From: an uncultured Alphaproteobacteria bacterium
GTDB taxonomy: Bacteria > Pseudomonadota > Alphaproteobacteria > HIMB59
Length of the DNA: 64,000 bases
Direction of reading: 5' to 3'
Assembly (NCBI GenBank): GCA_902557145.1
Contig: CACDYZ010000007.1
Coordinates: 1-64,000 of the forward strand
The first letter of the stretch is position 1; each line of letters begins with the position of its first letter. The translations under genes were made by a program, and so were the position numbers. Shown here piece by piece: positions 1 to 64,000 of the stretch. The notes under the pieces were generated by a model, which saw only the letters and a program-made list of their open reading frames with translations, searched no databases and had not been told where the DNA came from.

Positions 1-1
1 T

Positions 2-496
2 GCTCACATATGGTTGGACCCAGAGAACGCTAAAGAGATGGTTAAAATTATCCGTGATGAATTAATAAAAATTGATCCAGAGGGTCAAAGGCAATATTCA
101 GTAAATGCAGCAGGAGCTACTTTGGAACTAGATAATCTGATTAATAATGTTGAAACAGAATTATCTAAAGACATTAGTTACATTGTATTCCATGATGCCT
201 ACCAATATTTTGAAACAAGATTTGGTGTGAAATCTGCAGGAGCGTTAACTTTAAATCCTGACGTCCTACCTGGTGCTAAACAAATAGCAGATATACAAGA
301 TTTAATTAGTGACAAGGGTATTAAGTGTATCTTCTCTGAGCCTCAATATAATCCAAAGATAATTGAGACACTCGGCAACGATATGAATATCTCTACTGGT
401 GTTATGGATCCTTTAGGAGCTTTCATAGATGCAGGACCTACAATGTATGTTGAACTAATTAATGGAATTGCAAATTCTATTAAAGAGTGTCACTAA
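2..496 (+). CDS. znuA: Zinc ABC transporter substrate-binding protein ZnuA, C-terminal part (5' truncated by window edge)
   Basis: Periplasmic zinc-capture protein of the ZnuABC uptake system. The reading frame is open to the first base, so the start lies upstream of the window. The visible part begins AHIWLDPENAKEM, the domain-linking motif of cluster A-I binding proteins, which carries a metal-ligand His. It ends with DPLGAFIDAGPTMYVELING, the conserved C-terminal helix region (DPLG, Tyr) of ZnuA/TroA. About 165 residues of a family usually near 300 are present. Manganese-binding relatives share the fold, so the metal is assigned by overall ZnuA likeness. The neighbouring irr and ferric-binding genes suggest a metal-homeostasis locus. 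Confidence 0.85.
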   Translation, partial: AHIWLDPENAKEMVKIIRDELIKIDPEGQRQYSVNAAGATLELDNLINNVETELSKDISYIVFHDAYQYFETRFGVKSAGALTLNPDVLPGAKQIADIQDLISDKGIKCIFSEPQYNPKIIETLGNDMNISTGVMDPLGAFIDAGPTMYVELINGIANSIKECH

Positions 497-570
497 GGAA
501 TTTTGAAATAAGTTTCAGATAATTTCAATAATCTAAGAAACTTAAAGTCAAAAAAAAAACTAATTTACAA

Positions 571-608
571 TTTTCTCATATAGGCATTTTATATGCCTTA
601 TGAGAAAA
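571..608. other. Long imperfect inverted repeat (hairpin) downstream of znuA
   Basis: The arms TTTTCTCATA and TATGAGAAAA (10 bp) continue inward as AGGCAT/ATGCCT (6 bp). One bulged T lies at 581 and the loop is TTTAT (588-592). There is no T-run on the plus side, so it is not a standard terminator for znuA. On the minus side a T-run occurs about 10 nt beyond the stem. It could be an mRNA-stabilising structure or an operator. It includes the ATG of the small reading frame at 600. Confidence 0.5.
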
Positions 609-770
609 ACTAAAAACAAGGTTTGTAATCACAAAATAAAAAGAATCGTCGAAGAGAAGTATTATCCCATATCATTTATTGAAAGAGTAAATGTTATGTA
701 TCAATTAAATTCTCAAAAAAAGGTTAATGAGAATTTGCCTAGTTTATCAGCTAACTTAAATAAAACCTGA
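600..770 (+). CDS. Possible 56-aa small protein, unrecognised
   Basis: A 56-codon frame runs from ATG 600 to TGA 768 and begins MRKTKNKVCNHKIKRIVEEK. It is basic at the N-terminus, has a plausible helix (SFIERVNVMYQLN), one Cys and no membrane segment. The gap from 497 to 888 holds no other gene. An open frame of this length is unlikely but not impossible in such AT-rich DNA. No ribosome-binding site is visible, and the start codon lies in the right arm of the inverted repeat at 571-608, which weakens the call. I do not recognise a family. Confidence 0.27.
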   Translation: MRKTKNKVCNHKIKRIVEEKYYPISFIERVNVMYQLNSQKKVNENLPSLSANLNKT

Positions 771-888
771 TTTACCTATTAACTCATCGTTTAATGGAAT
801 ATATTACATTCTAGCTAGTGCTGTTTTGTCTTAATATAATATGCCAGATGCTATTGAATAATAACCATTTTTAGCCTATTTTAGAACA

Positions 889-1308
889 ATGAATTTATCA
901 GAAGCTAGTAAAAAAGAGATTGATGTTGTTCTAGAGAAGTGCGGATGGAGACAAACTAAACAAAGAGTGGTTCTCCTAAAATCGATTTTTGATGGGAAAG
1001 ACAAACACTTTTCAATTAATCAAATGAATGAAACTTTGAAAGATAACAGAAGTTATTTTTCTTTAACAACACTATATGAAAATCTGAATACTTTAGTTGA
1101 TAAAGGATATTTAAAGCAAATTGTTGTTGATAAACAATCATTCTACGATACTAACACAACTAATCATATTCATGTTTATCATCAAGAAGAGAATAAAATA
1201 TACGATTACGACGATTGCATAGAGCTTCACAAAGACTTGCCTATACCAGCTTGCCTATCATTGCTTGAGGAATATTCTTTGGTAATAAATCTCAAAAAAA
1301 AGAAGTAA
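889..1308 (+). CDS. irr: Fur-family transcriptional regulator, Irr type
   Basis: Iron/haem-responsive repressor-activator of the Fur superfamily. The N-terminal winged helix shows CGWRQTKQRVVLLKSIF and the recognition helix region SLTTLYENLNTLVDKGYLKQ. The middle has SFYDTNTTNHIHVYHQEENK, matching the DTNT..HHHF segment of alphaproteobacterial Irr, where the His cluster senses haem. The C-terminal CxxC zinc pairs of Fur/Zur are absent and the end VINLKKKK parallels the Irr IRLRRK tail. At 139 aa the length fits. Irr normally controls iron uptake and storage, and it sits beside DUF4856 and futA-like genes. A half-site resembling an iron control element (TTTTAGAACA) lies at 880-889, but I cannot show that it is used. 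Mur/Fur is the alternative. Confidence 0.75.
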   Translation: MNLSEASKKEIDVVLEKCGWRQTKQRVVLLKSIFDGKDKHFSINQMNETLKDNRSYFSLTTLYENLNTLVDKGYLKQIVVDKQSFYDTNTTNHIHVYHQEENKIYDYDDCIELHKDLPIPACLSLLEEYSLVINLKKKK

Positions 1309-1337
1309 TTCATTATTTGTAATATGTTTCAGTAAAC

Positions 1338-1376
1338 ATTGCTTATTTAGACGCAGCAATATCTTATTTTTTTTCT
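1338..1376 (+). terminator. Probable intrinsic terminator after irr
   Basis: The stem ATTGCT (1338-1343) / AGCAAT (1355-1360) with an 11-nt loop is followed by ATCTTATTTTTTTTC. The stem is short but the U-run is good. The remaining leader to the next start at 1416 is strikingly T-rich. Confidence 0.5.
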
Positions 1377-1415
1377 ATTTTTTTTAATTTTTTTTTCAAT
1401 ATTTTCTCAAACACT

Positions 1416-2807
1416 ATGAAAAAATCTAAATTGAAAACAAAACTTTTGGCATCCATAACATGTCTTAGCTTTGGCTTGACTGGTCTTGCCAATGCTGGAG
1501 CACATAGTGAAGATGTATATGGCCCATTCCCAGTAACTCTAAAAGGTTACTCTGGTGATTGCACAAATACTGTTTCTTACAGCGGCCAGATAGCAAGACA
1601 CGTACAACACGATAGTCTTAAACATCTTTCCACAAAAGGTGATTATTCTGAAATGAATTCTTACTATAGTGGCTCAGATAAGAATAAACAAATTTGGGCG
1701 CCGGCTTCTAAGGACGGTTTTCCTATTAAACAAACATTATTAAATGATATTTCTTCTGGTAAGAATCTTTCAGGTAAAACTTATAAAGGAACTATTACAT
1801 CTTGGCCCAACAACATGACAGGACCAGAAGTAATTGATTTTTGGATGAGTAAAGCTGAGAGCAATCCAAAAGATGTCTCAGTTGGATTAAATTACCAGCA
1901 GCTTCTCTCAAAGTTTATTATGGGGGCAGTGTTCTACAACCAAGCTGTTGACAATTATCTTGATGAAAAAATGGAGGCAGACACAAAGCCTAATGATAAG
2001 CCATACAAAGATGGAGCTTGCTACACAGGTAAAGAGCATAGTTGGGATGAGGCATTTGGATATTGGGGTGCTGCAGCACATTCTTTGTTGTTATCTGCTG
2101 AACAAAACTACAATGTAGCAAAGAAAAAAGATTTAGCATCTGCAGATTTTAACGGAGATGGTGTTGTTGATCTTAAATCGGAGTATGTTTTTGCTCATGC
2201 GTATTATGCCTCTAGTTTTGATAAAGGTGGTAAAACAACTTATTTAGAAGATATTACTAGAGCTTTCCTTGATGGTAGAAAATTAATTACATCAGCAAAC
2301 GGAGAAAAACTCTCTGATATGTCAAGAGCAAGACTAATGGCATATGTAGACGATATTTCCTCTAATTGGGAAAAAGTTATTGCAGAGTCTGTATTTAAAT
2401 ACGCTGGATCAACTTATAAGTCACTTGTTGCTCTTGAGGATGTAAGCAATGCTGATTTAGCTAAAGAATTTGATAAGTACATGAAGTATTGGGGAGAATT
2501 AAAAGGCTTCTCAATGGCTCTTCAAGTTGGAAAAAACAATATTGGAGAAACAGGAGCAAAGCTTAATCGAATGGTTGGTTTTGGCCCAATGCTTTTAGAT
2601 GAAACTCAAATTGTAGGCATTGATGTAAATGGCAATTATGTAATGGATAAAGTTTATTCCATGAATGATGCAAAACTTCATATGTTAAAAATACAAAAAC
2701 TTATGATTGATCAATTTGGTGTAGAAGCAAGAGGTAACGACATGCTCTCAGATATGGCAGATCTTGCATCTAAAATTGGTACATCTGAGTCTGCAGAAAA
2801 CGACTAA
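1416..2807 (+). CDS. Secreted DUF4856 domain protein
   Basis: Exported protein of the DUF4856 family, whose function is not established. Members often lie near iron-uptake genes and imelysin-like proteins. A Sec signal peptide is clear (MKKSKLKTKLLASITCLSFG, cleavage near residue 27 after ANA). Family landmarks are SVSYSGQ-like VSYSGQIARH near residue 53, the central GAVFYNQAVDNYL, HSWDEAFGYWGAAAHS near 210, and a long C-terminal helical part. ADFNGDGVVDL near 243 has the spacing of an EF-hand-like calcium loop. The length (463 aa) is full. It stands alone between a terminator and a strong hairpin, downstream of irr, so iron-linked expression is a reasonable inference. Confidence 0.8.
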   Translation: MKKSKLKTKLLASITCLSFGLTGLANAGAHSEDVYGPFPVTLKGYSGDCTNTVSYSGQIARHVQHDSLKHLSTKGDYSEMNSYYSGSDKNKQIWAPASKDGFPIKQTLLNDISSGKNLSGKTYKGTITSWPNNMTGPEVIDFWMSKAESNPKDVSVGLNYQQLLSKFIMGAVFYNQAVDNYLDEKMEADTKPNDKPYKDGACYTGKEHSWDEAFGYWGAAAHSLLLSAEQNYNVAKKKDLASADFNGDGVVDLKSEYVFAHAYYASSFDKGGKTTYLEDITRAFLDGRKLITSANGEKLSDMSRARLMAYVDDISSNWEKVIAESVFKYAGSTYKSLVALEDVSNADLAKEFDKYMKYWGELKGFSMALQVGKNNIGETGAKLNRMVGFGPMLLDETQIVGIDVNGNYVMDKVYSMNDAKLHMLKIQKLMIDQFGVEARGNDMLSDMADLASKIGTSESAEND

Positions 2808-2854
2808 ATAAAAGTTTGTCTCTTCTCCTACACTGACACATAAAGAGACGATTG

Positions 2855-2878
2855 CATGGCCTTCTTCGGAAGGCCATG
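2855..2878. terminator. Perfect UUCG-tetraloop hairpin after the DUF4856 gene
   Basis: A 10-bp perfect stem CATGGCCTTC (2855-2864) / GAAGGCCATG (2869-2878) is closed by a C(TTCG)G tetraloop. It lies 48 nt after the DUF4856 stop. The following TTATGATATTAAT is only moderately T-rich, so termination may be partial. It is the most GC-rich point in its surroundings. Confidence 0.65.
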
Positions 2879-2898
2879 TTATGATATTAATATAATTC

Positions 2899-3918
2899 AT
2901 GGAATTTTTTTTTGATATATTTCAAAATACAATAGATCAATTTACTAATCCAAAAAAAAGAGTATTTATTCTTTACTTATTTTTATCTATTTTAATTGCA
3001 GTAGCTTGGCTCATTTTCCATAAAAAGAAATCACTGAAGGAGTCAATTAAATTTATCTTCAATCCAAAAGTCTTTTTCTCAAAATCAGCAACGAGTGACT
3101 ATAAAGTATTTTTCATTAATCAGATTATAATGTTATTAATCTCACCACATCTCCTTACTCAGATAACAATAGCAACCGCATTATATTTTTTCTTTTTTGA
3201 AATAAATTTTATTGAAATGGGCCTATTTGCTTCCTCTCCTAAATATTTAATAGTCAGTTTATTCACCCTAACTCACTTTATAGTAGATGATTTTTCAAAA
3301 TATATTGTTCATCGATGGATGCATAATTGGCCATTTTTATGGGCATTACACAAAGTACATCACTCAGCAACAAACCTTACTCCTATGACCGTTTTTAGAA
3401 CCCATCCTTTAGAGGGTTTAGTATTTACACTAAGATCAGCTTTTGCTCAGGGCGTAACAATTTCAACTTTTGTTTATTTATTTGGTGGTGGTGTTGATTT
3501 ATACACCATACTTGGTGCAAATTTATTTGTGTTTTTTTTCAATGTCTTTGGATCTAATCTAAGACATTCTCATATTGGTATTCGTTACTGGAGGTGGTTA
3601 GAGTATGTTCTTATTTCACCCGCACAGCATCACTTGCATCATTCAATAGCAAAAGAGCACTATAATAAAAACTATGGTGCAGCACTTGCTATTTGGGATT
3701 GGATATTTGGATCCTTACACCATTCTGAAGACACTGATAACCTCACACTAGGTTTAGGCACCAAAGATGATCAAAAAAAACATACTTTAAAAGAACTTTA
3801 CCAAACTCCATTTATCGAGTCTTTTAAATTTTTAAAGAAGTATTTCATAAAAGTATTCCTATTTAAAAAAATTAACAAAAATAAATCTGAAATATACTAC
3901 AATAAATCACCACAATAG
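2899..3918 (+). CDS. Fatty acid hydroxylase / sterol desaturase family membrane protein
   Basis: Integral-membrane diiron oxygenase of the fatty-acid-hydroxylase superfamily, predicted to hydroxylate a lipid. Histidine boxes are HRWMHNW at residues 138-144, HKVHHS near 151-156 and HLHHS near 245. Together these give the eight-His diiron site (HX3H, HX2HH, HX2HH). At least four hydrophobic segments precede or flank the boxes. The length of 339 aa is normal. The substrate cannot be read from sequence. It lies between two iron-related genes and depends on iron itself. Confidence 0.8.
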   Translation: MEFFFDIFQNTIDQFTNPKKRVFILYLFLSILIAVAWLIFHKKKSLKESIKFIFNPKVFFSKSATSDYKVFFINQIIMLLISPHLLTQITIATALYFFFFEINFIEMGLFASSPKYLIVSLFTLTHFIVDDFSKYIVHRWMHNWPFLWALHKVHHSATNLTPMTVFRTHPLEGLVFTLRSAFAQGVTISTFVYLFGGGVDLYTILGANLFVFFFNVFGSNLRHSHIGIRYWRWLEYVLISPAQHHLHHSIAKEHYNKNYGAALAIWDWIFGSLHHSEDTDNLTLGLGTKDDQKKHTLKELYQTPFIESFKFLKKYFIKVFLFKKINKNKSEIYYNKSPQ

Positions 3919-3982
3919 TTGTTATTAAGCTATTAAAAATTTATTCATTTCAATAATTACTGTCTCCTTTATAAAGAGTGCT

Positions 3983-4996
3983 GTGAAAAATAAATCAATA
4001 ATACTTTTAACTATTTCTATACTCATAAGTCTGTCATCAATGTACATTGCTCTTACAAAAGCTTATGCATCAGAAACTATAAAAGTCTATTCTGAAAGAC
4101 AGCCATTTTTAATCGAGCCCTTAATTAACCAATACGAAGAACAAACTGGAAATAAAATAGAATGGATTTTTTCAAAAAAAGGATTAGTTCAAAAAACAAT
4201 TCTTGAAAAAGACAGACCGGTTGCAGATATTTTTTTATCCTCTGATATAGCAAGATTAATCGATATTACAGAGGCAGGTGCAAATTTAGAAATACCTTTA
4301 CAAAAGAATGTACCTTCAAATCTACAAACTAATGACTGGACAAGCTTAACAATGCGAGCAAGAGTAATTTATGCTCACAATGATCTTCAATTAGAAAATA
4401 TTTCTTATGAAGATCTTATTCTTCCAAAGTACAAAGACAGAGTTTGTACTAGATCTGGGTATCATCCCTATAATATTTCACTATTTTCAGCTTTAATTGC
4501 CCATCATGGAGAGGAATGGTTCGAAGATTATATTGTTAAATTGAAAGCTAATCTCTCTAGAAAACCGCAAGGAAATGACAGGGATCAAGTAAAAGCAATT
4601 TATGCAGGAGTTTGCGATGTTAGCATTGGTAACCATTATTATTATTTTAAAATGATGGATGATCCTAACCAAATTATCTGGCTTGAAAAAGTGTCCCCAA
4701 TTTTTCCAAATCAAGACAGTTATGGTAGTCATGTAAATATTTCAGGAATCGCTATTATCAACAATAAAAATTATGACGCCTCTATAGACTTTTTGGAATT
4801 TTTATTGAGTGAGGAAGCTCAAAAAATATATGCAAATGATAACAATGAGTTTCCGGTAAACATCAATGTCAAAGCTTCAGAAAGAGTACAAGCACTAGCA
4901 AATAATGCAAAATTTGACTCTATAGATTTACAAGAAATTGCCTCAAATAGAAAAGCCGTTTTAGATATCTTAAATAAAATTAATTTTGACGGTTAA
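3983..4996 (+). CDS. Ferric iron ABC transporter substrate-binding protein (FutA/FbpA type)
   Basis: Periplasmic Fe(III)-binding protein. A GTG start at 3983 gives a signal peptide (MKNKSIILLTISILISLSSM, cleavage near AYA-SE). The mature start TIKVYSERQPFLIEPLINQY is the FutA1/IdiA/FbpA signature. The Tyr cluster NHYYYFKMM near residue 218 corresponds to the iron-coordinating tyrosines. The GSHVNISG and late EFLLSEEAQKIYA motifs are also typical. No permease or ATPase gene follows, so the partners must be elsewhere. A terminator-like hairpin follows at 5025. Confidence 0.85.
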   Translation: MKNKSIILLTISILISLSSMYIALTKAYASETIKVYSERQPFLIEPLINQYEEQTGNKIEWIFSKKGLVQKTILEKDRPVADIFLSSDIARLIDITEAGANLEIPLQKNVPSNLQTNDWTSLTMRARVIYAHNDLQLENISYEDLILPKYKDRVCTRSGYHPYNISLFSALIAHHGEEWFEDYIVKLKANLSRKPQGNDRDQVKAIYAGVCDVSIGNHYYYFKMMDDPNQIIWLEKVSPIFPNQDSYGSHVNISGIAIINNKNYDASIDFLEFLLSEEAQKIYANDNNEFPVNINVKASERVQALANNAKFDSIDLQEIASNRKAVLDILNKINFDG

Positions 4997-5024
4997 ATAG
5001 GTTGGTCGCTTCAAATAGATCCGC

Positions 5025-5052
5025 AGCACCCCAAAGGTCAGGGTGCTTGTTT
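5025..5052 (+). terminator. Intrinsic terminator after the ferric-binding protein gene
   Basis: The 7-bp stem AGCACCC (5025-5031) / GGGTGCT (5041-5047) with a 9-nt loop is followed by TGTTTAAT. It separates the iron gene from the folate operon. Confidence 0.6.
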
Positions 5053-5123
5053 AATGTGAGTCAAAGTAAAATTGTAGCAATCGCATTTGTTGAATAAATA
5101 GTCTATTTAAATAGAATTCGTTC

Positions 5124-6329
5124 ATGGACAATTCTGAAGTACTAAATATCTTACTTAATTCTGATAAAGACTTAGTAATTTACAGAAACTCAGATAAAAA
5201 CAATTTTGAAATTTTTACAGATTTTGTTGAAAAAGTTGATTTAAATATAGGCAACTTACAAAAATTTTTAAATAAATTAGAGAGCTTTAAATCAAATAAG
5301 CCATACGATTGTTACATTGGTTTCTTTGGATACGAATTACTATGTAAAAATATTAATTTAAAAGTAAATAAAGATAGTTCATCTTTTCCAGAGGGTGTTT
5401 TTTTTCGACCTCAAACTAAAATTATTTTAGATAAAAAAATTAAAGTTATAACAAAATCTAAAACTGAATTATTGAAAGATCTGAAAGTTTTAAAAAAAAC
5501 TAATAATTCAAATAATAACAAAGTGACTGTAAGTCCAAATGTCCAAGTCTATGAAAAAATCTTCAATAAATTTAAAAAAAATATAAGGGCAGGTGAAACC
5601 TATCAAATTAAAATTGCTCAAAAATATTCAAATAAAAAAGACCTAGATATCATTAATTTATTTTTTGACTTGATGAAAAAAAATCTAAGCCCTGAGTCTT
5701 TTTGTATAAGAACAAAAGACTTTAATATAATTAGCTGCTCACCTGAAAACTTATTTAAAGTAAGAGGAAAAAAAATAGTTACATCACCAATAGCAGGAAC
5801 TGTGAGTAGGGATAAAATTAAATCAACAAAAGAGGCGAGGCGTTTTTTTGAAAATAATCAAAAAGAGGATAAAGAGCACAATATGATTGTTGATTTAGAG
5901 AGAAATGATCTTAGTCGCATTACAAAACCAAATTCTGTCAAAATACAAAATTTAAAATTTGTACAAAAATACCAATATATTTTTCATAATGTTTCTGAAA
6001 TTTCTGGAACCCTTCTTGATAATGTAAGACTATCAGCAATAATTAAGGCAATGATGCCTGGAGGTTCAGTTATTGGGTGCCCAAAAATTAATACCTTAAA
6101 ATTACTTAACAAAGAGGAAAAAGAGCCTAGAAGAATTTATACTGGCTCTTTTGGTTACTTTCGCTCTAAAGAAGATATGAGCTTTAATATCATCATAAGG
6201 TCTATTTTAAATTTTAAAAAAAATAATGAAGTCTTCGCAGCTAGTGGAGTAATCTTAGATAGCACTGCTAAAAATGAGTATCATGAAAATTATTTAAAAG
6301 CTAAATCGCTATTAGATTTATTAAAATGA
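5124..6329 (+). CDS. pabB: Aminodeoxychorismate synthase component I (PabB)
   Basis: Chorismate-utilising enzyme that makes 4-amino-4-deoxychorismate for folate, using ammonia from the partner PabA. Family motifs are GETYQIKIAQKYS, SPENLFKVRGKKIVTSPIAGT, EHNMIVDLERNDLSRI, MMPGGSVIGCPKI and RRIYTGSFGYF. At 401 aa it is shorter than E. coli PabB (about 450), with a reduced N-terminal region. PIAGT at residues 222-226 has Ala where E. coli PabB has the nucleophilic Lys (PIKGT), a variant seen in TrpE and many PabBs. Being first in a pabB-pabA-pabC-folPBK operon supports PabB over TrpE. It overlaps pabA by 4 nt. Confidence 0.85.
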   Translation: MDNSEVLNILLNSDKDLVIYRNSDKNNFEIFTDFVEKVDLNIGNLQKFLNKLESFKSNKPYDCYIGFFGYELLCKNINLKVNKDSSSFPEGVFFRPQTKIILDKKIKVITKSKTELLKDLKVLKKTNNSNNNKVTVSPNVQVYEKIFNKFKKNIRAGETYQIKIAQKYSNKKDLDIINLFFDLMKKNLSPESFCIRTKDFNIISCSPENLFKVRGKKIVTSPIAGTVSRDKIKSTKEARRFFENNQKEDKEHNMIVDLERNDLSRITKPNSVKIQNLKFVQKYQYIFHNVSEISGTLLDNVRLSAIIKAMMPGGSVIGCPKINTLKLLNKEEKEPRRIYTGSFGYFRSKEDMSFNIIIRSILNFKKNNEVFAASGVILDSTAKNEYHENYLKAKSLLDLLK

Positions 6330-6892
6330 ATTTATTACTTATAGATCATGAGGACTCCTTTACTTATAATCTTGCGCATTTGCTATCTAGTTTTGGCAAC
6401 CTTGAAGTTACAAATTTTTATGATGTAAAAGAAAATTCTGTAAAAAAGTCAGATGTAATAATTTTTTCTCCAGGGCCTGGAAAGCCCTTAGATTATCCAA
6501 TATCATTGGATATTTATAATAATTATAAATCGAAGAAGAAAATTATTGGTATCTGCCTTGGATTTCAACTTATTGCTAACGGAGAAGGGGGAACTATTTC
6601 TAAACAGGAAAAAATATTTCATGGTTATCAAACGTATATACGAACAAATTCTCAAAGTTTAAGATTTCCTAATAATGCTTTATATCAAGTAGGGAGATAC
6701 CATTCTTTGAAACTAAAAGAGCCATTTAATTCTTCTTCAATGCATATTACAATGAGATGTGAGGAAACTAATGTAGCAATGTGTTTGGAAAGCCATAAAT
6801 ATGACATTTGTGGTTTACAATTTCACCCGGACTCATTTTTAACTCCAAATGGCAAACAATTTATTCGAAAAATCATTCAATTTAAAAAATAA
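6326..6892 (+). CDS. pabA: Aminodeoxychorismate synthase glutamine amidotransferase (PabA)
   Basis: Class I glutamine amidotransferase supplying ammonia to PabB. N-terminal LLIDHEDSFTYNLAHLL and SPGPGKPLDYP are conserved, the nucleophile Cys77 sits in GICLGFQL, and His167 in LQFHPDS. The third triad residue is normally Glu (HPES) but here codon GAC gives Asp169, a conservative but unusual change. ATG 6326 overlaps the pabB stop as ATGA, implying translational coupling. Length (188 aa) is normal. TrpG is the alternative, but the folate context favours PabA. Confidence 0.87.
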   Translation: MNLLLIDHEDSFTYNLAHLLSSFGNLEVTNFYDVKENSVKKSDVIIFSPGPGKPLDYPISLDIYNNYKSKKKIIGICLGFQLIANGEGGTISKQEKIFHGYQTYIRTNSQSLRFPNNALYQVGRYHSLKLKEPFNSSSMHITMRCEETNVAMCLESHKYDICGLQFHPDSFLTPNGKQFIRKIIQFKK

Positions 6893-7631
6893 CTCTTATT
6901 TATCCTCTAAATTTAAACCACTTTGGGGTCAGAAGGGTGTTTTTACTTCTATACCTGTCATAGGAAAAAAACCAAGATTTATAGGCTTAAACCGCTATTT
7001 AAGCACTTTTAATAATACATGCCGTGATTATAAATTTGATGCCAAACTAAATCCAAAAATGATCAGTGAATTAATTGGAGAAGATATTAAGCAAATTAAG
7101 ATTTTTAACCACTTGCTAAGAATTGCTACTAATGGAACAACTTTATCAATATCACTTAGAAAAAGAACAAGGACAAAGAGCAGTGTAATTGGATTTATAA
7201 AAAAATATAAAAGAAAAGACTTTAGAAATAAAAATTTATATTACAAAAAAATATTAAAATTTATGAGTGATATAAATTACTCTGAAAATGAAATTATGCT
7301 ATCAAGAGATGGTGAAATCACAGAGGGTGCAGTAACAAATTTAATTTTTATTAAAGAAGGAAAAGTATATATTCCAAAAATAGGATACTATTATGGTAAC
7401 ACTTTGAAACTTGTAGAGAAAATATCTAAATTTAAGTTTATTAAAAAAACAATTTTTGAAAAAGATCTTAACCAATATAGTGAAATATTATCAATAGGTT
7501 CTGGAAGAGGTATTACGTCTATAAAAAGTATTCAAAGTATTTTTTGGAAAAGAAAATCTACAACATATTTTCAAAAATTTAAAAAAGACTATGAAACTAT
7601 GGTAAAAAATAATTACTATGAAATTCAATAA
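6849..7631 (+). CDS. pabC: Aminodeoxychorismate lyase-like class IV aminotransferase (PabC)
   Basis: Fold-type IV PLP enzyme expected to split aminodeoxychorismate into 4-aminobenzoate and pyruvate. The C-terminal half shows MLSRDGEITEGAVTNLIFI, the family's glycine/glutamate substrate-cofactor motif. A Lys-rich RNKNLYYKKILKF segment just before it holds the probable PLP lysine. The N-terminal part is divergent. The first ATG (6849) overlaps pabA by 44 nt, which is long, so a non-ATG start nearer 6893 is possible. The C-terminus overlaps folP by 14 nt. The assignment rests largely on position between pabA and folP. Confidence 0.7.
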   Translation: MANNLFEKSFNLKNNSYLSSKFKPLWGQKGVFTSIPVIGKKPRFIGLNRYLSTFNNTCRDYKFDAKLNPKMISELIGEDIKQIKIFNHLLRIATNGTTLSISLRKRTRTKSSVIGFIKKYKRKDFRNKNLYYKKILKFMSDINYSENEIMLSRDGEITEGAVTNLIFIKEGKVYIPKIGYYYGNTLKLVEKISKFKFIKKTIFEKDLNQYSEILSIGSGRGITSIKSIQSIFWKRKSTTYFQKFKKDYETMVKNNYYEIQ

Positions 7632-8433
7632 AAATTTATTTACTCTAAAAAAACCATTATTAGTGGGTATTTGTAATTTTACCCCTGATTCCTTTAGTGA
7701 TGGGGGCAAAACCTTTTCTCGTACTTCTGCACTTAATCATATTAACTCAATGGTTAAAGATGGAGCACAAATTATCGATATTGGAGCTGAGAGTACTAGA
7801 CCAAATAGTGAACCAATTACATACAAAGAAGAAATACGTAGACTTTCAAAAATTCTACCGTATTTAAATTATAAGAAATATCTTGTTTCATTAGACTCTT
7901 ATAAACCTGAAACTCAAGAATATGCCCTTAAAAAAGGAGTGCATATTATTAATGATATAAATGGTGGTTCAGAGGAATTGTTCAAACTTACAAAAAAGTA
8001 CAATTCAGGATTATTCTTAATGCACAAAAGAGGAACTCCAAAAGAGATGCAAAAAAAACTAAATCCAAGAGCTAATATGGTAAAAGAGTTTGATAAATTT
8101 ATTGAAAAAAGACTGAAAATACTTGATAAAATGAAATTTAATATAAAAAAAGTATGGTTTGATCCAGGAATAGGTTTTGGCAAAACACTAAACCAAAATT
8201 TACAATTAATGAGATCCTTATCAAAATATAGTCACAAAAACCTACAAATACTTTTAGGTTCATCACGAAAAAGTTGGATAAACTTCATTGATCCTTCAAA
8301 TGCTGATCAAAGAATAGGCGGATCTTTAGCTTCTATTACTCATGCCTTACAACAAAATGTCAATACGTTTAGAATTCATGATGTCCAAGAGACAAATCAA
8401 ATGATAAAAGTTTTGAAAGTTTTAAATAAATGA
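7618..8433 (+). CDS. folP: Dihydropteroate synthase
   Basis: Condenses 4-aminobenzoate with dihydropterin pyrophosphate, the sulfonamide target step. TIM-barrel motifs are all present: VGICNFTPDSFSDGGKTF, IIDIGAESTRPNSEPI, IINDINGG, LMHKRGTPKEMQ, WFDPGIGFGKT, GSSRKSWI and the terminal FRIHDVQET. Length is 271 aa. It overlaps pabC upstream by 14 nt and folB downstream by 4 nt, so it sits in the middle of a translationally coupled folate operon. Confidence 0.95.
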   Translation: MKFNKNLFTLKKPLLVGICNFTPDSFSDGGKTFSRTSALNHINSMVKDGAQIIDIGAESTRPNSEPITYKEEIRRLSKILPYLNYKKYLVSLDSYKPETQEYALKKGVHIINDINGGSEELFKLTKKYNSGLFLMHKRGTPKEMQKKLNPRANMVKEFDKFIEKRLKILDKMKFNIKKVWFDPGIGFGKTLNQNLQLMRSLSKYSHKNLQILLGSSRKSWINFIDPSNADQRIGGSLASITHALQQNVNTFRIHDVQETNQMIKVLKVLNK

Positions 8434-8777
8434 ATTTTTTTATAGAGATAGAGGACTTAAAGGTCGACACAATCATTGGAGTGTTTGATGAAGAAAGGTT
8501 AAAACCACAAACAATATTAATTAGTATAAAATGCCAATTAGATCTTGATCACAATCAAGATCTTGACAATATTGAAAATGTTACAAGTTATTCTGATATT
8601 AAAAAAGAAATAGTAACATTTGTTTCAGCATCTCAATACAAAACACTGGAAAAATTAATTACAGAATTAAAAAAACAATTGGACAATCAATTTCCAATTA
8701 AAATAGAAAAGTTGGAAATAAATAAAATTGAGATTGCCAAAAAATATAATGCAAAAAAAGTCAGCGTATCGATATAA
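8430..8777 (+). CDS. folB: Dihydroneopterin aldolase
   Basis: Converts dihydroneopterin to hydroxymethyldihydropterin. The start FFIEIEDLKVDTIIGVFDEE matches the FolB N-terminus (…L.v.t.iGv…ER), the catalytic-loop region SYSDIKKEI is present, and the late FPIKIEKLEINKIEIA corresponds to the conserved C-terminal strand. At 115 aa it is a standard small FolB. The position between folP and folK confirms the role. The ATGA overlap with folP is 4 nt, and the 3' end overlaps folK. Confidence 0.85.
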   Translation: MNFFIEIEDLKVDTIIGVFDEERLKPQTILISIKCQLDLDHNQDLDNIENVTSYSDIKKEIVTFVSASQYKTLEKLITELKKQLDNQFPIKIEKLEINKIEIAKKYNAKKVSVSI

Positions 8778-9276
8778 ATCATATATCGCTATTGGATCAA
8801 ATATTGGCAACTGGAAAAGTAATTTTAATTTAGCATTAAAGCTAATGAATAAATTCGGACATGTCGAAAAGGTTAGCAGAGTCTATTTTACTAAACCTTT
8901 TGGGATAACTAACCAAAAATATTTTCACAATGCTGCCTTTTTATTTACTACAAATCTATACTTCAATGAATTATTTATAAAAATGTGTTTTGTGGAAAAA
9001 CAAATTAAAAAAAATAAAATTGTAACTAATGGGCCAAGAAAAATAGATCTCGATCTTATTCAATTTGAAAACTTGAAAATCAAAAACCACCTAATAACTA
9101 TTCCTCATGCATCCTCTCATTTAAGAGATTTTGTGATACAACCTATCCTAGATTTAAACCCAGATTTCATAGATTTAAAAACCCATAACTCTTATAAAAG
9201 CCTTTTAAATAATTTAGAGGAGAGGTTTATAGTTAAGAAATCTCGTCAAACCCAAGATTATCAAGAATTTTTTTAA
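8749..9276 (+). CDS. folK: Hydroxymethyldihydropterin pyrophosphokinase (HPPK)
   Basis: Transfers pyrophosphate from ATP to 6-hydroxymethyldihydropterin. YIAIGSNIGNWKSNFNLAL is the HPPK N-terminal motif, GPRKIDLDLIQF carries the Mg-binding Asp pair, and IPHASSHLRDFVIQPILDL is the conserved C-terminal helix. ATG 8749 is chosen. A TTG at 8728 would add seven residues ahead of the conserved domain. Either way the gene overlaps folB by 29-50 nt. The last 44 nt overlap the convergent trpF gene. Last gene of the folate operon. Confidence 0.9.
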   Translation: MQKKSAYRYKSYIAIGSNIGNWKSNFNLALKLMNKFGHVEKVSRVYFTKPFGITNQKYFHNAAFLFTTNLYFNELFIKMCFVEKQIKKNKIVTNGPRKIDLDLIQFENLKIKNHLITIPHASSHLRDFVIQPILDLNPDFIDLKTHNSYKSLLNNLEERFIVKKSRQTQDYQEFF

Positions 9277-9895
9277 GCTTTTCTTCATCTACGCTGTTTG
9301 ATTTTTTTAACCCTGTCGATATATCAATTCCGTGTGGAGATATAGTTTTAATTGCCTCTTTGACATTACTGATATTAATACCTCCACCAAGGTATAAAGG
9401 CTTTGCAAAACTCTTAAGTTGATTAATTTGACTCTCACACTCCATTAGAGATTTTTTCTCAATTACATCTTTTCTGTAAATATTAAGATCATAATAAAAA
9501 CTACTAACATTATTTTTGATTTGCTCAAAAAAATTATAATCAAAATTTTCGTAATTTATTGAAATTGATATTTTAGAATTTGTTGAATTATTTAGTAATT
9601 TGATATCCTCAATCTTGTATTGATTAGATACACATACTTCCTTTATCTCTACTTGTTTTATAATGTCGATTATTTTTGGCATATGAATATTGCCAATCAA
9701 TAGAATTGGATTTAATTTTAAATTGTAGGAAGCAATTGTAAGGTTATGAATTTCTTCAGTAGATAGTGTATTGGGGCCGTATAAGTAATTACTTACAAGG
9801 CCCACTGTTCTTACTGAATACTTTTGTATTACCTCTAACGATTTTTGATCTGTAATACCACAAACCTTGAGCTGGATATTACCATAATTGAACAT
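9233..9895 (-). CDS. trpF: Phosphoribosylanthranilate isomerase-like protein (TrpF)
   Basis: Amadori isomerase of tryptophan synthesis. LKVCGITDQKSL near the N-terminus holds the catalytic Cys of the KxCG motif. YLGGGINISNVKEAI and GIDISTGLKKSN near the C-terminus are the phosphate-binding loops (usually LAGGL...N and DVSSGVE). FYYDLNIYRKD probably carries the catalytic Asp but lacks the usual LLD context, so the protein is divergent. At 220 aa the length is right. No trpB/trpA/trpC neighbours are present. It is convergent with folK (44-nt overlap) and lies 3 nt after katG on the same strand. Confidence 0.72.
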   Translation of the reverse strand: MFNYGNIQLKVCGITDQKSLEVIQKYSVRTVGLVSNYLYGPNTLSTEEIHNLTIASYNLKLNPILLIGNIHMPKIIDIIKQVEIKEVCVSNQYKIEDIKLLNNSTNSKISISINYENFDYNFFEQIKNNVSSFYYDLNIYRKDVIEKKSLMECESQINQLKSFAKPLYLGGGINISNVKEAIKTISPHGIDISTGLKKSNSVDEEKLKKILDNLGFDEIS

Positions 9896-9898
9896 TAA

Positions 9899-12076
<2,178 letters not shown>

Positions 12077-12154
12077 TTAATATCATTAAAAGTTAACCTG
12101 TTATTAAGTCAACATAACGAATTGTCTCTGTTAATAATTAAAAAAAGCTTGATA

Positions 12155-12799
12155 TTATTTAGTTTTAAACAGGCGGTTATATAAAAAGTATGCCCCAAAC
12201 ATACCTATTACTTGGGAGCCAATAAAAAATATTACAGTTGAGGGATTAATCCCTGCAAATGACTCAGTAAAAATTCTAGCAATCGATACGGCAGGATTTG
12301 CAAAACTAGCTGAGGATGTAAAAATTATTGCAGCTGTGATGTAAATACCAACGTTAAAAGCAACAATATTTTTACCACCTACTTTTGATAGCAAAATAAC
12401 CATCAGTAGTCCAAAGGAAGCAAAAATCTCTGAAATATAAATATTTGTTCCACTTCTAATATTTGAGGAGATTTCTACAATGCTTAAGCCAAAAATATAA
12501 TTTGCAAAAATTGTTCCTAGTATAGCTGCAGTAATTTGTATTGAAATGAATAGACATAGATCTTTTTTGCTTAGCTCTTTTTGTAAGAAAAACAAAATTG
12601 AAACAATAGGATTAAAATGTGCTCCAGAAAAATTAGCGAATATTCCAATTATAAAAATAAGTGTTAAACCTATGACAACAGCATGACTAACCAAAATAAC
12701 CATTTGATCATTTGTATATTGTTGACCTGCAATTCCAGAACCTACGATGGATACTAATAAAACAAATGTTCCTATAAACTCTGATATGTATTTTTGCAT
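12155..12799 (-). CDS. MIP-family aquaporin / small-solute channel
   Basis: Inner-membrane channel of the major intrinsic protein family. Six hydrophobic segments are visible. The two half-helix motifs are GAHFNPIVS (NPI instead of NPA in the first) and SFANPAVSIAR (canonical NPA). Start MQKYISEFIGTFVLLVSIVG is typical. At 214 aa it is near AqpZ size. Substrate (water, glycerol, arsenite) is not determinable. It is divergent from the small gene at 12839. Confidence 0.85.
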   Translation of the reverse strand: MQKYISEFIGTFVLLVSIVGSGIAGQQYTNDQMVILVSHAVVIGLTLIFIIGIFANFSGAHFNPIVSILFFLQKELSKKDLCLFISIQITAAILGTIFANYIFGLSIVEISSNIRSGTNIYISEIFASFGLLMVILLSKVGGKNIVAFNVGIYITAAIIFTSSASFANPAVSIARIFTESFAGINPSTVIFFIGSQVIGMFGAYFLYNRLFKTK

Positions 12800-12838
12800 T
12801 TTAAAAGGCTTACTGTATTATTGCTTTAATTTAAAGCG

Positions 12839-13144
12839 ATGTATTATGAATTTTTAGTTACACACTTAGACGCCCCATTTTTATTACTTTCAGCAGTAAC
12901 TACAGGCTTAATAATTCGTATCTTTTATAAACAATACATGAGTACAAACCTTGCAATGAGGGTTGTGATTTCAGTGGCTCTTTTTCTTATTAATGCAATT
13001 ATCATTGTTCCGGGAATAGTCTTTATATACAGATGGATTATGTTGTGTGGTTTTTATCAACCGAGTGGTATTTTTGAAACTGGGTATGGCTGTAGCGGAG
13101 ATGTCTTTAGTCTACGTGTTCCAAGGCTTTTTTTACTTTCGTAA
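12839..13144 (+). CDS. Hypothetical small membrane protein
   Basis: A 101-aa frame with at least two hydrophobic segments (LDAPFLLLSAVTTGLIIRIF and VISVALFLINAIIIVPGIVF) and two Cys near the end. It begins 39 nt from the divergent aquaporin start. The last 38 nt run into the 3' end of the convergent aminotransferase gene, which is compatible with this compact genome. I recognise no family. It could be a chance frame, although the membrane pattern and the otherwise empty gap favour a gene. Confidence 0.45.
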   Translation: MYYEFLVTHLDAPFLLLSAVTTGLIIRIFYKQYMSTNLAMRVVISVALFLINAIIIVPGIVFIYRWIMLCGFYQPSGIFETGYGCSGDVFSLRVPRLFLLS

Positions 13145-14420
13145 ACATTTCATCAACTTGACTATCGTTTATTATTAAAGGGGGAGAAAATGCAAGAGTA
13201 TCTCCATTGGCTCTAACCATAAGACCAAGATCCCAAGCCTTCTTCATCGTCTCAAAGCCTCTGACACCTACGGCACCTTTTTTAGGTTCTAGTTCTAGAG
13301 CAGCAATAACACCTAAATTTCTTATATCGATAATATGTTTAGTGCCTTTGAGACTATGGGCAGCTTCTTCAATAACAGGAGCTATATGAGCTGCATTATC
13401 AAAAAGCCCTTCTTCTTTGTAAATATCTAGTGTTGCCAAAGCTGCTGCGCACGCAACAGGATGGCCAGAATAAGTGTATCCGTGAAATAATTCTATTGGG
13501 GCATCTGCGTTCTCCATCATCGACTCATAGATAAAGTCTTGAACAATCGTGGCGCCCATTGGAATAGTCGCGTTCGTGATGCCTTTAGCACATGAAATTA
13601 TATCAGGAGTTACACCAAAAAATTCTGATCCAGTGGCTTTTCCCATACGACCAAAAGCTGTTACCACTTCATCAAAGATTAATAAAATATCATGCTTCGT
13701 GCATAGTTCTCTGAGTCTCTTGAGGTAACCTTTTGGAGGTGGAAGTGCACCAGTTGATCCAGCAATTGGCTCAACGATTACAGCAGCAATAGTTGATGCA
13801 TCATGTAATTGGACAAGACGTTCTAAGTCGTCTGCAAGTTCAGCGCCATGTTCAGGTTCACCTTTTGAAAAAGCATTCAGTTCCAGATTATGAGTATGAC
13901 GTAAATGATCAACACCATTGAGCATTGAGCCAAAGTACATTCTATTTTTCACCATACCCCCGACAGATATTCCACCGAAGCCAACACCGTGATATCCTCT
14001 CTCACGGCCAATCAATCTTGTTTTAGAAGAGTGTCCTCGTGCTCGTTGATAAGCAAGAGCAATTTTTAAGGCACTATCTACTGCCTCTGATCCTGAGTTA
14101 GAAAAGAAAACATGATTCATTCCTTCAGGAAATATTTCAGCTAAGCGATTAGCCAGTTCAAATTGTTTAGGGTGTCCAAATTGGAACGGAGGAGAATAAT
14201 CCAGATTTTCAATTTGTTCATTTACCGCTTCTTGAATTTTCTTTCGACCATGGCCAGCGTTTACACACCACAGTCCTGCAGTGCCATCTAAAATTTCTCT
14301 ATTATCATCACTGATAAAATGCATATCCTTGGCTCCAACAATAATTCGAGGGTCTTTTTTGAATGTCTTGTTGGGAGTAAAAGGCATCCATAGCGGTTCT
14401 AAATTATTAGGTTTATTCAT
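13107..14420 (-). CDS. Class III omega-amino acid--pyruvate aminotransferase
   Basis: PLP aminotransferase resembling beta-alanine/omega-amino acid:pyruvate transaminases. Start LEPLWMPFTPNKTFKKDPRI and LDGTAGLWCVNAGHGR are the subgroup signature. FSNSGSEAVDSALK binds the PLP phosphate, LIFDEVVTAFGRMG carries the Asp, and CAKGITNATIPMGA the catalytic Lys. Length is 437 aa. Possible substrates include beta-alanine, taurine, hypotaurine or polyamine-derived amines, and the sequence alone does not choose. It is monocistronic or read with the small gene at 14471 upstream. Confidence 0.88.
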   Translation of the reverse strand: MNKPNNLEPLWMPFTPNKTFKKDPRIIVGAKDMHFISDDNREILDGTAGLWCVNAGHGRKKIQEAVNEQIENLDYSPPFQFGHPKQFELANRLAEIFPEGMNHVFFSNSGSEAVDSALKIALAYQRARGHSSKTRLIGRERGYHGVGFGGISVGGMVKNRMYFGSMLNGVDHLRHTHNLELNAFSKGEPEHGAELADDLERLVQLHDASTIAAVIVEPIAGSTGALPPPKGYLKRLRELCTKHDILLIFDEVVTAFGRMGKATGSEFFGVTPDIISCAKGITNATIPMGATIVQDFIYESMMENADAPIELFHGYTYSGHPVACAAALATLDIYKEEGLFDNAAHIAPVIEEAAHSLKGTKHIIDIRNLGVIAALELEPKKGAVGVRGFETMKKAWDLGLMVRANGDTLAFSPPLIINDSQVDEMFTKVKKALEHVD

Positions 14421-14470
14421 ATACTGTTAAAAATCTTATTCCTGAATTTGCATTCTGTCTATGATTGTTT

Positions 14471-14758
14471 TTAGGACTTATAGCCCGACAAATAAATATC
14501 AACCATTACAGATATCATTACTTTAGAATATTCATTCTTATAGAACTCAGGATAATGACTGTCCTCTTTTAAGATGCCTTCATAATCCCATTCTAGGCCA
14601 AATGCTTTGTATTCACCGTTTTGAAGTAATTTATAAAAATACTCTTCGTTTATTTTTGAAAAACTATCCTCCTTGATTTTATGTTTCTTGTTCCTTAGTA
14701 AAAAATACAGATAAAGTGCGAATATATTAGTTTTTTCCCTATCCAAATTAGATTTCAT
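14471..14758 (-). CDS. Hypothetical protein, 95 aa
   Basis: Soluble, charged 95-residue frame (MKSNLDREKTNIFALYLYFL at the start; acidic, Tyr-rich C-terminal half with EDSHYPEFYKNEYS). It fills the gap between the aminotransferase start and the divergent OsmC gene, 50 nt upstream of the former. No family recognised and no motif suggests a function. It has no competing frame, and its composition is like other proteins here. Confidence 0.55.
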   Translation of the reverse strand: MKSNLDREKTNIFALYLYFLLRNKKHKIKEDSFSKINEEYFYKLLQNGEYKAFGLEWDYEGILKEDSHYPEFYKNEYSKVMISVMVDIYLSGYKS

Positions 14759-14806
14759 TCTTAGATTTTATGATGGCGTTTATAAATTTCCATACTATTT
14801 TTAACT

Positions 14807-15259
14807 ATGTCTGAATTATCTATAAACTTAAAATGGAAACTTGGAGAGGGTGAATTAGCGCCAGGCAAATTCTCCAATTCTCATGAAATTTCTTTCAATG
14901 ATAATTATAATATTACTGCAGATGCTGCCCCTGATTGGGGAGGGAGCCCTGATTATACAAATCCAGAACAAGCCTTGGCAGCCTCAGTTAGCAGTTGCCA
15001 CATGATGACTTTTTTAGCATTAGCAGCCAAAATGAAATGGCCAGTAAATTCCTATGAAGATAAGGCTGACGCTTATTTAGGCAAAAATTCCAAAGGGCAG
15101 ATGGCTGTGACTAAGATAGTCCTTCATCCTGTTGTGACATTTAGTGGAGAATTTACGATTAGTGACCAAGATATGAAGGACATGCATGATAGATCTCATC
15201 GATATTGTTTTGTTGCTAACTCGTTGGCTGATGAAGTTGTATTTGAAGTTAGTTTATGA
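14807..15259 (+). CDS. OsmC-family peroxidase
   Basis: Thiol peroxidase of the OsmC/Ohr superfamily acting on organic hydroperoxides. The peroxidatic Cys lies in AASVSSCHMMTFLALAAK and the resolving Cys in HRYCFVANSL. Length is 150 aa. The subgroup with NPEQALAAS resembles YhfA/OsmC-like proteins rather than Ohr. It overlaps the next gene by 4 nt and is the first of three genes including an acyl-CoA ligase, so it may detoxify lipid peroxides. Confidence 0.85.
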   Translation: MSELSINLKWKLGEGELAPGKFSNSHEISFNDNYNITADAAPDWGGSPDYTNPEQALAASVSSCHMMTFLALAAKMKWPVNSYEDKADAYLGKNSKGQMAVTKIVLHPVVTFSGEFTISDQDMKDMHDRSHRYCFVANSLADEVVFEVSL

Positions 15260-16059
15260 GCACAGATAGACAATCATCACTTGTAAAAATCACGGAATTG
15301 GAAAACGGGATATTTAAAATCATCCTCAGCGATCCAAGTCATCAAAACACCTTATCAGAAAAAATGATTGATGAGCTTCAATCTGCATTTGATCATTTCA
15401 ATTCTAGTCCTAGTAGGGTTATTATTTTATCTTCTATAGGAAAAGTTTTCTCAGCTGGTCATGATCTAAAAGAACTTAAAGCTGCTCGCTCTCATCCTGA
15501 TAAGGGCAAAGAGTATTTTCAATCAATTTTAAAAAAATGCTCAAGATTAATGCAAACAATAGTCAACCATTCGAAACCTGTCATAGCCCAGGTAGATGGA
15601 GTTGCTACAGCTGCAGGATGCCAATTGGCACTAAGTTGTGATTTGGTTTATGCCTCTTCTAACTCAAGGTTTGCTACACCTGGAGTAAACATTGGCCTTT
15701 TTTGTTCAACTCCAATGGTAGCCCTTTCTCGAAATACAACCTCAAAGCATTCCATGGAAATGCTTCTTACAGGGGATCTAATATCTGCTGACGATGCAGA
15801 GAAAAAAGGTCTTATTAATAAGAGTGTTAATGAGGAAGAGCTAGAAAACCTAATATTAGAAAAAGCAACTAAAATCAGCTCAAAATCTGGTACCACATTA
15901 AAAATTGGTAAAAAAGCATTTTATCAACAAATTGAAATGCCTTTAGCTGAAGCATATGAGTATGCTTCAAAAGTAATGCTTGAAAACATGTTGGACCAAG
16001 ATGCTAAAGAGGGAATAGAAGCTTTTTTAGAAAAACGATCTCCAAATTGGAAAGAATAA
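15256..16059 (+). CDS. Enoyl-CoA hydratase/isomerase family protein (ECHDC3-like)
   Basis: Crotonase-fold protein. The oxyanion-hole segments SAGHDLKELKAARS and VDGVATAAGCQLALSCDLVYAS are clear, and RFATPGVNIGLFCSTPMVAL matches the ECHDC3 branch. The catalytic glutamates of true enoyl-CoA hydratases are not at their usual positions, so the reaction is uncertain. Length is 267 aa. It is coupled to osmC (4-nt overlap) and is followed 9 nt later by an acyl-CoA ligase, pointing to acyl-CoA metabolism. Confidence 0.82.
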   Translation: MSTDRQSSLVKITELENGIFKIILSDPSHQNTLSEKMIDELQSAFDHFNSSPSRVIILSSIGKVFSAGHDLKELKAARSHPDKGKEYFQSILKKCSRLMQTIVNHSKPVIAQVDGVATAAGCQLALSCDLVYASSNSRFATPGVNIGLFCSTPMVALSRNTTSKHSMEMLLTGDLISADDAEKKGLINKSVNEEELENLILEKATKISSKSGTTLKIGKKAFYQQIEMPLAEAYEYASKVMLENMLDQDAKEGIEAFLEKRSPNWKE

Positions 16060-16068
16060 AATCTTAAG

Positions 16069-17730
16069 ATGGTCAATCCCTATAATCAGGATTTGGATGC
16101 AAATTCTGCTAACTATCAACCTCTCACCCCATTATCATTCCTAGAAAGAGCTGCAGATGTATTTCCAGAGTTTACTGCAATTGTTCATGGTAATCTTCGA
16201 AGATCCTATGCTGAATTTTATCTTCGCTCTAAAAAATTAGCCTCAGCTTTATCTCAGCAGGGCATGACAAGAGGAAGTACAATATCAACTTTGTTGTTGA
16301 ATACACCTCCAATGCTCGAAGCTCATTATGGTATTCCAATGTGTGGAGGAGTAATCCATGCCATCAACACCCGTCTTGATGCCGCGACTATTGCATTTCA
16401 ACTTGAGCACGCTGACTCACAGTTTTTATTATTTGATCGAGAGTTATCAGCAACTGTAAAAGAAGTTTTGAGTCAATGCAAAGTCAAACCCCAATTAATT
16501 GAATTTATAGATAAAGAATATTCCTATGAATCTCTAGATAATTTTGATCTAGATGTAATAGATTATGAGGAATTTTTGGATCGAGGAGATAGTAATTATC
16601 AATGGCTCATGCCAGAAAATGAGTGGGATGCAATTTCTGTTGGATACACTTCTGGTACTACCGGTGATCCCAAAGGGGTAGTCTCTCATCATCGTGGGGC
16701 TTATTTATTAGCTCAAGGTAATGCAATGGTTGCCTCTATGCCTAAACATTCAGTGTATCTTTGGACACTTCCAATGTTTCATTGTAACGGCTGGTGTTTT
16801 CCATGGACTATGTCAGCAATTATTGGAACTCATGTTTGCCTACGCCAAGTTAGGGCAGAACCAATATGGAACAGCATAAAAAACCATAAAGTTAGCCATT
16901 TATGTGGGGCACCCATCGTAATGTCAGTTATTTTATCACAAGACCAAAAAAACAGATTTAACATAACTCATGAGGTTCAATTTTTTACTGCAGCTGCACC
17001 ACCACCAGAAAATATTCTTAAAGAAATGCAAAAGTCAGGATTTTTAGTAACCCATCTTTATGGTTTGACTGAAACATATGGACCAGCTGTTATCAATGAG
17101 TGGCATCAAGAATGGAATTCATTAGACATGAATGCACAGGCATCACTAAAAGCAAGGCAGGGTGTTCGATACCTTCCCCTAGAACATCTCAAAGTTCTTA
17201 ACCCAGATACTATGAAGCAGGTTCCTGCCGACGGCAAAACAATTGGTGAAGTTATGTTTCAGGGAAATATTGTGATGAAGGGTTATTTAAAAAATAAATC
17301 TGCAAATCAAAAAGCTTTTGCAGGAGGTTGGTTTCACTCAGGAGACTTGGCAGTGATGCATCCCGATGGTTATCTTCAGCTTAAAGATCGATCAAAAGAT
17401 ATTATTATATCTGGTGGAGAAAATATTTCATCAATTGAAATCGAGGAAGTTCTATTAAAAAATGATTGTGTAAACGCAGCTGCTGTTATAGCTGTAGCTG
17501 ATCAAAAATGGGGAGAGGTTCCCTGTGCTTTTATTGAAGTTAAGAAAGACCATAATTTGGATGAGATAAAAGCTAAACAGTGGTGCTTGGAGAACCTTGC
17601 ATCCTTTAAGATCCCTAAATATTATTTTTTTGAAAATATCCCAAGAACGTCAACAGGTAAAATACAAAAGTTTATACTTAGAGAAAAAGGAAAAGCCCTA
17701 GTAAAAAATTTTAAATCTTTTCAAGAGTAG
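16069..17730 (+). CDS. AMP-dependent acyl-CoA synthetase
   Basis: ANL-superfamily ligase that activates a carboxylic acid to its CoA thioester through an acyl-adenylate. The P-loop YTSGTTGDPKGVVSHHRGA, LYGLTETYGP, GWFHSGDLAVMHPDGYLQLKDR hinge, and the terminal catalytic Lys in PRTSTGKIQKF are intact. Its 553 aa belong to the medium/long-chain 'LTPLSFLERAADVFP' subgroup. A role as MMPA-CoA ligase (DmdB) would fit the DMSP genes 20 kb away but cannot be inferred from motifs. Third gene of the osmC-ech operon. Confidence 0.88.
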   Translation: MVNPYNQDLDANSANYQPLTPLSFLERAADVFPEFTAIVHGNLRRSYAEFYLRSKKLASALSQQGMTRGSTISTLLLNTPPMLEAHYGIPMCGGVIHAINTRLDAATIAFQLEHADSQFLLFDRELSATVKEVLSQCKVKPQLIEFIDKEYSYESLDNFDLDVIDYEEFLDRGDSNYQWLMPENEWDAISVGYTSGTTGDPKGVVSHHRGAYLLAQGNAMVASMPKHSVYLWTLPMFHCNGWCFPWTMSAIIGTHVCLRQVRAEPIWNSIKNHKVSHLCGAPIVMSVILSQDQKNRFNITHEVQFFTAAAPPPENILKEMQKSGFLVTHLYGLTETYGPAVINEWHQEWNSLDMNAQASLKARQGVRYLPLEHLKVLNPDTMKQVPADGKTIGEVMFQGNIVMKGYLKNKSANQKAFAGGWFHSGDLAVMHPDGYLQLKDRSKDIIISGGENISSIEIEEVLLKNDCVNAAAVIAVADQKWGEVPCAFIEVKKDHNLDEIKAKQWCLENLASFKIPKYYFFENIPRTSTGKIQKFILREKGKALVKNFKSFQE

Positions 17731-17828
17731 ATTTTACTCTGCTTATGTAAACTTTTGAAAAATTAGTGTTTTTTTTATTATTTTAACTTACTGTATTAAT
17801 CAGTGAATCAATTTAGTCTCTCAAATTA

Positions 17829-19064
17829 ATGACCAGAAAATCAAAAAAACCAACAATTATTTCACTTTTTTCTGGTGCTGGGGGTATGGATTTAGGTTTT
17901 GAACAAGCGGGTTTTGAAACTATTTGGGCTAATGATTTTGATGAAGATAGCACTAGAACTTATAAGCGTAACATAGGAGACATAGTGTTGGGTGATATTG
18001 GAGCAATTCAATCAAAAGACATACCTGACAAACCAGATATCGTTTTAGGTGGTTTTCCATGCCAAGGTTTTTCAATAGCCAATTCAATCAGAAGATCTGT
18101 CGATGACTCAAGAAATAAATTATACAAGCAAATGATAAGAGTGATCAGAGATAAAAAGCCCAAGTACTTTGTTGCTGAAAATGTTCAAGGGATCTTATCT
18201 CTCGGTAAAGGAATAGTTATGCAAAAGATTCTTCATGATTTTTCTAAACTTGGATATCAGATCGATTGGAAGCTACTTAATGCTGCTGATTACGGTGTTC
18301 CTCAATCCAGAAAAAGAGTTTTTATTATAGGTAATAGACTTGGAAAGAAAAATCCTTTTCCAAGTCCATCACATTTTGGTTATGTAAATGGGACAAAAGA
18401 CTTATCTTTGTTCGAAGAAGATTATAGCAAGTACGAAAGACATGTTTCAACAGAACAAGCAATAAGTTTTCTATCAAAAGTTAGAACTAGAGATAAATCT
18501 TTCCTGCACAAAAATCAGTGGATTCATAATCATGTAGCAGATACTAACGTTAAAGATGAATTTTGGGGTAGAAAGTATGATGTCAATCAGCATGATGTTT
18601 GTGATTATTTAAAACATTGGAGATCAAAAAGTGATTGGAGTGTCAAAAGAATAGACGAGTATTTTGGTTATGCTCATACAGCAGGACATTGGTTTAGAAA
18701 AGATAATAATTCAGGCAGTATACCCAACCCAGATGATTGGTGGGGTTTAAAAAAGCTTTTAAAATTTGACTCCAAATATGACAAGAAGGTAACTACATTT
18801 GTAAAAAAGAAAATATCTTTTGAACAGTCATTAAGAATATCTAATTGGGATAAGCCAAGTGATACAATTACTGCAACGAGCCCAGAAATCCATCCTAATG
18901 GAACAAGAAGACTATCTGTCAGAGAGTGCGCTATTCTTCAGAGTTTCCCAATGAATTTTATTTTTGAAGGATCCACATTTAGAAGCATGCATAAACAAAT
19001 TGGCAATGCTGTACCAGTAGATCTAGCTTATAAAATTGCTAAGGGTATAAAAAAGCTAATTTAA
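17829..19064 (+). CDS. DNA (cytosine-5-)-methyltransferase of a probable type II R-M system
   Basis: C5-methyltransferase. Motif I is SLFSGAGGMDLGFEQAGF, the catalytic PCQ (Cys78) lies in GGFPCQGFSIAN, ENV in VAENVQGIL, motif VIII in YGVPQSRKRVFIIG, and motifs IX-X in LSVRECAILQSFP and KQIGNAVPVDLA. The target recognition region, about residues 190-330, is Trp/His/Asp-rich and unlike anything I can assign to a sequence specificity. Length (411 aa) is that of a complete R-M methylase. Its stop overlaps by 4 nt the stop of a convergent gene with a nuclease motif, the classic tail-to-tail R-M arrangement. Confidence 0.93.
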   Translation: MTRKSKKPTIISLFSGAGGMDLGFEQAGFETIWANDFDEDSTRTYKRNIGDIVLGDIGAIQSKDIPDKPDIVLGGFPCQGFSIANSIRRSVDDSRNKLYKQMIRVIRDKKPKYFVAENVQGILSLGKGIVMQKILHDFSKLGYQIDWKLLNAADYGVPQSRKRVFIIGNRLGKKNPFPSPSHFGYVNGTKDLSLFEEDYSKYERHVSTEQAISFLSKVRTRDKSFLHKNQWIHNHVADTNVKDEFWGRKYDVNQHDVCDYLKHWRSKSDWSVKRIDEYFGYAHTAGHWFRKDNNSGSIPNPDDWWGLKKLLKFDSKYDKKVTTFVKKKISFEQSLRISNWDKPSDTITATSPEIHPNGTRRLSVRECAILQSFPMNFIFEGSTFRSMHKQIGNAVPVDLAYKIAKGIKKLI

Positions 19065-19888
19065 GTATTTAAATCATCAAGATATTCTAACAAAGCTAAT
19101 TTACATTTAGTTTTTTTTGACTGTCCTTTTTTTTTACCCTTAGTTATTCTATCAACGTGATAATCAGGTAGCCTATTAATTAGATCCATATTTTTATGTG
19201 AAATTATAGTCCTTTTATATTTTATTTTATCAGAACAAAGCAATTCAAAGTAAAGGTTTTTCCTAGTTAAATATCTTGCCTTATCTTTTTCTACGCTTCC
19301 TGTCTTTTTCTTTTTTTCAGGATTTTTTCCTGCTGCTAAAATATCCCCACCATAAATATTTAACAATTCACCGTTAGGTACACAGCTGGTATTAATATTT
19401 AAAACATCAAATTTATTATCTCTTGTGTATAAAATACTTATGAAATATGTAAGACATAATTTTTCATTATAATACGTTGGTAAATTAGGCTTATATAATC
19501 TTGGTGCCTTTTTTCGGACAGAGAATTTACATTTATAGGAATTTTGATTTACTCCAATCGGAATTCTCCAATGATCAGATAAATTATTATATGGCTGGTT
19601 TGTTTTCAGATCTATATGTATAAATGCCTCTTTATTTTCAAAAAATAAATCAGAAGCAACTGGACTTGAATTAGGGTCTCCCAGAGATCCAGAATGTAAC
19701 TTAGAGTAAATTACCCTTTCCGCACCGGAGTCCATGCCCTTGTCAAATGGGATATTATTCCAATACTTAAAAATTTTATTCATTGAGTTCAGCTCATCAA
19801 TAATTTTGTCTAGGTGGTGGTCTAAGGTGCTATTAATTTTTCCTAAGTATTTTTTTTCTAATTTTTCAATTTCTTTAGCATCTATCAT
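19061..19888 (-). CDS. Putative type II restriction endonuclease (PD-(D/E)XK type)
   Basis: 275-aa protein with no family I can name. The segment GDPNSSPVASDLFFENKEAF followed by IHIDLKTNQP gives Asp80 ... Asp93-Leu-Lys95, the PD-(D/E)XK nuclease pattern in a strand-turn-strand setting, with Glu57 (SGAERV) as a possible further acidic ligand. The C-terminal third is very basic (KKKKTGSVEKDKARYLTRK, GKKKGQSKKTKCK), suiting DNA contact. It is convergent with and overlaps the C5-methyltransferase by 4 nt. Function is inferred from motif plus neighbour. A regulatory or Vsr-like role is less likely. Confidence 0.72.
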   Translation of the reverse strand: MIDAKEIEKLEKKYLGKINSTLDHHLDKIIDELNSMNKIFKYWNNIPFDKGMDSGAERVIYSKLHSGSLGDPNSSPVASDLFFENKEAFIHIDLKTNQPYNNLSDHWRIPIGVNQNSYKCKFSVRKKAPRLYKPNLPTYYNEKLCLTYFISILYTRDNKFDVLNINTSCVPNGELLNIYGGDILAAGKNPEKKKKTGSVEKDKARYLTRKNLYFELLCSDKIKYKRTIISHKNMDLINRLPDYHVDRITKGKKKGQSKKTKCKLALLEYLDDLNT

Positions 19889-19988
19889 TCTTAAAACAAT
19901 TTATTATCAAAGTAATACTAAGTTAATTATAGTTTCAATTCATAATTTTGCTGAAATTAATTATTTTCTTAAGTTTTAAGAAAATTTT

Positions 19989-20011
19989 GAGGGTAACTTT
20001 TAATTACCCTC
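19989..20011 (-). terminator. Hairpin downstream of the 27-aa protein gene
   Basis: The perfect 8-bp stem GAGGGTAA (19989-19996) / TTACCCTC (20004-20011) has a 7-nt loop. On the minus strand it begins 7 nt after the small gene's stop and is followed by AAAATTTTCTT. On the plus strand it is followed by A and eight T, so it can also stop plus-strand readthrough. It also separates this gene from the endonuclease start at 19888. Confidence 0.65.
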
Positions 20012-20018
20012 ATTTTTT

Positions 20019-20102
20019 TTATAATTTTGATCCAATTATTCCTGCAATTAGCCATATAATCATTATTAGAAAAGGGTAGTGTCCTGTAAACATATCTGCC
20101 AT
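20019..20102 (-). CDS. 27-aa single-span membrane microprotein
   Basis: A short frame on the minus strand starts MADMFTGHYPFLIMI and ends WLIAGIIGSKL before TAA. Residues 10-24 are one hydrophobic span. The ATG at 20102 is preceded by AAGGAGGTCTCAA, the best Shine-Dalgarno sequence in the window at ideal spacing, and the stop is followed after 7 nt by a perfect hairpin. These features together make translation very likely despite the length. Function unknown. Small membrane proteins of this type often stabilise or regulate larger membrane complexes, which is inference only. Confidence 0.68.
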   Translation of the reverse strand: MADMFTGHYPFLIMIIWLIAGIIGSKL

Positions 20103-20297
20103 TTGAGACCTCCTTGGTTCCGATTCATTTAATAGAATATTGATATTTTGATTAATATGCAATAATTACATATTAAATTATAACTATTGAGAAATAAATG
20201 TTGATTTTATTATTAAATTATTTTTTAAATATGCAATAAATTTATACCAATATGTCAGTTGTTATTATCTATACCTTATAATAAGTATATTTAGCAG

Positions 20298-20777
20298 ATG
20301 TCTATTGAATCTAAAATCATTCAAATACTTCTTAATAAAAAGATAACTGTATCAACAGCTGAGTCTTGTACAGGAGGACTTCTGGCTTCAAAATTTACAT
20401 CTTTCTCGGGTATATCTAAAATTTATCATACTGGTCTCATTACTTATTCAAATGTGTCAAAGATTAAGCAACTCAAAGTATCACCTTCATCTCTAAAAAA
20501 ATATGGTGCTGTCAGTCGCCAAGTCTGTGCTCAGATGTGTTACCAATTACATAAAATTACCCAAAGCCAATTAACTTTTTCTACAACCGGTGTAGCGGGC
20601 CCAAATGGGGGCACAAAGTCAAAACCTATTGGTTTAGTTTTCATTGGAATATATTTTGAAAAGAATATTTATGTAGAAAAGTTAAATTTTAATTCAAGTC
20701 TTTCACGAAAACAAATTCAAATTAAAACTGTTAAAGAATGCTTACAAATGGCTAGTGATATTATCAATGAGCTATAA
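20298..20777 (+). CDS. pncC: Nicotinamide-nucleotide amidase (CinA C-terminal domain)
   Basis: Deamidates nicotinamide mononucleotide to nicotinate mononucleotide for NAD recycling. The catalytic Ser23 lies in STAESCTGGLL, followed by GLITYSNVSK and the family segment TTGVAGPNGGTKSKPIGLVFIG. At 159 aa it is the stand-alone PncC form without the N-terminal COG1058 domain of full CinA. First of a run of overlapping genes. The next start lies inside its last codons (11-nt overlap). Confidence 0.9.
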   Translation: MSIESKIIQILLNKKITVSTAESCTGGLLASKFTSFSGISKIYHTGLITYSNVSKIKQLKVSPSSLKKYGAVSRQVCAQMCYQLHKITQSQLTFSTTGVAGPNGGTKSKPIGLVFIGIYFEKNIYVEKLNFNSSLSRKQIQIKTVKECLQMASDIINEL

Positions 20778-22068
20778 GCGAAATTATAATAGTTTGCTAC
20801 CTGATGATTTTGTGTTGAGTGAGGAATTTGAGACAATTATCGAACAGTTAGAAAATACAAAAGATCATTTTTATATTACAGGAAAAGCAGGAAGTGGTAA
20901 GTCAACTTTGTTAGCATATTTTCGATCCATCACAAAAAAAAATACTGCTGTTCTTGCTCCTACAGGTGTCGCTGCAATACGTGTTAAGGGCCAAACTATT
21001 CATTCCTTTTTTGGTTTTCCACCCAAGGTTATCCAAACAAGACATATAAAAAAAGTTAGACAAATTGAAGTGCTCCAAAATTTAGAAACTCTCATTATAG
21101 ATGAAGTATCAATGGTGCGTGCTGATGTCTTTGATGCAATTGATTATAGTCTTCGTGTTCATCGCAAAAAACTTACTCAGCCTTTTGGAGGAGTTCAGTT
21201 GGTTGTATTTGGGGACTTATTTCAACTCCCACCAGTCGTCAACATGGATGAGTCTGGTCTTCTACAGCGTATTTACTCGAAAGGTCATTTCTTCTTTCAC
21301 TCAAATATTTTTCAGGATGCTCAATTTAAAACCCTTGAATTATATAGTATATATCGTCAAAAAGATGATCACTTTATTCATTTACTTAACTCTGTTCGAG
21401 ATGGTTCTATAACCCACTCTCAAATAGATAATATCAATGACTCTTTAATTGATCATATTGAGATGGACGAGGGAAAAATAATACTTACTACTACCAACGC
21501 TCGAGCCAGTAGTATTAATCAAAAATACCTAAGTCAGTTGAATGAAGAAGAGTTTTCCTACCGAGGACAGGCGACAGGTCAGTTTTACAAAGAATTATTT
21601 CCCACAGATGAAATTTTGAAATTAAAAAAAGGGGCCCAAGTAATTATGATCAAAAATGATCCTGAAAAAAGATGGGTTAATGGATCAATAGGTATTATTC
21701 ACGATATTGCACAAAAAAAAATCAAAGTAAAAATCGATAACAAAATCTTTGAAGTCAAAAAAGAAAAATGGGATCGCATTCAGTATACTTATGATGATGA
21801 TCAACAAGAAGTTCAAGAAGAGATAACAGGATCTTTTAAACAGTATCCAATGCGATTAGCTTGGGCAATTACTATTCACAAAAGCCAAGGACAAACCTTT
21901 GAAAAAGTAATAATAGACATGAGCCAAGGTTCCTTTGCTCCAGGACAGCTTTATGTTGCATTAAGTAGATGTATAAGTTTAGAGGGTATAGAACTTCTAA
22001 GACCTATTAAAAAATCTGATATCATTGTTAACAATCAGTTGATAGGTTTCCAGGATAGATTAATTTAA
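20767..22068 (+). CDS. Pif1-like superfamily 1B DNA helicase
   Basis: ATP-driven 5'-3' helicase of the Pif1/RecD-like group. Walker A is ITGKAGSGKSTLLAYF, the next motif VLAPTGVAAIRVKGQTIHSFF, Walker B LIIDEVSMVRADVFDAID, motif III VFGDLFQLPPV, and motifs V/VI AWAITIHKSQGQTFEKV and QLYVALSRCISLEGIEL. ATG 20767 (MSYKRN) is preferred to GTG 20755. At about 433 aa it is the bacterial minimal Pif1. It probably works on G-quadruplexes, R-loops or stalled forks, as known for the family. Overlaps pncC by 11 nt and is 1 nt from the next small gene. Confidence 0.88.
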   Translation: MSYKRNYNSLLPDDFVLSEEFETIIEQLENTKDHFYITGKAGSGKSTLLAYFRSITKKNTAVLAPTGVAAIRVKGQTIHSFFGFPPKVIQTRHIKKVRQIEVLQNLETLIIDEVSMVRADVFDAIDYSLRVHRKKLTQPFGGVQLVVFGDLFQLPPVVNMDESGLLQRIYSKGHFFFHSNIFQDAQFKTLELYSIYRQKDDHFIHLLNSVRDGSITHSQIDNINDSLIDHIEMDEGKIILTTTNARASSINQKYLSQLNEEEFSYRGQATGQFYKELFPTDEILKLKKGAQVIMIKNDPEKRWVNGSIGIIHDIAQKKIKVKIDNKIFEVKKEKWDRIQYTYDDDQQEVQEEITGSFKQYPMRLAWAITIHKSQGQTFEKVIIDMSQGSFAPGQLYVALSRCISLEGIELLRPIKKSDIIVNNQLIGFQDRLI

Positions 22069-22069
22069 G

Positions 22070-22243
22070 ATGAGTAAGAAAATTTTATATAGTATTGCAG
22101 TCTTTAGCATTATTGGTATTGGTTTATATATTTCCTCAACTTTTGAATACCATGAATACTATGAGGAATGTGAAAAACAAAGTAATACCCAAGGAGGTAT
22201 CGAGTCCTGTGTTGATTATAAGATACAAGAAGCAAAAAAATGA
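22070..22243 (+). CDS. Small membrane-anchored protein, 57 aa
   Basis: A 57-codon frame begins MSKKILYSIAVFSIIGIGLY, which is a single N-terminal membrane span or uncleaved signal. A charged tail with two Cys follows (YEECEKQSN, GIESCVDYK), the kind of pair that can form a disulfide outside the cytoplasm. It starts 1 nt after the helicase stop and its own stop overlaps the next ATG as ATGA, so it is embedded in an operon with no spare bases. This is strong support for a real gene. No family recognised. Confidence 0.75.
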   Translation: MSKKILYSIAVFSIIGIGLYISSTFEYHEYYEECEKQSNTQGGIESCVDYKIQEAKK

Positions 22244-22923
22244 TTTACCTTGAAGATAGCTACATCAAGAATTTTGAAGAGAAAATTGTATTAATTGAGG
22301 AAGACAAAATCATCACTCAAGATAGCTCTTTTTATGCCCAAAGTGGCGGGCAACCTGGAGATAAAGGAATATTGGAAATCAATGATCAAAAATTCAATGT
22401 TATCAATACAATTAAGCATGAATTAGGCATAGCCCATGTTGTTGATACAGAAATTAGTGATCTTTCAGGGGATATCAAAGGGCATATTGATTGGGACCAC
22501 CGTTATCGTTTAATGAAGATGCACACCACTATGCATCTTTTGTGCGCAGCATTACCTTATTATGTTACTGGAGGTTCAATTGGATTAGAAAAAAGCCGAT
22601 TGGATTTTGATTTAGGAGAAGAAACATTTGAATTTGAAACGTTAAACAAAATTATTAATGAATTTATTCAACAATCCCACTCGATTTCGTATCAGTGGAT
22701 TACAAATGAAGAGCTTGATCAAAAACCTGAATTGGTTCGCACACTTTCTGTCAAACCTCCTAGAACAAATGATAAAATTCGTTTAGTTAAAATTGGAGAT
22801 ATTGACTTACAGCCATGTGGGGGAACTCATGTAGCCAATACTAGTGAGATTGGAGAATTTAAATTTATTAAATATGAGAGTAAAGGAAAAATGAATAAGC
22901 GTGTTCAGTTTACTCTCATATAA
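22240..22923 (+). CDS. Alanyl-tRNA editing protein AlaX-type
   Basis: Free-standing homologue of the AlaRS editing domain that hydrolyses mischarged tRNA(Ala). The zinc ligands are the HxxxH of MKMHTTMHLLCAALP and the CxxxH of QPCGGTHVANTSEIGEF. SSFYAQSGGQPGDKGIL is the usual N-terminal domain motif. Length 227 aa indicates the AlaX-M/type II form. It overlaps the small gene upstream (4 nt) and abuts the EamA gene (1-nt overlap). Confidence 0.92.
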   Translation: MIYLEDSYIKNFEEKIVLIEEDKIITQDSSFYAQSGGQPGDKGILEINDQKFNVINTIKHELGIAHVVDTEISDLSGDIKGHIDWDHRYRLMKMHTTMHLLCAALPYYVTGGSIGLEKSRLDFDLGEETFEFETLNKIINEFIQQSHSISYQWITNEELDQKPELVRTLSVKPPRTNDKIRLVKIGDIDLQPCGGTHVANTSEIGEFKFIKYESKGKMNKRVQFTLI

Positions 22924-23822
22924 TGCATAAAGCGTCACTTAAAGATTTTTTACTATTATTTGTATTAGCTGGTATATGGGGCAGCGCCTTCTTTAATATT
23001 AAAATCGCATCAGAAAGTTATACCCCAATGGCTCTTGCTTTTGGTAGAATTTTTTTTGCTGCAATCGTAATGCTTATTTACTGTTGGATTAGAAAAATTT
23101 CTATTGAAGCATTTGGAGAAAACTGGCTATGGTATGCAACTATAGGATTTGTAAATTTAGTTCTACCTTTTTTTTTTATCTCATTTGGAATAGTAAAAGT
23201 TCAAAGCAATCTAGCTGCTATCTTGATGTCCACAGCCCCTATCGCAGCAACAATATTGGGCCATTTGTTTATTCAAAATGAAAAAATTAATCTTTTAAAA
23301 TTTCTAGGAATCCTAATTGGCTTTCTAGGGATTGTTTATCTGTTCTCAGATAATATTTTAATTAATCAATCAAATATCTTCTATGCATTCATGGTAATTT
23401 TAGGTCCAGTTTGTTACACCATTGGCGGTCTGTTTTCACTTAAGCTAAAACATATAAAAAATGAAGTACTCACTTCTAGTATTCTAATTTGGGCTGTAAT
23501 TATCTTACTCCCTATTATGTTTATCTTTGAAAATCCAACTGAATTAAGACCCTCTTTGAATGCTACAATTTCTCTTATTTATCTGGGAATTGTTGCTACT
23601 GCGATTGCTTGGCTAATGAGATTTTATATTCTTAAAAATAATGGGTTAGTATTTCAATCTCAAGTTGCCTACATCATCCCAATATTTGGCCTAATATTTG
23701 GCTATCTCTTTTTAGATGAAAAAATAACTTATAAAATAATAGTGGCATTGATTGCTGTTTTGATAAGTACTTATCTAATTGAAAAAAGTAAAAAAGTAAA
23801 AGTTACAGATAAACTATCTTGA
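22923..23822 (+). CDS. EamA/DMT-family transporter
   Basis: Inner-membrane drug/metabolite transporter with two EamA repeats and about ten hydrophobic segments. FVLAGIWGSAFFNIKIASES opens the first repeat and the C-terminal IIPIFGLIFGYLFLDEKITY closes the second. Length is 299 aa. Family members usually export amino acids or metabolites; the substrate is not predictable. Last gene of the pncC-helicase-alaX run, 1 nt overlap upstream and 37 nt before the ABC genes. Confidence 0.88.
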   Translation: MHKASLKDFLLLFVLAGIWGSAFFNIKIASESYTPMALAFGRIFFAAIVMLIYCWIRKISIEAFGENWLWYATIGFVNLVLPFFFISFGIVKVQSNLAAILMSTAPIAATILGHLFIQNEKINLLKFLGILIGFLGIVYLFSDNILINQSNIFYAFMVILGPVCYTIGGLFSLKLKHIKNEVLTSSILIWAVIILLPIMFIFENPTELRPSLNATISLIYLGIVATAIAWLMRFYILKNNGLVFQSQVAYIIPIFGLIFGYLFLDEKITYKIIVALIAVLISTYLIEKSKKVKVTDKLS

Positions 23823-23859
23823 TGTTATTGACTTATAATATACTGTACGCAATCTAATT

Positions 23860-24789
23860 ATGTCAGCAGATATTCTAATTAAAATTGAGAATTTAAAAAA
23901 ATCATTTCAGGGAGGCCTAGAGGCTCTCAAGGGAGTTAATTTGGAAATTCAAAGAGGTGAAATTTTAGCACTTTTGGGCCCCAATGGTGCTGGAAAAACT
24001 ACACTCATTAATGCGATATGCGGAATAGTCTTGCCCACCTCTGGTAGCATTACAGTTGATGGTTACGATGTTGTTAAAGATTATAGAAGAACAAGGTCTA
24101 TGATTGGACTTGTGCCCCAAGAACTTCATTTAGAGGCTTTTGAAAAAGTTTTTCAAAACGTATCTTACACCAGAGGCCTTTATGGTAAGAAAAAAGATCC
24201 AGCTTTTATTGAAAAAATTTTAAGAGACCTCAGCCTTTGGGATAAAAAAGATAGTAAACTTCGAGAGCTTTCCGGGGGTATGAAGAAAAGAGCTTTGATC
24301 GCGAAAGCCCTAAGTCATGAACCAAAAATATTATTTTTAGATGAACCCACTGCAGGTGTTGATATTAATTTGCGAAGAGACATGTGGAGAGCAGTTAGAG
24401 AATTAAAAGAAAAGGGCGTAACAATAATCCTTACAACACATTACATCGAAGAGGCAGAGGCAATTTCTGATAGAGTTTCTGTGATAAATAATGGTGAAAT
24501 CATAATTACAGATAATAAAAATGATTTAATGCAGAAAATGGGCCAAAAGAATTTAACCATAGAATTCCAAGAGCCTTTTAATGAAATCCCATCTTCTCTT
24601 GGAACGTACAATCTTAAAATGAATAATAATATTTCATTAACCTATACTTATGACTCTCAGGGGTCTTCAACAGGTATTACCGCACTGCTCCAAGATATAA
24701 AATCAGCTGGCCTTAAACTAAAAGATTTAAACTCTTCTCAGACATCTTTAGAGACAATATTTGAAAAATTATTGGAGGAAAGTGCATGA
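23860..24789 (+). CDS. ABC-2 type exporter ATP-binding protein
   Basis: ATPase subunit of a YadG-like ABC exporter. Walker A is LLGPNGAGKTTLINAICG, Q-loop VPQELHL, signature ELSGGMKKRALIAKAL, Walker B ILFLDEPTAGVD and switch His TTHYIEEAE. The C-terminal 80 residues form the usual extension of this group. Length is 309 aa. It overlaps the permease gene by 4 nt. Substrate unknown. Confidence 0.93.
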   Translation: MSADILIKIENLKKSFQGGLEALKGVNLEIQRGEILALLGPNGAGKTTLINAICGIVLPTSGSITVDGYDVVKDYRRTRSMIGLVPQELHLEAFEKVFQNVSYTRGLYGKKKDPAFIEKILRDLSLWDKKDSKLRELSGGMKKRALIAKALSHEPKILFLDEPTAGVDINLRRDMWRAVRELKEKGVTIILTTHYIEEAEAISDRVSVINNGEIIITDNKNDLMQKMGQKNLTIEFQEPFNEIPSSLGTYNLKMNNNISLTYTYDSQGSSTGITALLQDIKSAGLKLKDLNSSQTSLETIFEKLLEESA

Positions 24790-25547
24790 ATTGGACAGGT
24801 ATCATAGCAATTTACTTGCACGAAATGGACCGTATGAGAAGGACAACAGTTCAAAGTATATTTTCCCCTGTTATCTCCTCCTCTTTATATTTTGTAGTAT
24901 TTGGTGCAGCAATCGGTAGCCGAATACCTGTAATTGAGGATATCTCTTATGGATCTTTTATAGTTCCAGGTATGATAATGTTAGCCCTACTTACACAGAG
25001 TGTTTCAAACGCTTCGTCAGGAATTTTCTTTCCTAAATTTTTAGGTACTATAAACGAAATCTATGCCGCCCCCTTATCAACAACAGAAATTGTTATTGGT
25101 TTTGTTGGAGCAGCTACTACCAAATCAATAATTCTGGGAAGCTTAATATTGGCAACAGGTTTATTTTTTGTAGATATCTATATTATGCATCCATTTGCGA
25201 TGATCCTAATGCTTGTTTTAACATCTTTAACTTTTAGTTTACTTGGTTTTTTGATTGGAATGCTGTCAACTAATTGGGAAGAACTCTCTATATTTCCTAC
25301 TCTTATTTTATCTCCACTAGTTTTTCTTGGGGGTTCACTATACTCCATAAACTGGCTACCAGAATTTTGGCAGAATGTGTCCCTAGTAAATCCTGTGCTT
25401 TATTTAGTGAGTGGCTTTCGATGGAGCTTTTATGAAATGGCTGATGTAAGCATTACCACAAGTCTAATTATGATATTTACATTCCTAATACTTAATATCA
25501 CTGCAATTATTTATATTTTCTCTAAGGGTTTTAAAATCAAAGATTAA
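24786..25547 (+). CDS. ABC-2 type exporter permease
   Basis: YadH-like integral membrane partner of the preceding ATPase with six hydrophobic segments. GSFIVPGMIMLALLTQSVSN and SPLVFLGGSLYSINWLPEFW are the ABC-2 permease motifs, and NPVLYLVSGFRWSFYEMADV is typical of the YadH/NodJ branch. Length 253 aa. Start ATG lies inside the ATPase stop region (4-nt overlap). The photolyase gene starts 6 nt later, so cotranscription is possible. Confidence 0.92.
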   Translation: MNWTGIIAIYLHEMDRMRRTTVQSIFSPVISSSLYFVVFGAAIGSRIPVIEDISYGSFIVPGMIMLALLTQSVSNASSGIFFPKFLGTINEIYAAPLSTTEIVIGFVGAATTKSIILGSLILATGLFFVDIYIMHPFAMILMLVLTSLTFSLLGFLIGMLSTNWEELSIFPTLILSPLVFLGGSLYSINWLPEFWQNVSLVNPVLYLVSGFRWSFYEMADVSITTSLIMIFTFLILNITAIIYIFSKGFKIKD

Positions 25548-25553
25548 TTTCAG

Positions 25554-26987
25554 ATGTCAAATAGGATCGTCTGGTTTAAAAAAAATTTAAGGTATAAGGA
25601 TAATGAAACCTTAATCGATCAAGATAAAAAATCGATCTTAATATATATAATTGAACCTGAGCTCTGGAAACAAAAGGACATGTCTCTAAGACAATGGCAA
25701 TTTACTTTAGACAGCTTAAAAGATCTTCAACACCAATTAACAAAAAATAATTTATATTTAAATATTTTATATGGTGATGCCTTAGAGATATTTAAGTTTA
25801 TAAAGGATAAATATAATTTTGATAGTGTCATAAGCGAACAAGAAACAGGAATTAAATGGACTTTTGAAAGAGATAAAAAATTAAAATCTTTTTTTCTCCA
25901 AAATGATATTCATTGGATTGAGTGTGCCTATCCAGGCGTAAGACGTGGACATCATGATAGAAATCAATGGGCAAAATTTTTTAGAAAGGATATTCTTAGA
26001 TATCCAAATTTACCTATCATTAAACAATCGATAAATTTAGGATTAAAAAATTACGATTTACCAAAAATTTTCTATGACACAACTCCTTGTCCTAATATGC
26101 AGAAAGGGGGCTCACGAGAGGCAGAAAAATTATTAAGCACTTTTCTTAACAGTAGAGGTGAAAACTATCAATATGAGATGTCTAGTCCTATAAGTGCAGA
26201 AAAAAGTTGCTCAAGATTATCGACTCATTTGACCTACGGGACGATATCGCATCGTTCAGTTTTCCAAGAAGCTACTAAAAAAAAAGAAAAGATACAATTG
26301 ACTAATAAAAATTTCGCTAAATCTATAAATTCTTTTTTATCTCGTTTACATTGGAGATCACATTTTATCCAAAAATTGGAGGACCAACCATCAATCGAGC
26401 ACAAGAGTTTTATTCCAGTCTATGACCAAATACGTGAAAAAGATTTTAGAAAATTAGATGCATGGATAGAGGGTAAAACAGGCGTACATTTTATAGATGC
26501 ATGTATGATTTATCTTCGAAATCATGGATGGATTAATTTTAGAATGAGGGCAATGCTAGCCTCGTTCGCATCCTATAATCTATGGCTAGATTGGAGATAT
26601 TTCGGCCCACGCCTAGCAGCCTTATTTACTGACTTTGAACCTGGGATACATTACAGCCAGCTACAAATGCAATCAGGAACGACCGGAATAAATACTATCA
26701 GAATGTATAATCCATATAAACAAGCGTTAGATCAAGACCCTGAGGCAAAATTTATAAAATCACAATTACCTGAATATAATAATTTTCCACCTAGCTTTTT
26801 TTTTAAACCTCCTGAACTATCTAATAATGAAAATCTATTTAACGACTCTAAACTTGAAACAATAGTTGATGTCACTAAAACAGCAAAGTTCGCGAGAGAT
26901 AAAATTTTTAGTATTAGGAAGCTCCCAGAGCATCAAAAGATGGCCAAAAATGTTTTTATCAGACATGGTAGCAGACAGAATAGATAA
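25554..26987 (+). CDS. Cryptochrome/photolyase family protein, divergent subgroup
   Basis: FAD-binding flavoprotein with an N-terminal photolyase alpha/beta domain (IVWFKKNLRYKDNETL) and a helical FAD domain (HLTYGTISHRSVF, LHWRSHFIQKLE, FIDACMIYLRNHGWINFRMRAML, WRYFGPRLAALFTDFEPGIH). The stretch after that reads YSQLQMQSGTTGINTIRMYN where classical CPD photolyases have NnGGWQW..StG..aapYFRiFNP. It therefore belongs to a non-classical branch, and DNA-repair versus light-sensing function is open. Length 477 aa, complete. Confidence 0.85.
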   Translation: MSNRIVWFKKNLRYKDNETLIDQDKKSILIYIIEPELWKQKDMSLRQWQFTLDSLKDLQHQLTKNNLYLNILYGDALEIFKFIKDKYNFDSVISEQETGIKWTFERDKKLKSFFLQNDIHWIECAYPGVRRGHHDRNQWAKFFRKDILRYPNLPIIKQSINLGLKNYDLPKIFYDTTPCPNMQKGGSREAEKLLSTFLNSRGENYQYEMSSPISAEKSCSRLSTHLTYGTISHRSVFQEATKKKEKIQLTNKNFAKSINSFLSRLHWRSHFIQKLEDQPSIEHKSFIPVYDQIREKDFRKLDAWIEGKTGVHFIDACMIYLRNHGWINFRMRAMLASFASYNLWLDWRYFGPRLAALFTDFEPGIHYSQLQMQSGTTGINTIRMYNPYKQALDQDPEAKFIKSQLPEYNNFPPSFFFKPPELSNNENLFNDSKLETIVDVTKTAKFARDKIFSIRKLPEHQKMAKNVFIRHGSRQNR

Positions 26988-27046
26988 CAATTTTAATAGA
27001 TTTTTGAAGTTTACTTTTTTTAAAACAACCTGTTAACTCTTTTTAG

Positions 27047-28705
27047 ATGTTTGAAAATCCTGATTATATTGTAATTGGTTCTGGATCGGCAGGATCGACA
27101 ATAGCATACAGACTTGGGGAGAATCCAAAGTTAAAAATTCTAGTTTTGGAATTTGGTGGACTGGATAAAAGTCCATTTATTCAAATGCCTGCCGCTCTTT
27201 CTTACCCTATGAACATGGACAAGTTCGATTGGGGTTATAAAGCTGAACCAGAGCAAGCATTAAACGGAAGATCTTTAGCCTGTCCTAGAGGTAAAGTTAT
27301 TGGAGGATCCTCTTCAATTAATGGAATGATTTATGTAAGAGGAAACGCTGGTGACTATAATCAGTGGGCAGAAAGCGGAGCGAAAGGTTGGGATTATCCA
27401 GATGTTCTTCCATATTTTCAAAGAATGGAAGCAAGCCATGGAGGAAATTCTGAATTTAGAGGGAAATCTGGCCCATTAAATATAACTCATGGCAAAAGAG
27501 ATAATCCTTTACATAACGCGTTTGTAAAAGCAACTGAACAAGCAGGGTATACTTACACTGAAGATTATAATGGTTTTCGACAGGAGGGCTTTGGGCCCGC
27601 TGACATGAATGTTTGGAAAGGTTCACGTTTTTCTACAGCTAAAGCTTATTTAAAACCTGCATTAAAGAAGAAAAATGTACATCTAATAACTAAAGTTTTA
27701 GTCGATAAAATAATATTTAGTGAAGACAAGGCTAAAGGGGTGGAAGTATTTCATCAAGGTCAAAAAAAAATTTTTAATGCCAATATCGGAGTTATTTTAT
27801 CTGCCGGCGCTATAAATAGTCCAACAATTCTTCAAAGATCAGGAATTGGAGAGGCCAATGATTTAAACAACTTAGGAATTAAGGTTATTAAAAACTTACC
27901 TGGAGTTGGTAAAAATTTACAAGATCATTTAGAAGTTTATTTTCAAGTGAAGTGTTTACAACCAGTAACACTTAACAAGTACTTAAACCCATTTTCTAAA
28001 TTGTTAATTGGAATGCAATGGATGTTTCTTAAAAGTGGGCCAGGTTCCACAAACCAATTTGAAACACTTGGATTTATTCGTTCAGATAAAAATATTCCAT
28101 ATCCTGATATTCAATTTCATTTTCTCCCTGTTGCAATAAGATATGATGGTAAAGCACCAAGTAAAGGACATGGTTTTCAATTACACGTGGGACCCATGCG
28201 TTCAAAATCTCGAGGATTTGTGAAATTAAAGTCTAACAACCCTTTTGAGGCACCTTTAATAAAATTTAATTATATGTCTCATGAAGATGATTTTCCGAAC
28301 TTTAGAAAATCACTCAGACTTTCTAGAGAAATTCTTAACCAAGATGCGTTAGCTCCTTTTAAAGGAAGTGAAATTCAACCTGGAGATAATGTTGTATCAG
28401 ATGAGGGACTTGATGAATTTATAAAAAATAACTGTGAAAGTGCTTACCATCCATGTGGTACTTGCAAGATAGGAGAAGAAGACGATCCTTCATCGGTTGT
28501 TCAAAATGACTGTAAAGTTAAGGGTTTTTCAAATTTTTACCTTGCAGACTCCTCCATTTTTCCTCAAATCTGTAATGGAAATCTTAATGCACCCTCCATA
28601 ATGACTGGTGAAAAAGCATCGGATCATATTTTGGGAAAACCTCTTTTAGCTCCATCTAATTTACAACCCTATACTCATCCAAACTGGCAGAATTCTCAGA
28701 GATAA
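27047..28705 (+). CDS. betA: GMC-family choline dehydrogenase
   Basis: FAD-dependent oxidoreductase of the glucose-methanol-choline family, most like BetA, which oxidises choline to betaine aldehyde. The N-terminal FAD motif YIVIGSGSAGSTIAYRLGEN, CPRGKVIGGSSSINGMIYVR, and the C-terminal SAYHPCGTCKIG and GNLNAPSIMTGEKASDHILG segments are characteristic, with the catalytic His in SAYHP. Length is 552 aa. No betB or betI neighbour is present. Related alcohol dehydrogenases share these motifs, so the substrate is probable rather than proven. The nearby quaternary-amine genes fit. Confidence 0.82.
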   Translation: MFENPDYIVIGSGSAGSTIAYRLGENPKLKILVLEFGGLDKSPFIQMPAALSYPMNMDKFDWGYKAEPEQALNGRSLACPRGKVIGGSSSINGMIYVRGNAGDYNQWAESGAKGWDYPDVLPYFQRMEASHGGNSEFRGKSGPLNITHGKRDNPLHNAFVKATEQAGYTYTEDYNGFRQEGFGPADMNVWKGSRFSTAKAYLKPALKKKNVHLITKVLVDKIIFSEDKAKGVEVFHQGQKKIFNANIGVILSAGAINSPTILQRSGIGEANDLNNLGIKVIKNLPGVGKNLQDHLEVYFQVKCLQPVTLNKYLNPFSKLLIGMQWMFLKSGPGSTNQFETLGFIRSDKNIPYPDIQFHFLPVAIRYDGKAPSKGHGFQLHVGPMRSKSRGFVKLKSNNPFEAPLIKFNYMSHEDDFPNFRKSLRLSREILNQDALAPFKGSEIQPGDNVVSDEGLDEFIKNNCESAYHPCGTCKIGEEDDPSSVVQNDCKVKGFSNFYLADSSIFPQICNGNLNAPSIMTGEKASDHILGKPLLAPSNLQPYTHPNWQNSQR

Positions 28706-28710
28706 AATTG

Positions 28711-29244
28711 ATGATCAGACTCATTCTCTTTTTATTTATATTCCCAATAATTGCTTATTCAGATAAACACATCCCTTATTATAAGTCTTTAGCTCATGAT
28801 GAGTCTTGGCTACGTCATTATCCAGAAAATCAAGATTTGAGTAAGCAAACAGAGAAATTTCTTCTCACAGAAGAAAATATGCCTGTGAAGGTTATTGAAG
28901 AATTTCAAAATAGTTGGAGTTCATATACTGACTGGTATCGTATAGAGTTATTTAATGGGATACAGGGTTGGATTGCACATAATCAGCTATCTAAAAAAAG
29001 AACTTTGTTAGTCTTAGAGGATACTGAATTATATGCTATGAGATCTTATGATCCTGAGTCTCTTTTGACTATTCAAAAAGGATTAATTCTTGCTCCAAAA
29101 ATTGTAAACTTATTGGAGGTTAATGAGACAATGGTAAAGATAAGTATTCCAGAAGGTAAAAAATCTTCGATTAAAGGTTGGATACCTTTAGATAAGAGAC
29201 TGTGGGGTGTTTCTCATAAAGAAACACAATTTATCAATGATTAG
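28711..29244 (+). CDS. Exported SH3-like domain protein
   Basis: Secreted or periplasmic protein with bacterial SH3 (SH3_4-type) repeats. A signal peptide MIRLILFLFIFPIIAYSDK is followed by MPVKVIEEFQNSWSSYTDWY and GIQGWIAHNQLSKKRTLLVL, matching the SH3_4 consensus (GxxGWVxxxxLsGkRtalv), and by a degenerate second repeat ending GWIPLDKRLWG. ATG 28711 is chosen over TTG 28708. It starts 5 nt after betA and overlaps the next gene by 8 nt. Such domains often bind cell wall, but the role is unknown. Confidence 0.78.
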   Translation: MIRLILFLFIFPIIAYSDKHIPYYKSLAHDESWLRHYPENQDLSKQTEKFLLTEENMPVKVIEEFQNSWSSYTDWYRIELFNGIQGWIAHNQLSKKRTLLVLEDTELYAMRSYDPESLLTIQKGLILAPKIVNLLEVNETMVKISIPEGKKSSIKGWIPLDKRLWGVSHKETQFIND

Positions 29245-29791
29245 ATACTTACTATTGTTGTTTCTCATGGTACAAAACTTGATGGCTTACAGTGAATCTC
29301 CTTATAAGGTTGTTTATCAAACGGACACTTATGAAATTCGATATTATGAGGAACGCTTAATAGTAGAAACTCAATACTCTAATCAAAATAATGGATTTCA
29401 GAAACTCTTTAAATACATTTCAGGTAACAACAAACAAAGTCAAAAAATTGAAATGACCACACCTGTTAATGTTACAGAAATTGAAAATCAGTTTGTTATG
29501 CAATTTTACTTACCTAAGAGATTTCAACAAAATGAGATACCTCTGCCCTCAGATAAATCATTAAAAATTTCAACAATAGAACCAGGATATTTTGCGGTAA
29601 TTAGATATTCAGGTTTTGCCTCAGATAAAAACTTTCACAAACATAGAGAAATTTTAAAAAACAAATTAAATGCCGATGATATAAAAGTTTTAGGTTCTGC
29701 TATTAAAGCTACATATGATGGCCCTTTCACACTTCCCAATCTTCGAAGAAATGAAGCAATTTTTTTAGTTGATTGGAAGGAGCCTCTTTGA
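29237..29791 (+). CDS. SOUL haem-binding family protein, exported
   Basis: SOUL/HBP-fold protein. Start at ATG 29237 gives a signal peptide MIRYLLLLFLMVQNLMAYSE; a longer version from 29207 would bury it. Core motifs are YKVVYQTDTYEIRYYEERLI, KIEMTTPVNVTEI, MQFYLPKRFQ and FAVIRYSGFASDKNFHKHRE. About 184 aa. Homologues bind haem or tetrapyrroles, with function in bacteria unsettled. It overlaps the SH3 gene by 8 nt, and its stop shares a base with the next ATG (TGATG). Confidence 0.83.
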   Translation: MIRYLLLLFLMVQNLMAYSESPYKVVYQTDTYEIRYYEERLIVETQYSNQNNGFQKLFKYISGNNKQSQKIEMTTPVNVTEIENQFVMQFYLPKRFQQNEIPLPSDKSLKISTIEPGYFAVIRYSGFASDKNFHKHREILKNKLNADDIKVLGSAIKATYDGPFTLPNLRRNEAIFLVDWKEPL

Positions 29792-30942
29792 TGCAAAGTA
29801 AAAACACACATAAAAATTTTGGATTTGGCACTCAAATTAGAAAATCTCCTTTTTTTGATGCTACAGTTAGATGGGGGGCCACTGGATTTTCTGTTTATAA
29901 TCATATGTATATCCCAAGGGATTTTGGTGACCCAGAGAAAAATTTTTGGAATTTAGTTAATGATGCGATTTTATGTGATGTAGCAGTTGAAAGACAAGTT
30001 GAGATAACTGGCCCTGATGCATTCCAGTTTATTCAATTACTTACACCGCGCGATCTTAGTAAAATATCTATAGGGCAGTGTAAATATGTACTTATTACCA
30101 ATGAACAAGGGGGAATACTCAATGATCCTGTCTTACTACGCCTGGGTGAAAATCATTTTTGGTTATCTCTATCTGACAGCGATATTTTATTATGGGCTCA
30201 AGGCGTTGCAGTAAATTCTGGACTAAATGTTAGTATCGAAGAACCAGATGTTTCGCCTCTTCAGTTGCAAGGACCAAAGTCAAGGGAGATTATGGTAAAA
30301 TTATTTGGAGAAGATATTAAAGATTTAAAATATTACTGGCTTAAAGAATTAGAATTGGATGGTATTCCGTTAGTTGTCTCACGCACCGGATGGTCTACAG
30401 AACTTGGATACGAATTATTTTTACGTGATGGAACTCAGGGAGATAGATTATGGGAGATGATCATGACAGCAGGTAATGAATATGGTCTTCAGCCTGGACA
30501 CACATCAAGCATTCGACGCATTGAAGGGGGTATGTTGTCGTATCACGCAGATGCAGATATACACACGAACCCGTTTGAGATGGGACTTGAAAGACTAGTA
30601 TCTCTGAATAGTGATATTAATTTCATCGGTAAAAAAGCACTTATGAAAATACATAAAAATGGAATTAAACGTCAGCAAATTGGTTTGGAAATAGCGGGCG
30701 ATTCTTTGAAAGGTCCCAACACAGTATTTTGGGAAGTATCCTGTGATGATAAAATCATTGGAAAAGTAACTTCTGCAGTATTTTCACCACGATTAGAAAA
30801 AAATATAGCATTGGCAATGGTTGATAAAAATTTCATAAAAATAGGTTTGAAAGTTTCAGTTGAAATTAATGGGGATTCCAGAGAGGCGATCATAGTAGAA
30901 AAGCCATTCTTCGATCCTAAAAAATCACTTCCAAGCTCTTGA
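29791..30942 (+). CDS. GcvT-like, DmdA-related tetrahydrofolate-dependent demethylase
   Basis: Aminomethyltransferase-fold protein, 383 aa from ATG 29791 (AAGGAG 8 nt upstream). The N-terminal half closely follows the DmdA pattern (VYNHMYIP, DVAVERQVEITGPDA, LTPRDLSKISIGQCKY, WLSLSDSDILLWA). The part that separates true DmdA, RSGxSKQGGFE, is RTGWSTELGYELFL here, as in other GcvT-type demethylases. I therefore read it as a paralogue transferring a methyl or one-carbon unit from an unknown methylated amine or sulfonium to folate. Operon with betA, SH3 and SOUL genes. Confidence 0.75.
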   Translation: MQSKNTHKNFGFGTQIRKSPFFDATVRWGATGFSVYNHMYIPRDFGDPEKNFWNLVNDAILCDVAVERQVEITGPDAFQFIQLLTPRDLSKISIGQCKYVLITNEQGGILNDPVLLRLGENHFWLSLSDSDILLWAQGVAVNSGLNVSIEEPDVSPLQLQGPKSREIMVKLFGEDIKDLKYYWLKELELDGIPLVVSRTGWSTELGYELFLRDGTQGDRLWEMIMTAGNEYGLQPGHTSSIRRIEGGMLSYHADADIHTNPFEMGLERLVSLNSDINFIGKKALMKIHKNGIKRQQIGLEIAGDSLKGPNTVFWEVSCDDKIIGKVTSAVFSPRLEKNIALAMVDKNFIKIGLKVSVEINGDSREAIIVEKPFFDPKKSLPSS

Positions 30943-31083
30943 TATAATAGAAATATTGTTGATTTTATTGAATATCTTTTGATATTCACTAGATGCATAG
31001 TTTCATTAACTTCTTAGCATTATTTTTTTTTTGATTCAGAATTTATAAGTTTCTCTTACTCAAAAAATATTAGAGAGGTATTT

Positions 31084-31425
31084 ATGAAACTAGTAACAGC
31101 AATTATCAAGCCCGATAAGGTTGAAGCTTTGAGACAAGCACTCACAAGTGTTGATATTCAAGGTTTAACTATTGTTGAGGCTAAAGGATATGGGCGCCAG
31201 AAGGGTCATACCGAACTGTACCGAGGCGCAGAATATGAGGTACATTTTCTTCCTAAATCTCGAGCAGAGGTTTTAGTAGATTCTGCAGACGTCGAAAAGG
31301 TCATTACTACAATTTCTGAGGCAGTTAAATCAGGAAAAATTGGCGATGGCAAAATTTTTGTAACTGAAGTGCAAGAAGTTGTCCGAATACGTACCGGAGA
31401 ACGAGGCGCTGAGGCAATTAAATAA
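31084..31425 (+). CDS. glnK: Nitrogen regulatory protein P-II (GlnK type)
   Basis: Trimeric signal protein that senses 2-oxoglutarate/ATP and blocks AmtB. The T-loop RGAEYEVHFLPK has the uridylylation site Tyr51, and KIGDGKIFVTEVQEVVRIRTGERG is the PROSITE-type C-terminal signature. MKLVTAIIKPDKVEALRQAL is the start. Length 113 aa. A GAGAGG ribosome-binding site precedes ATG 31084. It is linked to amtB with a 9-nt gap, the usual glnK-amtB arrangement. Confidence 0.96.
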   Translation: MKLVTAIIKPDKVEALRQALTSVDIQGLTIVEAKGYGRQKGHTELYRGAEYEVHFLPKSRAEVLVDSADVEKVITTISEAVKSGKIGDGKIFVTEVQEVVRIRTGERGAEAIK

Positions 31426-31434
31426 GGAGATCCA

Positions 31435-32742
31435 ATGAAAAAAATATTAACTTTCTTAATCCCTACTTTGCTTCTCTCCGGAGTTGCAAGTGCGGAAGTA
31501 TCTGCAGAAACAGCCTTTGTGTTTAATACATTTTTGTTTGTTTTTAGCGGAGTCTTAGTCATGTTTATGGCACTAGGTTTTGCCATGTTAGAAGCTGGTT
31601 TTGTTCGTAAAAAAAACACATCAGCTATTTTATTAAAGAATATAGCTTTATATTCAATAGCTGGAATTATGTTCTATTTAATCGGATACAGTTTAATGTA
31701 TGTTGACGTTTCTGGTTGGATAGGATCTTTAGGTGGTGCCTTTTATAACCCTTCAGCAGATGAATTAGCACTTTTAGATGGTGCTGATAATGCTGATGCT
31801 ATTTCAGACACTGGTTACTCAGTTGCATCTGATTGGTTCTTCCAAATGGTATTTTGTGCTACAGCTATTTCTATTGTATCTGGTGCTTGTGCTGAGAGAA
31901 TTAAGGTTTGGCCATTTATGATTTTTGCAGCATTCATGACGGGAATTATTTATCCAATCTATGGTTCTTGGACCTGGGGTGGTGGATGGCTAACAGAGAT
32001 GGGTTTCTCTGACTTTGCTGGATCTACAATTGTTCACTCAGTTGGCGGATGGGCTGCATTAACAGGCTGTTTAATACTTGGACCAAGATCAGGAAAATAT
32101 GGCCCTGATGGAAAAATTTCGCCAATAGCTGGTGCTAATATGCCCTTAGCTTGTCTTGGTACATTTATCCTTTGGTTTGGATGGTTCGGCTTTAATGGTG
32201 GTTCCCAATTAGCTTTAGGAAGTGCTCTTGACGCTGTTGCGATGTCCATTGTTGTTGTTAATACTAATATCGCTGCTTGTGGCGGTGTGGTAGCTGCAAT
32301 AATTCTATCTCAATTAATGTACAAGAAGATTGACTTATCGATTGCTTTAAATGGTGCTATTGCTGGTCTAGTTGCTATTACAGCTGGCCCTGACTTAAGT
32401 AACCATTTCTTATCAATGATAGTTGGTGCTATCGGTGGTGTTCTTTGTACAATTGCAATCCCAATGCTCGATAAAATGAAAATTGATGATGTTGTGGGTG
32501 CAATCTCAGCTCACTTAGTTGCAGGTGTATGGGGAACTCTAGCTGTTGGTATTTTCGGCGGTGGTGACTTCTTAGTACAATTGATTGGTATTATCGCAGC
32601 TGGTGTATTAGTTGTACCTTTAAGTGGAATATTCTTCTTTATATTAAAGGGAACAGTTGGTTTAAGAGTGTCTGAAGAAACTGAAGCTTCAGGTCTTGAT
32701 AAAGCTGAATTAACAACAGAAGCTTACCCAGAATTTAAATAA
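31435..32742 (+). CDS. amtB: Ammonium transporter AmtB
   Basis: Inner-membrane ammonium channel. A cleavable signal (MKKILTFLIPTLLLSGVASA) precedes eleven predicted spans. FCATAISIVSGACAERIKVW and STIVHSVGGWAALTGC carry the pore residues (first pore His in TIVHSVGG), FILWFGWFGFNGGSQLALGS is the family signature, and GAISAHLVAGVWGTLAVGIFG holds the second pore His. Length is 435 aa. GGAG precedes the start, and a strong bidirectional terminator follows. Confidence 0.97.
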   Translation: MKKILTFLIPTLLLSGVASAEVSAETAFVFNTFLFVFSGVLVMFMALGFAMLEAGFVRKKNTSAILLKNIALYSIAGIMFYLIGYSLMYVDVSGWIGSLGGAFYNPSADELALLDGADNADAISDTGYSVASDWFFQMVFCATAISIVSGACAERIKVWPFMIFAAFMTGIIYPIYGSWTWGGGWLTEMGFSDFAGSTIVHSVGGWAALTGCLILGPRSGKYGPDGKISPIAGANMPLACLGTFILWFGWFGFNGGSQLALGSALDAVAMSIVVVNTNIAACGGVVAAIILSQLMYKKIDLSIALNGAIAGLVAITAGPDLSNHFLSMIVGAIGGVLCTIAIPMLDKMKIDDVVGAISAHLVAGVWGTLAVGIFGGGDFLVQLIGIIAAGVLVVPLSGIFFFILKGTVGLRVSEETEASGLDKAELTTEAYPEFK

Positions 32743-32762
32743 TTCTAATTATAGTACTCCTT

Positions 32763-32795
32763 AAAAAAAGGGCGCTTACCGCGCCCTTTTTTTTT
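32763..32795. terminator. Bidirectional intrinsic terminator between amtB and gpx
   Basis: The stem GGGCGC (32770-32775) / GCGCCC (32781-32786) has a TTACC loop and is flanked by AAAAAAA on the left and nine T on the right. A-tail pairing extends it, so it serves both convergent genes. The gpx stop lies inside the T-run. Confidence 0.92.
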
Positions 32796-33318
32796 ATATT
32801 AATTCATCTATTAAGTCTGTTATTTTTGAACTATCAGGTTTAGTCATAGAAGACCAACTCTTGACAAGATTTCCTTCACCATCGAAAAGATATTTATAAA
32901 AATTCCATTTTGGAGTTTCATTATAAGTTGATGTCATCCAGCTATATATTGGGTGGGCGTCGTCTCCATCCACATCTACGATTTCAGAGATAATAAATTT
33001 TGTATCATAGTTAACTAAACAAAACTCTTTAACATCCTCTTCATCAGCTAACTCTTGTCGAAAGCTGTTTGAGGGAGTCCCAATAATTACTAAATTTTTA
33101 TCTAAATATTCACGATGAAGATTGGATAAATTAGCATATTGTTTTGTGAAACCACATCTACTAGCAGTATTCACAAGAAGAACCGGTTTACCTTTAAATT
33201 TATCTAGATTAATTTGATTACCATCAATGTCTTGAATACTAAAGTTATGAAGGTTTTGTGCCATAATAATTCCTATATTTGTGAGTAAAACACTCAAGGT
33301 TATCAAGAGAATTCTCAT
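32794..33318 (-). CDS. Glutathione peroxidase family protein, probably exported
   Basis: Thiol peroxidase of the GPx/BtuE family. The peroxidatic Cys55 lies in NTASRCGFTKQYANL, and the Trp-Asn of KWNFYKYL completes the active site. The Gln of the usual FPxNQFxxQE motif is Ser here (PSNSFRQE). The N-terminus MRILLITLSVLLTNIGIIMA is hydrophobic and ends in MAQ, suggesting export; starting at the internal Met would give a cytoplasmic form. Length 174 aa. Uses thioredoxin or glutathione in known homologues. Confidence 0.87.
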   Translation of the reverse strand: MRILLITLSVLLTNIGIIMAQNLHNFSIQDIDGNQINLDKFKGKPVLLVNTASRCGFTKQYANLSNLHREYLDKNLVIIGTPSNSFRQELADEEDVKEFCLVNYDTKFIISEIVDVDGDDAHPIYSWMTSTYNETPKWNFYKYLFDGEGNLVKSWSSMTKPDSSKITDLIDELI

Positions 33319-33359
33319 GTCATTTTATACTGACTTTAAATAATCTGGATTTGCTAATC

Positions 33360-33935
33360 TTAAATTTTTGGTAATCCCAAAACTTCGCTTTTTTTAATAA
33401 ATTCCTCTTTATATGGAGGTCTTTTAAAAATCTCTTTAATCATAGGTTTAAAAAAATCTAAATCTTTGTTCTCATATTCTGGGTCAAAAGATTTTTGATC
33501 CCATCTTTCGCAAAAATCAGCGCATGTTTGAAAATAAATATTATCTTTAAATTTATCCCTAGCATTTTTATCCCAACCATAATGATGGGCGTAATAAATC
33601 ATTTGAAAAATTCCATGATGCTCAACCACCCAAGTTACTTCTTCTCTAACATAAGGTCTTATGACCTCAGCAGAAAATCTATCGTGATTTTGAGGAGCAA
33701 GTCCATCTCCAATATCGTGAAGTAATGTTCCAACAATCCAATCAATATCAGCCCCATCGTTGTATGCTCTCGTAGCTGATTGAAGTCCATGATCCAATCT
33801 TGTAATTTTATAGCCCTCCATAGTATTTTGTCCTTGTCTTGATAGTTCTTCGATAATCCTCTCATAAGTCAAAGAGACATATCTTTCCTCATATTCTTGA
33901 AGTAATAAATAATCATCCTTATCACCATCTTTCAT
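33360..33935 (-). CDS. tmpB: HD-domain mixed-valent diiron oxygenase, TmpB-like
   Basis: Likely cleaves the C-P bond of (R)-1-hydroxy-2-(trimethylamino)ethylphosphonate to give glycine betaine and phosphate, as shown for TmpB; PhnZ is the related enzyme. HD ligands in order: His49 (TRLDHGLQSA), His73-Asp74 (LLHDIGD), His84 (PQNHDRF), His106 or 107 (VVEHHGIFQ), Asp146 (CERWDQKSFDP). Start Met at 33935 gives 191 aa and a 22-nt gap after tmpA; upstream in-frame codons would overlap tmpA by 74 nt and are not used. Adjacent pairing with a TmpA-like dioxygenase is the decisive evidence. Confidence 0.78.
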   Translation of the reverse strand: MKDGDKDDYLLLQEYEERYVSLTYERIIEELSRQGQNTMEGYKITRLDHGLQSATRAYNDGADIDWIVGTLLHDIGDGLAPQNHDRFSAEVIRPYVREEVTWVVEHHGIFQMIYYAHHYGWDKNARDKFKDNIYFQTCADFCERWDQKSFDPEYENKDLDFFKPMIKEIFKRPPYKEEFIKKSEVLGLPKI

Positions 33936-33957
33936 ATGTTTAAATTTTACATTCTTA

Positions 33958-35088
33958 TCAACCAAAATTTTTAGATCCTTTTTGTGTATATTTTCTATGC
34001 AAATGCCTAAGTTTACCTTCCGTTGAGTCAAAATCTAGATAACAACCTTGGAGGTGTCTAGCACCTTCATTAGAGTCATATGCGGTTCTTCCATGAAGCA
34101 GTCTGTGATTATCAAACATCATAACGTCCCCAGGTTTAAGCTTAAAACTAATCTCAAAATCTGATGAAGAATATAAATCACTTAGTAGTTTTCTAGCTTG
34201 ATAGAAAGTTGTAAGACTTTTTTGATCAAGTGGCGGAACGTAATCAACTCTTGTGCTATATCTTACTTGCTTGTAATCTCCCTCTTTATCCAACTCAATA
34301 AGCTCTCCCCAATTTTCTAAAATAATATCTTTGTCTTGAAATTGATATCTCAGATTAGTTTTAGTCAAAGATTTAAAAGCTTCATGGTTATTGATCTTAA
34401 TATGATCAGCAACTGCAAAACCATCTACCAGAGTAGAAAAACCACCACTCACCTCATTTTTTAGACAATGCAAAAATTGAATTCCAGGCGCAGCTGGCTT
34501 TCTATAGGGATTGTCCGTATGTGGAGGGAGAGCAATAGGCTTATAAGCTAAATCATTGGGGTTAGGTTTGGACATCACATCAAAATACTCTCCAAAGTTA
34601 GTTACTTTTACAGGGCCTATTGAACTCACAAATTTAAGTAAATATCGATCTTTTGTTGGAACGTTTTTAATAATTACAAAGCCAAATTTATAAAAATCCT
34701 CTAGAAGTTTATACATCGACACTTTCTCAACCATATTCTCTTCAAACTCTATATTTGGAAATTCTTTGAAATCTGAGTTCCAAAGTAGTCTTTTGGGTAA
34801 AGGGCCGCGTTTATTTTTATCGTTATCAAACTCTATTAAAAGATCTTGAATATTGTATTTGCCTTTAGCCCCATCATTGAATTCAATATCAAGTTTTTCT
34901 TCTAAAATTTTTGCTGTTTTAATTTTTAAATCTAATTTAATGGAAGAAGGTTCATAGAGCCTTTGATTTGTATCTTTGTCGATATAGTCATTTCCTGGTA
35001 ATCTTTCCCTTAACCAAATAGGATGTAATTCATAATCATGATTTTGGTGTGTCACTTTTAGTGAGTCACTTGAAAACTGAACCTTCAT
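33958..35088 (-). CDS. tmpA: Fe(II)/2-oxoglutarate dioxygenase, TmpA-like (gamma-butyrobetaine hydroxylase family)
   Basis: Predicted 2-trimethylaminoethylphosphonate hydroxylase. An N-terminal GBBH-like domain (YELHPIWLRERLPGNDYIDK, without zinc cysteines, as in many alphaproteobacterial members) precedes the TauD-like catalytic domain. Iron ligands are His190-x-Asp192 (LPPHTDNPYRKPAAPG) and His332 (NHRLLHGRTAY); Arg344 (EGARHLQG) should bind 2-oxoglutarate. Length 376 aa. By itself the family could hydroxylate gamma-butyrobetaine or trimethyllysine. The following HD-oxygenase gene points to the TmpAB phosphonate pathway instead. Confidence 0.78.
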   Translation of the reverse strand: MKVQFSSDSLKVTHQNHDYELHPIWLRERLPGNDYIDKDTNQRLYEPSSIKLDLKIKTAKILEEKLDIEFNDGAKGKYNIQDLLIEFDNDKNKRGPLPKRLLWNSDFKEFPNIEFEENMVEKVSMYKLLEDFYKFGFVIIKNVPTKDRYLLKFVSSIGPVKVTNFGEYFDVMSKPNPNDLAYKPIALPPHTDNPYRKPAAPGIQFLHCLKNEVSGGFSTLVDGFAVADHIKINNHEAFKSLTKTNLRYQFQDKDIILENWGELIELDKEGDYKQVRYSTRVDYVPPLDQKSLTTFYQARKLLSDLYSSSDFEISFKLKPGDVMMFDNHRLLHGRTAYDSNEGARHLQGCYLDFDSTEGKLRHLHRKYTQKGSKNFG

Positions 35089-35156
35089 GGCGCTACCCTC
35101 AAAATTAATTCTTAAAAAGACTTTTTGTTAATTAATGATATTTGTCAATTAAGAAA

Positions 35157-35618
35157 TTAAGGTGCTACTTTAAATATAGCTTCAATTTCAACTGAGAAGC
35201 CTAAAGGAAGAGAACTCACCCCAACTGCTGCACGAGCATGAATGCCCTTTTCACCAAAGATTTTTTGCATAAGATCTGAACAACCATTAATAACTTGAGG
35301 TTGTTGGGTAAAATTATCTAAACAATTTACAAAACCTGTCAATTTTATTAATTGTTCTACTCTATCCAGATCTTTGATTTCATTTTTTAGGGCAGATAGT
35401 ATTGCCAAACCACATTTTTGCGCATGTTCTTGAGCTAATTCTAAACTCAAATCTTTACCTACAACACCTTTTGCAAAACTTCCATCCTCTAAGAGAGGGC
35501 CTTGGCCAGAAATATATGCAATATTATCTACTATTACACAAGGTTTGTAACTTCCAGCCGGTTTTGCAGGGTTGGGTAAAACAATTCCTAACTCTTGTAA
35601 CTTATTTTCTATACTCAC
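35157..35618 (-). CDS. RidA-family protein
   Basis: Trimeric imine/enamine deaminase-like protein (YjgF/YER057c/UK114). The start KLQELGIVLPNPAKPAGSYK, the segment AYISGQGPLL, and the C-terminal GIHARAAVGVSSLPLGFSVE (with the Arg of the RidA pocket) are typical of the 153-aa subgroup found in catabolic operons. It overlaps the MFS gene by 4 nt and precedes tmpA by 68 nt, so it is probably cotranscribed and may handle reactive imines. Confidence 0.88.
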   Translation of the reverse strand: MSIENKLQELGIVLPNPAKPAGSYKPCVIVDNIAYISGQGPLLEDGSFAKGVVGKDLSLELAQEHAQKCGLAILSALKNEIKDLDRVEQLIKLTGFVNCLDNFTQQPQVINGCSDLMQKIFGEKGIHARAAVGVSSLPLGFSVEIEAIFKVAP

Positions 35619-36880
35619 TTTGAGACTTCCTCTTCCTCTTCAATTTTATTTATAATCTGTTCTGTGGCCAATTGCATTCCAATTGATGATGTAGTTCTGG
35701 GGATAATCATGGAAGGTGTATTTTCTTCATATATATCGCTAGTTCTTCCAACCTTAATTCTATAATAATTATATGGAGCCACTATAGAATAAACAACTAT
35801 CATATAAATAAAAAATCCATACGGTCCAAAATAAGCCATAAAACCTGATGCCAACATTGGGCCTGCCACCATCCCTAAAGCGTGAACAAGAGTTAATGTT
35901 GAGCTAGCCGAAACAATCTCATCTTTTTCTAAGAAGTCGTTCATATGTGAGATAACAACGGCGTAATAAGGCAATGACACTGCAGAGTGGATACCAACAA
36001 ATATTAATAGAACATAAAAAGAAAAGGAACCAAAAATAAAGGTCAAAATCAAAGAGATAATAGCTATTAAATTTAGCGCAAATAAAATAGTTCTTCGATC
36101 ATAACGATCTGAGATCTTTCCAACAGGATATTGAAAAATAGCTCCAAAGAACATATTAACAAAAACTAATATTGAAATTTGAAATATACTTAAGCCTATC
36201 TTAGCACCAAAAACTGCCAATAGACCAAATAAAGCACTGTAAACCATCCCAATTGATAAAGATCCAATAAAAGCCATCGGTGATTTATTATATAACTCTT
36301 TCAGACTCAAAAATTTAGGTGTTGTGAATTCAGGAGCAGGTTTTTTTGTAAGAAGTATAGGAACTAAAGCTAATGAGATTAACAAAGATGTTAGAATATA
36401 GAGATGAGCCTCGGTAGTTGATCGTAAATTGATCAACATTACCCCAATGCTGGTCGAGAAATATAAAACAATCATGTAAAAGCCAATCAATTGACCTCTT
36501 GATTGATTATCTGCACGATCATTTAACCAACTTTCGCAAACTATATAAATTGCAGCAAAAGAAAAACCAGTAATCATTCTAAAGATTAACCAAAGAACTG
36601 GATCGACAAAAATCCAATGTAATAAAATAGCTATTGATCCTAAAGATGCGAATGCAGCAAATACTCTAATATGCCCAACATTTTTAATTAGTTTAGGACA
36701 TTGAATTGAGCTAAATAGAAATCCTACGAAATATCCTGTAAATACATAACCAATCTCAAAATCTGAAAAATTAAAAAAAACAGAATTGATGTTTAGTAAA
36801 GTTCCTTGAAGAGCATTGGCCAACATTATTAGCCCAAAACCACTAAAAAGAGCCCATGAATTTAAAATAGTTCCAAACAC
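35615..36880 (-). CDS. MFS transporter (YcaD/TetA-like)
   Basis: Twelve-span major facilitator. Two six-helix halves are visible; FQYPVGKISDRYDRRTILFA is the loop 8-9 version of the A-motif, and FSFAAIYIVCESWLNDRADN resembles the YcaD-type group, whose substrate is unknown. A GTG start at 36880 gives 421 aa. The position between dmdA (38 nt upstream) and ridA (4-nt overlap) suggests transport of a methylated osmolyte, phosphonate or product. Confidence 0.85.
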   Translation of the reverse strand: MFGTILNSWALFSGFGLIMLANALQGTLLNINSVFFNFSDFEIGYVFTGYFVGFLFSSIQCPKLIKNVGHIRVFAAFASLGSIAILLHWIFVDPVLWLIFRMITGFSFAAIYIVCESWLNDRADNQSRGQLIGFYMIVLYFSTSIGVMLINLRSTTEAHLYILTSLLISLALVPILLTKKPAPEFTTPKFLSLKELYNKSPMAFIGSLSIGMVYSALFGLLAVFGAKIGLSIFQISILVFVNMFFGAIFQYPVGKISDRYDRRTILFALNLIAIISLILTFIFGSFSFYVLLIFVGIHSAVSLPYYAVVISHMNDFLEKDEIVSASSTLTLVHALGMVAGPMLASGFMAYFGPYGFFIYMIVVYSIVAPYNYYRIKVGRTSDIYEENTPSMIIPRTTSSIGMQLATEQIINKIEEEEEVSK

Positions 36881-36918
36881 TCGCGCATAAATAAACTTTT
36901 AGTTTAAGAATGCAATAT

Positions 36919-38025
36919 CTATTTTGAAAAAGGTAATGAGGTCATTTGGGTTTGTACCTCTTGATTATCAATCAACAATGTTTTGACATCATCAAAATTT
37001 TGAAACTTGGTTTCTATCATTGCGATACCAAGACAGCACCCAAAATCAGGGCTAAAACAACCAGACCTTAATTCACCGATAATTTGTCCATCTAATTGAA
37101 TAGGTAGGAATTTTGTTATACTTAAACTATCAAGCTTAAGTTTTAAACCAACCAAGGACCTTTGTAATCCCTCTTGATTTTGTTTTTCTAGTAATGATTT
37201 TCCTAAATATTGTATTTCAGGATTAAAAGAAACAAAAGGTTTTAAACCACATTCTAAGGGAGTATCTTCCATCGTCATGTCATTCCCAAAAGAAAGCAAG
37301 CCTCCCTCAATTCTTTCAATTAAATTTGGACAACCCGGTCTGACATTTAAATCTTCTCCATTAGTAATTAGTTTATCATAAAGATTCAGACCGACTTCAT
37401 CATCATCTACATAAATTTCAAATCCACCTTGTTTTGACCAACCTGACCTGGCAATAAGTAATTTATGACCTTGGAATTCATATCTATTGAAATTAAAAAA
37501 TTTTAATTTTTTTATTTCTTCACCAAAAACTCTTTCCATTAAATCAAAGGATTTAGGCCCTTGCACAGCTAAAATGTTGACATTGGGTTCAGTAATTTCG
37601 ACATCTAATTTCATTCCAATAGCAATTCCTTTTGCATATAATAAAACATCTGAGTCAGCTATAGATAACCACCAAGTATCAGAGCTCACTTTCATAATTA
37701 ACGGATCATTAAGTATCTTTCCTTTTTCATCAACAATAGGTGCATAGTAACAAAGATAGTCTTTTGCATTTGATAAATCTCTACACGTTATAAGTTGTGT
37801 AAGCTTAGCAGCATCAGGTCCTTGAAATTGGACTTGTCTTTCAACTGATACATCCCAAACTTGAACATTATTTTTGAGATGAAGACAGTCCTCCTCAACA
37901 CCTTTAAAAGATGCTGGTAAGATCATATGATTGTAAACTGTATAAGACTGAACCCCATATTCTTCAATCCTTTTTGTATATGGTGTGGAGCGGAGTCGGG
38001 CGCTTTTAGCAATTAAATGGTTCAT
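36919..38025 (-). CDS. dmdA: Dimethylsulfoniopropionate demethylase DmdA
   Basis: Tetrahydrofolate-dependent enzyme converting DMSP to methylmercaptopropionate. It has the DmdA hallmarks TPYTKRIEEYGVQSYTVYNHM, WDVSVERQVQFQGPDAAKLTQ, SWLSIADSDVLLYAKGIA-like WWLSIADSDVLLYAKG, ARSGWSKQGGFEIY and GCPNLIERIEGGLLSFGND. The R-S-G-x-SKQGGFE segment distinguishes DmdA from GcvT. Length 368 aa. The 333-nt upstream gap holds its promoter. It heads a minus-strand operon with MFS, ridA and tmpAB. Confidence 0.88.
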   Translation of the reverse strand: MNHLIAKSARLRSTPYTKRIEEYGVQSYTVYNHMILPASFKGVEEDCLHLKNNVQVWDVSVERQVQFQGPDAAKLTQLITCRDLSNAKDYLCYYAPIVDEKGKILNDPLIMKVSSDTWWLSIADSDVLLYAKGIAIGMKLDVEITEPNVNILAVQGPKSFDLMERVFGEEIKKLKFFNFNRYEFQGHKLLIARSGWSKQGGFEIYVDDDEVGLNLYDKLITNGEDLNVRPGCPNLIERIEGGLLSFGNDMTMEDTPLECGLKPFVSFNPEIQYLGKSLLEKQNQEGLQRSLVGLKLKLDSLSITKFLPIQLDGQIIGELRSGCFSPDFGCCLGIAMIETKFQNFDDVKTLLIDNQEVQTQMTSLPFSK

Positions 38026-38358
38026 AAAATTTGGATTAGTTAATATATGTATTATCGCTACAAATCAAACGATAATTTTTAATTATTTCATCATCATAAT
38101 TTAATTAAAATTGTATTTTCCAAGCCTATGTAAGGTTAATTCTAATCGAGTAGAATAATTTATTGAATAATCGCAAAGCCCACTAAATAAAGAGTTTCAA
38201 AAGAAATCAATAAATTCTTCTATTAAGACAAAACATTTTGACTTATTAAAAAGAATGGTTTTATTAAAAAAAGTGATGTTTGCTATTTATTTAAAAAGTC
38301 TCAAAAATACTTTCTCTTAATGAAATATTTTTATAAGGTCCTTAGAAGTTTTACTTTA
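38026..38358. other. 333-nt gap between yeiH-like and dmdA genes: no gene seen
   Basis: I find no reading frame above about 21 codons, no tRNA and no riboswitch I can recognise. The stretch is very AT-rich and contains the leader and promoter of dmdA and probably the 3' end of the preceding operon. A short imperfect repeat ATTCTAATCGAGTAGAAT (38139-38156) has dyad symmetry and could be an operator for dmdA; that is a guess. Confidence 0.4.
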
Positions 38359-39414
38359 TTAAATATTTAATCCTAAAATAAAAATTAAAATACAGACTGA
38401 AAAAAAAGTAACAAGGCTATAAACCATTCCTATCAATAAAGGGTTATAGCTCTGATTAAAAATCTTTTTTAAATTGATTGATGCACCAAGTGCCGTTAGT
38501 GCCAAACCAAATAAGATAGTTGTAATTTTTTCTGAGACTTTAAAAATATTTCCCCAGATCTCAGAGTTTAAATAAAAAGTATCAATCATTGAACGAAAAA
38601 AAATTAAAGTAATAAAACCTAAAACAAATAATGGTACTGAATTAATAATACTCTTCATAAGAGGTGAATTTTTGGGATTGTCATTATTACCCTTATTTTT
38701 TAAAATAACTAAAGTTGGAATTAATAATACTAGAAATAAATTCCTAAGTAGTTTGGTGATAGTCGCTACTTCAAGAACTTTATTATTTAGATATAAATCG
38801 CTATGCACCATTGCAGCAGCCAATACTTGACTTGTATCATGGATACCAATTCCTAAAAAAACCCCCTTAGCTAAATCAGATATAAAATACCATTCAATAA
38901 ATACAGGATAAATGAATACAGCTAAGCTACCCCAAAGAATAACGACCAAAACAGCAAGCCCAACTTCATAATCTTTTGATTTTAAAACACTTGATGAGGC
39001 CATTATTGCTGTTACACCACAAATTGATGTCCCAATTGCTAGTAACTTTGATAACTCTTTTTGTGCTGGCCATAACTTTGAGAGAGCGAAATAAGCCAAC
39101 AAAATCAATGAAATTGTGACAATTATGATTACTATCGATTGAATACTTACACTGGTGAGTTGAGTAAAACTTATCTTTAAACCTAGCAAAATAATCGCTA
39201 ATTGAAGAATGTCCTTTTTAATGAAATCTCGTCCTTCGAGAGTTTTTTCAGAAAATTTAATTACATTGAAAAATAATATCCCTAAAATAAGACAGAGTAA
39301 GCTTAACGGTAAAATTGATAAATTTAAAATATAACTCAGGGGTTGTCTTAAAAAAATTGCAAATAAGTAAATTAGACCTATAACAAGAATTCCATTATAG
39401 TTTCTACTAGTCAT
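38359..39414 (-). CDS. YeiH/TauZ-type putative sulfate exporter
   Basis: Polytopic membrane protein (about ten spans) of the COG2855/YeiH family. LAIGTSICGVTAIMASSSVLKSK-type segment (shown here as AIGTSICGVTAIMASSSV) and the FLGIGIHDTSQVLAAAMVHS motif are characteristic, with TALGASINLKKIF near the C-terminus. Length 351 aa. Members next to taurine and other sulfonate genes (TauZ) are proposed sulfate or sulfite exporters. Last gene of the proXWV operon, 8-nt overlap upstream, hinting that the operon's substrate contains sulfur. Confidence 0.82.
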   Translation of the reverse strand: MTSRNYNGILVIGLIYLFAIFLRQPLSYILNLSILPLSLLCLILGILFFNVIKFSEKTLEGRDFIKKDILQLAIILLGLKISFTQLTSVSIQSIVIIIVTISLILLAYFALSKLWPAQKELSKLLAIGTSICGVTAIMASSSVLKSKDYEVGLAVLVVILWGSLAVFIYPVFIEWYFISDLAKGVFLGIGIHDTSQVLAAAMVHSDLYLNNKVLEVATITKLLRNLFLVLLIPTLVILKNKGNNDNPKNSPLMKSIINSVPLFVLGFITLIFFRSMIDTFYLNSEIWGNIFKVSEKITTILFGLALTALGASINLKKIFNQSYNPLLIGMVYSLVTFFSVCILIFILGLNI

Positions 39415-40003
39415 TATCAGTTAAACCAGCACCAGCTCCTGAAATTTTTTTCTCTTCTGTTTCTTCAACAAAAGTTTCTAGTGACAGTTTATATAGATAG
39501 TCCCAAGTACTTTGAGAATAAATACTTTTTCTTTGAGTTGTTATACTAATTGAAAAATCTGATATATATTCAGGGAAGATATTTTGATCAAAAAAATAAA
39601 TATCACCGGGACTAATGGTAAAATTTAAATTTGATGAATAAAAATGAAAGTAGAGTAAATTATTTTTTGCTGATTTAGATAAGAAAGGAAGAATTAATAG
39701 GGGTTCATTTAAATTCTTAAAATTATGATTACGATGTATGTCTTCATTGTGAGATTGATCGAGAAAGAAAATCCCAAAATGTATAGGACAAAGATTGCTT
39801 GTATCAGATTGATTTATATCCAAAAGTTTATTAAGACCACTTAGTCCCAAATCAATTAGTCTCTTAAAACTCTCCAGTCCTTGAAATTCTGATTGCTCTA
39901 ATAGTCTAACTGCCTTTCCAGCTTCCTCAGAAAGCCCCCAACTTAATCCTTTAGCACGAGATGATCTTTTAACTGTAGTTTCAATTTCATATAAAGAATG
40001 CAT
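39407..40003 (-). CDS. DUF3726 family protein
   Basis: Conserved protein of unknown function. The opening LYEIETTVKRSSRAKGLSWG followed by LSEEAGKAVRLLEQ matches DUF3726 (..EIe..a.kAaRgaG..wGlAEEAGkA.RwL). ATG 40003 shares a base with the previous stop (TAATG), giving 198 aa; an upstream start would overlap. No membrane segment or signal. It always appears to travel with the 551-aa gene here, so a joint function, such as subunits or maturation factors of one enzyme, is plausible. Confidence 0.78.
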   Translation of the reverse strand: MHSLYEIETTVKRSSRAKGLSWGLSEEAGKAVRLLEQSEFQGLESFKRLIDLGLSGLNKLLDINQSDTSNLCPIHFGIFFLDQSHNEDIHRNHNFKNLNEPLLILPFLSKSAKNNLLYFHFYSSNLNFTISPGDIYFFDQNIFPEYISDFSISITTQRKSIYSQSTWDYLYKLSLETFVEETEEKKISGAGAGLTDND

Positions 40004-41658
40004 TAAGCTATCTTTTTGTAAGACCAAGTATCATCTGATTTACTTATTTCTTTCATTAACGGGGCACCTTGGTACATAGTAATTCTTACCCATCGATCTG
40101 ATCGAGGGTCAAAGCGCGTAGCACCAAAAAAGGATAGTTTTAGTCGGAGCATATCAACAGGTATTAAGGTTTTTGAGATAGTATTATCTTGGATTTCAGA
40201 GTAGGGCAGTTGCTCGCATATCAGAACCCTTCTTAAAACATGTCGATATTCTTGGTTTTTTAGTAAATAATACCCTAAGTCTTTATCTAACTTACAAGAT
40301 TTTAAGTCGTTATAAAGTGCACTTATATCTCTTGCTATTGCAAGAGGCAGCTCTAAGTCTGAACCCTCTTCGGTAAATCTATCAGACATTCGAGGTTCTT
40401 GTTTGTTTTTTGAGTAATACCAAAAATTGAATACATTTTCTTTATTATCGAAATTAATATTTAACAGCCAAGTATATTGATTTTCAATTAACTTACATAT
40501 CTCATCAATTGTCCTTGATGTATCAATATCGAAGTATTCATCTTCATTTATTGACATTTCATAACTTAATGGCTCAACAATATCTGGGTAAACTTCCATC
40601 ATTAATGAGACAATAAACTCGCAGCACTCAGCTTGCGTATTAGCCTCTGTCCATTTGTAAATAGTATTCCAAAAAAATTTATCTAAAGAAGTTGTTGAAA
40701 AGAACCTTTGAAAACTATCAAGATCTTTTAAGAGTTGTCTATTTTTGTTCTTTTGATATTCACTTTCTGTTTTCCAAAATTTAATATTCTCCTGAATAGT
40801 TGTTAAATATAATTGAAAAGTATTTTTATCATTTTGGTTAACAGAGGAAATGGAACGAATTAATTTTAATGCTTTTTCTTTTGCAATAATCCATTGGTTT
40901 AGGAGCGCTGGATGATTTACGATAAACGGAGCCATACCCAAACCTGTAGAATTACCGATACCTAAGTTTCTAGCTATATCTTCACTAAGTCTTACTGCTT
41001 TTTCTGGTGAACGAAAGTGAGCGACGTGGTTGACCACATCAAAAGTAAATTGTCGCGCAAGGTATACAAGCATCATCTCTAATCTAAAGGGTCCTTTAAG
41101 CTCCTCTCTATCTTGAACTTTAATTCGATCAGCTAATCCAAATTTACCTGAACCATACACAGCGGTAGTACGATAAAGATAGCCCACATCGTATAAAAGC
41201 TTAGTATCTGGCTGTTCACCTTGAGAGAGTTTATCCACTACATGTTCAAAGACACGAACTGACTTGTTAGCACGAGATAAGCAAAGTTCTTTTTCACTTA
41301 CTCTTCCTTGTTCTTGAAGTGGAACATTCGCTTTAAGTCTTTCAATATCTGCTTTAGCTGGAACTCCATCAAATAAAACAAAAGAGGCATCCCATTTCGT
41401 GGCTATAACTCGATCAGATCTCTCACTATTTTCGATATGATTAGAAAAACAAATCAGGGAATACTTTTTTTGCCCTTTATTTACCTCATAAACAATGTGA
41501 CCAAAGCCTTGGTCGTTTAAAAAAAATTCTTTAGTCTTAAAATCCCAACTCTTAAATTCTCTTATGAAACTTCTTAAAAAAGATAACTTAGATTGATGAA
41601 ATGACCCTAATCGATCTAATTTCATTACTATTTCGGGTTTTCTTAGCTCTATATGCAT
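40003..41658 (-). CDS. Conserved 551-aa protein of unknown function
   Basis: Large soluble protein with no catalytic motif I can name. It begins MHIELRKPEIVMKLDRLGSF and carries conserved-looking blocks RSDRVIATKWDASFVLFDG, CLSRANKSVRVFEHVVDKLS, LLYDVGYLYRTTAVYGSGKF and LGIGNSTGLGMAPFIVNHP. I recall similar hypothetical proteins in other proteobacteria beside DUF3726 genes, but no characterised member. The glycine-rich GIGNSTGLGMAPF could be a nucleotide or cofactor loop. Start ATG 41658 shares a base with the upstream stop. Confidence 0.8.
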   Translation of the reverse strand: MHIELRKPEIVMKLDRLGSFHQSKLSFLRSFIREFKSWDFKTKEFFLNDQGFGHIVYEVNKGQKKYSLICFSNHIENSERSDRVIATKWDASFVLFDGVPAKADIERLKANVPLQEQGRVSEKELCLSRANKSVRVFEHVVDKLSQGEQPDTKLLYDVGYLYRTTAVYGSGKFGLADRIKVQDREELKGPFRLEMMLVYLARQFTFDVVNHVAHFRSPEKAVRLSEDIARNLGIGNSTGLGMAPFIVNHPALLNQWIIAKEKALKLIRSISSVNQNDKNTFQLYLTTIQENIKFWKTESEYQKNKNRQLLKDLDSFQRFFSTTSLDKFFWNTIYKWTEANTQAECCEFIVSLMMEVYPDIVEPLSYEMSINEDEYFDIDTSRTIDEICKLIENQYTWLLNINFDNKENVFNFWYYSKNKQEPRMSDRFTEEGSDLELPLAIARDISALYNDLKSCKLDKDLGYYLLKNQEYRHVLRRVLICEQLPYSEIQDNTISKTLIPVDMLRLKLSFFGATRFDPRSDRWVRITMYQGAPLMKEISKSDDTWSYKKIA

Positions 41659-42626
41659 TAATCAAACTTCTTATAAAAATTGTACCAATTATTTCCCAAG
41701 ATGTCGTGCGTCTCTTCTTCACTGAAACCAGTATCTCTTAAACCTTTATGAAGATTCTCAAATCCTCGAGCATCTTCAAACCATGATGGCTGAGGTGGAA
41801 AACCTGCATTATCTGCTGTACCTTCTCCAAAATCTTTTGTTTTAGTCCACGTACCATTGCGCATCCATTCAACTATACTATCTGGATGGTTAATACAAAG
41901 ATCAGACCCAATACCAATTTGCTTGATTGATATTCTTTTAGTTGTGTCTGCTATCATTTCACAGAAAGATTGAAGCGAGCAATTTGACGACCCTTTTAAA
42001 TGATGAGGATATAATGAAAAACCAATCATTCCACCACTTTCATTAAGTGCTTTAAGTATATTGTCAGACTTATTTCGTAGTCCTTCATGCCAAAATAAAG
42101 GATTTGCATGACTGACTACAATTGGTTGCTCAGAAAATTTTATTGCTTCCAATGTTGAAAATTCTGCTGAATGAGACATGTCAATAATCATTTTTACTCT
42201 ATTCATCTCTTTGATAACTTCTCTTCCCATTCGTGTGATGCCAGTATCTCTTTTTTCATAGCATCCAGTTGCAAGAAGTGACTGATTATTATATGTCAGT
42301 TGCATGAAAAGTATTCCTAGGTCCTTTAAAACTTCCACATATTCAATATTATCTTCTATAGGAGAGCAATTTTGAAGGCCGTAAAAAATAGCAGTCTTCT
42401 TTTCAAGTTTAGCTTTTTCTATGTCTTGAGAATTAAAACCTTGAAAAATTAAGGAGGAAAATTCCTTAAAATAATTTTTCCATTGTGCAATATTAGTTTT
42501 TAATTCATCAAAATCTTCATGGTAACAAATGGTGGCATGAACAGCATCGAGCTTTGCCTCATGATTGATTTCAAAAATCTCTTTAGACCAGTTGCAGTAT
42601 TGTAAATTATCTACTCTGTAGTTCAC
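41658..42626 (-). CDS. Membrane dipeptidase (peptidase M19) family protein, atypical
   Basis: Amidohydrolase-fold protein of the M19 family. Conserved parts are LGILFMQLTYNNQSLLATGC, VKMIIDMSHSAEFSTLEAI and QPIVVSHANP (metal-binding His of the second site), with QIGIGSDL near the C-terminus. The bridging Glu of typical M19 enzymes (IEG) appears as Gln in FYGLQNCSPIEDN, and the N-terminal HxD is not evident. This looks like the subgroup I recall near dimethylglycine catabolic genes in Pseudomonas. A GTG start shares a base with the preceding stop. True peptidase activity is doubtful. 322 aa. Confidence 0.78.
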   Translation of the reverse strand: MNYRVDNLQYCNWSKEIFEINHEAKLDAVHATICYHEDFDELKTNIAQWKNYFKEFSSLIFQGFNSQDIEKAKLEKKTAIFYGLQNCSPIEDNIEYVEVLKDLGILFMQLTYNNQSLLATGCYEKRDTGITRMGREVIKEMNRVKMIIDMSHSAEFSTLEAIKFSEQPIVVSHANPLFWHEGLRNKSDNILKALNESGGMIGFSLYPHHLKGSSNCSLQSFCEMIADTTKRISIKQIGIGSDLCINHPDSIVEWMRNGTWTKTKDFGEGTADNAGFPPQPSWFEDARGFENLHKGLRDTGFSEEETHDILGNNWYNFYKKFD

Positions 42627-44068
42627 TAGATCTTGCCAGGGCTGACATAAGTTGTTTTTACATGAGTGAAAAACTCGTGAGCATAAGTACCTTGTTCTCT
42701 TGGCCCAAAAGAAGAAGCCTTTCGTCCACCAAATGGCACATGGTAATCTAAACCTGCTGTTGGTAGGTTAACAGTAGTTACCCCAGTTTTTATATTCTTT
42801 TTAAAGTCAGCAGCCTTACTGAGAGACTGAGTTATAATACCACTAGATAGTCCAAAAATTGTATCATTTGCTACCTCAAGACCTTCCTCATAAGATTTAA
42901 CTGGAATAACACAAGCTATTGGACCAAACATTTCTTCCTGATTGATGGTTGATTTATTATCACCATCAATAAAAAGAGTTGGTTCCATATAATGACCAGG
43001 TGTTCTCATATTCATTGGGTTTCCCCCATAAGCAAGTTTTGCTTCATTTTTCCCAATTTCAATATAATCAAGGTTGGATTGTAATTGTGTTTCACTTGAA
43101 ACTGGTCCCATTTGAGATCCCTCATCAAGAGCATGACCTACTTTCAAGGAGCTAATACTTTCAATTAGTTTTTCATTAAATTCTTTATAGACTTTCTCAT
43201 GAACAATTAATCTTGAACTTGCAGTACATTTTTGTCCAGTCCCACCATAAGCACCATTTGTTGCACAGGCGACTGCAATATTTAAATCAGCATCATCCAT
43301 TATTACTAATGGATTCTTTGAACCCATTTCTAACTGCATTTTTTTCATAGATTTTGCTGCTTCAAGGTAAATGGTTTGACCAACACCGACCGAGCCAGTA
43401 AAGCTGATGGCATTAATATTTACATGACTTGAAATTTGATGACCAATTGTTCCACCACCTCCTAAAACTAAATTAAATAATCCTTCAGGTATATCTTTTT
43501 GCTCACTAATTATTTTTGTTAATGCAATCGCACTAGCGGGTGTTTGCGAAGCTGGTTTTAAAACTATAGCGTTACCAAAAGCTATTGCAGGTGCTGACTT
43601 CCAAGCAGCTATTGCGATGGGAAAATTCCAAGGTGAAATAATACCGCAAACCCCAACAGGTTCTCGAGTCATTTCTACAGAGACGCCATCACGAGTTGAG
43701 GCTATATTTTCTCCAAACTGTCTAAGGGCACTTGCGGCATAGTACTGAAATTGTTGTCCTGATCTAACTACTTCACCAATACCTTCGGGAAGAGTTTTCC
43801 CTTCTTCTCTTGATAAAAGCGTGCCAATTTCTTTAGACTGTTTAATAAGCTCACTTCCAATATTATGCAAAATGTTTGCTCTTTTTTCTATACCAACCTG
43901 TTCCCATTTTTTTTGGGCAAGTTGAGCAGACTCTACTGCATCATTAAGTTGCTGCGATGTAGCATTTGTATATTCATCGATAACATCATTAGTATCTGAG
44001 GGATTAATGTTTTTAATAGATCCTTCACCAGCAACCCATTGGCCAGCCACATAATTACAGTTTTTCAT
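42626..44068 (-). CDS. Aldehyde dehydrogenase, alpha-ketoglutarate-semialdehyde dehydrogenase-like
   Basis: NAD(P)-dependent dehydrogenase. The catalytic Cys281 lies in TGQKCTASSRLIV, Glu247 in LEMGSKNP, Asn148 in SPWNFP, Lys171 in VLKPASQTP, and the C-terminus HVPFGGRKASSFGPREQGTY is complete. The GQKCTA.SR form and the overall start (VAGQWVAGEGSIKNINPSD) are closest to 2,5-dioxopentanoate (alpha-ketoglutarate semialdehyde) dehydrogenases of hydroxyproline and sugar-acid pathways. 480 aa. 4 nt from proV and 1-nt overlap with the M19 gene. Confidence 0.87.
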   Translation of the reverse strand: MKNCNYVAGQWVAGEGSIKNINPSDTNDVIDEYTNATSQQLNDAVESAQLAQKKWEQVGIEKRANILHNIGSELIKQSKEIGTLLSREEGKTLPEGIGEVVRSGQQFQYYAASALRQFGENIASTRDGVSVEMTREPVGVCGIISPWNFPIAIAAWKSAPAIAFGNAIVLKPASQTPASAIALTKIISEQKDIPEGLFNLVLGGGGTIGHQISSHVNINAISFTGSVGVGQTIYLEAAKSMKKMQLEMGSKNPLVIMDDADLNIAVACATNGAYGGTGQKCTASSRLIVHEKVYKEFNEKLIESISSLKVGHALDEGSQMGPVSSETQLQSNLDYIEIGKNEAKLAYGGNPMNMRTPGHYMEPTLFIDGDNKSTINQEEMFGPIACVIPVKSYEEGLEVANDTIFGLSSGIITQSLSKAADFKKNIKTGVTTVNLPTAGLDYHVPFGGRKASSFGPREQGTYAHEFFTHVKTTYVSPGKI

Positions 44069-44072
44069 TTTG

Positions 44073-45110
44073 TTATTTTCTTAAGATTTCAGATAATCGT
44101 TCAGCACTCAGATATCCAATTGCAGAGCCGTCTTCACCTAAAACCTCCACTAAAGTTGGCTTATCAACAACAACTCGATCAATAAATTTTTCAATCACAT
44201 CATCGCCCTTAACCTTCATGGATTGACCATTCATAAGATCTTTTGAGATTTCTGAGGAATTTTGCATGATATTTTTAGCTTTTAATACCCTGCTTCTGTT
44301 GACATCTTCAACAAATTTTCTGACATATTCAGTTTTTGGGCTTAAAAGAATATTTACAGCATCACCTTCTTGATCCATAGAACCATCTTTTAAAATAGCA
44401 ATATTATCACCAAGCTTCAACGCTTCATCAAGGTCATGAGTTATAAATACAACAGTTTTTTTTAATTCAGATTGTAGCTCAAGTAAAATGTCTTGCATAT
44501 CTTTTCTAATCAGAGGATCTAATGCACTAAAAGCTTCATCCATTAACAAGATATCTGGATCGTTGGCTAATGCCCTTGCAAGTCCAACTCTTTGTTGCAT
44601 GCCGCCAGATAATTGTTGAGGGTATCTGTGTTCAAAACCCAATAATCCAACTCGATCAATCCAATGCATAGATTGTTTTTCTGCTTCTAAGGGGTCAAAT
44701 TTCTTTATGAATAGTCCAAAAGAGACATTCTGTAAAACAGTTTTATGAGGAAGTAATGCAAACTTTTGAAATACCATTGCTGTTTTATTTTTTCTAAAAT
44801 CTAACAAATCATTTTGGGAGAGAGTCAGAACATCTTGACCATCGACCATCATCTCACCTGATGTGGGTTCTATAAGTCTATTTATATGTCTAATCAAAGT
44901 AGATTTTCCTGAACCTGACAACCCCATGATAACTTGTAAGGACTGATTTGGAATATCAAGGTGAATATCACTTAATCCCAATACATGTTTATGTTCTTCA
45001 AGCAGCTGATCCTTACTCATACCATTATTAACTTTATCAATGAGAGGTAACGGGTTAGGACCAAAAATTTTATATAATTTTCTTATTTCGATCTTATTAT
45101 CAGAAGACAT
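44073..45110 (-). CDS. proV: Quaternary-amine ABC transporter ATP-binding protein (ProV type)
   Basis: ATPase of an osmolyte importer. Walker A MGLSGSGKSTLIRHINRLIE, Q-loop VFQKFALLPHKTV, signature LSGGMQQRVGLARALA, Walker B ILLMDEAFSALDPLIR and switch ITHDLDEAL are intact. The start LYKIFGPNP is the ProV/OpuAA hallmark, and a C-terminal CBS-like half (about residues 270-345) is present but short. 345 aa, 2 nt from the permease gene. Confidence 0.93.
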   Translation of the reverse strand: MSSDNKIEIRKLYKIFGPNPLPLIDKVNNGMSKDQLLEEHKHVLGLSDIHLDIPNQSLQVIMGLSGSGKSTLIRHINRLIEPTSGEMMVDGQDVLTLSQNDLLDFRKNKTAMVFQKFALLPHKTVLQNVSFGLFIKKFDPLEAEKQSMHWIDRVGLLGFEHRYPQQLSGGMQQRVGLARALANDPDILLMDEAFSALDPLIRKDMQDILLELQSELKKTVVFITHDLDEALKLGDNIAILKDGSMDQEGDAVNILLSPKTEYVRKFVEDVNRSRVLKAKNIMQNSSEISKDLMNGQSMKVKGDDVIEKFIDRVVVDKPTLVEVLGEDGSAIGYLSAERLSEILRK

Positions 45111-45112
45111 TA

Positions 45113-46012
45113 TTAAATAGCATCTCCAGATCGATGTTTTTGAATTCTCTTTCCATAAGCTTGAGAAATTCTATCAAAGACAATTGCTAGGATAACTATG
45201 GCTAGTCCATTAAGCATACCAAGTGTAAAGTACTGATTAGTAATTGCTCTTAGAACTTCTTGACCTAATCCTTTAACACCAATCATTGAGGCGATAATAA
45301 CCATAGCAAGTGCCATCATGATCGTTTGATTGACGCCTGCAAAAATTGTAGGGAGAGCCAAAGGGAATTGAACTTGAGTAAGCTTTTGCCACGGCGTTGC
45401 TCCGAAAGAGTCTGCTGCCTCAAGAATTTCTCTATCCACTTCTCGTATTCCCAAATTTGTTAATCTTATCATTGGGGGAATTGCATAAACTATTACAGAA
45501 ATTAAACCTGGTATCTTTCCAATACCCAGCAACATTACAACAGGGATAAGATAAACAAATGGTGGAAGTGTCTGCATAAAATCTAATATAGGTGTGATAA
45601 CCGCTTGAGCTCGATTAGATTTTGACATCCAAACGCCTGTAGGAATACCAATGGCAATTGCCATAATTGTTGCAACAATAATAAAGCCCATTGACTCCAT
45701 CATGTCTTCCCACATACCCATGTATCCAACAAAGAAAAAGGAAATGATTATTCCAATAACAATCTTATAACTCCTAGTTCCATAGTAAGCAAAAACACAA
45801 ACAACACCAATAATGACTAACCAAGGTGTAGCAACAAGTAACTTTTCCCAAAAAACTAAAAATTTTAGAAGGGGGTTGAAGAACGTTTCAATGTAGTCAC
45901 CATATTCCCTAGAAAAAGTTTTATAAGCAGCATCAGTGCTTTTTTTAAAGGCACGAATTAACTCTTTAGGTAGCGTTGGAAAGTCAAAGAAGAAGTTTGA
46001 TTGATTTGCCAT
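45113..46012 (-). CDS. proW: Quaternary-amine ABC transporter permease (ProW type)
   Basis: Inner-membrane permease with about seven spans. The binding-protein-dependent EAA loop is EILEAADSFGATPWQKLTQV with downstream PLALPTIFAGVNQTIMMALA, and DFMQTLPPFVYLIPVVMLLG is the ProW/OpuAB signature. 299 aa with an N-terminal amphipathic extension. Between proX and proV. Confidence 0.93.
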   Translation of the reverse strand: MANQSNFFFDFPTLPKELIRAFKKSTDAAYKTFSREYGDYIETFFNPLLKFLVFWEKLLVATPWLVIIGVVCVFAYYGTRSYKIVIGIIISFFFVGYMGMWEDMMESMGFIIVATIMAIAIGIPTGVWMSKSNRAQAVITPILDFMQTLPPFVYLIPVVMLLGIGKIPGLISVIVYAIPPMIRLTNLGIREVDREILEAADSFGATPWQKLTQVQFPLALPTIFAGVNQTIMMALAMVIIASMIGVKGLGQEVLRAITNQYFTLGMLNGLAIVILAIVFDRISQAYGKRIQKHRSGDAI

Positions 46013-46026
46013 GGAAATATTTTATA

Positions 46027-46049
46027 ACAGGCCCAATAGTAGGGCCTGT
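46027..46049. promoter_or_regulatory. Intercistronic hairpin between proX and proW
   Basis: The perfect 8-bp stem ACAGGCCC / GGGCCTGT has a 7-nt loop, in the 53-nt gap after the proX stop. On the minus strand only scattered T follow, so it probably stabilises the proX message or partially terminates, giving more binding protein than permease, as in the malE-malF arrangement. Confidence 0.6.
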
Positions 46050-46065
46050 CTAATATTAAATTATC

Positions 46066-47082
46066 TTAGTCAAAAATTAAGGATTGCTTAATTTTTTCTG
46101 CAGCTTCATCAGAAACCATTCTAGTCCATAGATCTGATCTATTTTCTAAAATGTATTCAGCTGCTTCTTCAGGTGAAAGTTGATCTGCATCAGCTGCAGC
46201 TAAAAGCACACTGATTTCAGCACTTGTCATACCTCTATTACCAAGATAGGTCATCACTGTATCGTTATCCATAATCTTCTTGGAAACATAAATTTCAACA
46301 GTTGAAACGGGATGGTTCATCATGACTGGATCTGGACAATCCATATCAATACCAATACATCTTTCCCACTCAGCAGCATCATATGGTCCTTGATCTACTT
46401 GAACCATTTCGACTTGTCCTAAGATAGCTGTTGGACCCCAATAATAACCAATCCATCCATCACCTTTATTGTAGGCTTCTGACATGGAACCAGCTAAACC
46501 GGCACCTGAACCTGGATCAATTAAATTCCATCCTTTATTGGCCATGTCACCAGCTTTAAATAATTGGTGTGTCGTAATTTGACAGTTCCAACCTGCAGGG
46601 CAACCATAAAGAGCACCTTTGCTTGGATCTTCTGGGTCTGGGAATAATTGAGGGTTAGCTATAACACCATCAATAGTTGCTAATTCTGGATGTGCATCAA
46701 GCATATACTTTGGAATCCAAAGTGACTCAATAGCACCACCGGCAATTGACTCACCAGCAGAAGCAATTCTACCTTCTTCAACAGCAGGTTTTAGAAGAGG
46801 ACCAAGTCCATTTGTCCATAATTCAGGGGCAATATCAGGTTCACCCTTTTCAATCATTGAAGTTCCAGTAGGCATTGTATCACCGGGTACTAGTTCAACA
46901 TTACAGCCATAACCAGTAGATAAAATTTGAGCATCTAAATGAGCTAAAACGGCCGCTGATTGCCAAGTCATCTCGGCAATAGTAACGTCTCCACATTCAT
47001 GGCTACCTGCATTAGCTGAGGTGAAAGCACCAAAGCCAAGAGTAAGCATAGATGAGAGAAAAAGAGCTTTAATAAATTTCAT
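46066..47082 (-). CDS. proX: Quaternary-amine ABC transporter substrate-binding protein (ProX/OpuAC type)
   Basis: Periplasmic receptor of the operon's importer. Signal peptide MKFIKALFLSSMLTLGFGAF with ANA cleavage. Tryptophans placed as in aromatic cages for trimethylammonium groups occur in AEMTWQSAAV, APELWTNGLG, IESLWIPKY and DGWIGYYWGPTA. Two Cys near the start and pairs later (CPAGWNCQ, CIGIDMDC) suggest disulfides. The pattern CGDVTIAEM..GYGC resembles marine betaine/TMAO receptors. A perfect GGAGG site precedes ATG 47082. The ligand is not resolvable by eye. 338 aa. Confidence 0.88.
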   Translation of the reverse strand: MKFIKALFLSSMLTLGFGAFTSANAGSHECGDVTIAEMTWQSAAVLAHLDAQILSTGYGCNVELVPGDTMPTGTSMIEKGEPDIAPELWTNGLGPLLKPAVEEGRIASAGESIAGGAIESLWIPKYMLDAHPELATIDGVIANPQLFPDPEDPSKGALYGCPAGWNCQITTHQLFKAGDMANKGWNLIDPGSGAGLAGSMSEAYNKGDGWIGYYWGPTAILGQVEMVQVDQGPYDAAEWERCIGIDMDCPDPVMMNHPVSTVEIYVSKKIMDNDTVMTYLGNRGMTSAEISVLLAAADADQLSPEEAAEYILENRSDLWTRMVSDEAAEKIKQSLIFD

Positions 47083-47226
47083 TTTTCCTCCTTAAATTTA
47101 ATAAAGATATATATCTGGGGTTAGTAGAACATTTAGGCAATTATCATGCAAATTATTTTTCAGGTTAAATTGTCATAAATTTTCTATTTTCCTTGAAACA
47201 TCTGAAAAAAGATATCTAATTTTGCA

Positions 47227-48216
47227 GTGACTTATCTATCTAAAGCTGAGGCTAGTGAGATTATTCTTGAAAAGCTAGCAAAATCAGGCTGTTCTGAGGA
47301 TAACTCTTCAGGGATATTAGAGGGCATACTTGATGCAGAATTTAGTGGTATTAAAAGTCATGGTTTCCATTATTTGCCAATTTATTGCAATCACCTTAAA
47401 ATTGGAAAGATTAATGGAAATGCCTCTCCAACATTTGAACAAATTTCAAACTCATCTGTAAAGGTTGATGCAGACAATGGTTTTGCCCATACGGCAATCA
47501 ACATTGGCCTCAAGCATTTATGTAAAATGAGTTCTATTGAGGGAATCTCTTGCCTGTCAATATACAACTCATATAACTGTGGAGTTCTAGGCTTCCACAC
47601 CAGAAGAATTGCTGAACAAAATTTAATAGGATTAGGTTTTACAAATGCACCAGCTTCAATAGCCCCCGTTGGAGGCATTAAGCCAGTAATAGGAACAAAT
47701 CCTTATTCAATGGCAGCACCGCTAAATGGCAAGGTCTCAATTATTATAGACCAATCAGCTAGCATTGTTGCAAAAAGTGAAATTTCTGTGAGAGCAAAAA
47801 CAGATGAGCCAATTCCAAAGGGATGGGCTTTTGATAAAGATGGTGAAGTTACAACAAATGCAAAAGAAGCACTTAAAGGAACCATGGCTCCCAGTGGTGG
47901 CCACAAAGGTTTCAGCACGGGATTATTAGTTGAAATCTTAACTGCTTGTGTTGCTGGAGGAAATTTAGGCACACAAGCTTCATCATTTGCAGGTGAGGAT
48001 GGTGGCCCTCCATCTACAGGTCAATTTTTTATAGCTATTAATCCAAAAAAATTTAATCAAGATTTTGAGGCTCATTTAGAGCGACTTCTTATATCTATCT
48101 CTTCCCAGGAAGGTTCAAGAGTACCTGGTTCAAAGCGATTGAAGGCATTTAATGAAAATATTGATAATGATATTTTTATTTCAGATGAACTTATGAGTCG
48201 TATTGATCAAATATAA
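47227..48216 (+). CDS. Ldh2/malate-lactate-ureidoglycolate dehydrogenase family oxidoreductase
   Basis: NAD(P)-dependent dehydrogenase of the Ldh_2 fold, the family of sulfolactate, ureidoglycolate and Delta1-pyrroline-2-carboxylate/piperideine reductases. Motifs: AEFSGIKSHGFHYLPIY (active-site His), NSYNCGVLGFHTRRIAEQ, PVGGIKPVIGTNPYSMAAP, GGHKGFSTGLLVEILTA and EGSRVPGSKR. A GTG start at 47227; 329 aa, slightly short. Divergent from proXWV with a shared 144-nt promoter region, suggesting a role in the same pathway. If the substrate is a sulfonate, sulfolactate-type chemistry would fit; a proline-derived imine is equally possible. Confidence 0.85.
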   Translation: MTYLSKAEASEIILEKLAKSGCSEDNSSGILEGILDAEFSGIKSHGFHYLPIYCNHLKIGKINGNASPTFEQISNSSVKVDADNGFAHTAINIGLKHLCKMSSIEGISCLSIYNSYNCGVLGFHTRRIAEQNLIGLGFTNAPASIAPVGGIKPVIGTNPYSMAAPLNGKVSIIIDQSASIVAKSEISVRAKTDEPIPKGWAFDKDGEVTTNAKEALKGTMAPSGGHKGFSTGLLVEILTACVAGGNLGTQASSFAGEDGGPPSTGQFFIAINPKKFNQDFEAHLERLLISISSQEGSRVPGSKRLKAFNENIDNDIFISDELMSRIDQI

Positions 48217-48224
48217 TAATTTTT

Positions 48225-48809
48225 TTATTTTTTTGTAACAGCATATGGAGCAAACGTAGCATCAGTTTTCTTAGTTCCTGAACTAATATTTTTAGCAGGG
48301 ATACCAACCATTATTCCACCTTTGGGAACATCTTTAGTAACTACAGCATTTGAGCCAATACGTGCGCAACTTTTTACTAAAACAGGTCCCAATATTTGAG
48401 CACCAGATCCTACTATCACATCATCTTCAAGAGTAGGGTGTCTTTTAATACCTACTTGTTCTGAGGATTTAATAGCAGGAGATATTCCACCTAAAGTTAC
48501 TCCATGATAAATAGTGACGTTGTTGCCTATCTCAGCTGTCTCTCCGATCACGACACCCATTCCATGATCAATAAAAAAATTTTTTCCGATTTTTGCAGCA
48601 GGGTGAATTTCAATTCCAGTCAAAAATCTAGATAATTGTGAGATCATTCTTCCCAAAATTTTTAAATTAAGATCCCAGATGAAATTTGCTATCCGATGAA
48701 AGAACACTGCTTTAACTCCCGGGTATGTTAAAATAACAAGTAATAACGAGGTCGCTGCAGGATCTCTGGCTTTAATGGACTCAATATATTTTTTTAAATT
48801 CTCAAACAT
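48225..48809 (-). CDS. cysE: Serine O-acetyltransferase
   Basis: First step of cysteine synthesis. The left-handed beta-helix hexapeptide repeats include [48 protein letters not shown] and [20 protein letters not shown]. Catalytic His residues lie in FIDHGMG and IYHGVTL. At 194 aa it is the short EpsC-like form with a reduced N-terminal domain. Convergent with the Ldh2 gene, 8 nt apart. Confidence 0.93.
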
Positions 48810-48904
48810 ATCTATTATACAGATAAGGCTTATCGCTCTAAGATCAAGTCTTTAATGAATAATTGATGTAAATGAAAGCAATTAATTGTTAGATTGATTG
48901 TTAA

Positions 48905-49333
48905 ATGTTCACAATAGAAAAACCAAAAGAAATACACCTCAAAAGTTGGAAAGATATAATCAATGAGAGTGCCTCATCAAATTCTTTTCAATTTGACGAA
49001 GTTAATTTTAGTTTATTTTGGCAGTGTATATTTCAGGATGATTATTTTGCTTTTGCAGCAAAAAATGAAGATAAATTTATGGGAATTGTTGTGGCTAAAA
49101 TTAATGAGACTTATTATGAAAAGAATATTGTTCTAGATGTTCTATACGTATTACAAGATTTTAGAAAAATTGGTGTCGCAAGATCTTTAATGAACAAAAT
49201 AGAAGAAATAGCAAAAGATCAAAAGCTTGATCTCATTATTAAAGGAGTAGAAAAAAGTAATTTACTCGCTCAGAAGCTTTTTAAAAATTATACTGTAATT
49301 AACAGGACGAGATATCTAAAAAAGCATAATTGA
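48905..49333 (+). CDS. GNAT-family N-acetyltransferase
   Basis: 142-aa acetyltransferase fold. The acetyl-CoA binding motif is LQDFRKIGVARSLMNKIEEI (Q/RxxGxG/A pattern, here RKIGVA), preceded by the strand NIVLDVLYVL and followed by LIIKGVEKSNLLAQKLFKNY. The substrate is unknown. It is monocistronic, divergent from cysE. Confidence 0.82.
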   Translation: MFTIEKPKEIHLKSWKDIINESASSNSFQFDEVNFSLFWQCIFQDDYFAFAAKNEDKFMGIVVAKINETYYEKNIVLDVLYVLQDFRKIGVARSLMNKIEEIAKDQKLDLIIKGVEKSNLLAQKLFKNYTVINRTRYLKKHN

Positions 49334-49364
49334 TTTTGATTAATTTATATTATATTTAAATATT

Positions 49365-49505
49365 ATGGCTGATCCCAATAAAAATGGTGAAAACTATGAT
49401 AAGAAAAATAGATGGGTATGGATTATAATTGTTCTAATTACGTTGAGCTCTATTTATGTAATGTCTAAAATATTTATTCAGACACCTTGGCAGTACCTGC
49501 AGTAG
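49365..49505 (+). CDS. Possible 46-aa single-span membrane protein
   Basis: A frame starting MADPNKNGENYDKKNRWVWI continues into a hydrophobic span IIIVLITLSSIYVMSKIF and ends at TAG 49503. A hydrophilic N-terminus followed by one span is a realistic small-protein layout. Its last 32 nt overlap the 3' end of the convergent bacA-like gene. No clear ribosome-binding site is seen, so confidence is moderate. No family recognised. Confidence 0.48.
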   Translation: MADPNKNGENYDKKNRWVWIIIVLITLSSIYVMSKIFIQTPWQYLQ

Positions 49506-50469
49506 CTTTAAGTTTTCTCTCAAACTCTCTTAGTCTTTTATAAACACTAGCTAACTCAATAATTGTCGGCCAAGATTTTAATAAATACTGCATTGATCCT
49601 TCAACTCTTCCAAAGGCACGGATAATTTGTTGCATTACACCAAGAGTAATTACGCCTGCGACTATTGCTGGTGCTAAAAATACATAAGCACTTAAAACAT
49701 TAGCTTGTAAATAGGCAATTCTACCAATATTAAAATATAGGTAACGAATATATGATACAAAATGAATTTTTCTAACGTCGTCAAATAATTCCTCAATTGT
49801 TTTAGGACGAACTGTTTCATCATCTTCAGCAATCACTAACACTTTCCTGTATGCTGCCTCTTGCTTTTGTAAATCATACTCTACACCTACAAGGCGAAGG
49901 ATAATTCCAAGAAGAATTAAAAAAATAGTTCCACCAACTGACCATATTAAAGCACCAACAACTAAGCCATATTCCCAATCACCAAAAAAGAATATTGGAA
50001 TACCAGCGCTGAGTCCTAATAAAATTGGTAAGAATTGAACAATAATCATAACAGACTCAATTAAACTAGTTCCAAGACCTTCCATTATCCTGCCAAACTT
50101 AATAGTGTCTTCTTGAACTCTTTGAGCTGCTCCTTCAATTGTACGAGCATAGTTGTAAACGCTATGATACCACTCAACCATTGCAGTTCTCCATCTAAAT
50201 AAGAAATGGGCAGTGAAGAAACTCACTAAAACAGCAATAAATACATAAATACCAGCAAGAGTTATAAAAGACATTAAGCCCGCCCAATATTCCTCAATAG
50301 TAATTGAATTTGGTTCAGCTAGAGCTTTTTGAATCATGTCGTAAAAAGTTCCAAACCACTCATTGATTTTGACATCGATTTCTACTTGAACCCATAGGCT
50401 TCCTAAAATCGCGGCTGATCCAGCCCAAGCCCATAAAAACCATTTTTTTGAGTTAAAAAATCTAAACAT
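49474..50469 (-). CDS. SbmA/BacA-like peptide transporter
   Basis: Proton-driven peptide uptake protein of the SbmA/BacA group (ABC-type transmembrane domain without an ATPase). Signature blocks FLFRWRTAMVEWYHSVYNYA, IEGAAQRVQEDTIKFGRIME, LGTSLIESVMIIVQFLPILL and FGRVEGSMQYLLKSWPTIIE match the family. About seven spans, 331 aa. In known members it imports antimicrobial peptides or vitamin B12 precursors and affects very-long-chain lipid A. Confidence 0.92.
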   Translation of the reverse strand: MFRFFNSKKWFLWAWAGSAAILGSLWVQVEIDVKINEWFGTFYDMIQKALAEPNSITIEEYWAGLMSFITLAGIYVFIAVLVSFFTAHFLFRWRTAMVEWYHSVYNYARTIEGAAQRVQEDTIKFGRIMEGLGTSLIESVMIIVQFLPILLGLSAGIPIFFFGDWEYGLVVGALIWSVGGTIFLILLGIILRLVGVEYDLQKQEAAYRKVLVIAEDDETVRPKTIEELFDDVRKIHFVSYIRYLYFNIGRIAYLQANVLSAYVFLAPAIVAGVITLGVMQQIIRAFGRVEGSMQYLLKSWPTIIELASVYKRLREFERKLKATAGTAKVSE

Positions 50470-50544
50470 TTATTTTGCAACAATATGTGAAAAATAACAT
50501 TTTTTGAAGAGGTAAAAGTGCTTCAATACGCTTAATTTATTTCA

Positions 50545-51048
50545 ATGCCTAATTACTTATATAATAAGACAATGCCTAGTATTAAAGATATAAAAAAAAT
50601 TAAATTAAACGATGAGTTCGTACATTTTGGTCCAGACTCAATTGTCAGCGAAATAGCTGACAGTATGGATTTAAAAAATATTGGAGCAGTTCCAATATTA
50701 GATGAACACAAAACATTATTAGGTGTCGTATCTGAGAGAGATATAGTAAGAAAATGTGTTAAAGATGGAAGAGATCCTGATTTAGTATCTGCTTCAGACA
50801 TCATGACCACAGAAATTATAACTGTAGATTTAAAAATGTCCTCAGAAATAGCAATTAAAATTATGGGTGAAAATAATATTAGACACCTTCCGGTTGTTGA
50901 TGACCAAAATAAACTAATTAATTTTATATCTCACAGAGACTTAATTAGTTCTGTAAGAGGGAGTACTAAGCTTAATATAATTTTGATTACGTTTATTTGT
51001 ATGATCATCCCAATAGTATTTTTAACTAAATCATTCGGCTGGATATGA
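50545..51048 (+). CDS. CBS-pair protein with C-terminal membrane anchor
   Basis: Two CBS domains in tandem: MDLKNIGAVPILDEHKTLLG with VVSERDIVRKCVKDG, and AIKIMGENNIRHLPVVDDQN with FISHRDLISSVRG. They are followed by a single C-terminal span (IILITFICMIIPIVFLTKSF). CBS pairs bind adenine nucleotides. The role is unknown. An internal Met (MPSIKDIKKI) nine codons in is an alternative start. Its stop overlaps the rmlA start by 4 nt. 167 aa. Confidence 0.87.
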   Translation: MPNYLYNKTMPSIKDIKKIKLNDEFVHFGPDSIVSEIADSMDLKNIGAVPILDEHKTLLGVVSERDIVRKCVKDGRDPDLVSASDIMTTEIITVDLKMSSEIAIKIMGENNIRHLPVVDDQNKLINFISHRDLISSVRGSTKLNIILITFICMIIPIVFLTKSFGWI

Positions 51049-51926
51049 AAACTAAAGGGATTATTCTTGCCGCTGGTAAGGGTACAAGATTAATGCCTGC
51101 AACAATCCCTGCCTCAAAGCCATTATTACCATTGTATGATAAGCCAATGATTTATTATCCTTTAGAAACACTAATAAGATTAGGTATTAAAGATATCTTA
51201 TTTATAGTTCAGGAGGATGACCTTTTAACATTTAAAAAAACATTTGGTTCTGGTTCTGATGTTGGTCTTAATTTTTCTTACGAAATACAAAAAGTACAAA
51301 GAGGTATAGCTGATGCATATTTTATTGCTGATAAGTATTTAGATGGGAGTTCCTCAGTATTAGCATTGAGCGATAATATCTTTCTTGGCAAAAAATATTT
51401 TGATTATGCCAATTCAGCTTTTCTTAAGATGCAAGATGTGGGCGGAAGTGTATTTGGATTACCAGTTCCAGATCCTGAAAAATTTGGTGTCATAGAATTA
51501 GATGAAAATAATAATATTGTTGGCATAGAAGAAAAGCCATTGAAGCCTAAAAGTAATTTGATTATTCCAGGGTTTTACTTTTTTGATTCAGATGCCTCAG
51601 AGTATGCCAAGACACTTAAACCGTCGAATAGAGGCGAGTTAGAGATTACTGATTTAATTGAGATTTATTTATCCAAAAAAAAACTAGCTTTAGAAATTTT
51701 AGATAACTCAATTGTCTGGCACGATACTGGAAATGCGAATGCTTTATTAGAAGCAGCCCAAAAAGTAAAACTATATGAAGAGAATAATGAATTAAAAATT
51801 GGTTCTTATGAAATTGCTTCTTTTGAACAGGGCTTTATCAATAAAAATGAATTAAATAATATAGCAGAAAAATTAATTAAATCTGATTACGGAAAATATA
51901 TTAAAGAATATTTAACAAATATCTAA
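51045..51926 (+). CDS. rmlA: Glucose-1-phosphate thymidylyltransferase (RmlA)
   Basis: Makes dTDP-glucose for surface polysaccharide. The nucleotide-binding start GIILAAGKGTRLMPATIPAS followed by KPLLPLYDKPMIYYPLETL, the LSDNIFLG Mg motif, VFGLPVPDPEKFGVIELDE, RGELEITDLIEIYLSKKKLA and VWHDTGNANALLEAA are RmlA-type features. 293 aa. GalU is a relative, but YDKPMIYYPL and the IASFEQGFI tail favour RmlA. No rmlBCD genes lie next to it. Coupled to the CBS gene. Confidence 0.87.
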   Translation: MKTKGIILAAGKGTRLMPATIPASKPLLPLYDKPMIYYPLETLIRLGIKDILFIVQEDDLLTFKKTFGSGSDVGLNFSYEIQKVQRGIADAYFIADKYLDGSSSVLALSDNIFLGKKYFDYANSAFLKMQDVGGSVFGLPVPDPEKFGVIELDENNNIVGIEEKPLKPKSNLIIPGFYFFDSDASEYAKTLKPSNRGELEITDLIEIYLSKKKLALEILDNSIVWHDTGNANALLEAAQKVKLYEENNELKIGSYEIASFEQGFINKNELNNIAEKLIKSDYGKYIKEYLTNI

Positions 51927-51928
51927 TT

Positions 51929-53356
51929 TTAATCCCATTTTGCTGACTCATTGTTTAAAAAGGTTATAACTTTTTGTTTAAACTGAACTTTCTCATTTTC
52001 ATCTGTTATCATTTTATCTAAGTCAGTGTCTAAGCTAGAAAGTATCTTGTTTTTAGAATTCCATTTAGATTTATCATCATCATTAAAACGTTCTTTTATT
52101 TCAAATTCATAATTTCTCTTTTCATTTTCAGGTAGAGTATGAGGAGCTATTTCATATAAAATTCTTATAGCAATTTCTTTGTATCGGTCGTCTTTAAAGT
52201 GTTTTGCAACTTCATACTTCTTTTCATTCGGAGAAGTATGAAAATCAATCATTAGTTTTTTATCTTGATGTGATGGAAAGCTTTCAAAAATTCTATCTTC
52301 AACATTAAATGGCTCAGGCCACTCTTTTTGATTAGAAAGATGGAGTTTGATCAACCTTGAGCAAAACTGTTCATTTTTTTTTATAACATTTGCTCTCTTT
52401 CTTAACTCATCCACACCTAATTCTGCATATTTAGTATCTTTGAATGAATAACTTTCATTCAAAAGTGTTTTTGATTTTGAGCCATCAAAAACCTCACAAA
52501 TTCTCCTAGCCCCATCATTCATCTTTTTAAGTAGATCTTTGTCATCCAAATCCATAAGCTTAGTTGGATCAGTATGCAAATTATAAACTAGATAGTGATG
52601 ATTTCTTCCTGGAATACCACCTATAAGAGTTTGAGATTTAATCGTTGGTCTTCTTCCCCAAAAAGTAGTATTGGTGAATACTAAATTTTCTAACATGAAT
52701 TTTTTAGGAGTATCTCTATGACGAAATTCATAGGCTGCATTCCAAATTTTTGGACATCTCACATTTAATATCTTATTAAGCTCTAAGGTGACAAGGCTAT
52801 CAAAAACAGCATCGTGTGGTCCTGCTTCATAGCTTATTGAAATCTTGTTGAGCTTAAAAACTTCTTCTAATTTGAGTATGGGGTAACCTTGATCGTCAGT
52901 ATTAAATTTTATATGTTCTGGGCTGTATACTGAGACTAATCTTAATATATCAAAAACGTCCATACGCACATTATTGTTTGTTACTGTCATATAAATCTCA
53001 GGTAACAAATTTTGATAAAGTGCCTGTCTTAAAAAGGGTTCATCAAAGTTTATATTATTAAAACCTACAAAAATTGCAGATGATGATGACCACTCTTGAA
53101 AAGTTTCATATAATTGAGCGCTTGCTTCGTAATAATTTGGATAATTATTTTGTATTAAACTTCTTGGATCAACACCAGTTGTGATTAACGCACCTGGCTC
53201 AAACCATTTTCCCTCTCTTAATTTGCTATGTATTTCTAATTTATCTTTTACTTCAAAGTTATGATCGGTTAATACAGCGCCTACTTGAGTGATTTGATTA
53301 AATTTATCATTTCGCCCTGTCGTCTCCAGATCCCAAAAAATAAAACGATCACCCAT
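51929..53356 (-). CDS. sbcB: Exodeoxyribonuclease I
   Basis: 3'-5' single-strand DNA exonuclease of the DEDDh type. FIFWDLETTGRNDKFNQITQ (Asp, Glu), GFNNINFDEPFLRQALYQNL (Asp) and GPHDAVFDSLVTLEL (HxxxxD) form the active site. PGALITTGVDPRSLIQ and the C-terminal SH3-like/helical parts give full length (475 aa). Convergent with rmlA, 2 nt apart. Upstream lies the candidate small RNA at 53424-53485. Confidence 0.92.
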   Translation of the reverse strand: MGDRFIFWDLETTGRNDKFNQITQVGAVLTDHNFEVKDKLEIHSKLREGKWFEPGALITTGVDPRSLIQNNYPNYYEASAQLYETFQEWSSSSAIFVGFNNINFDEPFLRQALYQNLLPEIYMTVTNNNVRMDVFDILRLVSVYSPEHIKFNTDDQGYPILKLEEVFKLNKISISYEAGPHDAVFDSLVTLELNKILNVRCPKIWNAAYEFRHRDTPKKFMLENLVFTNTTFWGRRPTIKSQTLIGGIPGRNHHYLVYNLHTDPTKLMDLDDKDLLKKMNDGARRICEVFDGSKSKTLLNESYSFKDTKYAELGVDELRKRANVIKKNEQFCSRLIKLHLSNQKEWPEPFNVEDRIFESFPSHQDKKLMIDFHTSPNEKKYEVAKHFKDDRYKEIAIRILYEIAPHTLPENEKRNYEFEIKERFNDDDKSKWNSKNKILSSLDTDLDKMITDENEKVQFKQKVITFLNNESAKWD

Positions 53357-53423
53357 ATTTTAAAAATTATATGCATTCAATTTGCATAATAAAGTTCTAC
53401 TTAAAAAATTTAATATTTTGAGA

Positions 53424-53485
53424 ATTTAAAAAAAACTAGCTCCGGAGGAATAAGTAAGGATAGGAATAAGGTTGGAGCTAGTTTT
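53424..53485 (-). ncRNA. Candidate small RNA: 12-bp hairpin with anti-Shine-Dalgarno-rich loop and U-run
   Basis: Perfect arms AAAACTAGCTCC (53432-53443) and GGAGCTAGTTTT (53474-53485) enclose 30 nt. Read on the minus strand the stem ends in AGTTTTTTTT, a proper rho-independent end. The minus-strand loop repeats CCTTA, TTCCTA, TCCTTA and TTCCTCC, each complementary to ribosome-binding sites. A TTAACA and TTTATT pair (17-nt spacing) just upstream could be its promoter. It may instead be a second terminator of the phosphatase/zinc-ribbon operon. Anti-SD loop RNAs are known in alphaproteobacteria; this identification is inference. Confidence 0.45.
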
Positions 53486-53537
53486 AATAATAAATACAAA
53501 TACTAATATTCTGTTAAAAATTAAATTGCAGAAATTA

Positions 53538-53567
53538 AAAAGTAGCTGTGCAAAATATGCATAGCTA
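53538..53567 (-). terminator. Hairpin after the zinc-ribbon gene
   Basis: The inverted repeat TAGCTGTGCA / TGCATAGCTA (one mismatch on the minus strand, a G-U pair on the plus) has a 5-nt loop and starts 13 nt after the small gene's stop. It is followed on the minus strand by CTTTTTAATTT. It would terminate the phosphatase/zinc-ribbon transcript, leaving the hairpin at 53424 as a separate unit. Confidence 0.5.
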
Positions 53568-53579
53568 TAAATATTGATT

Positions 53580-53738
53580 TTATTGAATTTTAAATAATTT
53601 TTTAATTTTCTTATAATAAATTAGTGAGCAATCAGCACCACAAAAAAATACCTTTTTTGGGATATTGTAAAATTTTGGATCGGCCCAATATAGTGGTTCT
53701 ATAATTTTCTTTTTGCATACTTCACAATTATTATTCAT
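53580..53738 (-). CDS. Small zinc-ribbon-like protein, 52 aa
   Basis: A 52-codon frame starts MNNNCEVCKKKIIEPLYWAD with a CxxC at residues 5-8. A second pair FFCGADC follows (Cys33, Cys37), a likely four-Cys zinc site, and the tail is basic (YYKKIKKLFK). It begins 9 nt after the phosphatase stop on the same strand and is followed by a hairpin, so it is the second gene of that operon. It resembles small DUF-type zinc ribbons, but I cannot name a family. Confidence 0.7.
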   Translation of the reverse strand: MNNNCEVCKKKIIEPLYWADPKFYNIPKKVFFCGADCSLIYYKKIKKLFKIQ

Positions 53739-53747
53739 AAAATTATC

Positions 53748-54254
53748 TTAAAATTTTAATTCTACAATTCTACTTTCTTCAATTGGTTCAGGGTTAAAAT
53801 AAGCGACAGACCCATAAAGTCTGTTGTTTAAGTCCAATATTTCATCGTAATACTTCATCATAATTTTATTAGGACTAGCGTGTGGTGCTATTTCTTTTAG
53901 ATTTTCAATGATTAATTCAATGTTCTCAGGTGCAAATTTTCCTGCAACCCCTAAACTTGTTGCGGTAGAGCGACTTATACCCATATGGCAATGAATTAAT
54001 ATAGGTTTGGTCTTATCCCAGTCATCAGTAAAATCTAATAATTTTTGAGCATGATGTTTTTCAGGTAATATAAATCCATCTCTAGGCTCAGATATATCAT
54101 CAATTAACATTTTTAGGTGTCTATTTTTATCCATACCTAAGGGTGTCTCAGGTTCAAAGTTTTTATTAATGATGGTTAGCATTTTATCCGGATTGTATTT
54201 GTCAACACAATCTTGAATATCTGCTAATCCACATATAATTATTTTTTTTTGCAT
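53748..54254 (-). CDS. Dual-specificity / tyrosine phosphatase-like protein
   Basis: Protein phosphatase fold with the CX5R loop ILIHCHMGISRSTATSLGVA (Cys89, Arg95) and an upstream acidic loop LIDDISEPRDGFILP supplying the general acid. 168 aa. It resembles the small bacterial DSPs of alphaproteobacteria annotated as tyrosine phosphatase family. Coupled to the zinc-ribbon gene, divergent from transaldolase. Confidence 0.84.
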   Translation of the reverse strand: MQKKIIICGLADIQDCVDKYNPDKMLTIINKNFEPETPLGMDKNRHLKMLIDDISEPRDGFILPEKHHAQKLLDFTDDWDKTKPILIHCHMGISRSTATSLGVAGKFAPENIELIIENLKEIAPHASPNKIMMKYYDEILDLNNRLYGSVAYFNPEPIEESRIVELKF

Positions 54255-54310
54255 AAGAAGTTTTATTAATATATAGCTTTAATAAGTATTAAGAAACAAT
54301 ATTTATTTTC

Positions 54311-55270
54311 ATGATATCTCAATTAGAAAGTCTAAAAAAATTTTCTTCAGTTGTTGCTGACACAGGAGATATAGACAGTATACAAAAATTTAGCCCTGAT
54401 GATTGTACGACAAATCCATCTTTAATATTTAAAGCAGTTCAATCCAATAAATATAAAAAACTTTTTGATGAAGTATTAGCTAATTCAAAAAGTAGAAAAT
54501 TTAATAAATTAAATGATCAAGTTGATTATATTGCAGATCAACTTGCAATAGCTTTTGGAATAGAATTGACAAAAATAGTGCCAGGTTACGTTTCAACCGA
54601 GGTGGACTCTGATTTATCATTTAATACAGAGGCAACTGTTGAAAAAGCCAAACAAATTATCAATAGTTACGAACAATCTGGAGTTCCTAGAAATAGAATT
54701 TTAATAAAAATAGCTGGAACTTGGGAAGGCATTCAAGCTGTTAAAAAATTAGAAGCGGAGGGAATATCATGTAATTGCACATTAATATTTTCTTTAACCC
54801 AAGCTGTAGCGTGTGCAGAGGCGGGTGCTTTTTTGATATCACCATTTGTTGGAAGAATTCTTGACTGGTTCAAAGCAAACAGCTCAAAAGACTATGATGC
54901 AACTAACGATCCTGGTGTCGAAAGTGTTGAGAAAATTTATAATTATTTTAAGAAGTACAATTATAATACGATTGTAATGGCTGCATCTTTCAGAAACAAA
55001 GAGGAAATAATCAATTTAGCAGGATGTGATAAATTAACAATAAGCCCATCTCTGCTTGAAGAATTAAATAAATCAGAAGGGGATTTGGATCAAAAACTAT
55101 CACAAAATCAGTCTAGCCAAATAGATATTGATAGAATAAATGTAAACGAAAGTTCTTTTCGTTGGCATTTAAATGAGAATCAAATGGCTTCCTTTAAGCT
55201 TGCTGAGGGAATTAGATTATTCAACAAAGACCTACTAAAACTTAAGGAAACTATTAGAGAACAATTATAA
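54311..55270 (+). CDS. tal: Transaldolase (TalB type)
   Basis: Pentose-phosphate enzyme transferring dihydroxyacetone units. Start MISQLESLKKFSSVVADTGD and CTTNPSLIFKAVQ are the class signature. The Schiff-base Lys133 lies in RILIKIAGTWEGIQAVKKLE, and SPFVGRILDWFKANSSKDYD is the phosphate-binding region. 319 aa, classic TalA/B form. Monocistronic, or followed by bioY 38 nt later. Confidence 0.96.
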   Translation: MISQLESLKKFSSVVADTGDIDSIQKFSPDDCTTNPSLIFKAVQSNKYKKLFDEVLANSKSRKFNKLNDQVDYIADQLAIAFGIELTKIVPGYVSTEVDSDLSFNTEATVEKAKQIINSYEQSGVPRNRILIKIAGTWEGIQAVKKLEAEGISCNCTLIFSLTQAVACAEAGAFLISPFVGRILDWFKANSSKDYDATNDPGVESVEKIYNYFKKYNYNTIVMAASFRNKEEIINLAGCDKLTISPSLLEELNKSEGDLDQKLSQNQSSQIDIDRINVNESSFRWHLNENQMASFKLAEGIRLFNKDLLKLKETIREQL

Positions 55271-55308
55271 TTATTGCCAAACTTCAAACAAAATTATAAA
55301 TAATATCT

Positions 55309-55857
55309 ATGCAAAATAGAAAAAATATCACAATTCTCAGTCAATATTTATCTAGCAATGTTTCGAAATTAGGTTTTTTCTTATTAGGCATTATCCTTTT
55401 GTCTGTATCTAGTAAAATAAGTATTCCATTTTACCCAGTTCCTATGACTCTTCAAACCTTTGTGGTTTATTTTATTGCTGCCTCTATGGGAATGGTTGGG
55501 TTCTACTCAACTTTATCTTATGTTATTCTCGGGTTAATAGGACTGCCTATTTTTGCTGCTGGTGGAGGATTTGGTTATATGATGTCGCCAACCTTTGGCT
55601 TTTTGTATGGCATGGTTTTAGCTTCTTTCGTAATCGCTTATTTTTCAAAAAATTTATTTAATAAAAATTTATTAAAGGTTACTTTTTCAATATTGATTGG
55701 GGCGGCTATAATTTTTGTTTGTGGATTATCTCATCTAGCTGGTTTTATTGGTTTTGAAAAATCAATTAAAGCAGGTTTATATCCTTTTGTTTATAGTGAA
55801 CTTTTAAAAATAGCATTAGCTATCTCAATTTCTTATTTTTTAATAAAAAAAAATTAA
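55309..55857 (+). CDS. bioY: Biotin transporter BioY
   Basis: S-component of an ECF-type biotin importer with six hydrophobic segments. IPFYPVPMTLQTFVVYFIAA is the BioY signature and GGGFGYMMSPTFGFLYGMVL the second motif. 182 aa. No BioMN ATPase or T-component is adjacent. Presence of bioY suggests dependence on scavenged biotin. Confidence 0.93.
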   Translation: MQNRKNITILSQYLSSNVSKLGFFLLGIILLSVSSKISIPFYPVPMTLQTFVVYFIAASMGMVGFYSTLSYVILGLIGLPIFAAGGGFGYMMSPTFGFLYGMVLASFVIAYFSKNLFNKNLLKVTFSILIGAAIIFVCGLSHLAGFIGFEKSIKAGLYPFVYSELLKIALAISISYFLIKKN

Positions 55858-56312
55858 CTTGGAATAAACTTTAAAGCAAAACCATTATTACAGTATCTTA
55901 GTCCAGTTGGTTCTGGACCATCTTTGAAGACATGGCCATGATGACCGCCACATCTGGCGCAATGATATTCTTTTCTTGGTATTACAATTTTAAAATCTGT
56001 TTTAAAACCCAATGAATTTGGAATGTAATCAAAAAATGATGGCCAACCAGTTCCACTATCAAATTTCATATCAGAATTGAATAAAGGAAGATCACATCCA
56101 GCACACTGATAGACACCGTTCCTTTTTTCGTTATTTAAGACACTAGTACCAGGGCGCTCTGTTCCTGACTGTCTAAGTATATAATATTCCTCTTCAGTGA
56201 GTTTTGCTTTCCATTCTGTTTCTGTTAGCACTAATTTTTCCATGGATAATAAAGGTTTCAACCCAACTAAACACCCTCCTAAAGTAAAAGTTAAAAAAAA
56301 TCTTCTATTCAA
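55854..56312 (-). CDS. msrB: Peptide-methionine (R)-S-oxide reductase, exported
   Basis: Repairs oxidised methionine. Two CxxC zinc pairs (YQCAGCDLPLF, YHCARCGGHHGHVF), the substrate motif FDSGTGWPSFFDYI and the catalytic Cys in GLRYCNNGFALKF are intact. The N-terminus MNRRFFLTFTLGGCLVGLKP is hydrophobic with a twin arginine, suggesting export, possibly by Tat. 152 aa. Its stop overlaps the bioY end by 4 nt in convergent orientation. Confidence 0.93.
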   Translation of the reverse strand: MNRRFFLTFTLGGCLVGLKPLLSMEKLVLTETEWKAKLTEEEYYILRQSGTERPGTSVLNNEKRNGVYQCAGCDLPLFNSDMKFDSGTGWPSFFDYIPNSLGFKTDFKIVIPRKEYHCARCGGHHGHVFKDGPEPTGLRYCNNGFALKFIPS

Positions 56313-56357
56313 AATATTAGTTCTATTTTAAGAATAAAAAATTAAAAATGAATATAA

Positions 56358-56441
56358 TTATTTCTTTTTTGCTCTTCGTTTGGCACGACGTTTTCGAGAA
56401 CCGATTTTACGTCTGCCACGATGTTTTTTAGGATAACCCAT
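56358..56441 (-). CDS. 27-aa extremely basic small protein
   Basis: The minus-strand frame starts MGYPKKHRGRRKIGSRKRR and continues with more Arg/Lys to KKK before TAA. Seventeen of 27 residues are Lys, Arg or His. The local G+C is clearly higher than around it, as if codons were constrained. The composition resembles tiny ribosomal proteins such as bTHX or bS22/mS38-like (AURKAIP1/COX24) proteins, but I cannot assign it to either. A longer frame over the same DNA in another phase looks like random AT-rich sequence. The ATG has a TATTAT box about 11 nt upstream and little leader. Confidence 0.72.
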   Translation of the reverse strand: MGYPKKHRGRRKIGSRKRRAKRRAKKK

Positions 56442-56507
56442 GACGGCGTATAATAGATATTTAACTTAAAAAATAAACATATTTTTTTTCTACCATTAAT
56501 ATAATTT

Positions 56508-57710
56508 ATGCAGATGAAATCGTTTTTCCTCATATTAATCAGTGGATTAATACTATGTGTAGGGAATGGTTTTAGAATGTCTTTAGGTATTTACGTTCCT
56601 GATTTATTAGGTTCAACTGTTTTTAGTGCTTCATTAATCGGACTAACATATGGAATTTTTAATTTACTGTGGGGCTCCATGTCACCTATAGCAGGGGCAT
56701 TTGCTGAACAAAAAGGGTATGTAAAAACTCTCTGCGTAGGATTTATCGGTGTCTCTTTATCATTTTATGTAGCATCATCCGCTGTTGACCCGATTCATTT
56801 CTTATTTGGCATTGGCGTTATAGGCGGACTTTCTGCTGGAGTAATTTCTGTACCAGTTATTATTGGAGGAGTGTCAAAGTTTTATGCGGATGATAAAACA
56901 CAAAGTACTGTAACAGGGATATTAATGTCTATTGCTGCCTCTGGTATGTTCATATTTACACCGATAAATCAATTTTTAGTATCCACATATCAATGGAGTT
57001 TATCATTTCAAATAACATCTATATTTTTCTTATTTATGATTCCTTTATCTTTAATTTTTTTACTACCTAAACCTGAAAAGAAAAATAAAAAAGTATTTAC
57101 CAAAAGAAAAATCTCAGATGTTCTTCAAGAAGCTTTCAAAGATAAAAGTTATAAATATTTAATCTTAGGATTTTTTGTTTGCGGCTTACATGTAGCTTTA
57201 ATCTCAAATTATCTTCCAGTTTTTACAAAATTAAAAGGACTTGAAACTACTATTGCCGCAACGGGATTAACATTAATTGGAATATTTAACATGATGGGTA
57301 CTTTAATATCAGGAAAGATTTCTGGAATTATTAAAAAAAAATACGTCCTTTCTTTTATTTATTTTTCAAGAAGCATAGTAATATTCTTCCTATTAATTTT
57401 ACCAACTAATAATTTTGTTGTTATTGGCTTTAGCTGTCTAATTGGCTTACTTTGGCTTTCAACAGTTCCTCCAACTTCAGGTATTGTTGCAAATAGATTT
57501 GGAACACGATACCTATCAACTCTTTTTGGTATTGTAATGGTTTCTCATCAAGCAGGTGCTTTTTTTGGATCTTTTGTGGGTGGCTTAGTAATAGATGCTT
57601 ATGGTTCTCTTGACTTAGCATGGATAATGGCAATAGTTATCTCATTATTTTCTGCTTTTATTCACCTACCTATTGTAGAAAAAGAAAAATCAGAAGAAGT
57701 TTTTGCCTAA
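56508..57710 (+). CDS. MFS transporter (monocarboxylate/OFA-like)
   Basis: Twelve-span major facilitator, 400 aa. NGFRMSLGIYVPDLLGSTVF, YGIFNLLWGSMSPIAGAFAE and GLSAGVISVPVIIGGVSKFY place it in the UhpC/OFA/MCT-like region used for organic anions. Helix 11-12 motif TRYLSTLFGIVMVSHQAGAF followed by FGSFVGGLVID is well kept. First gene of a five-gene overlapping operon ending at 60347. Substrate unknown. Confidence 0.88.
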   Translation: MQMKSFFLILISGLILCVGNGFRMSLGIYVPDLLGSTVFSASLIGLTYGIFNLLWGSMSPIAGAFAEQKGYVKTLCVGFIGVSLSFYVASSAVDPIHFLFGIGVIGGLSAGVISVPVIIGGVSKFYADDKTQSTVTGILMSIAASGMFIFTPINQFLVSTYQWSLSFQITSIFFLFMIPLSLIFLLPKPEKKNKKVFTKRKISDVLQEAFKDKSYKYLILGFFVCGLHVALISNYLPVFTKLKGLETTIAATGLTLIGIFNMMGTLISGKISGIIKKKYVLSFIYFSRSIVIFFLLILPTNNFVVIGFSCLIGLLWLSTVPPTSGIVANRFGTRYLSTLFGIVMVSHQAGAFFGSFVGGLVIDAYGSLDLAWIMAIVISLFSAFIHLPIVEKEKSEEVFA

Positions 57711-58572
57711 AGTTAACCCATTCTTTATTTTAATAATAGGTGCCATTGCAATTGCTTTCTCGCCGATCTTTGTAAGATTTTCTGATGTAGATCCAATAAT
57801 GACTGCCTTTTATAGAATATTTATAAGCTTGCCATTTTTTTTATTTTTTTCATCTTTCAATATAATTGAGAAAGTTAAATTTCCTGAATTTAATAATAGT
57901 TACGTAATTTTTCTAGTTTCAGGTATTTTTTTTGCTCTAGACTTGATTTGTTGGCACTGGTCAATAAAACTTACTACTGTCTCGAAAGCTACCTTTTTAT
58001 CAAACCTCGCTCCAATAGTAGTTATTATCTTTTCCTTAATTTTTTTAAAAGAGAGATTTTCTAAATTTTTTTATTTAGCAGCATTACTGTCTATGGTGGG
58101 AATGTTAATGTTGCTTGGTGAGAGCTTTAAATTTAACAAATCACAATTCATAGGAGATCTTTTAGGAGTATTAACAGCAGTCTGGTACGGAAGCTACATA
58201 GTTACAATTAGTCAATTAAGAAAAAAATATAACTCAACTTCTATTATGTTTCTTTCAGGTATAGTGACAGCTATAATTCTTTTAATTGTTTCAATACTTT
58301 TTGAGCAAAGTTTGATTCCACAATCCTTATTTACAATTACGATAATATTTCTTTTAGGATTTATTTGTCAATTTATGGGACAATCATTTATTACGTATTC
58401 TTTGGCATATTTATCTGCATCTCTCTCATCTCTATGTCTTTTAATTCAACCCATCGCCGCAACAGTTCTAGCCTACTTCTTCTTTCAAGAAAAACTGACA
58501 ACAATTCAGTTTTTTGGAAGTGCATTAATACTAATAGGAATTTATATCGCTCGAACAAAATATGAGAAATAA
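57703..58572 (+). CDS. EamA/DMT-family transporter
   Basis: Ten-span DMT exporter with two EamA repeats. IAIAFSPIFVRFSDVDPIMT opens the first; LSSLCLLIQPIAATVLAYFF with FQEKLTTIQFFGSALILIGI closes the second. A TTG start at 57703, inside the MFS stop region (8-nt overlap), is the only one that precedes the first helix. 289 aa. The substrate is unknown. Its place before leucine dehydrogenase suggests amino-acid or keto-acid transport. Confidence 0.87.
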   Translation: MPKVNPFFILIIGAIAIAFSPIFVRFSDVDPIMTAFYRIFISLPFFLFFSSFNIIEKVKFPEFNNSYVIFLVSGIFFALDLICWHWSIKLTTVSKATFLSNLAPIVVIIFSLIFLKERFSKFFYLAALLSMVGMLMLLGESFKFNKSQFIGDLLGVLTAVWYGSYIVTISQLRKKYNSTSIMFLSGIVTAIILLIVSILFEQSLIPQSLFTITIIFLLGFICQFMGQSFITYSLAYLSASLSSLCLLIQPIAATVLAYFFFQEKLTTIQFFGSALILIGIYIARTKYEK

Positions 58573-58975
58573 CATTATAAATGTTGTAGGAGGTTTGATT
58601 ATTAAAAATCAAAAACTATTAATTTGTCAGAGAACAAAGAATAAAGATCATAGTTTAAAATGGGAATTTCCTGGAGGTAAAATTGAGGATAAAGAAACAA
58701 AGGAGATAGCACTAATTAGAGAAATACAAGAAGAGCTATCAATAACTATTCAGAATTATAGTTTTTTGACAGACTACTTTTACACATACAAAGACTTAGA
58801 TAAGCACATTCATTTAAATTTCTATTTGATTTCAAAGTATAAAGGTGAAATTAAAAATAATTTGCATAATAATCTGAATTGGATTGAAAAAGAGGACTTA
58901 CCTAGCTATGATTTTCTTGAAGGTGATAAAAAAATTATAGATCAAATTATCAATAATGAGCTTAAAATTTACTGA
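58562..58975 (+). CDS. mutT: Nudix hydrolase, MutT-like
   Basis: Pyrophosphohydrolase. The full Nudix box G(x5)E(x7)REUxEE is present in GGKIEDKETKEIALIREIQE followed by ELSI. The start VVGGLIIKNQKLLICQRTKN and the WEFPGGK motif match MutT, which removes 8-oxo-dGTP. 137 aa. Overlaps the EamA gene by 11 nt and the leucine dehydrogenase gene by 20 nt. Confidence 0.87.
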   Translation: MRNNIINVVGGLIIKNQKLLICQRTKNKDHSLKWEFPGGKIEDKETKEIALIREIQEELSITIQNYSFLTDYFYTYKDLDKHIHLNFYLISKYKGEIKNNLHNNLNWIEKEDLPSYDFLEGDKKIIDQIINNELKIY

Positions 58976-59990
58976 TTTAAAACAAGATGGGTACGAAAGA
59001 GTATTACTAGCTGAAGAGCATGTAACTGGTTTTTATTCTATAATAGCTATTCATAATACAAAAAGAGGTCCTGCTCTAGGGGGATGTCGTTTTTTTGGTT
59101 ACCATGGTGAAGATGATCAAAAAAAAGATGTTTTGAAACTCTCAAAGGCTATGACCTATAAAAATTCTTTAGCTGACTTAGATTTTGGAGGTGGAAAAGC
59201 TACTATTAACTCTAGGGTTTCTAAAAATAAAATGTATGAACTTTATGGAAAAATGCTGGATCATCTTGATGGTTCTTACATTACTGCTGGAGATATAGGC
59301 ATCGTGGATCAAGATTTGGTCGAACTAAAAAAATATACTAATTATGTTTGTAGTACAAAAGGAACAGACTCAGGTCAAAGCACAGCATACGGTGTTTTTA
59401 ATGCGATATTGGGCTACAATGAATTTAAATATGACTCAAGTTCTATTGAAAATAAAAAAATTGTTCTTAAAGGATTTGGAAAAGTTGGATCTAGACTAGC
59501 TCATTTTTGTAAAGAGGTAGGGGCTATAGTAGAGATTGTTGATTTTGAGTCTAATAGAAGTCTTATTGAGAACGCAGGATTTAAATTCCTTTCAAAATAT
59601 CAGAATACATCTTTCGATAGCATAGATATATTCTCTCCTTGTGCAACAGGAGGAGATTTAAATACAGATTTTATTGAGTTTGCAAATTCTGTTAAAATCG
59701 ATTGTGTTATTGGTGCTGCAAATAACCAATTAGAAAATAATAATATTGAGAAAAATTTATTTGATATGGGTATTACTTTTTGTCCTGATTATTGTGTAAA
59801 TGCTGGAGGGGTAATTATTTTAGCGTTACGTTCAAGTATTAAAGAGGATATGGAATATTTAGATACTGAAGCAAAAAATAAACTTATTGGAATCAAAAAC
59901 CAGCTAATTAAAATTTTAACTCTTTCAAAAGAAAAAAACCAACTTACAACCGTTTCTTCGAATGAACTAGCTGAGGCAGGATTTCAATAG
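58956..59990 (+). CDS. Leucine dehydrogenase-like amino acid dehydrogenase
   Basis: Glu/Leu/Phe/Val dehydrogenase family enzyme catalysing reversible NAD-dependent oxidative deamination. RGPALGGCRFFGYHGE binds substrate carboxylate, MTYKNSLADLDFGGGKATIN carries the two catalytic lysines, TAGDIGIVDQDLVEL the conserved Asp, and KKIVLKGFGKVGSRLAHFCK the Rossmann loop. PDYCVNAGGVI is the late signature. 344 aa, slightly short for LeuDH. Valine or phenylalanine preference cannot be excluded. Overlaps mutT by 20 nt. Confidence 0.88.
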   Translation: MSLKFTDLKQDGYERVLLAEEHVTGFYSIIAIHNTKRGPALGGCRFFGYHGEDDQKKDVLKLSKAMTYKNSLADLDFGGGKATINSRVSKNKMYELYGKMLDHLDGSYITAGDIGIVDQDLVELKKYTNYVCSTKGTDSGQSTAYGVFNAILGYNEFKYDSSSIENKKIVLKGFGKVGSRLAHFCKEVGAIVEIVDFESNRSLIENAGFKFLSKYQNTSFDSIDIFSPCATGGDLNTDFIEFANSVKIDCVIGAANNQLENNNIEKNLFDMGITFCPDYCVNAGGVIILALRSSIKEDMEYLDTEAKNKLIGIKNQLIKILTLSKEKNQLTTVSSNELAEAGFQ

Positions 59991-60347
59991 TTGAATTACT
60001 TCCAAATATTTTCTCGTCCAGATCAAGTTGAACGTATGACATTTCTTGGATACTGGATACTTTCTTTAATTATTTGGTCTTTTATGATGAATATAAGTCT
60101 TATCATAGTGATTTTATTCAGTATTCTTGGATATCATTTAGTTTGCAAACCATTAGCCTACGTTCTTCATAAATCAAAAAGAATTGTTATCAAATATTTA
60201 TTTGATGGATTTAATATTTTTGAAGCTTATTACGCTGGTTTTGAGCCAGGAAGAATTGCAAGAATATTTTTAAAATTAATATTCTTTTTTATTACTTTAG
60301 TTATAGCAAAAATATTTATGGAAGGTTATTTAGCCTTTATCAAATAA
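59991..60347 (+). CDS. Hypothetical membrane protein, 118 aa
   Basis: A TTG codon immediately after the leucine dehydrogenase stop starts a 118-aa frame with three hydrophobic segments (MTFLGYWILSLIIWSFMMNI, LIIVILFSILGYHLVCKPLA, FLKLIFFFITLVIAKIFMEG). No family recognised. The start is uncertain: an ATG inside (MTFLGYW) at about 60036 would give about 103 aa. The 3' end overlaps the convergent phosphatidyltransferase gene by 8 nt. Confidence 0.65.
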   Translation: MNYFQIFSRPDQVERMTFLGYWILSLIIWSFMMNISLIIVILFSILGYHLVCKPLAYVLHKSKRIVIKYLFDGFNIFEAYYAGFEPGRIARIFLKLIFFFITLVIAKIFMEGYLAFIK

Positions 60348-60954
60348 ACTCTTTGTAACAAACAACAATTCTAGAGACGAAAGTTATTAAACATAAAATT
60401 CCAAATATAATTGATATAAAAATATAAAAATTAGGCAATAACAGACACAAAATCATAAAAATAGTTGTTTCAGTTCCTTCAATTAACCCAGATGAGTAAT
60501 AAAAACTTTTAGGTAATTCTTGATTTAACTCTGAGCTATGATGCGTTTTATCTAACTGCGTCTGTAGTGCTGCTTGTGCAAGAAATGTTGTACCTGTACC
60601 TATATACAAAAAAAGTAAAATCATGGATATGATTGTGTAATTACTATTACTCAATCCAAAAGCTAAAACAAATCCCGAGTAGATAATTAAATCAAAGACA
60701 ATATCTAAGTACCCTCCCAATGGTGTAGGAATAGTAAGTCTAGCCATTGTTCCATCTAGACCGTCGCAAAATCTATTTAGCATAAATACTACAAGAGCAG
60801 GAAGATAAAATTGAAAAAAAATAAGAATGCACATAGATAGACCAAATATTAACCCTAATATGGTCATATGATTTGGTTTTATTAGTTTTATAAAAATTTT
60901 TGCTATAACAACTAGTGGTTTTTGAGTGAATTTTTGAATTTGGCGATCAAACAT
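60340..60954 (-). CDS. CDP-alcohol phosphatidyltransferase family protein
   Basis: Integral-membrane phospholipid-synthesis enzyme. The signature DG(x2)AR(x8)G(x3)D(x3)D is exact in CDGLDGTMARLTIPTPLGGY followed by LDIVFD. About six spans; 204 aa. The group includes PgsA, PssA and relatives; the acceptor alcohol cannot be told. Divergent from ccdA with a 40-nt gap. Confidence 0.9.
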   Translation of the reverse strand: MFDRQIQKFTQKPLVVIAKIFIKLIKPNHMTILGLIFGLSMCILIFFQFYLPALVVFMLNRFCDGLDGTMARLTIPTPLGGYLDIVFDLIIYSGFVLAFGLSNSNYTIISMILLFLYIGTGTTFLAQAALQTQLDKTHHSSELNQELPKSFYYSSGLIEGTETTIFMILCLLLPNFYIFISIIFGILCLITFVSRIVVCYKEFI

Positions 60955-60994
60955 CTGTGTTATTGTGAGATTAGTATAATGTTACTATAATTTT

Positions 60995-61723
60995 ATGGTC
61001 CAAGATATTCCCCTAACTATTGCTTTTTTAGCTGGTATTTTAAGCTTTCTTTCTCCTTGTGTCTTACCTATTGTTCCAGGATTTATATCATACATTGTTG
61101 GTAAATCTTTTGCTGATTTACAAAACTCATCAAGTGTGAAAAGTCTTAAATTGCTGCCCTATGTCTTGTTATTTACACTAGGTTTCTCGTCTGTTTTTAT
61201 AATTATGGGAGCTTCAATCGATTTTTTGAGTGATATTTTTTTTGATTTTAAAAGACAGTTAAATTTTATATCAGGAATATTAATCATTACTTTAGGACTT
61301 TACTTCATTGGTATAATTAAAATCCCTTTTTTGGATTTTGAACGTAAATTGAAGTTACAAGGTTTTCAAAATAACCATTTTTTTCCTTTTTTAATAGGAG
61401 TTGCATTTGCTTTTGGTTGGAGCCCATGTATAGGACCAATTTTAGGATCAGTATTGGCTATTGCTATTAAAGATAGTGTAAATGGAGTTATATTATTGTC
61501 TTTTTACTCAATGGGTTTGGCAGTACCTTTTATAATTGTTGGTCTTATGATGAGTAAATTATTGATCATGACTAGTTTTTTAAATAGATACATTCGCTAT
61601 TTTCAATTTATTACTGGTATAATTCTACTTATCACAGGTGTGTTAATTTTTAATGGGTCAATTCAATCTTTAGGTTTTCAACTTAATTCAATTTTACCCT
61701 CATTAGAAATGCTTCTAATCTAG
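60995..61723 (+). CDS. ccdA: Cytochrome c biogenesis / thiol-redox protein CcdA
   Basis: Six-span membrane protein passing reductant from thioredoxin to the periplasm. The redox Cys pair lies in FLSPCVLPIVPGFISYIVG and FGWSPCIGPILGSVLAIAIK, in the CcdA arrangement. 242 aa. It could supply electrons to the exported MsrB and GPx-like proteins in this window as well as cytochrome c assembly. Its stop shares a base with the next GTG. Confidence 0.92.
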   Translation: MVQDIPLTIAFLAGILSFLSPCVLPIVPGFISYIVGKSFADLQNSSSVKSLKLLPYVLLFTLGFSSVFIIMGASIDFLSDIFFDFKRQLNFISGILIITLGLYFIGIIKIPFLDFERKLKLQGFQNNHFFPFLIGVAFAFGWSPCIGPILGSVLAIAIKDSVNGVILLSFYSMGLAVPFIIVGLMMSKLLIMTSFLNRYIRYFQFITGIILLITGVLIFNGSIQSLGFQLNSILPSLEMLLI

Positions 61724-62418
61724 TGAATTTATCAAAAAAATTATTAATTTTTTTTTTATTAACAATAATATTAATTTTATGGACAATATATTTTTTAAAT
61801 AAAGATTTTTTTCAACTTCACACTTTTTTTTCTAATTTAGAAATTATACAAAACTTCATATTACAGAATTTCTTTGTTTCAATATTTATAGTTATTTTTT
61901 CATATAGTTTTTTAATAATGTGTAATTTTCCATTTGCTTCTTTGTTATCAATGATTAATGGTTTCCTATTTGGAACATGGATAGGGGGTACAATATCTAT
62001 AGTTGGAGGAACGCTTGGAGCCTTCGGTGTTTTTTTAATTGCTAAATTCTTTTTTTTAGATTTTATTAAAAATAAATTCTTAAATAAATATTCATATATA
62101 GAAAATTATTTTAATAAAAATGATCTAGAGTTAATGATGTTAATTCGAATTATTCCAGCCATTCCATTTTTTTTACAAAATTTAATTTTAGCTGGTCTTG
62201 GAGCCCATAATAAAAAATTTTTTTATACCACTTTAATTGGACTAGCCCCTTGGTCATTTATTTTTGGGAGCATAGGCCAAGGTTTAGAAGAAATTTTTGT
62301 TAACAAAACTGAACTTAGCTTTTCTCTTATAGCACAGCCAGAGTACTTAATACCTATCGGATTTATAGCTTTTTTGATAATTATGATAATCCTTTTTAAA
62401 AAAAAGTTTAAAAGGTAA
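61723..62418 (+). CDS. TVP38/TMEM64 (DedA-like) family membrane protein
   Basis: SNARE-associated/VTT domain protein. FPFASLLSMINGFLFGTWIG followed by GTISIVGGTLGAFGVFLIA, and the late RIIPAIPFFLQNLILAGLG, are the TVP38 signature. About six spans, 231 aa from GTG 61723. Members probably act as phospholipid scramblases or flippases. Directly coupled to ccdA. Confidence 0.85.
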   Translation: MNLSKKLLIFFLLTIILILWTIYFLNKDFFQLHTFFSNLEIIQNFILQNFFVSIFIVIFSYSFLIMCNFPFASLLSMINGFLFGTWIGGTISIVGGTLGAFGVFLIAKFFFLDFIKNKFLNKYSYIENYFNKNDLELMMLIRIIPAIPFFLQNLILAGLGAHNKKFFYTTLIGLAPWSFIFGSIGQGLEEIFVNKTELSFSLIAQPEYLIPIGFIAFLIIMIILFKKKFKR

Positions 62419-62423
62419 GTCTA

Positions 62424-64000
62424 TTAATCAATTACATTGATTAATTTATCTCCAGACTTTTTGAATTTACCTATAAGTATAGGGCTAAATCCAAGTTCTA
62501 ATTGAAATTTCTTCTCAAACTCAACTTGATCTTTTTTATGAATAGATAATAAAAGGGGGCCATTAGTTTGTGGGTCATAGAGAATATTTTTTAACTTATT
62601 ACTATCAGATATTAAAATTTTATTTACAGAAGATGAATAATTATTATCAAAGCCTGTGCTTTTAAAGTTTTCTAATATTCTAATGTTTTTATTGATCATT
62701 ATCTCTTCATTGAGTTTAATTTCAGCAGATAATTTTGAAGATTTACAAATATCTGATAAGTGAGATGCTAGTCCAAATCCACTAATATCAGTTGTGATAT
62801 TACTTTTAAAACTCTTTGAAATTTCAGATGCTTTACTATTTCCTTTTTTGAGCCATTCAAGTAAATTTTGAAAATCGATACTTGATAGAAAATCTGAATT
62901 ATTAAAATATGCAGCTAAAAGATATCCAGTACCTAAAGGTTTTGAAAGATAGATAAGATCATCTTCTTGTCCTTGGTTTTTAGAAATTTGTTTTTCAAAG
63001 ACCCCATTCATAGTAATTGTAATACCAGGTTCTTTTGACTGATAACTATGTCCTGAAACAATAACTGAGTCGTCTTTAATGGACTCTGATTTTATACCCT
63101 TCATAAAATATTCCATATAAAATTTTTCTATTATCCCCTCTGAGAAAGGCAAGGCTTGTGAAACACTGATTGTTTGAACAGAGCCACCACTTGATAAAAT
63201 ATCATTTTGAGAATGTAGATAGCTAATAACTCCAAAATCATAAGGATTGAGTGATGTAAATAATTTTATGTGATCAATACTTTGTAATATATTTGAGGAA
63301 TTAGTATTTATTATAGATGCATCTAATAAATCAGGATTTGAATTTTCCTCATTCAAAAAATTAACTAATGTATTTTTTGAAACTTTAGAGCCACATCCTT
63401 GACAATACATTTTAACATCCTTTGATTTTTCTAATTCTAGATTTTTTTTAGTCATGCTCATGTGATTAGTAAATTTAAATTTGTTGATGAATCCCCTGTC
63501 AATCCACTTTTTTAATTTCCAGCACCATCTACCATGAAAAGATAAGAAAAAATAGTTTAATAATGCATAATTTTCATATGTACCAACTAAATAAAGCCAA
63601 TTTTTTTGTGGCTTAAATTTAACAAGCGACTTACCAGTTAATTTTAAAAAAATATTTTCCTTTAATACTTCTCCTTGTCGTACTGCCATCACTCCTGATT
63701 TTGGTCTGAAGTTATTTTCTATACTGCAGGCATCACCTGTAACAAAAACACTTTTATCATTAGTGGACAAGAGATTATTATCAACAGATATAAATCCATT
63801 CTTATCTTTATTAAGGTTACTATTTGATAACCAGTTTTCAATATCAGCGCCAGAAGAGAGTAAACTTAAATCACACTTAAATGTATCACCATTTTTTAAA
63901 GTTAAATGTGTTTCTGATATTGAAATAACTTCTCCTAGAAGTTCTTTGATACCTAAATGATTTGAAATTTTTTTTATATGTTTTTTTGTTTTTTTGTTTA
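62424..64000 (-). CDS. NADH dehydrogenase-like / selenide,water dikinase (SelD) fusion, 5' end outside window
   Basis: The frame is open from 62424 to the window edge on the minus strand, so the N-terminus is missing. The visible N-terminal part belongs to a pyridine nucleotide-disulfide oxidoreductase (LKNGDTFKCDLSLLSSGADI, then KSVFVTGDACS and RPKSGVMAVRQGEVLKENIF). From YCQGCGSKVSKNTLVNFL on, a SelD/AIR-synthase-like domain follows (SSGGSVQTISVSQALP, DDSVIVSGHSYQSKEPGITI, PLGTGYLLAAYF, TDISGFGLASHL, YDPQTNGPLLLSI). This fused form is known in many bacteria and supplies selenophosphate or a related activity. The SelD active-site Cys/Sec-Gly-Cys-x-Lys region reads QGCGSK. Confidence 0.85.
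   Translation of the reverse strand, partial: NKKTKKHIKKISNHLGIKELLGEVISISETHLTLKNGDTFKCDLSLLSSGADIENWLSNSNLNKDKNGFISVDNNLLSTNDKSVFVTGDACSIENNFRPKSGVMAVRQGEVLKENIFLKLTGKSLVKFKPQKNWLYLVGTYENYALLNYFFLSFHGRWCWKLKKWIDRGFINKFKFTNHMSMTKKNLELEKSKDVKMYCQGCGSKVSKNTLVNFLNEENSNPDLLDASIINTNSSNILQSIDHIKLFTSLNPYDFGVISYLHSQNDILSSGGSVQTISVSQALPFSEGIIEKFYMEYFMKGIKSESIKDDSVIVSGHSYQSKEPGITITMNGVFEKQISKNQGQEDDLIYLSKPLGTGYLLAAYFNNSDFLSSIDFQNLLEWLKKGNSKASEISKSFKSNITTDISGFGLASHLSDICKSSKLSAEIKLNEEIMINKNIRILENFKSTGFDNNYSSSVNKILISDSNKLKNILYDPQTNGPLLLSIHKKDQVEFEKKFQLELGFSPILIGKFKKSGDKLINVID

Follow-up and report, generated by a model that had tools for sequence, protein, structure and literature searches.

A probable operon for uptake and breakdown of the methylated onium osmolyte homarine in an alphaproteobacterium of presumed AEGEAN-169/HIMB59 type

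Which compound is taken up and degraded by a small-genome ocean bacterium that combines an ABC importer of a kind so far described as DMSP-specific with a widely shared enzyme set? The question is raised by a window of 64,000 nucleotides, i.e., the whole stretch of DNA analyzed here, which is part of an assembly of 1.19 Mb in 29 contigs. A sequence-only reading had proposed an operon of eight minus-strand ORFs for uptake and oxidation of a quaternary amine. All eight ORFs were found where they had been placed, and the proposed function is supported insofar as the operon combines import with oxidation of a methylated onium compound used as osmolyte. In our view the locus is probably an uptake-and-breakdown operon of an AEGEAN-169/HIMB59-type alphaproteobacterium, with homarine (N-methylpicolinate) as the most likely osmolyte.

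In transcription order the operon begins with the gene for ProX, a periplasmic substrate-binding protein (46066..47082; Pfam OpuAC, 147 bits), which on sequence grounds belongs to the DmpX (DMSP-binding) group. It is followed by genes encoding the permease ProW (45113..46012; Pfam BPD_transp_1 and, under their cut-offs, NCBIfam choline/betaine permease models), the ATPase ProV (44073..45110; Pfam ABC_tran; TIGR01186 proV with 322.6 bits at a cut-off of 326.6), an NAD(P)-dependent aldehyde dehydrogenase (ALDH, 42626..44068; Pfam Aldedh, 493 bits), a protein of the M19 fold and the 2i5g subgroup (41658..42626; Pfam Peptidase_M19, 225 bits; PDB 2i5g, E 3e-50), the 551-aa protein P551, a putative core enzyme subunit and member of the conserved block that matches no family (40003..41658), its partner DUF3726 (39407..40003; Pfam DUF3726, 59.1 bits at a gathering score of 22.1) and an accessory YeiH-like membrane protein (38359..39414; PF03601, 190 bits). 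Gaps of 53 nt (proX-proW), 2 nt (proW-proV) and 4 nt (proV-ALDH) are followed by overlaps of 1 nt at ALDH/M19, M19/P551 and P551/DUF3726 and of 8 nt at DUF3726/YeiH, in agreement with the earlier description of 1-8 nt spacing apart from a 53-nt hairpin gap. Because three junctions overlap by 1 nt, three stop codons share a base with the following start, as had likewise been described; for P551/DUF3726 this refers to a DUF3726 start at ATG 40003, the longest DUF3726 ORF beginning at TTG 40027.

The gap between proX and proW (46013..46065, minus strand) contains a hairpin with a 9-bp GC-rich stem and an energy of -17.6 kcal/mol (z = -4.07), which was equalled by 0 of 200 shuffles; a search of Rfam returned no family for it. 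Divergent from proX, a plus-strand gene encodes an Ldh2-family NAD(P)H oxidoreductase (47227..48216; Pfam Ldh_2, 291 bits). It lies just outside the stretch covered by the sequence-only reading, which ended at proX, but is part of the system: together with ALDH, M19, P551 and DUF3726 it constitutes a set of five enzymes, all of them present in the window and in agreement with the gene order of the Roseobacter operon. The sequence between proX and the Ldh2 gene was read as a divergent promoter region of 144 bp (47083..47226); a promoter scan gave fewer matches than were obtained in shuffled sequence. Downstream of the operon, dmdA, encoding a DMSP demethylase, forms a separate unit (36919..38025, minus strand; NCBIfam PRK12486, 505.6 bits, cut-off 410).

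The operon is more than a chance association, because its order and content recur in sister genomes and a core of M19, P551 and DUF3726 recurs in dozens of unrelated genomes. The sister loci kept the order Ldh2-proXWV-ALDH-M19-P551-DUF3726-dmdA-MFS-RidA-TauD, with the YeiH-like gene present in the five closest loci (L031-L035) and missing at L036-L040, the last of which starts only at ALDH because its contig begins there. In the nine fuller sister loci P551 is 76-88% and M19 82-85% identical to the window protein. In most sister loci the values for ProX (40-50%) and ALDH (about 70%) are far lower, which indicates that alleles of importer and ALDH were exchanged.

The M19-P551-DUF3726 core is conserved in SAR11, Rhodobacterales, rhizobia and other Proteobacteria, with LysR-ALDH-M19-(BCCT)-P551-DUF3726-Ldh2 as typical arrangement. 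The 65 long loci assigned to SAR11, a count that takes in a few HIMB59-type loci, contain 65 P551, 65 DUF3726 and 66 M19 genes; no ALDH or Ldh2 of the window type adjoins the SAR11 copies. Annotated plasmids carry the order LysR-ALDH-M19-BCCT-P551-DUF3726-Ldh2 in Ruegeria TM1040 and, lacking BCCT but with ProXWV and purU, in Shinella. The same ALDH gene occurs in the operons of Ruegeria, Phaeobacter, Shinella and Mesorhizobium. In Ruegeria, Shinella and Mesorhizobium Ldh2 is co-operonic with DUF3726 and a LysR gene is adjacent, while none adjoins the window operon. In loci of family f2, from the same taxonomic order, M19 and P551-DUF3726 are divergently oriented. Their surroundings comprise sarcosine-oxidase-type genes, a spermidine-type ABC importer, M24 peptidase-like genes and a proline-racemase-like gene, the latter three kinds being described by sequence inspection. 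The transporters beside the conserved enzymes vary between BCCT, branched-chain, spermidine-type and ProXWV systems. P551 was present in 53 of 386 sampled genomes of the class, and nearly every copy is directly followed by DUF3726. Among 40 sampled loci, the genes found within 8 kb of P551 were M19 (35 loci), Ldh2 (16), ALDH (12), LysR (seven), BCCT (six) and ProX (four), so the co-occurrence with M19, Ldh2 and ALDH was borne out.

P551 and DUF3726 had been suggested as a possible key enzyme, and as partners at the core of the system they are supported by this co-occurrence and by a single 814-aa protein of Mesorhizobium (L161), which is a fusion of both. The fusion and the TAATG overlaps indicate a physical complex. 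P551 matched nothing in Pfam or NCBIfam and, up to E 10, no PDB sequence; 13 homologs searched against Pfam yielded scattered weak matches, mostly in one member each, and P551 was unrelated to the Ldh2 profile. The AlphaFold model of P551 (pLDDT 73.9, pTM 0.80) found no matching fold in the PDB (best E 0.64). Several of its most conserved stretches are the least confident ones, as is expected if they become ordered only together with the partner. The alignments for structure prediction comprised sequences from the window and related loci and were therefore shallow (44 and 36 rows), which makes the term new fold for P551 provisional. DUF3726, which ends in a conserved C-terminal tail (GAGAGLTDND), gave a model with pLDDT 82 whose first 18 PDB fold matches were all Ldh2-type dehydrogenases (best E 0.004), with probabilities up to 1.00 and TM-scores (query) of 0.39-0.51. 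Aligned to the Ldh2 of the operon with hhalign, it reached P 3.7e-4 over the N-terminal helices at a probability of only 36%. Judged by its model, DUF3726 is a probable, although unproven, shortened relative of Ldh2. In the literature searched no paper on DUF3726 was found. The earlier statement that both proteins have no known function is correct for Pfam, PDB and the open literature, but less so in view of the operon, which probably corresponds to the homarine pathway published in 2026.

In the M19-fold protein, Gln takes the place of the bridging Glu in all 47 aligned sequences. Those of them that were read out have other residues instead of the HxD motif (L-x-Y in the window protein), while two His and the late Asp are kept. 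The replaced ligand positions were assigned from established knowledge of renal dipeptidase. With half of the dipeptidase metal ligands missing, the classical binuclear site cannot form; the designation M19-like is therefore appropriate for the fold but not for the enzyme site, and a dipeptidase was ruled out. ALDH contains the catalytic residues Cys281 and Glu247, but its former assignment to the alpha-ketoglutarate-semialdehyde type was abandoned at 489 bits, far under the equivalog cut-off of NF042993 (770). For Ldh2 the best PDB match is 1wtj, a delta1-piperideine-2-carboxylate reductase, which is a point for the homarine reading; the match is narrowly best, with 144 bits versus 137.5 for sulfolactate dehydrogenase.

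The best PDB match of ProX is RnDmpX (7yle, E 9e-58). Seven of the eight pocket residues of RnDmpX (W35, T64, W84, E113, W152, A153, Y200 and W202) are kept, the pattern being W-T-W-E-W-N-Y-W in ProX and W-T-W-E-W-A-Y-W in RnDmpX, where loss of Tyr200 abolishes DMSP binding (PMC10030565). In the SAR11 genomes examined only one substrate-binding protein contains T64 and E113. Since it shares 33-37% identity with RnDmpX, and SAR11 DmpX7211, which binds DMSP with a Kd of 100 nM, shows about 35% identity to the R. pomeroyi protein (PMC10030565), both are on sequence criteria very probably orthologs. The dmpXWV genes are not colocalized with known DMSP catabolic genes, and other ligands were not excluded by the authors (PMC10030565). 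Very high levels of dmpX transcripts have been reported for parts of the surface ocean.

The immediate neighbors of the operon in Ruegeria TM1040, Aliiroseovarius, Shinella and the loci L174, L186, L249 and L252 include sarcosine-oxidase- (Sox/Mgd-) type genes, which, judged by sequence, probably encode N-methylglutamate dehydrogenase (mgd), NCBIfam being without an Mgd model. The host genome itself carries soxBDAG-type genes followed by genes for a class-II amidotransferase, a 228-aa ORF and a glutamate-synthase-domain protein (G000:C5:10058-18072), the latter three having the probable shape of an N-methylglutamate synthase (mgs). The host copy beside the mgs-like genes forms a group (100/99) with the Sox-type alpha subunit encoded close to the SAR11 block. 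The Sox-type neighbors in several lineages and this grouping indicate an N-methyl amino acid as product. Mgd takes part in homarine catabolism and is adjoined by tmaR, a regulator gene of the AraC type, according to a 2026 article (PMC13390433), which cites a conserved homarine pathway (that of Ferrer-Gonzalez et al. 2026, Nat Microbiol 11:1531). R. pomeroyi rapidly consumes homarine (PMC12817926). In Ruegeria TM1040 a pair of AraC and Sox genes is located beside the operon, as in tmaR-mgd. The published pathway is reportedly encoded by an operon homABCDER, which occurs in Rhodobacterales, SAR11 and SAR116 and leads to N-methylglutamate. The five enzymes of the window type plus LysR, in the Roseobacter order, presumably correspond to its five genes and regulator. 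The operon in the window is probably its AEGEAN-169/HIMB59-type version. We assigned the window unit as probably belonging to the same pathway rather than as a proven member, and LysR was not taken as defining.

Substrate, reaction order and the equation with the homarine operon are what we infer from these data. ProXWV would bring in the zwitterion via its aromatic cage, and P551 and DUF3726 may act as one complex attacking the ring. M19, ALDH and Ldh2 would work on the product of ring opening and turn it into an N-methyl amino acid, for which N-methylglutamate is proposed. From the latter Mgd, encoded elsewhere in the genome, would release glutamate and a one-carbon unit. By atom balance, cleavage between C5 and C6 could give an N-formyl, N-methyl dehydro-glutamate semialdehyde; ALDH would then oxidize the aldehyde, the M19-fold protein would remove the formyl group and Ldh2 would reduce the imine to N-methylglutamate.

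The sequence-only reading had pictured another substrate, either a sulfur-containing betaine or an N-methylated sulfonate, and YeiH as exporter of sulfate or sulfite. A YeiH-like gene indeed takes the last position of the operon and Ldh2 weakly matches sulfolactate dehydrogenase (184 bits, cut-off 500). The YeiH-like protein, however, reaches only 131.5 bits in TIGR00698, the curated sulfate exporter family (cut-off 232.6), and its gene, besides being absent from several sister genomes, was found in none of the other lineages seen. For these reasons release of sulfate or sulfite was rejected, and we regard the whole proposal as very improbable; nor do the conserved enzymes give any hint of a sulfonate. 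The sequence-only reading thus stands for the operon and its general role, but not for the sulfur-exporter chain. The connection to sulfur that does exist is a different one, namely the DmpX-like ProX and the downstream dmdA. It could mean that DmpXWV transports DMSP and that the operon in its entirety is devoted to this compound or a closely similar sulfonium, dmdA providing the catabolic outlet: the nearest characterized relatives of ProX, including the SAR11 protein (PMC10030565), bind DMSP, Tyr200 is among the retained pocket residues, and dmdA follows downstream in sister genomes and is a neighbor of the operon in Phaeobacter and genome G047. Against this, the conserved enzymes are combined with varied transporters and occur also in soil bacteria, M19, P551, DUF3726 and Ldh2 fit no known DMSP reaction, N-demethylation genes are commoner neighbors than those of S-demethylation and dmdA is a separate unit; we therefore consider it unlikely. 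Another N-methylated heterocycle or betaine, e.g., trigonelline, hydroxyproline betaine or proline betaine, with homarine only incidental, has a similarly low probability. Operon and distant paralogs are present in rhizobia, which meet trigonelline and stachydrine, and the f2 copies adjoin a proline-racemase-like gene; yet the system was seen most widely among oligotrophs of the sea, an environment with abundant homarine, and the Mgd linkage agrees with the reported homarine route.

A refinement compatible with the homarine explanation is a dual-osmolyte unit, in which DmpXWV would carry both DMSP and homarine, the operon degrading homarine and dmdA acting on DMSP. It draws on the linkage of DmpX to P551, which was determined in 98 SAR11 and 121 Rhodobacteraceae-type genomes (family of G369), not chosen by context. 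Among the former, 34 contain P551, 15 DmpX and 11 both (P = 0.002 for co-presence, with genomes treated as independent and thus indicative only), and in eight of these 11 the two genes lie within 5 kb (expected 0.09). The Rhodobacteraceae-type genomes comprise 59 with P551, 31 with DmpX and 15 with both; here presence is uncorrelated (Fisher P = 1.0, genomes again treated as independent) and only position is linked, six of the 15 having both genes within 12 kb (expected 0.09). Moreover, homarine is absent from the ligands named as tested on DmpX, whose authors leave other ligands open (PMC10030565). On the other hand, the linkage in SAR11 is mostly convergent and not co-operonic, and DmpX occurs without P551 in 4 of 15 SAR11 and 16 of 31 Rhodobacteraceae-type genomes with DmpX. 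In the DmpX tree the subclade of RnDmpX is P551-linked in 0 of 8 cases, another one (L248-L250) completely. In our estimate a dual unit is plausible, though somewhat less likely than not.

Both homarine and DMSP occur abundantly as osmolytes of phytoplankton. Should DmpX, which ocean surveys score as the DMSP importer, take up homarine additionally or predominantly in SAR11-like cells, DMSP uptake estimated from dmpX counts would have to be revised. P551-DUF3726 would represent an enzyme class without solved relative in some of the most numerous bacteria of the sea. That DmpX is a homarine or dual receptor in SAR11/AEGEAN-169 and P551-DUF3726 a ring-opening enzyme of new fold, with an Ldh2-like subunit completing the active site, is a tentative idea, which we rather doubt at present. 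The operon is probably a variant of a pathway already published. The novelty lies in the way a "DMSP-specific" importer is tied to that pathway, in the unusual M19 site and in a possible descent of DUF3726 from Ldh2.

Compared with the DMSP transporter DmpXWV (PMC10030565; 7yle), window ProX is 36% identical over the aligned part and shares all four cage tryptophans and Tyr200 with RnDmpX, but has Asn at the position of Ala153, where many DmpX proteins have Gly. Unlike dmpXWV, the window genes sit in one transcript with a catabolic set whose enzymes are not known to act on DMSP. Like renal dipeptidase (peptidase M19), the M19-fold protein belongs to this fold family and keeps the late Asp and the two His of the active site, whereas its ligand pattern resembles that of the closest structure, 2i5g ("amidohydrolase" in the PDB), and differs from dipeptidases. 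The DUF3726 model aligns to the fold of the Ldh2/type-2 malate dehydrogenase family (1wtj, 4fjs, 2x06), but at about 200 aa the protein is missed by the Pfam Ldh_2 model, of which the plus-strand gene product is a full member. With the homarine operon homABCDER the window system probably shares the Mgd link and the five-enzyme set; it differs in that the transcript additionally contains proXWV and the YeiH-like gene, LysR is lacking, Ldh2 is encoded on the opposite strand and dmdA is located next door.

Judged by sequence comparison, the ProX-W-V and aldehyde dehydrogenase part of the operon (42626-47082) is a mosaic. The nearest relative of the window's ProX was found in the related locus L079 (82%), while the dehydrogenase is closest to that of the sister locus L040 (94%), followed by L039 (88%). 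Unlike these genes, P551 and the M19 protein track the species. A diverged P551 paralogue (about 24-35%), possibly with a different substrate, is encoded in Sinorhizobium and others (L160, L201, L203), and its neighbours there include an ABC importer of the spermidine type as well as an M19 gene.

Phaeobacter inhibens DSM 17395 carries dmdA-dmdB-dmdD-dmdC directly after the operon, on the opposite strand (L159:12873-18313), which makes this strain a second lineage in which DMSP demethylation genes adjoin the operon. A SAR11 proX-proW operon (L101:13134-17229) has no adjacent proV and is continued by MetF-like and GcvT-like genes.

Elsewhere in the window's own genome (G000), contig C5 (1-20000; L215) carries a probable methylated-amine cluster, comprising a ProX-type ABC importer, a 783-aa GcvT-domain protein, a flavin-monooxygenase-like ORF, soxBDAG/mgd-type and mgs-like genes. 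Contig C18 (L216) holds another soxBDAG set, a divergent one, together with dimethylglycine-dehydrogenase-like, MetF-like and GcvT-like genes. The window itself contains an additional GcvT-family gene (29773-30942, plus strand), distinct from dmdA, near a GMC oxidoreductase gene (27047-28705).

Downstream of dmdA, a TauD-type dioxygenase gene and an overlapping HD-domain gene were detected (33360-35088, minus strand); in several sister genomes an ORF of about 382 aa takes the place of the latter. Close relatives of the dioxygenase are TmpA (6npb) and gamma-butyrobetaine dioxygenase, and the two genes may represent a pair like TmpAB that acts on a quaternary ammonium phosphonate.
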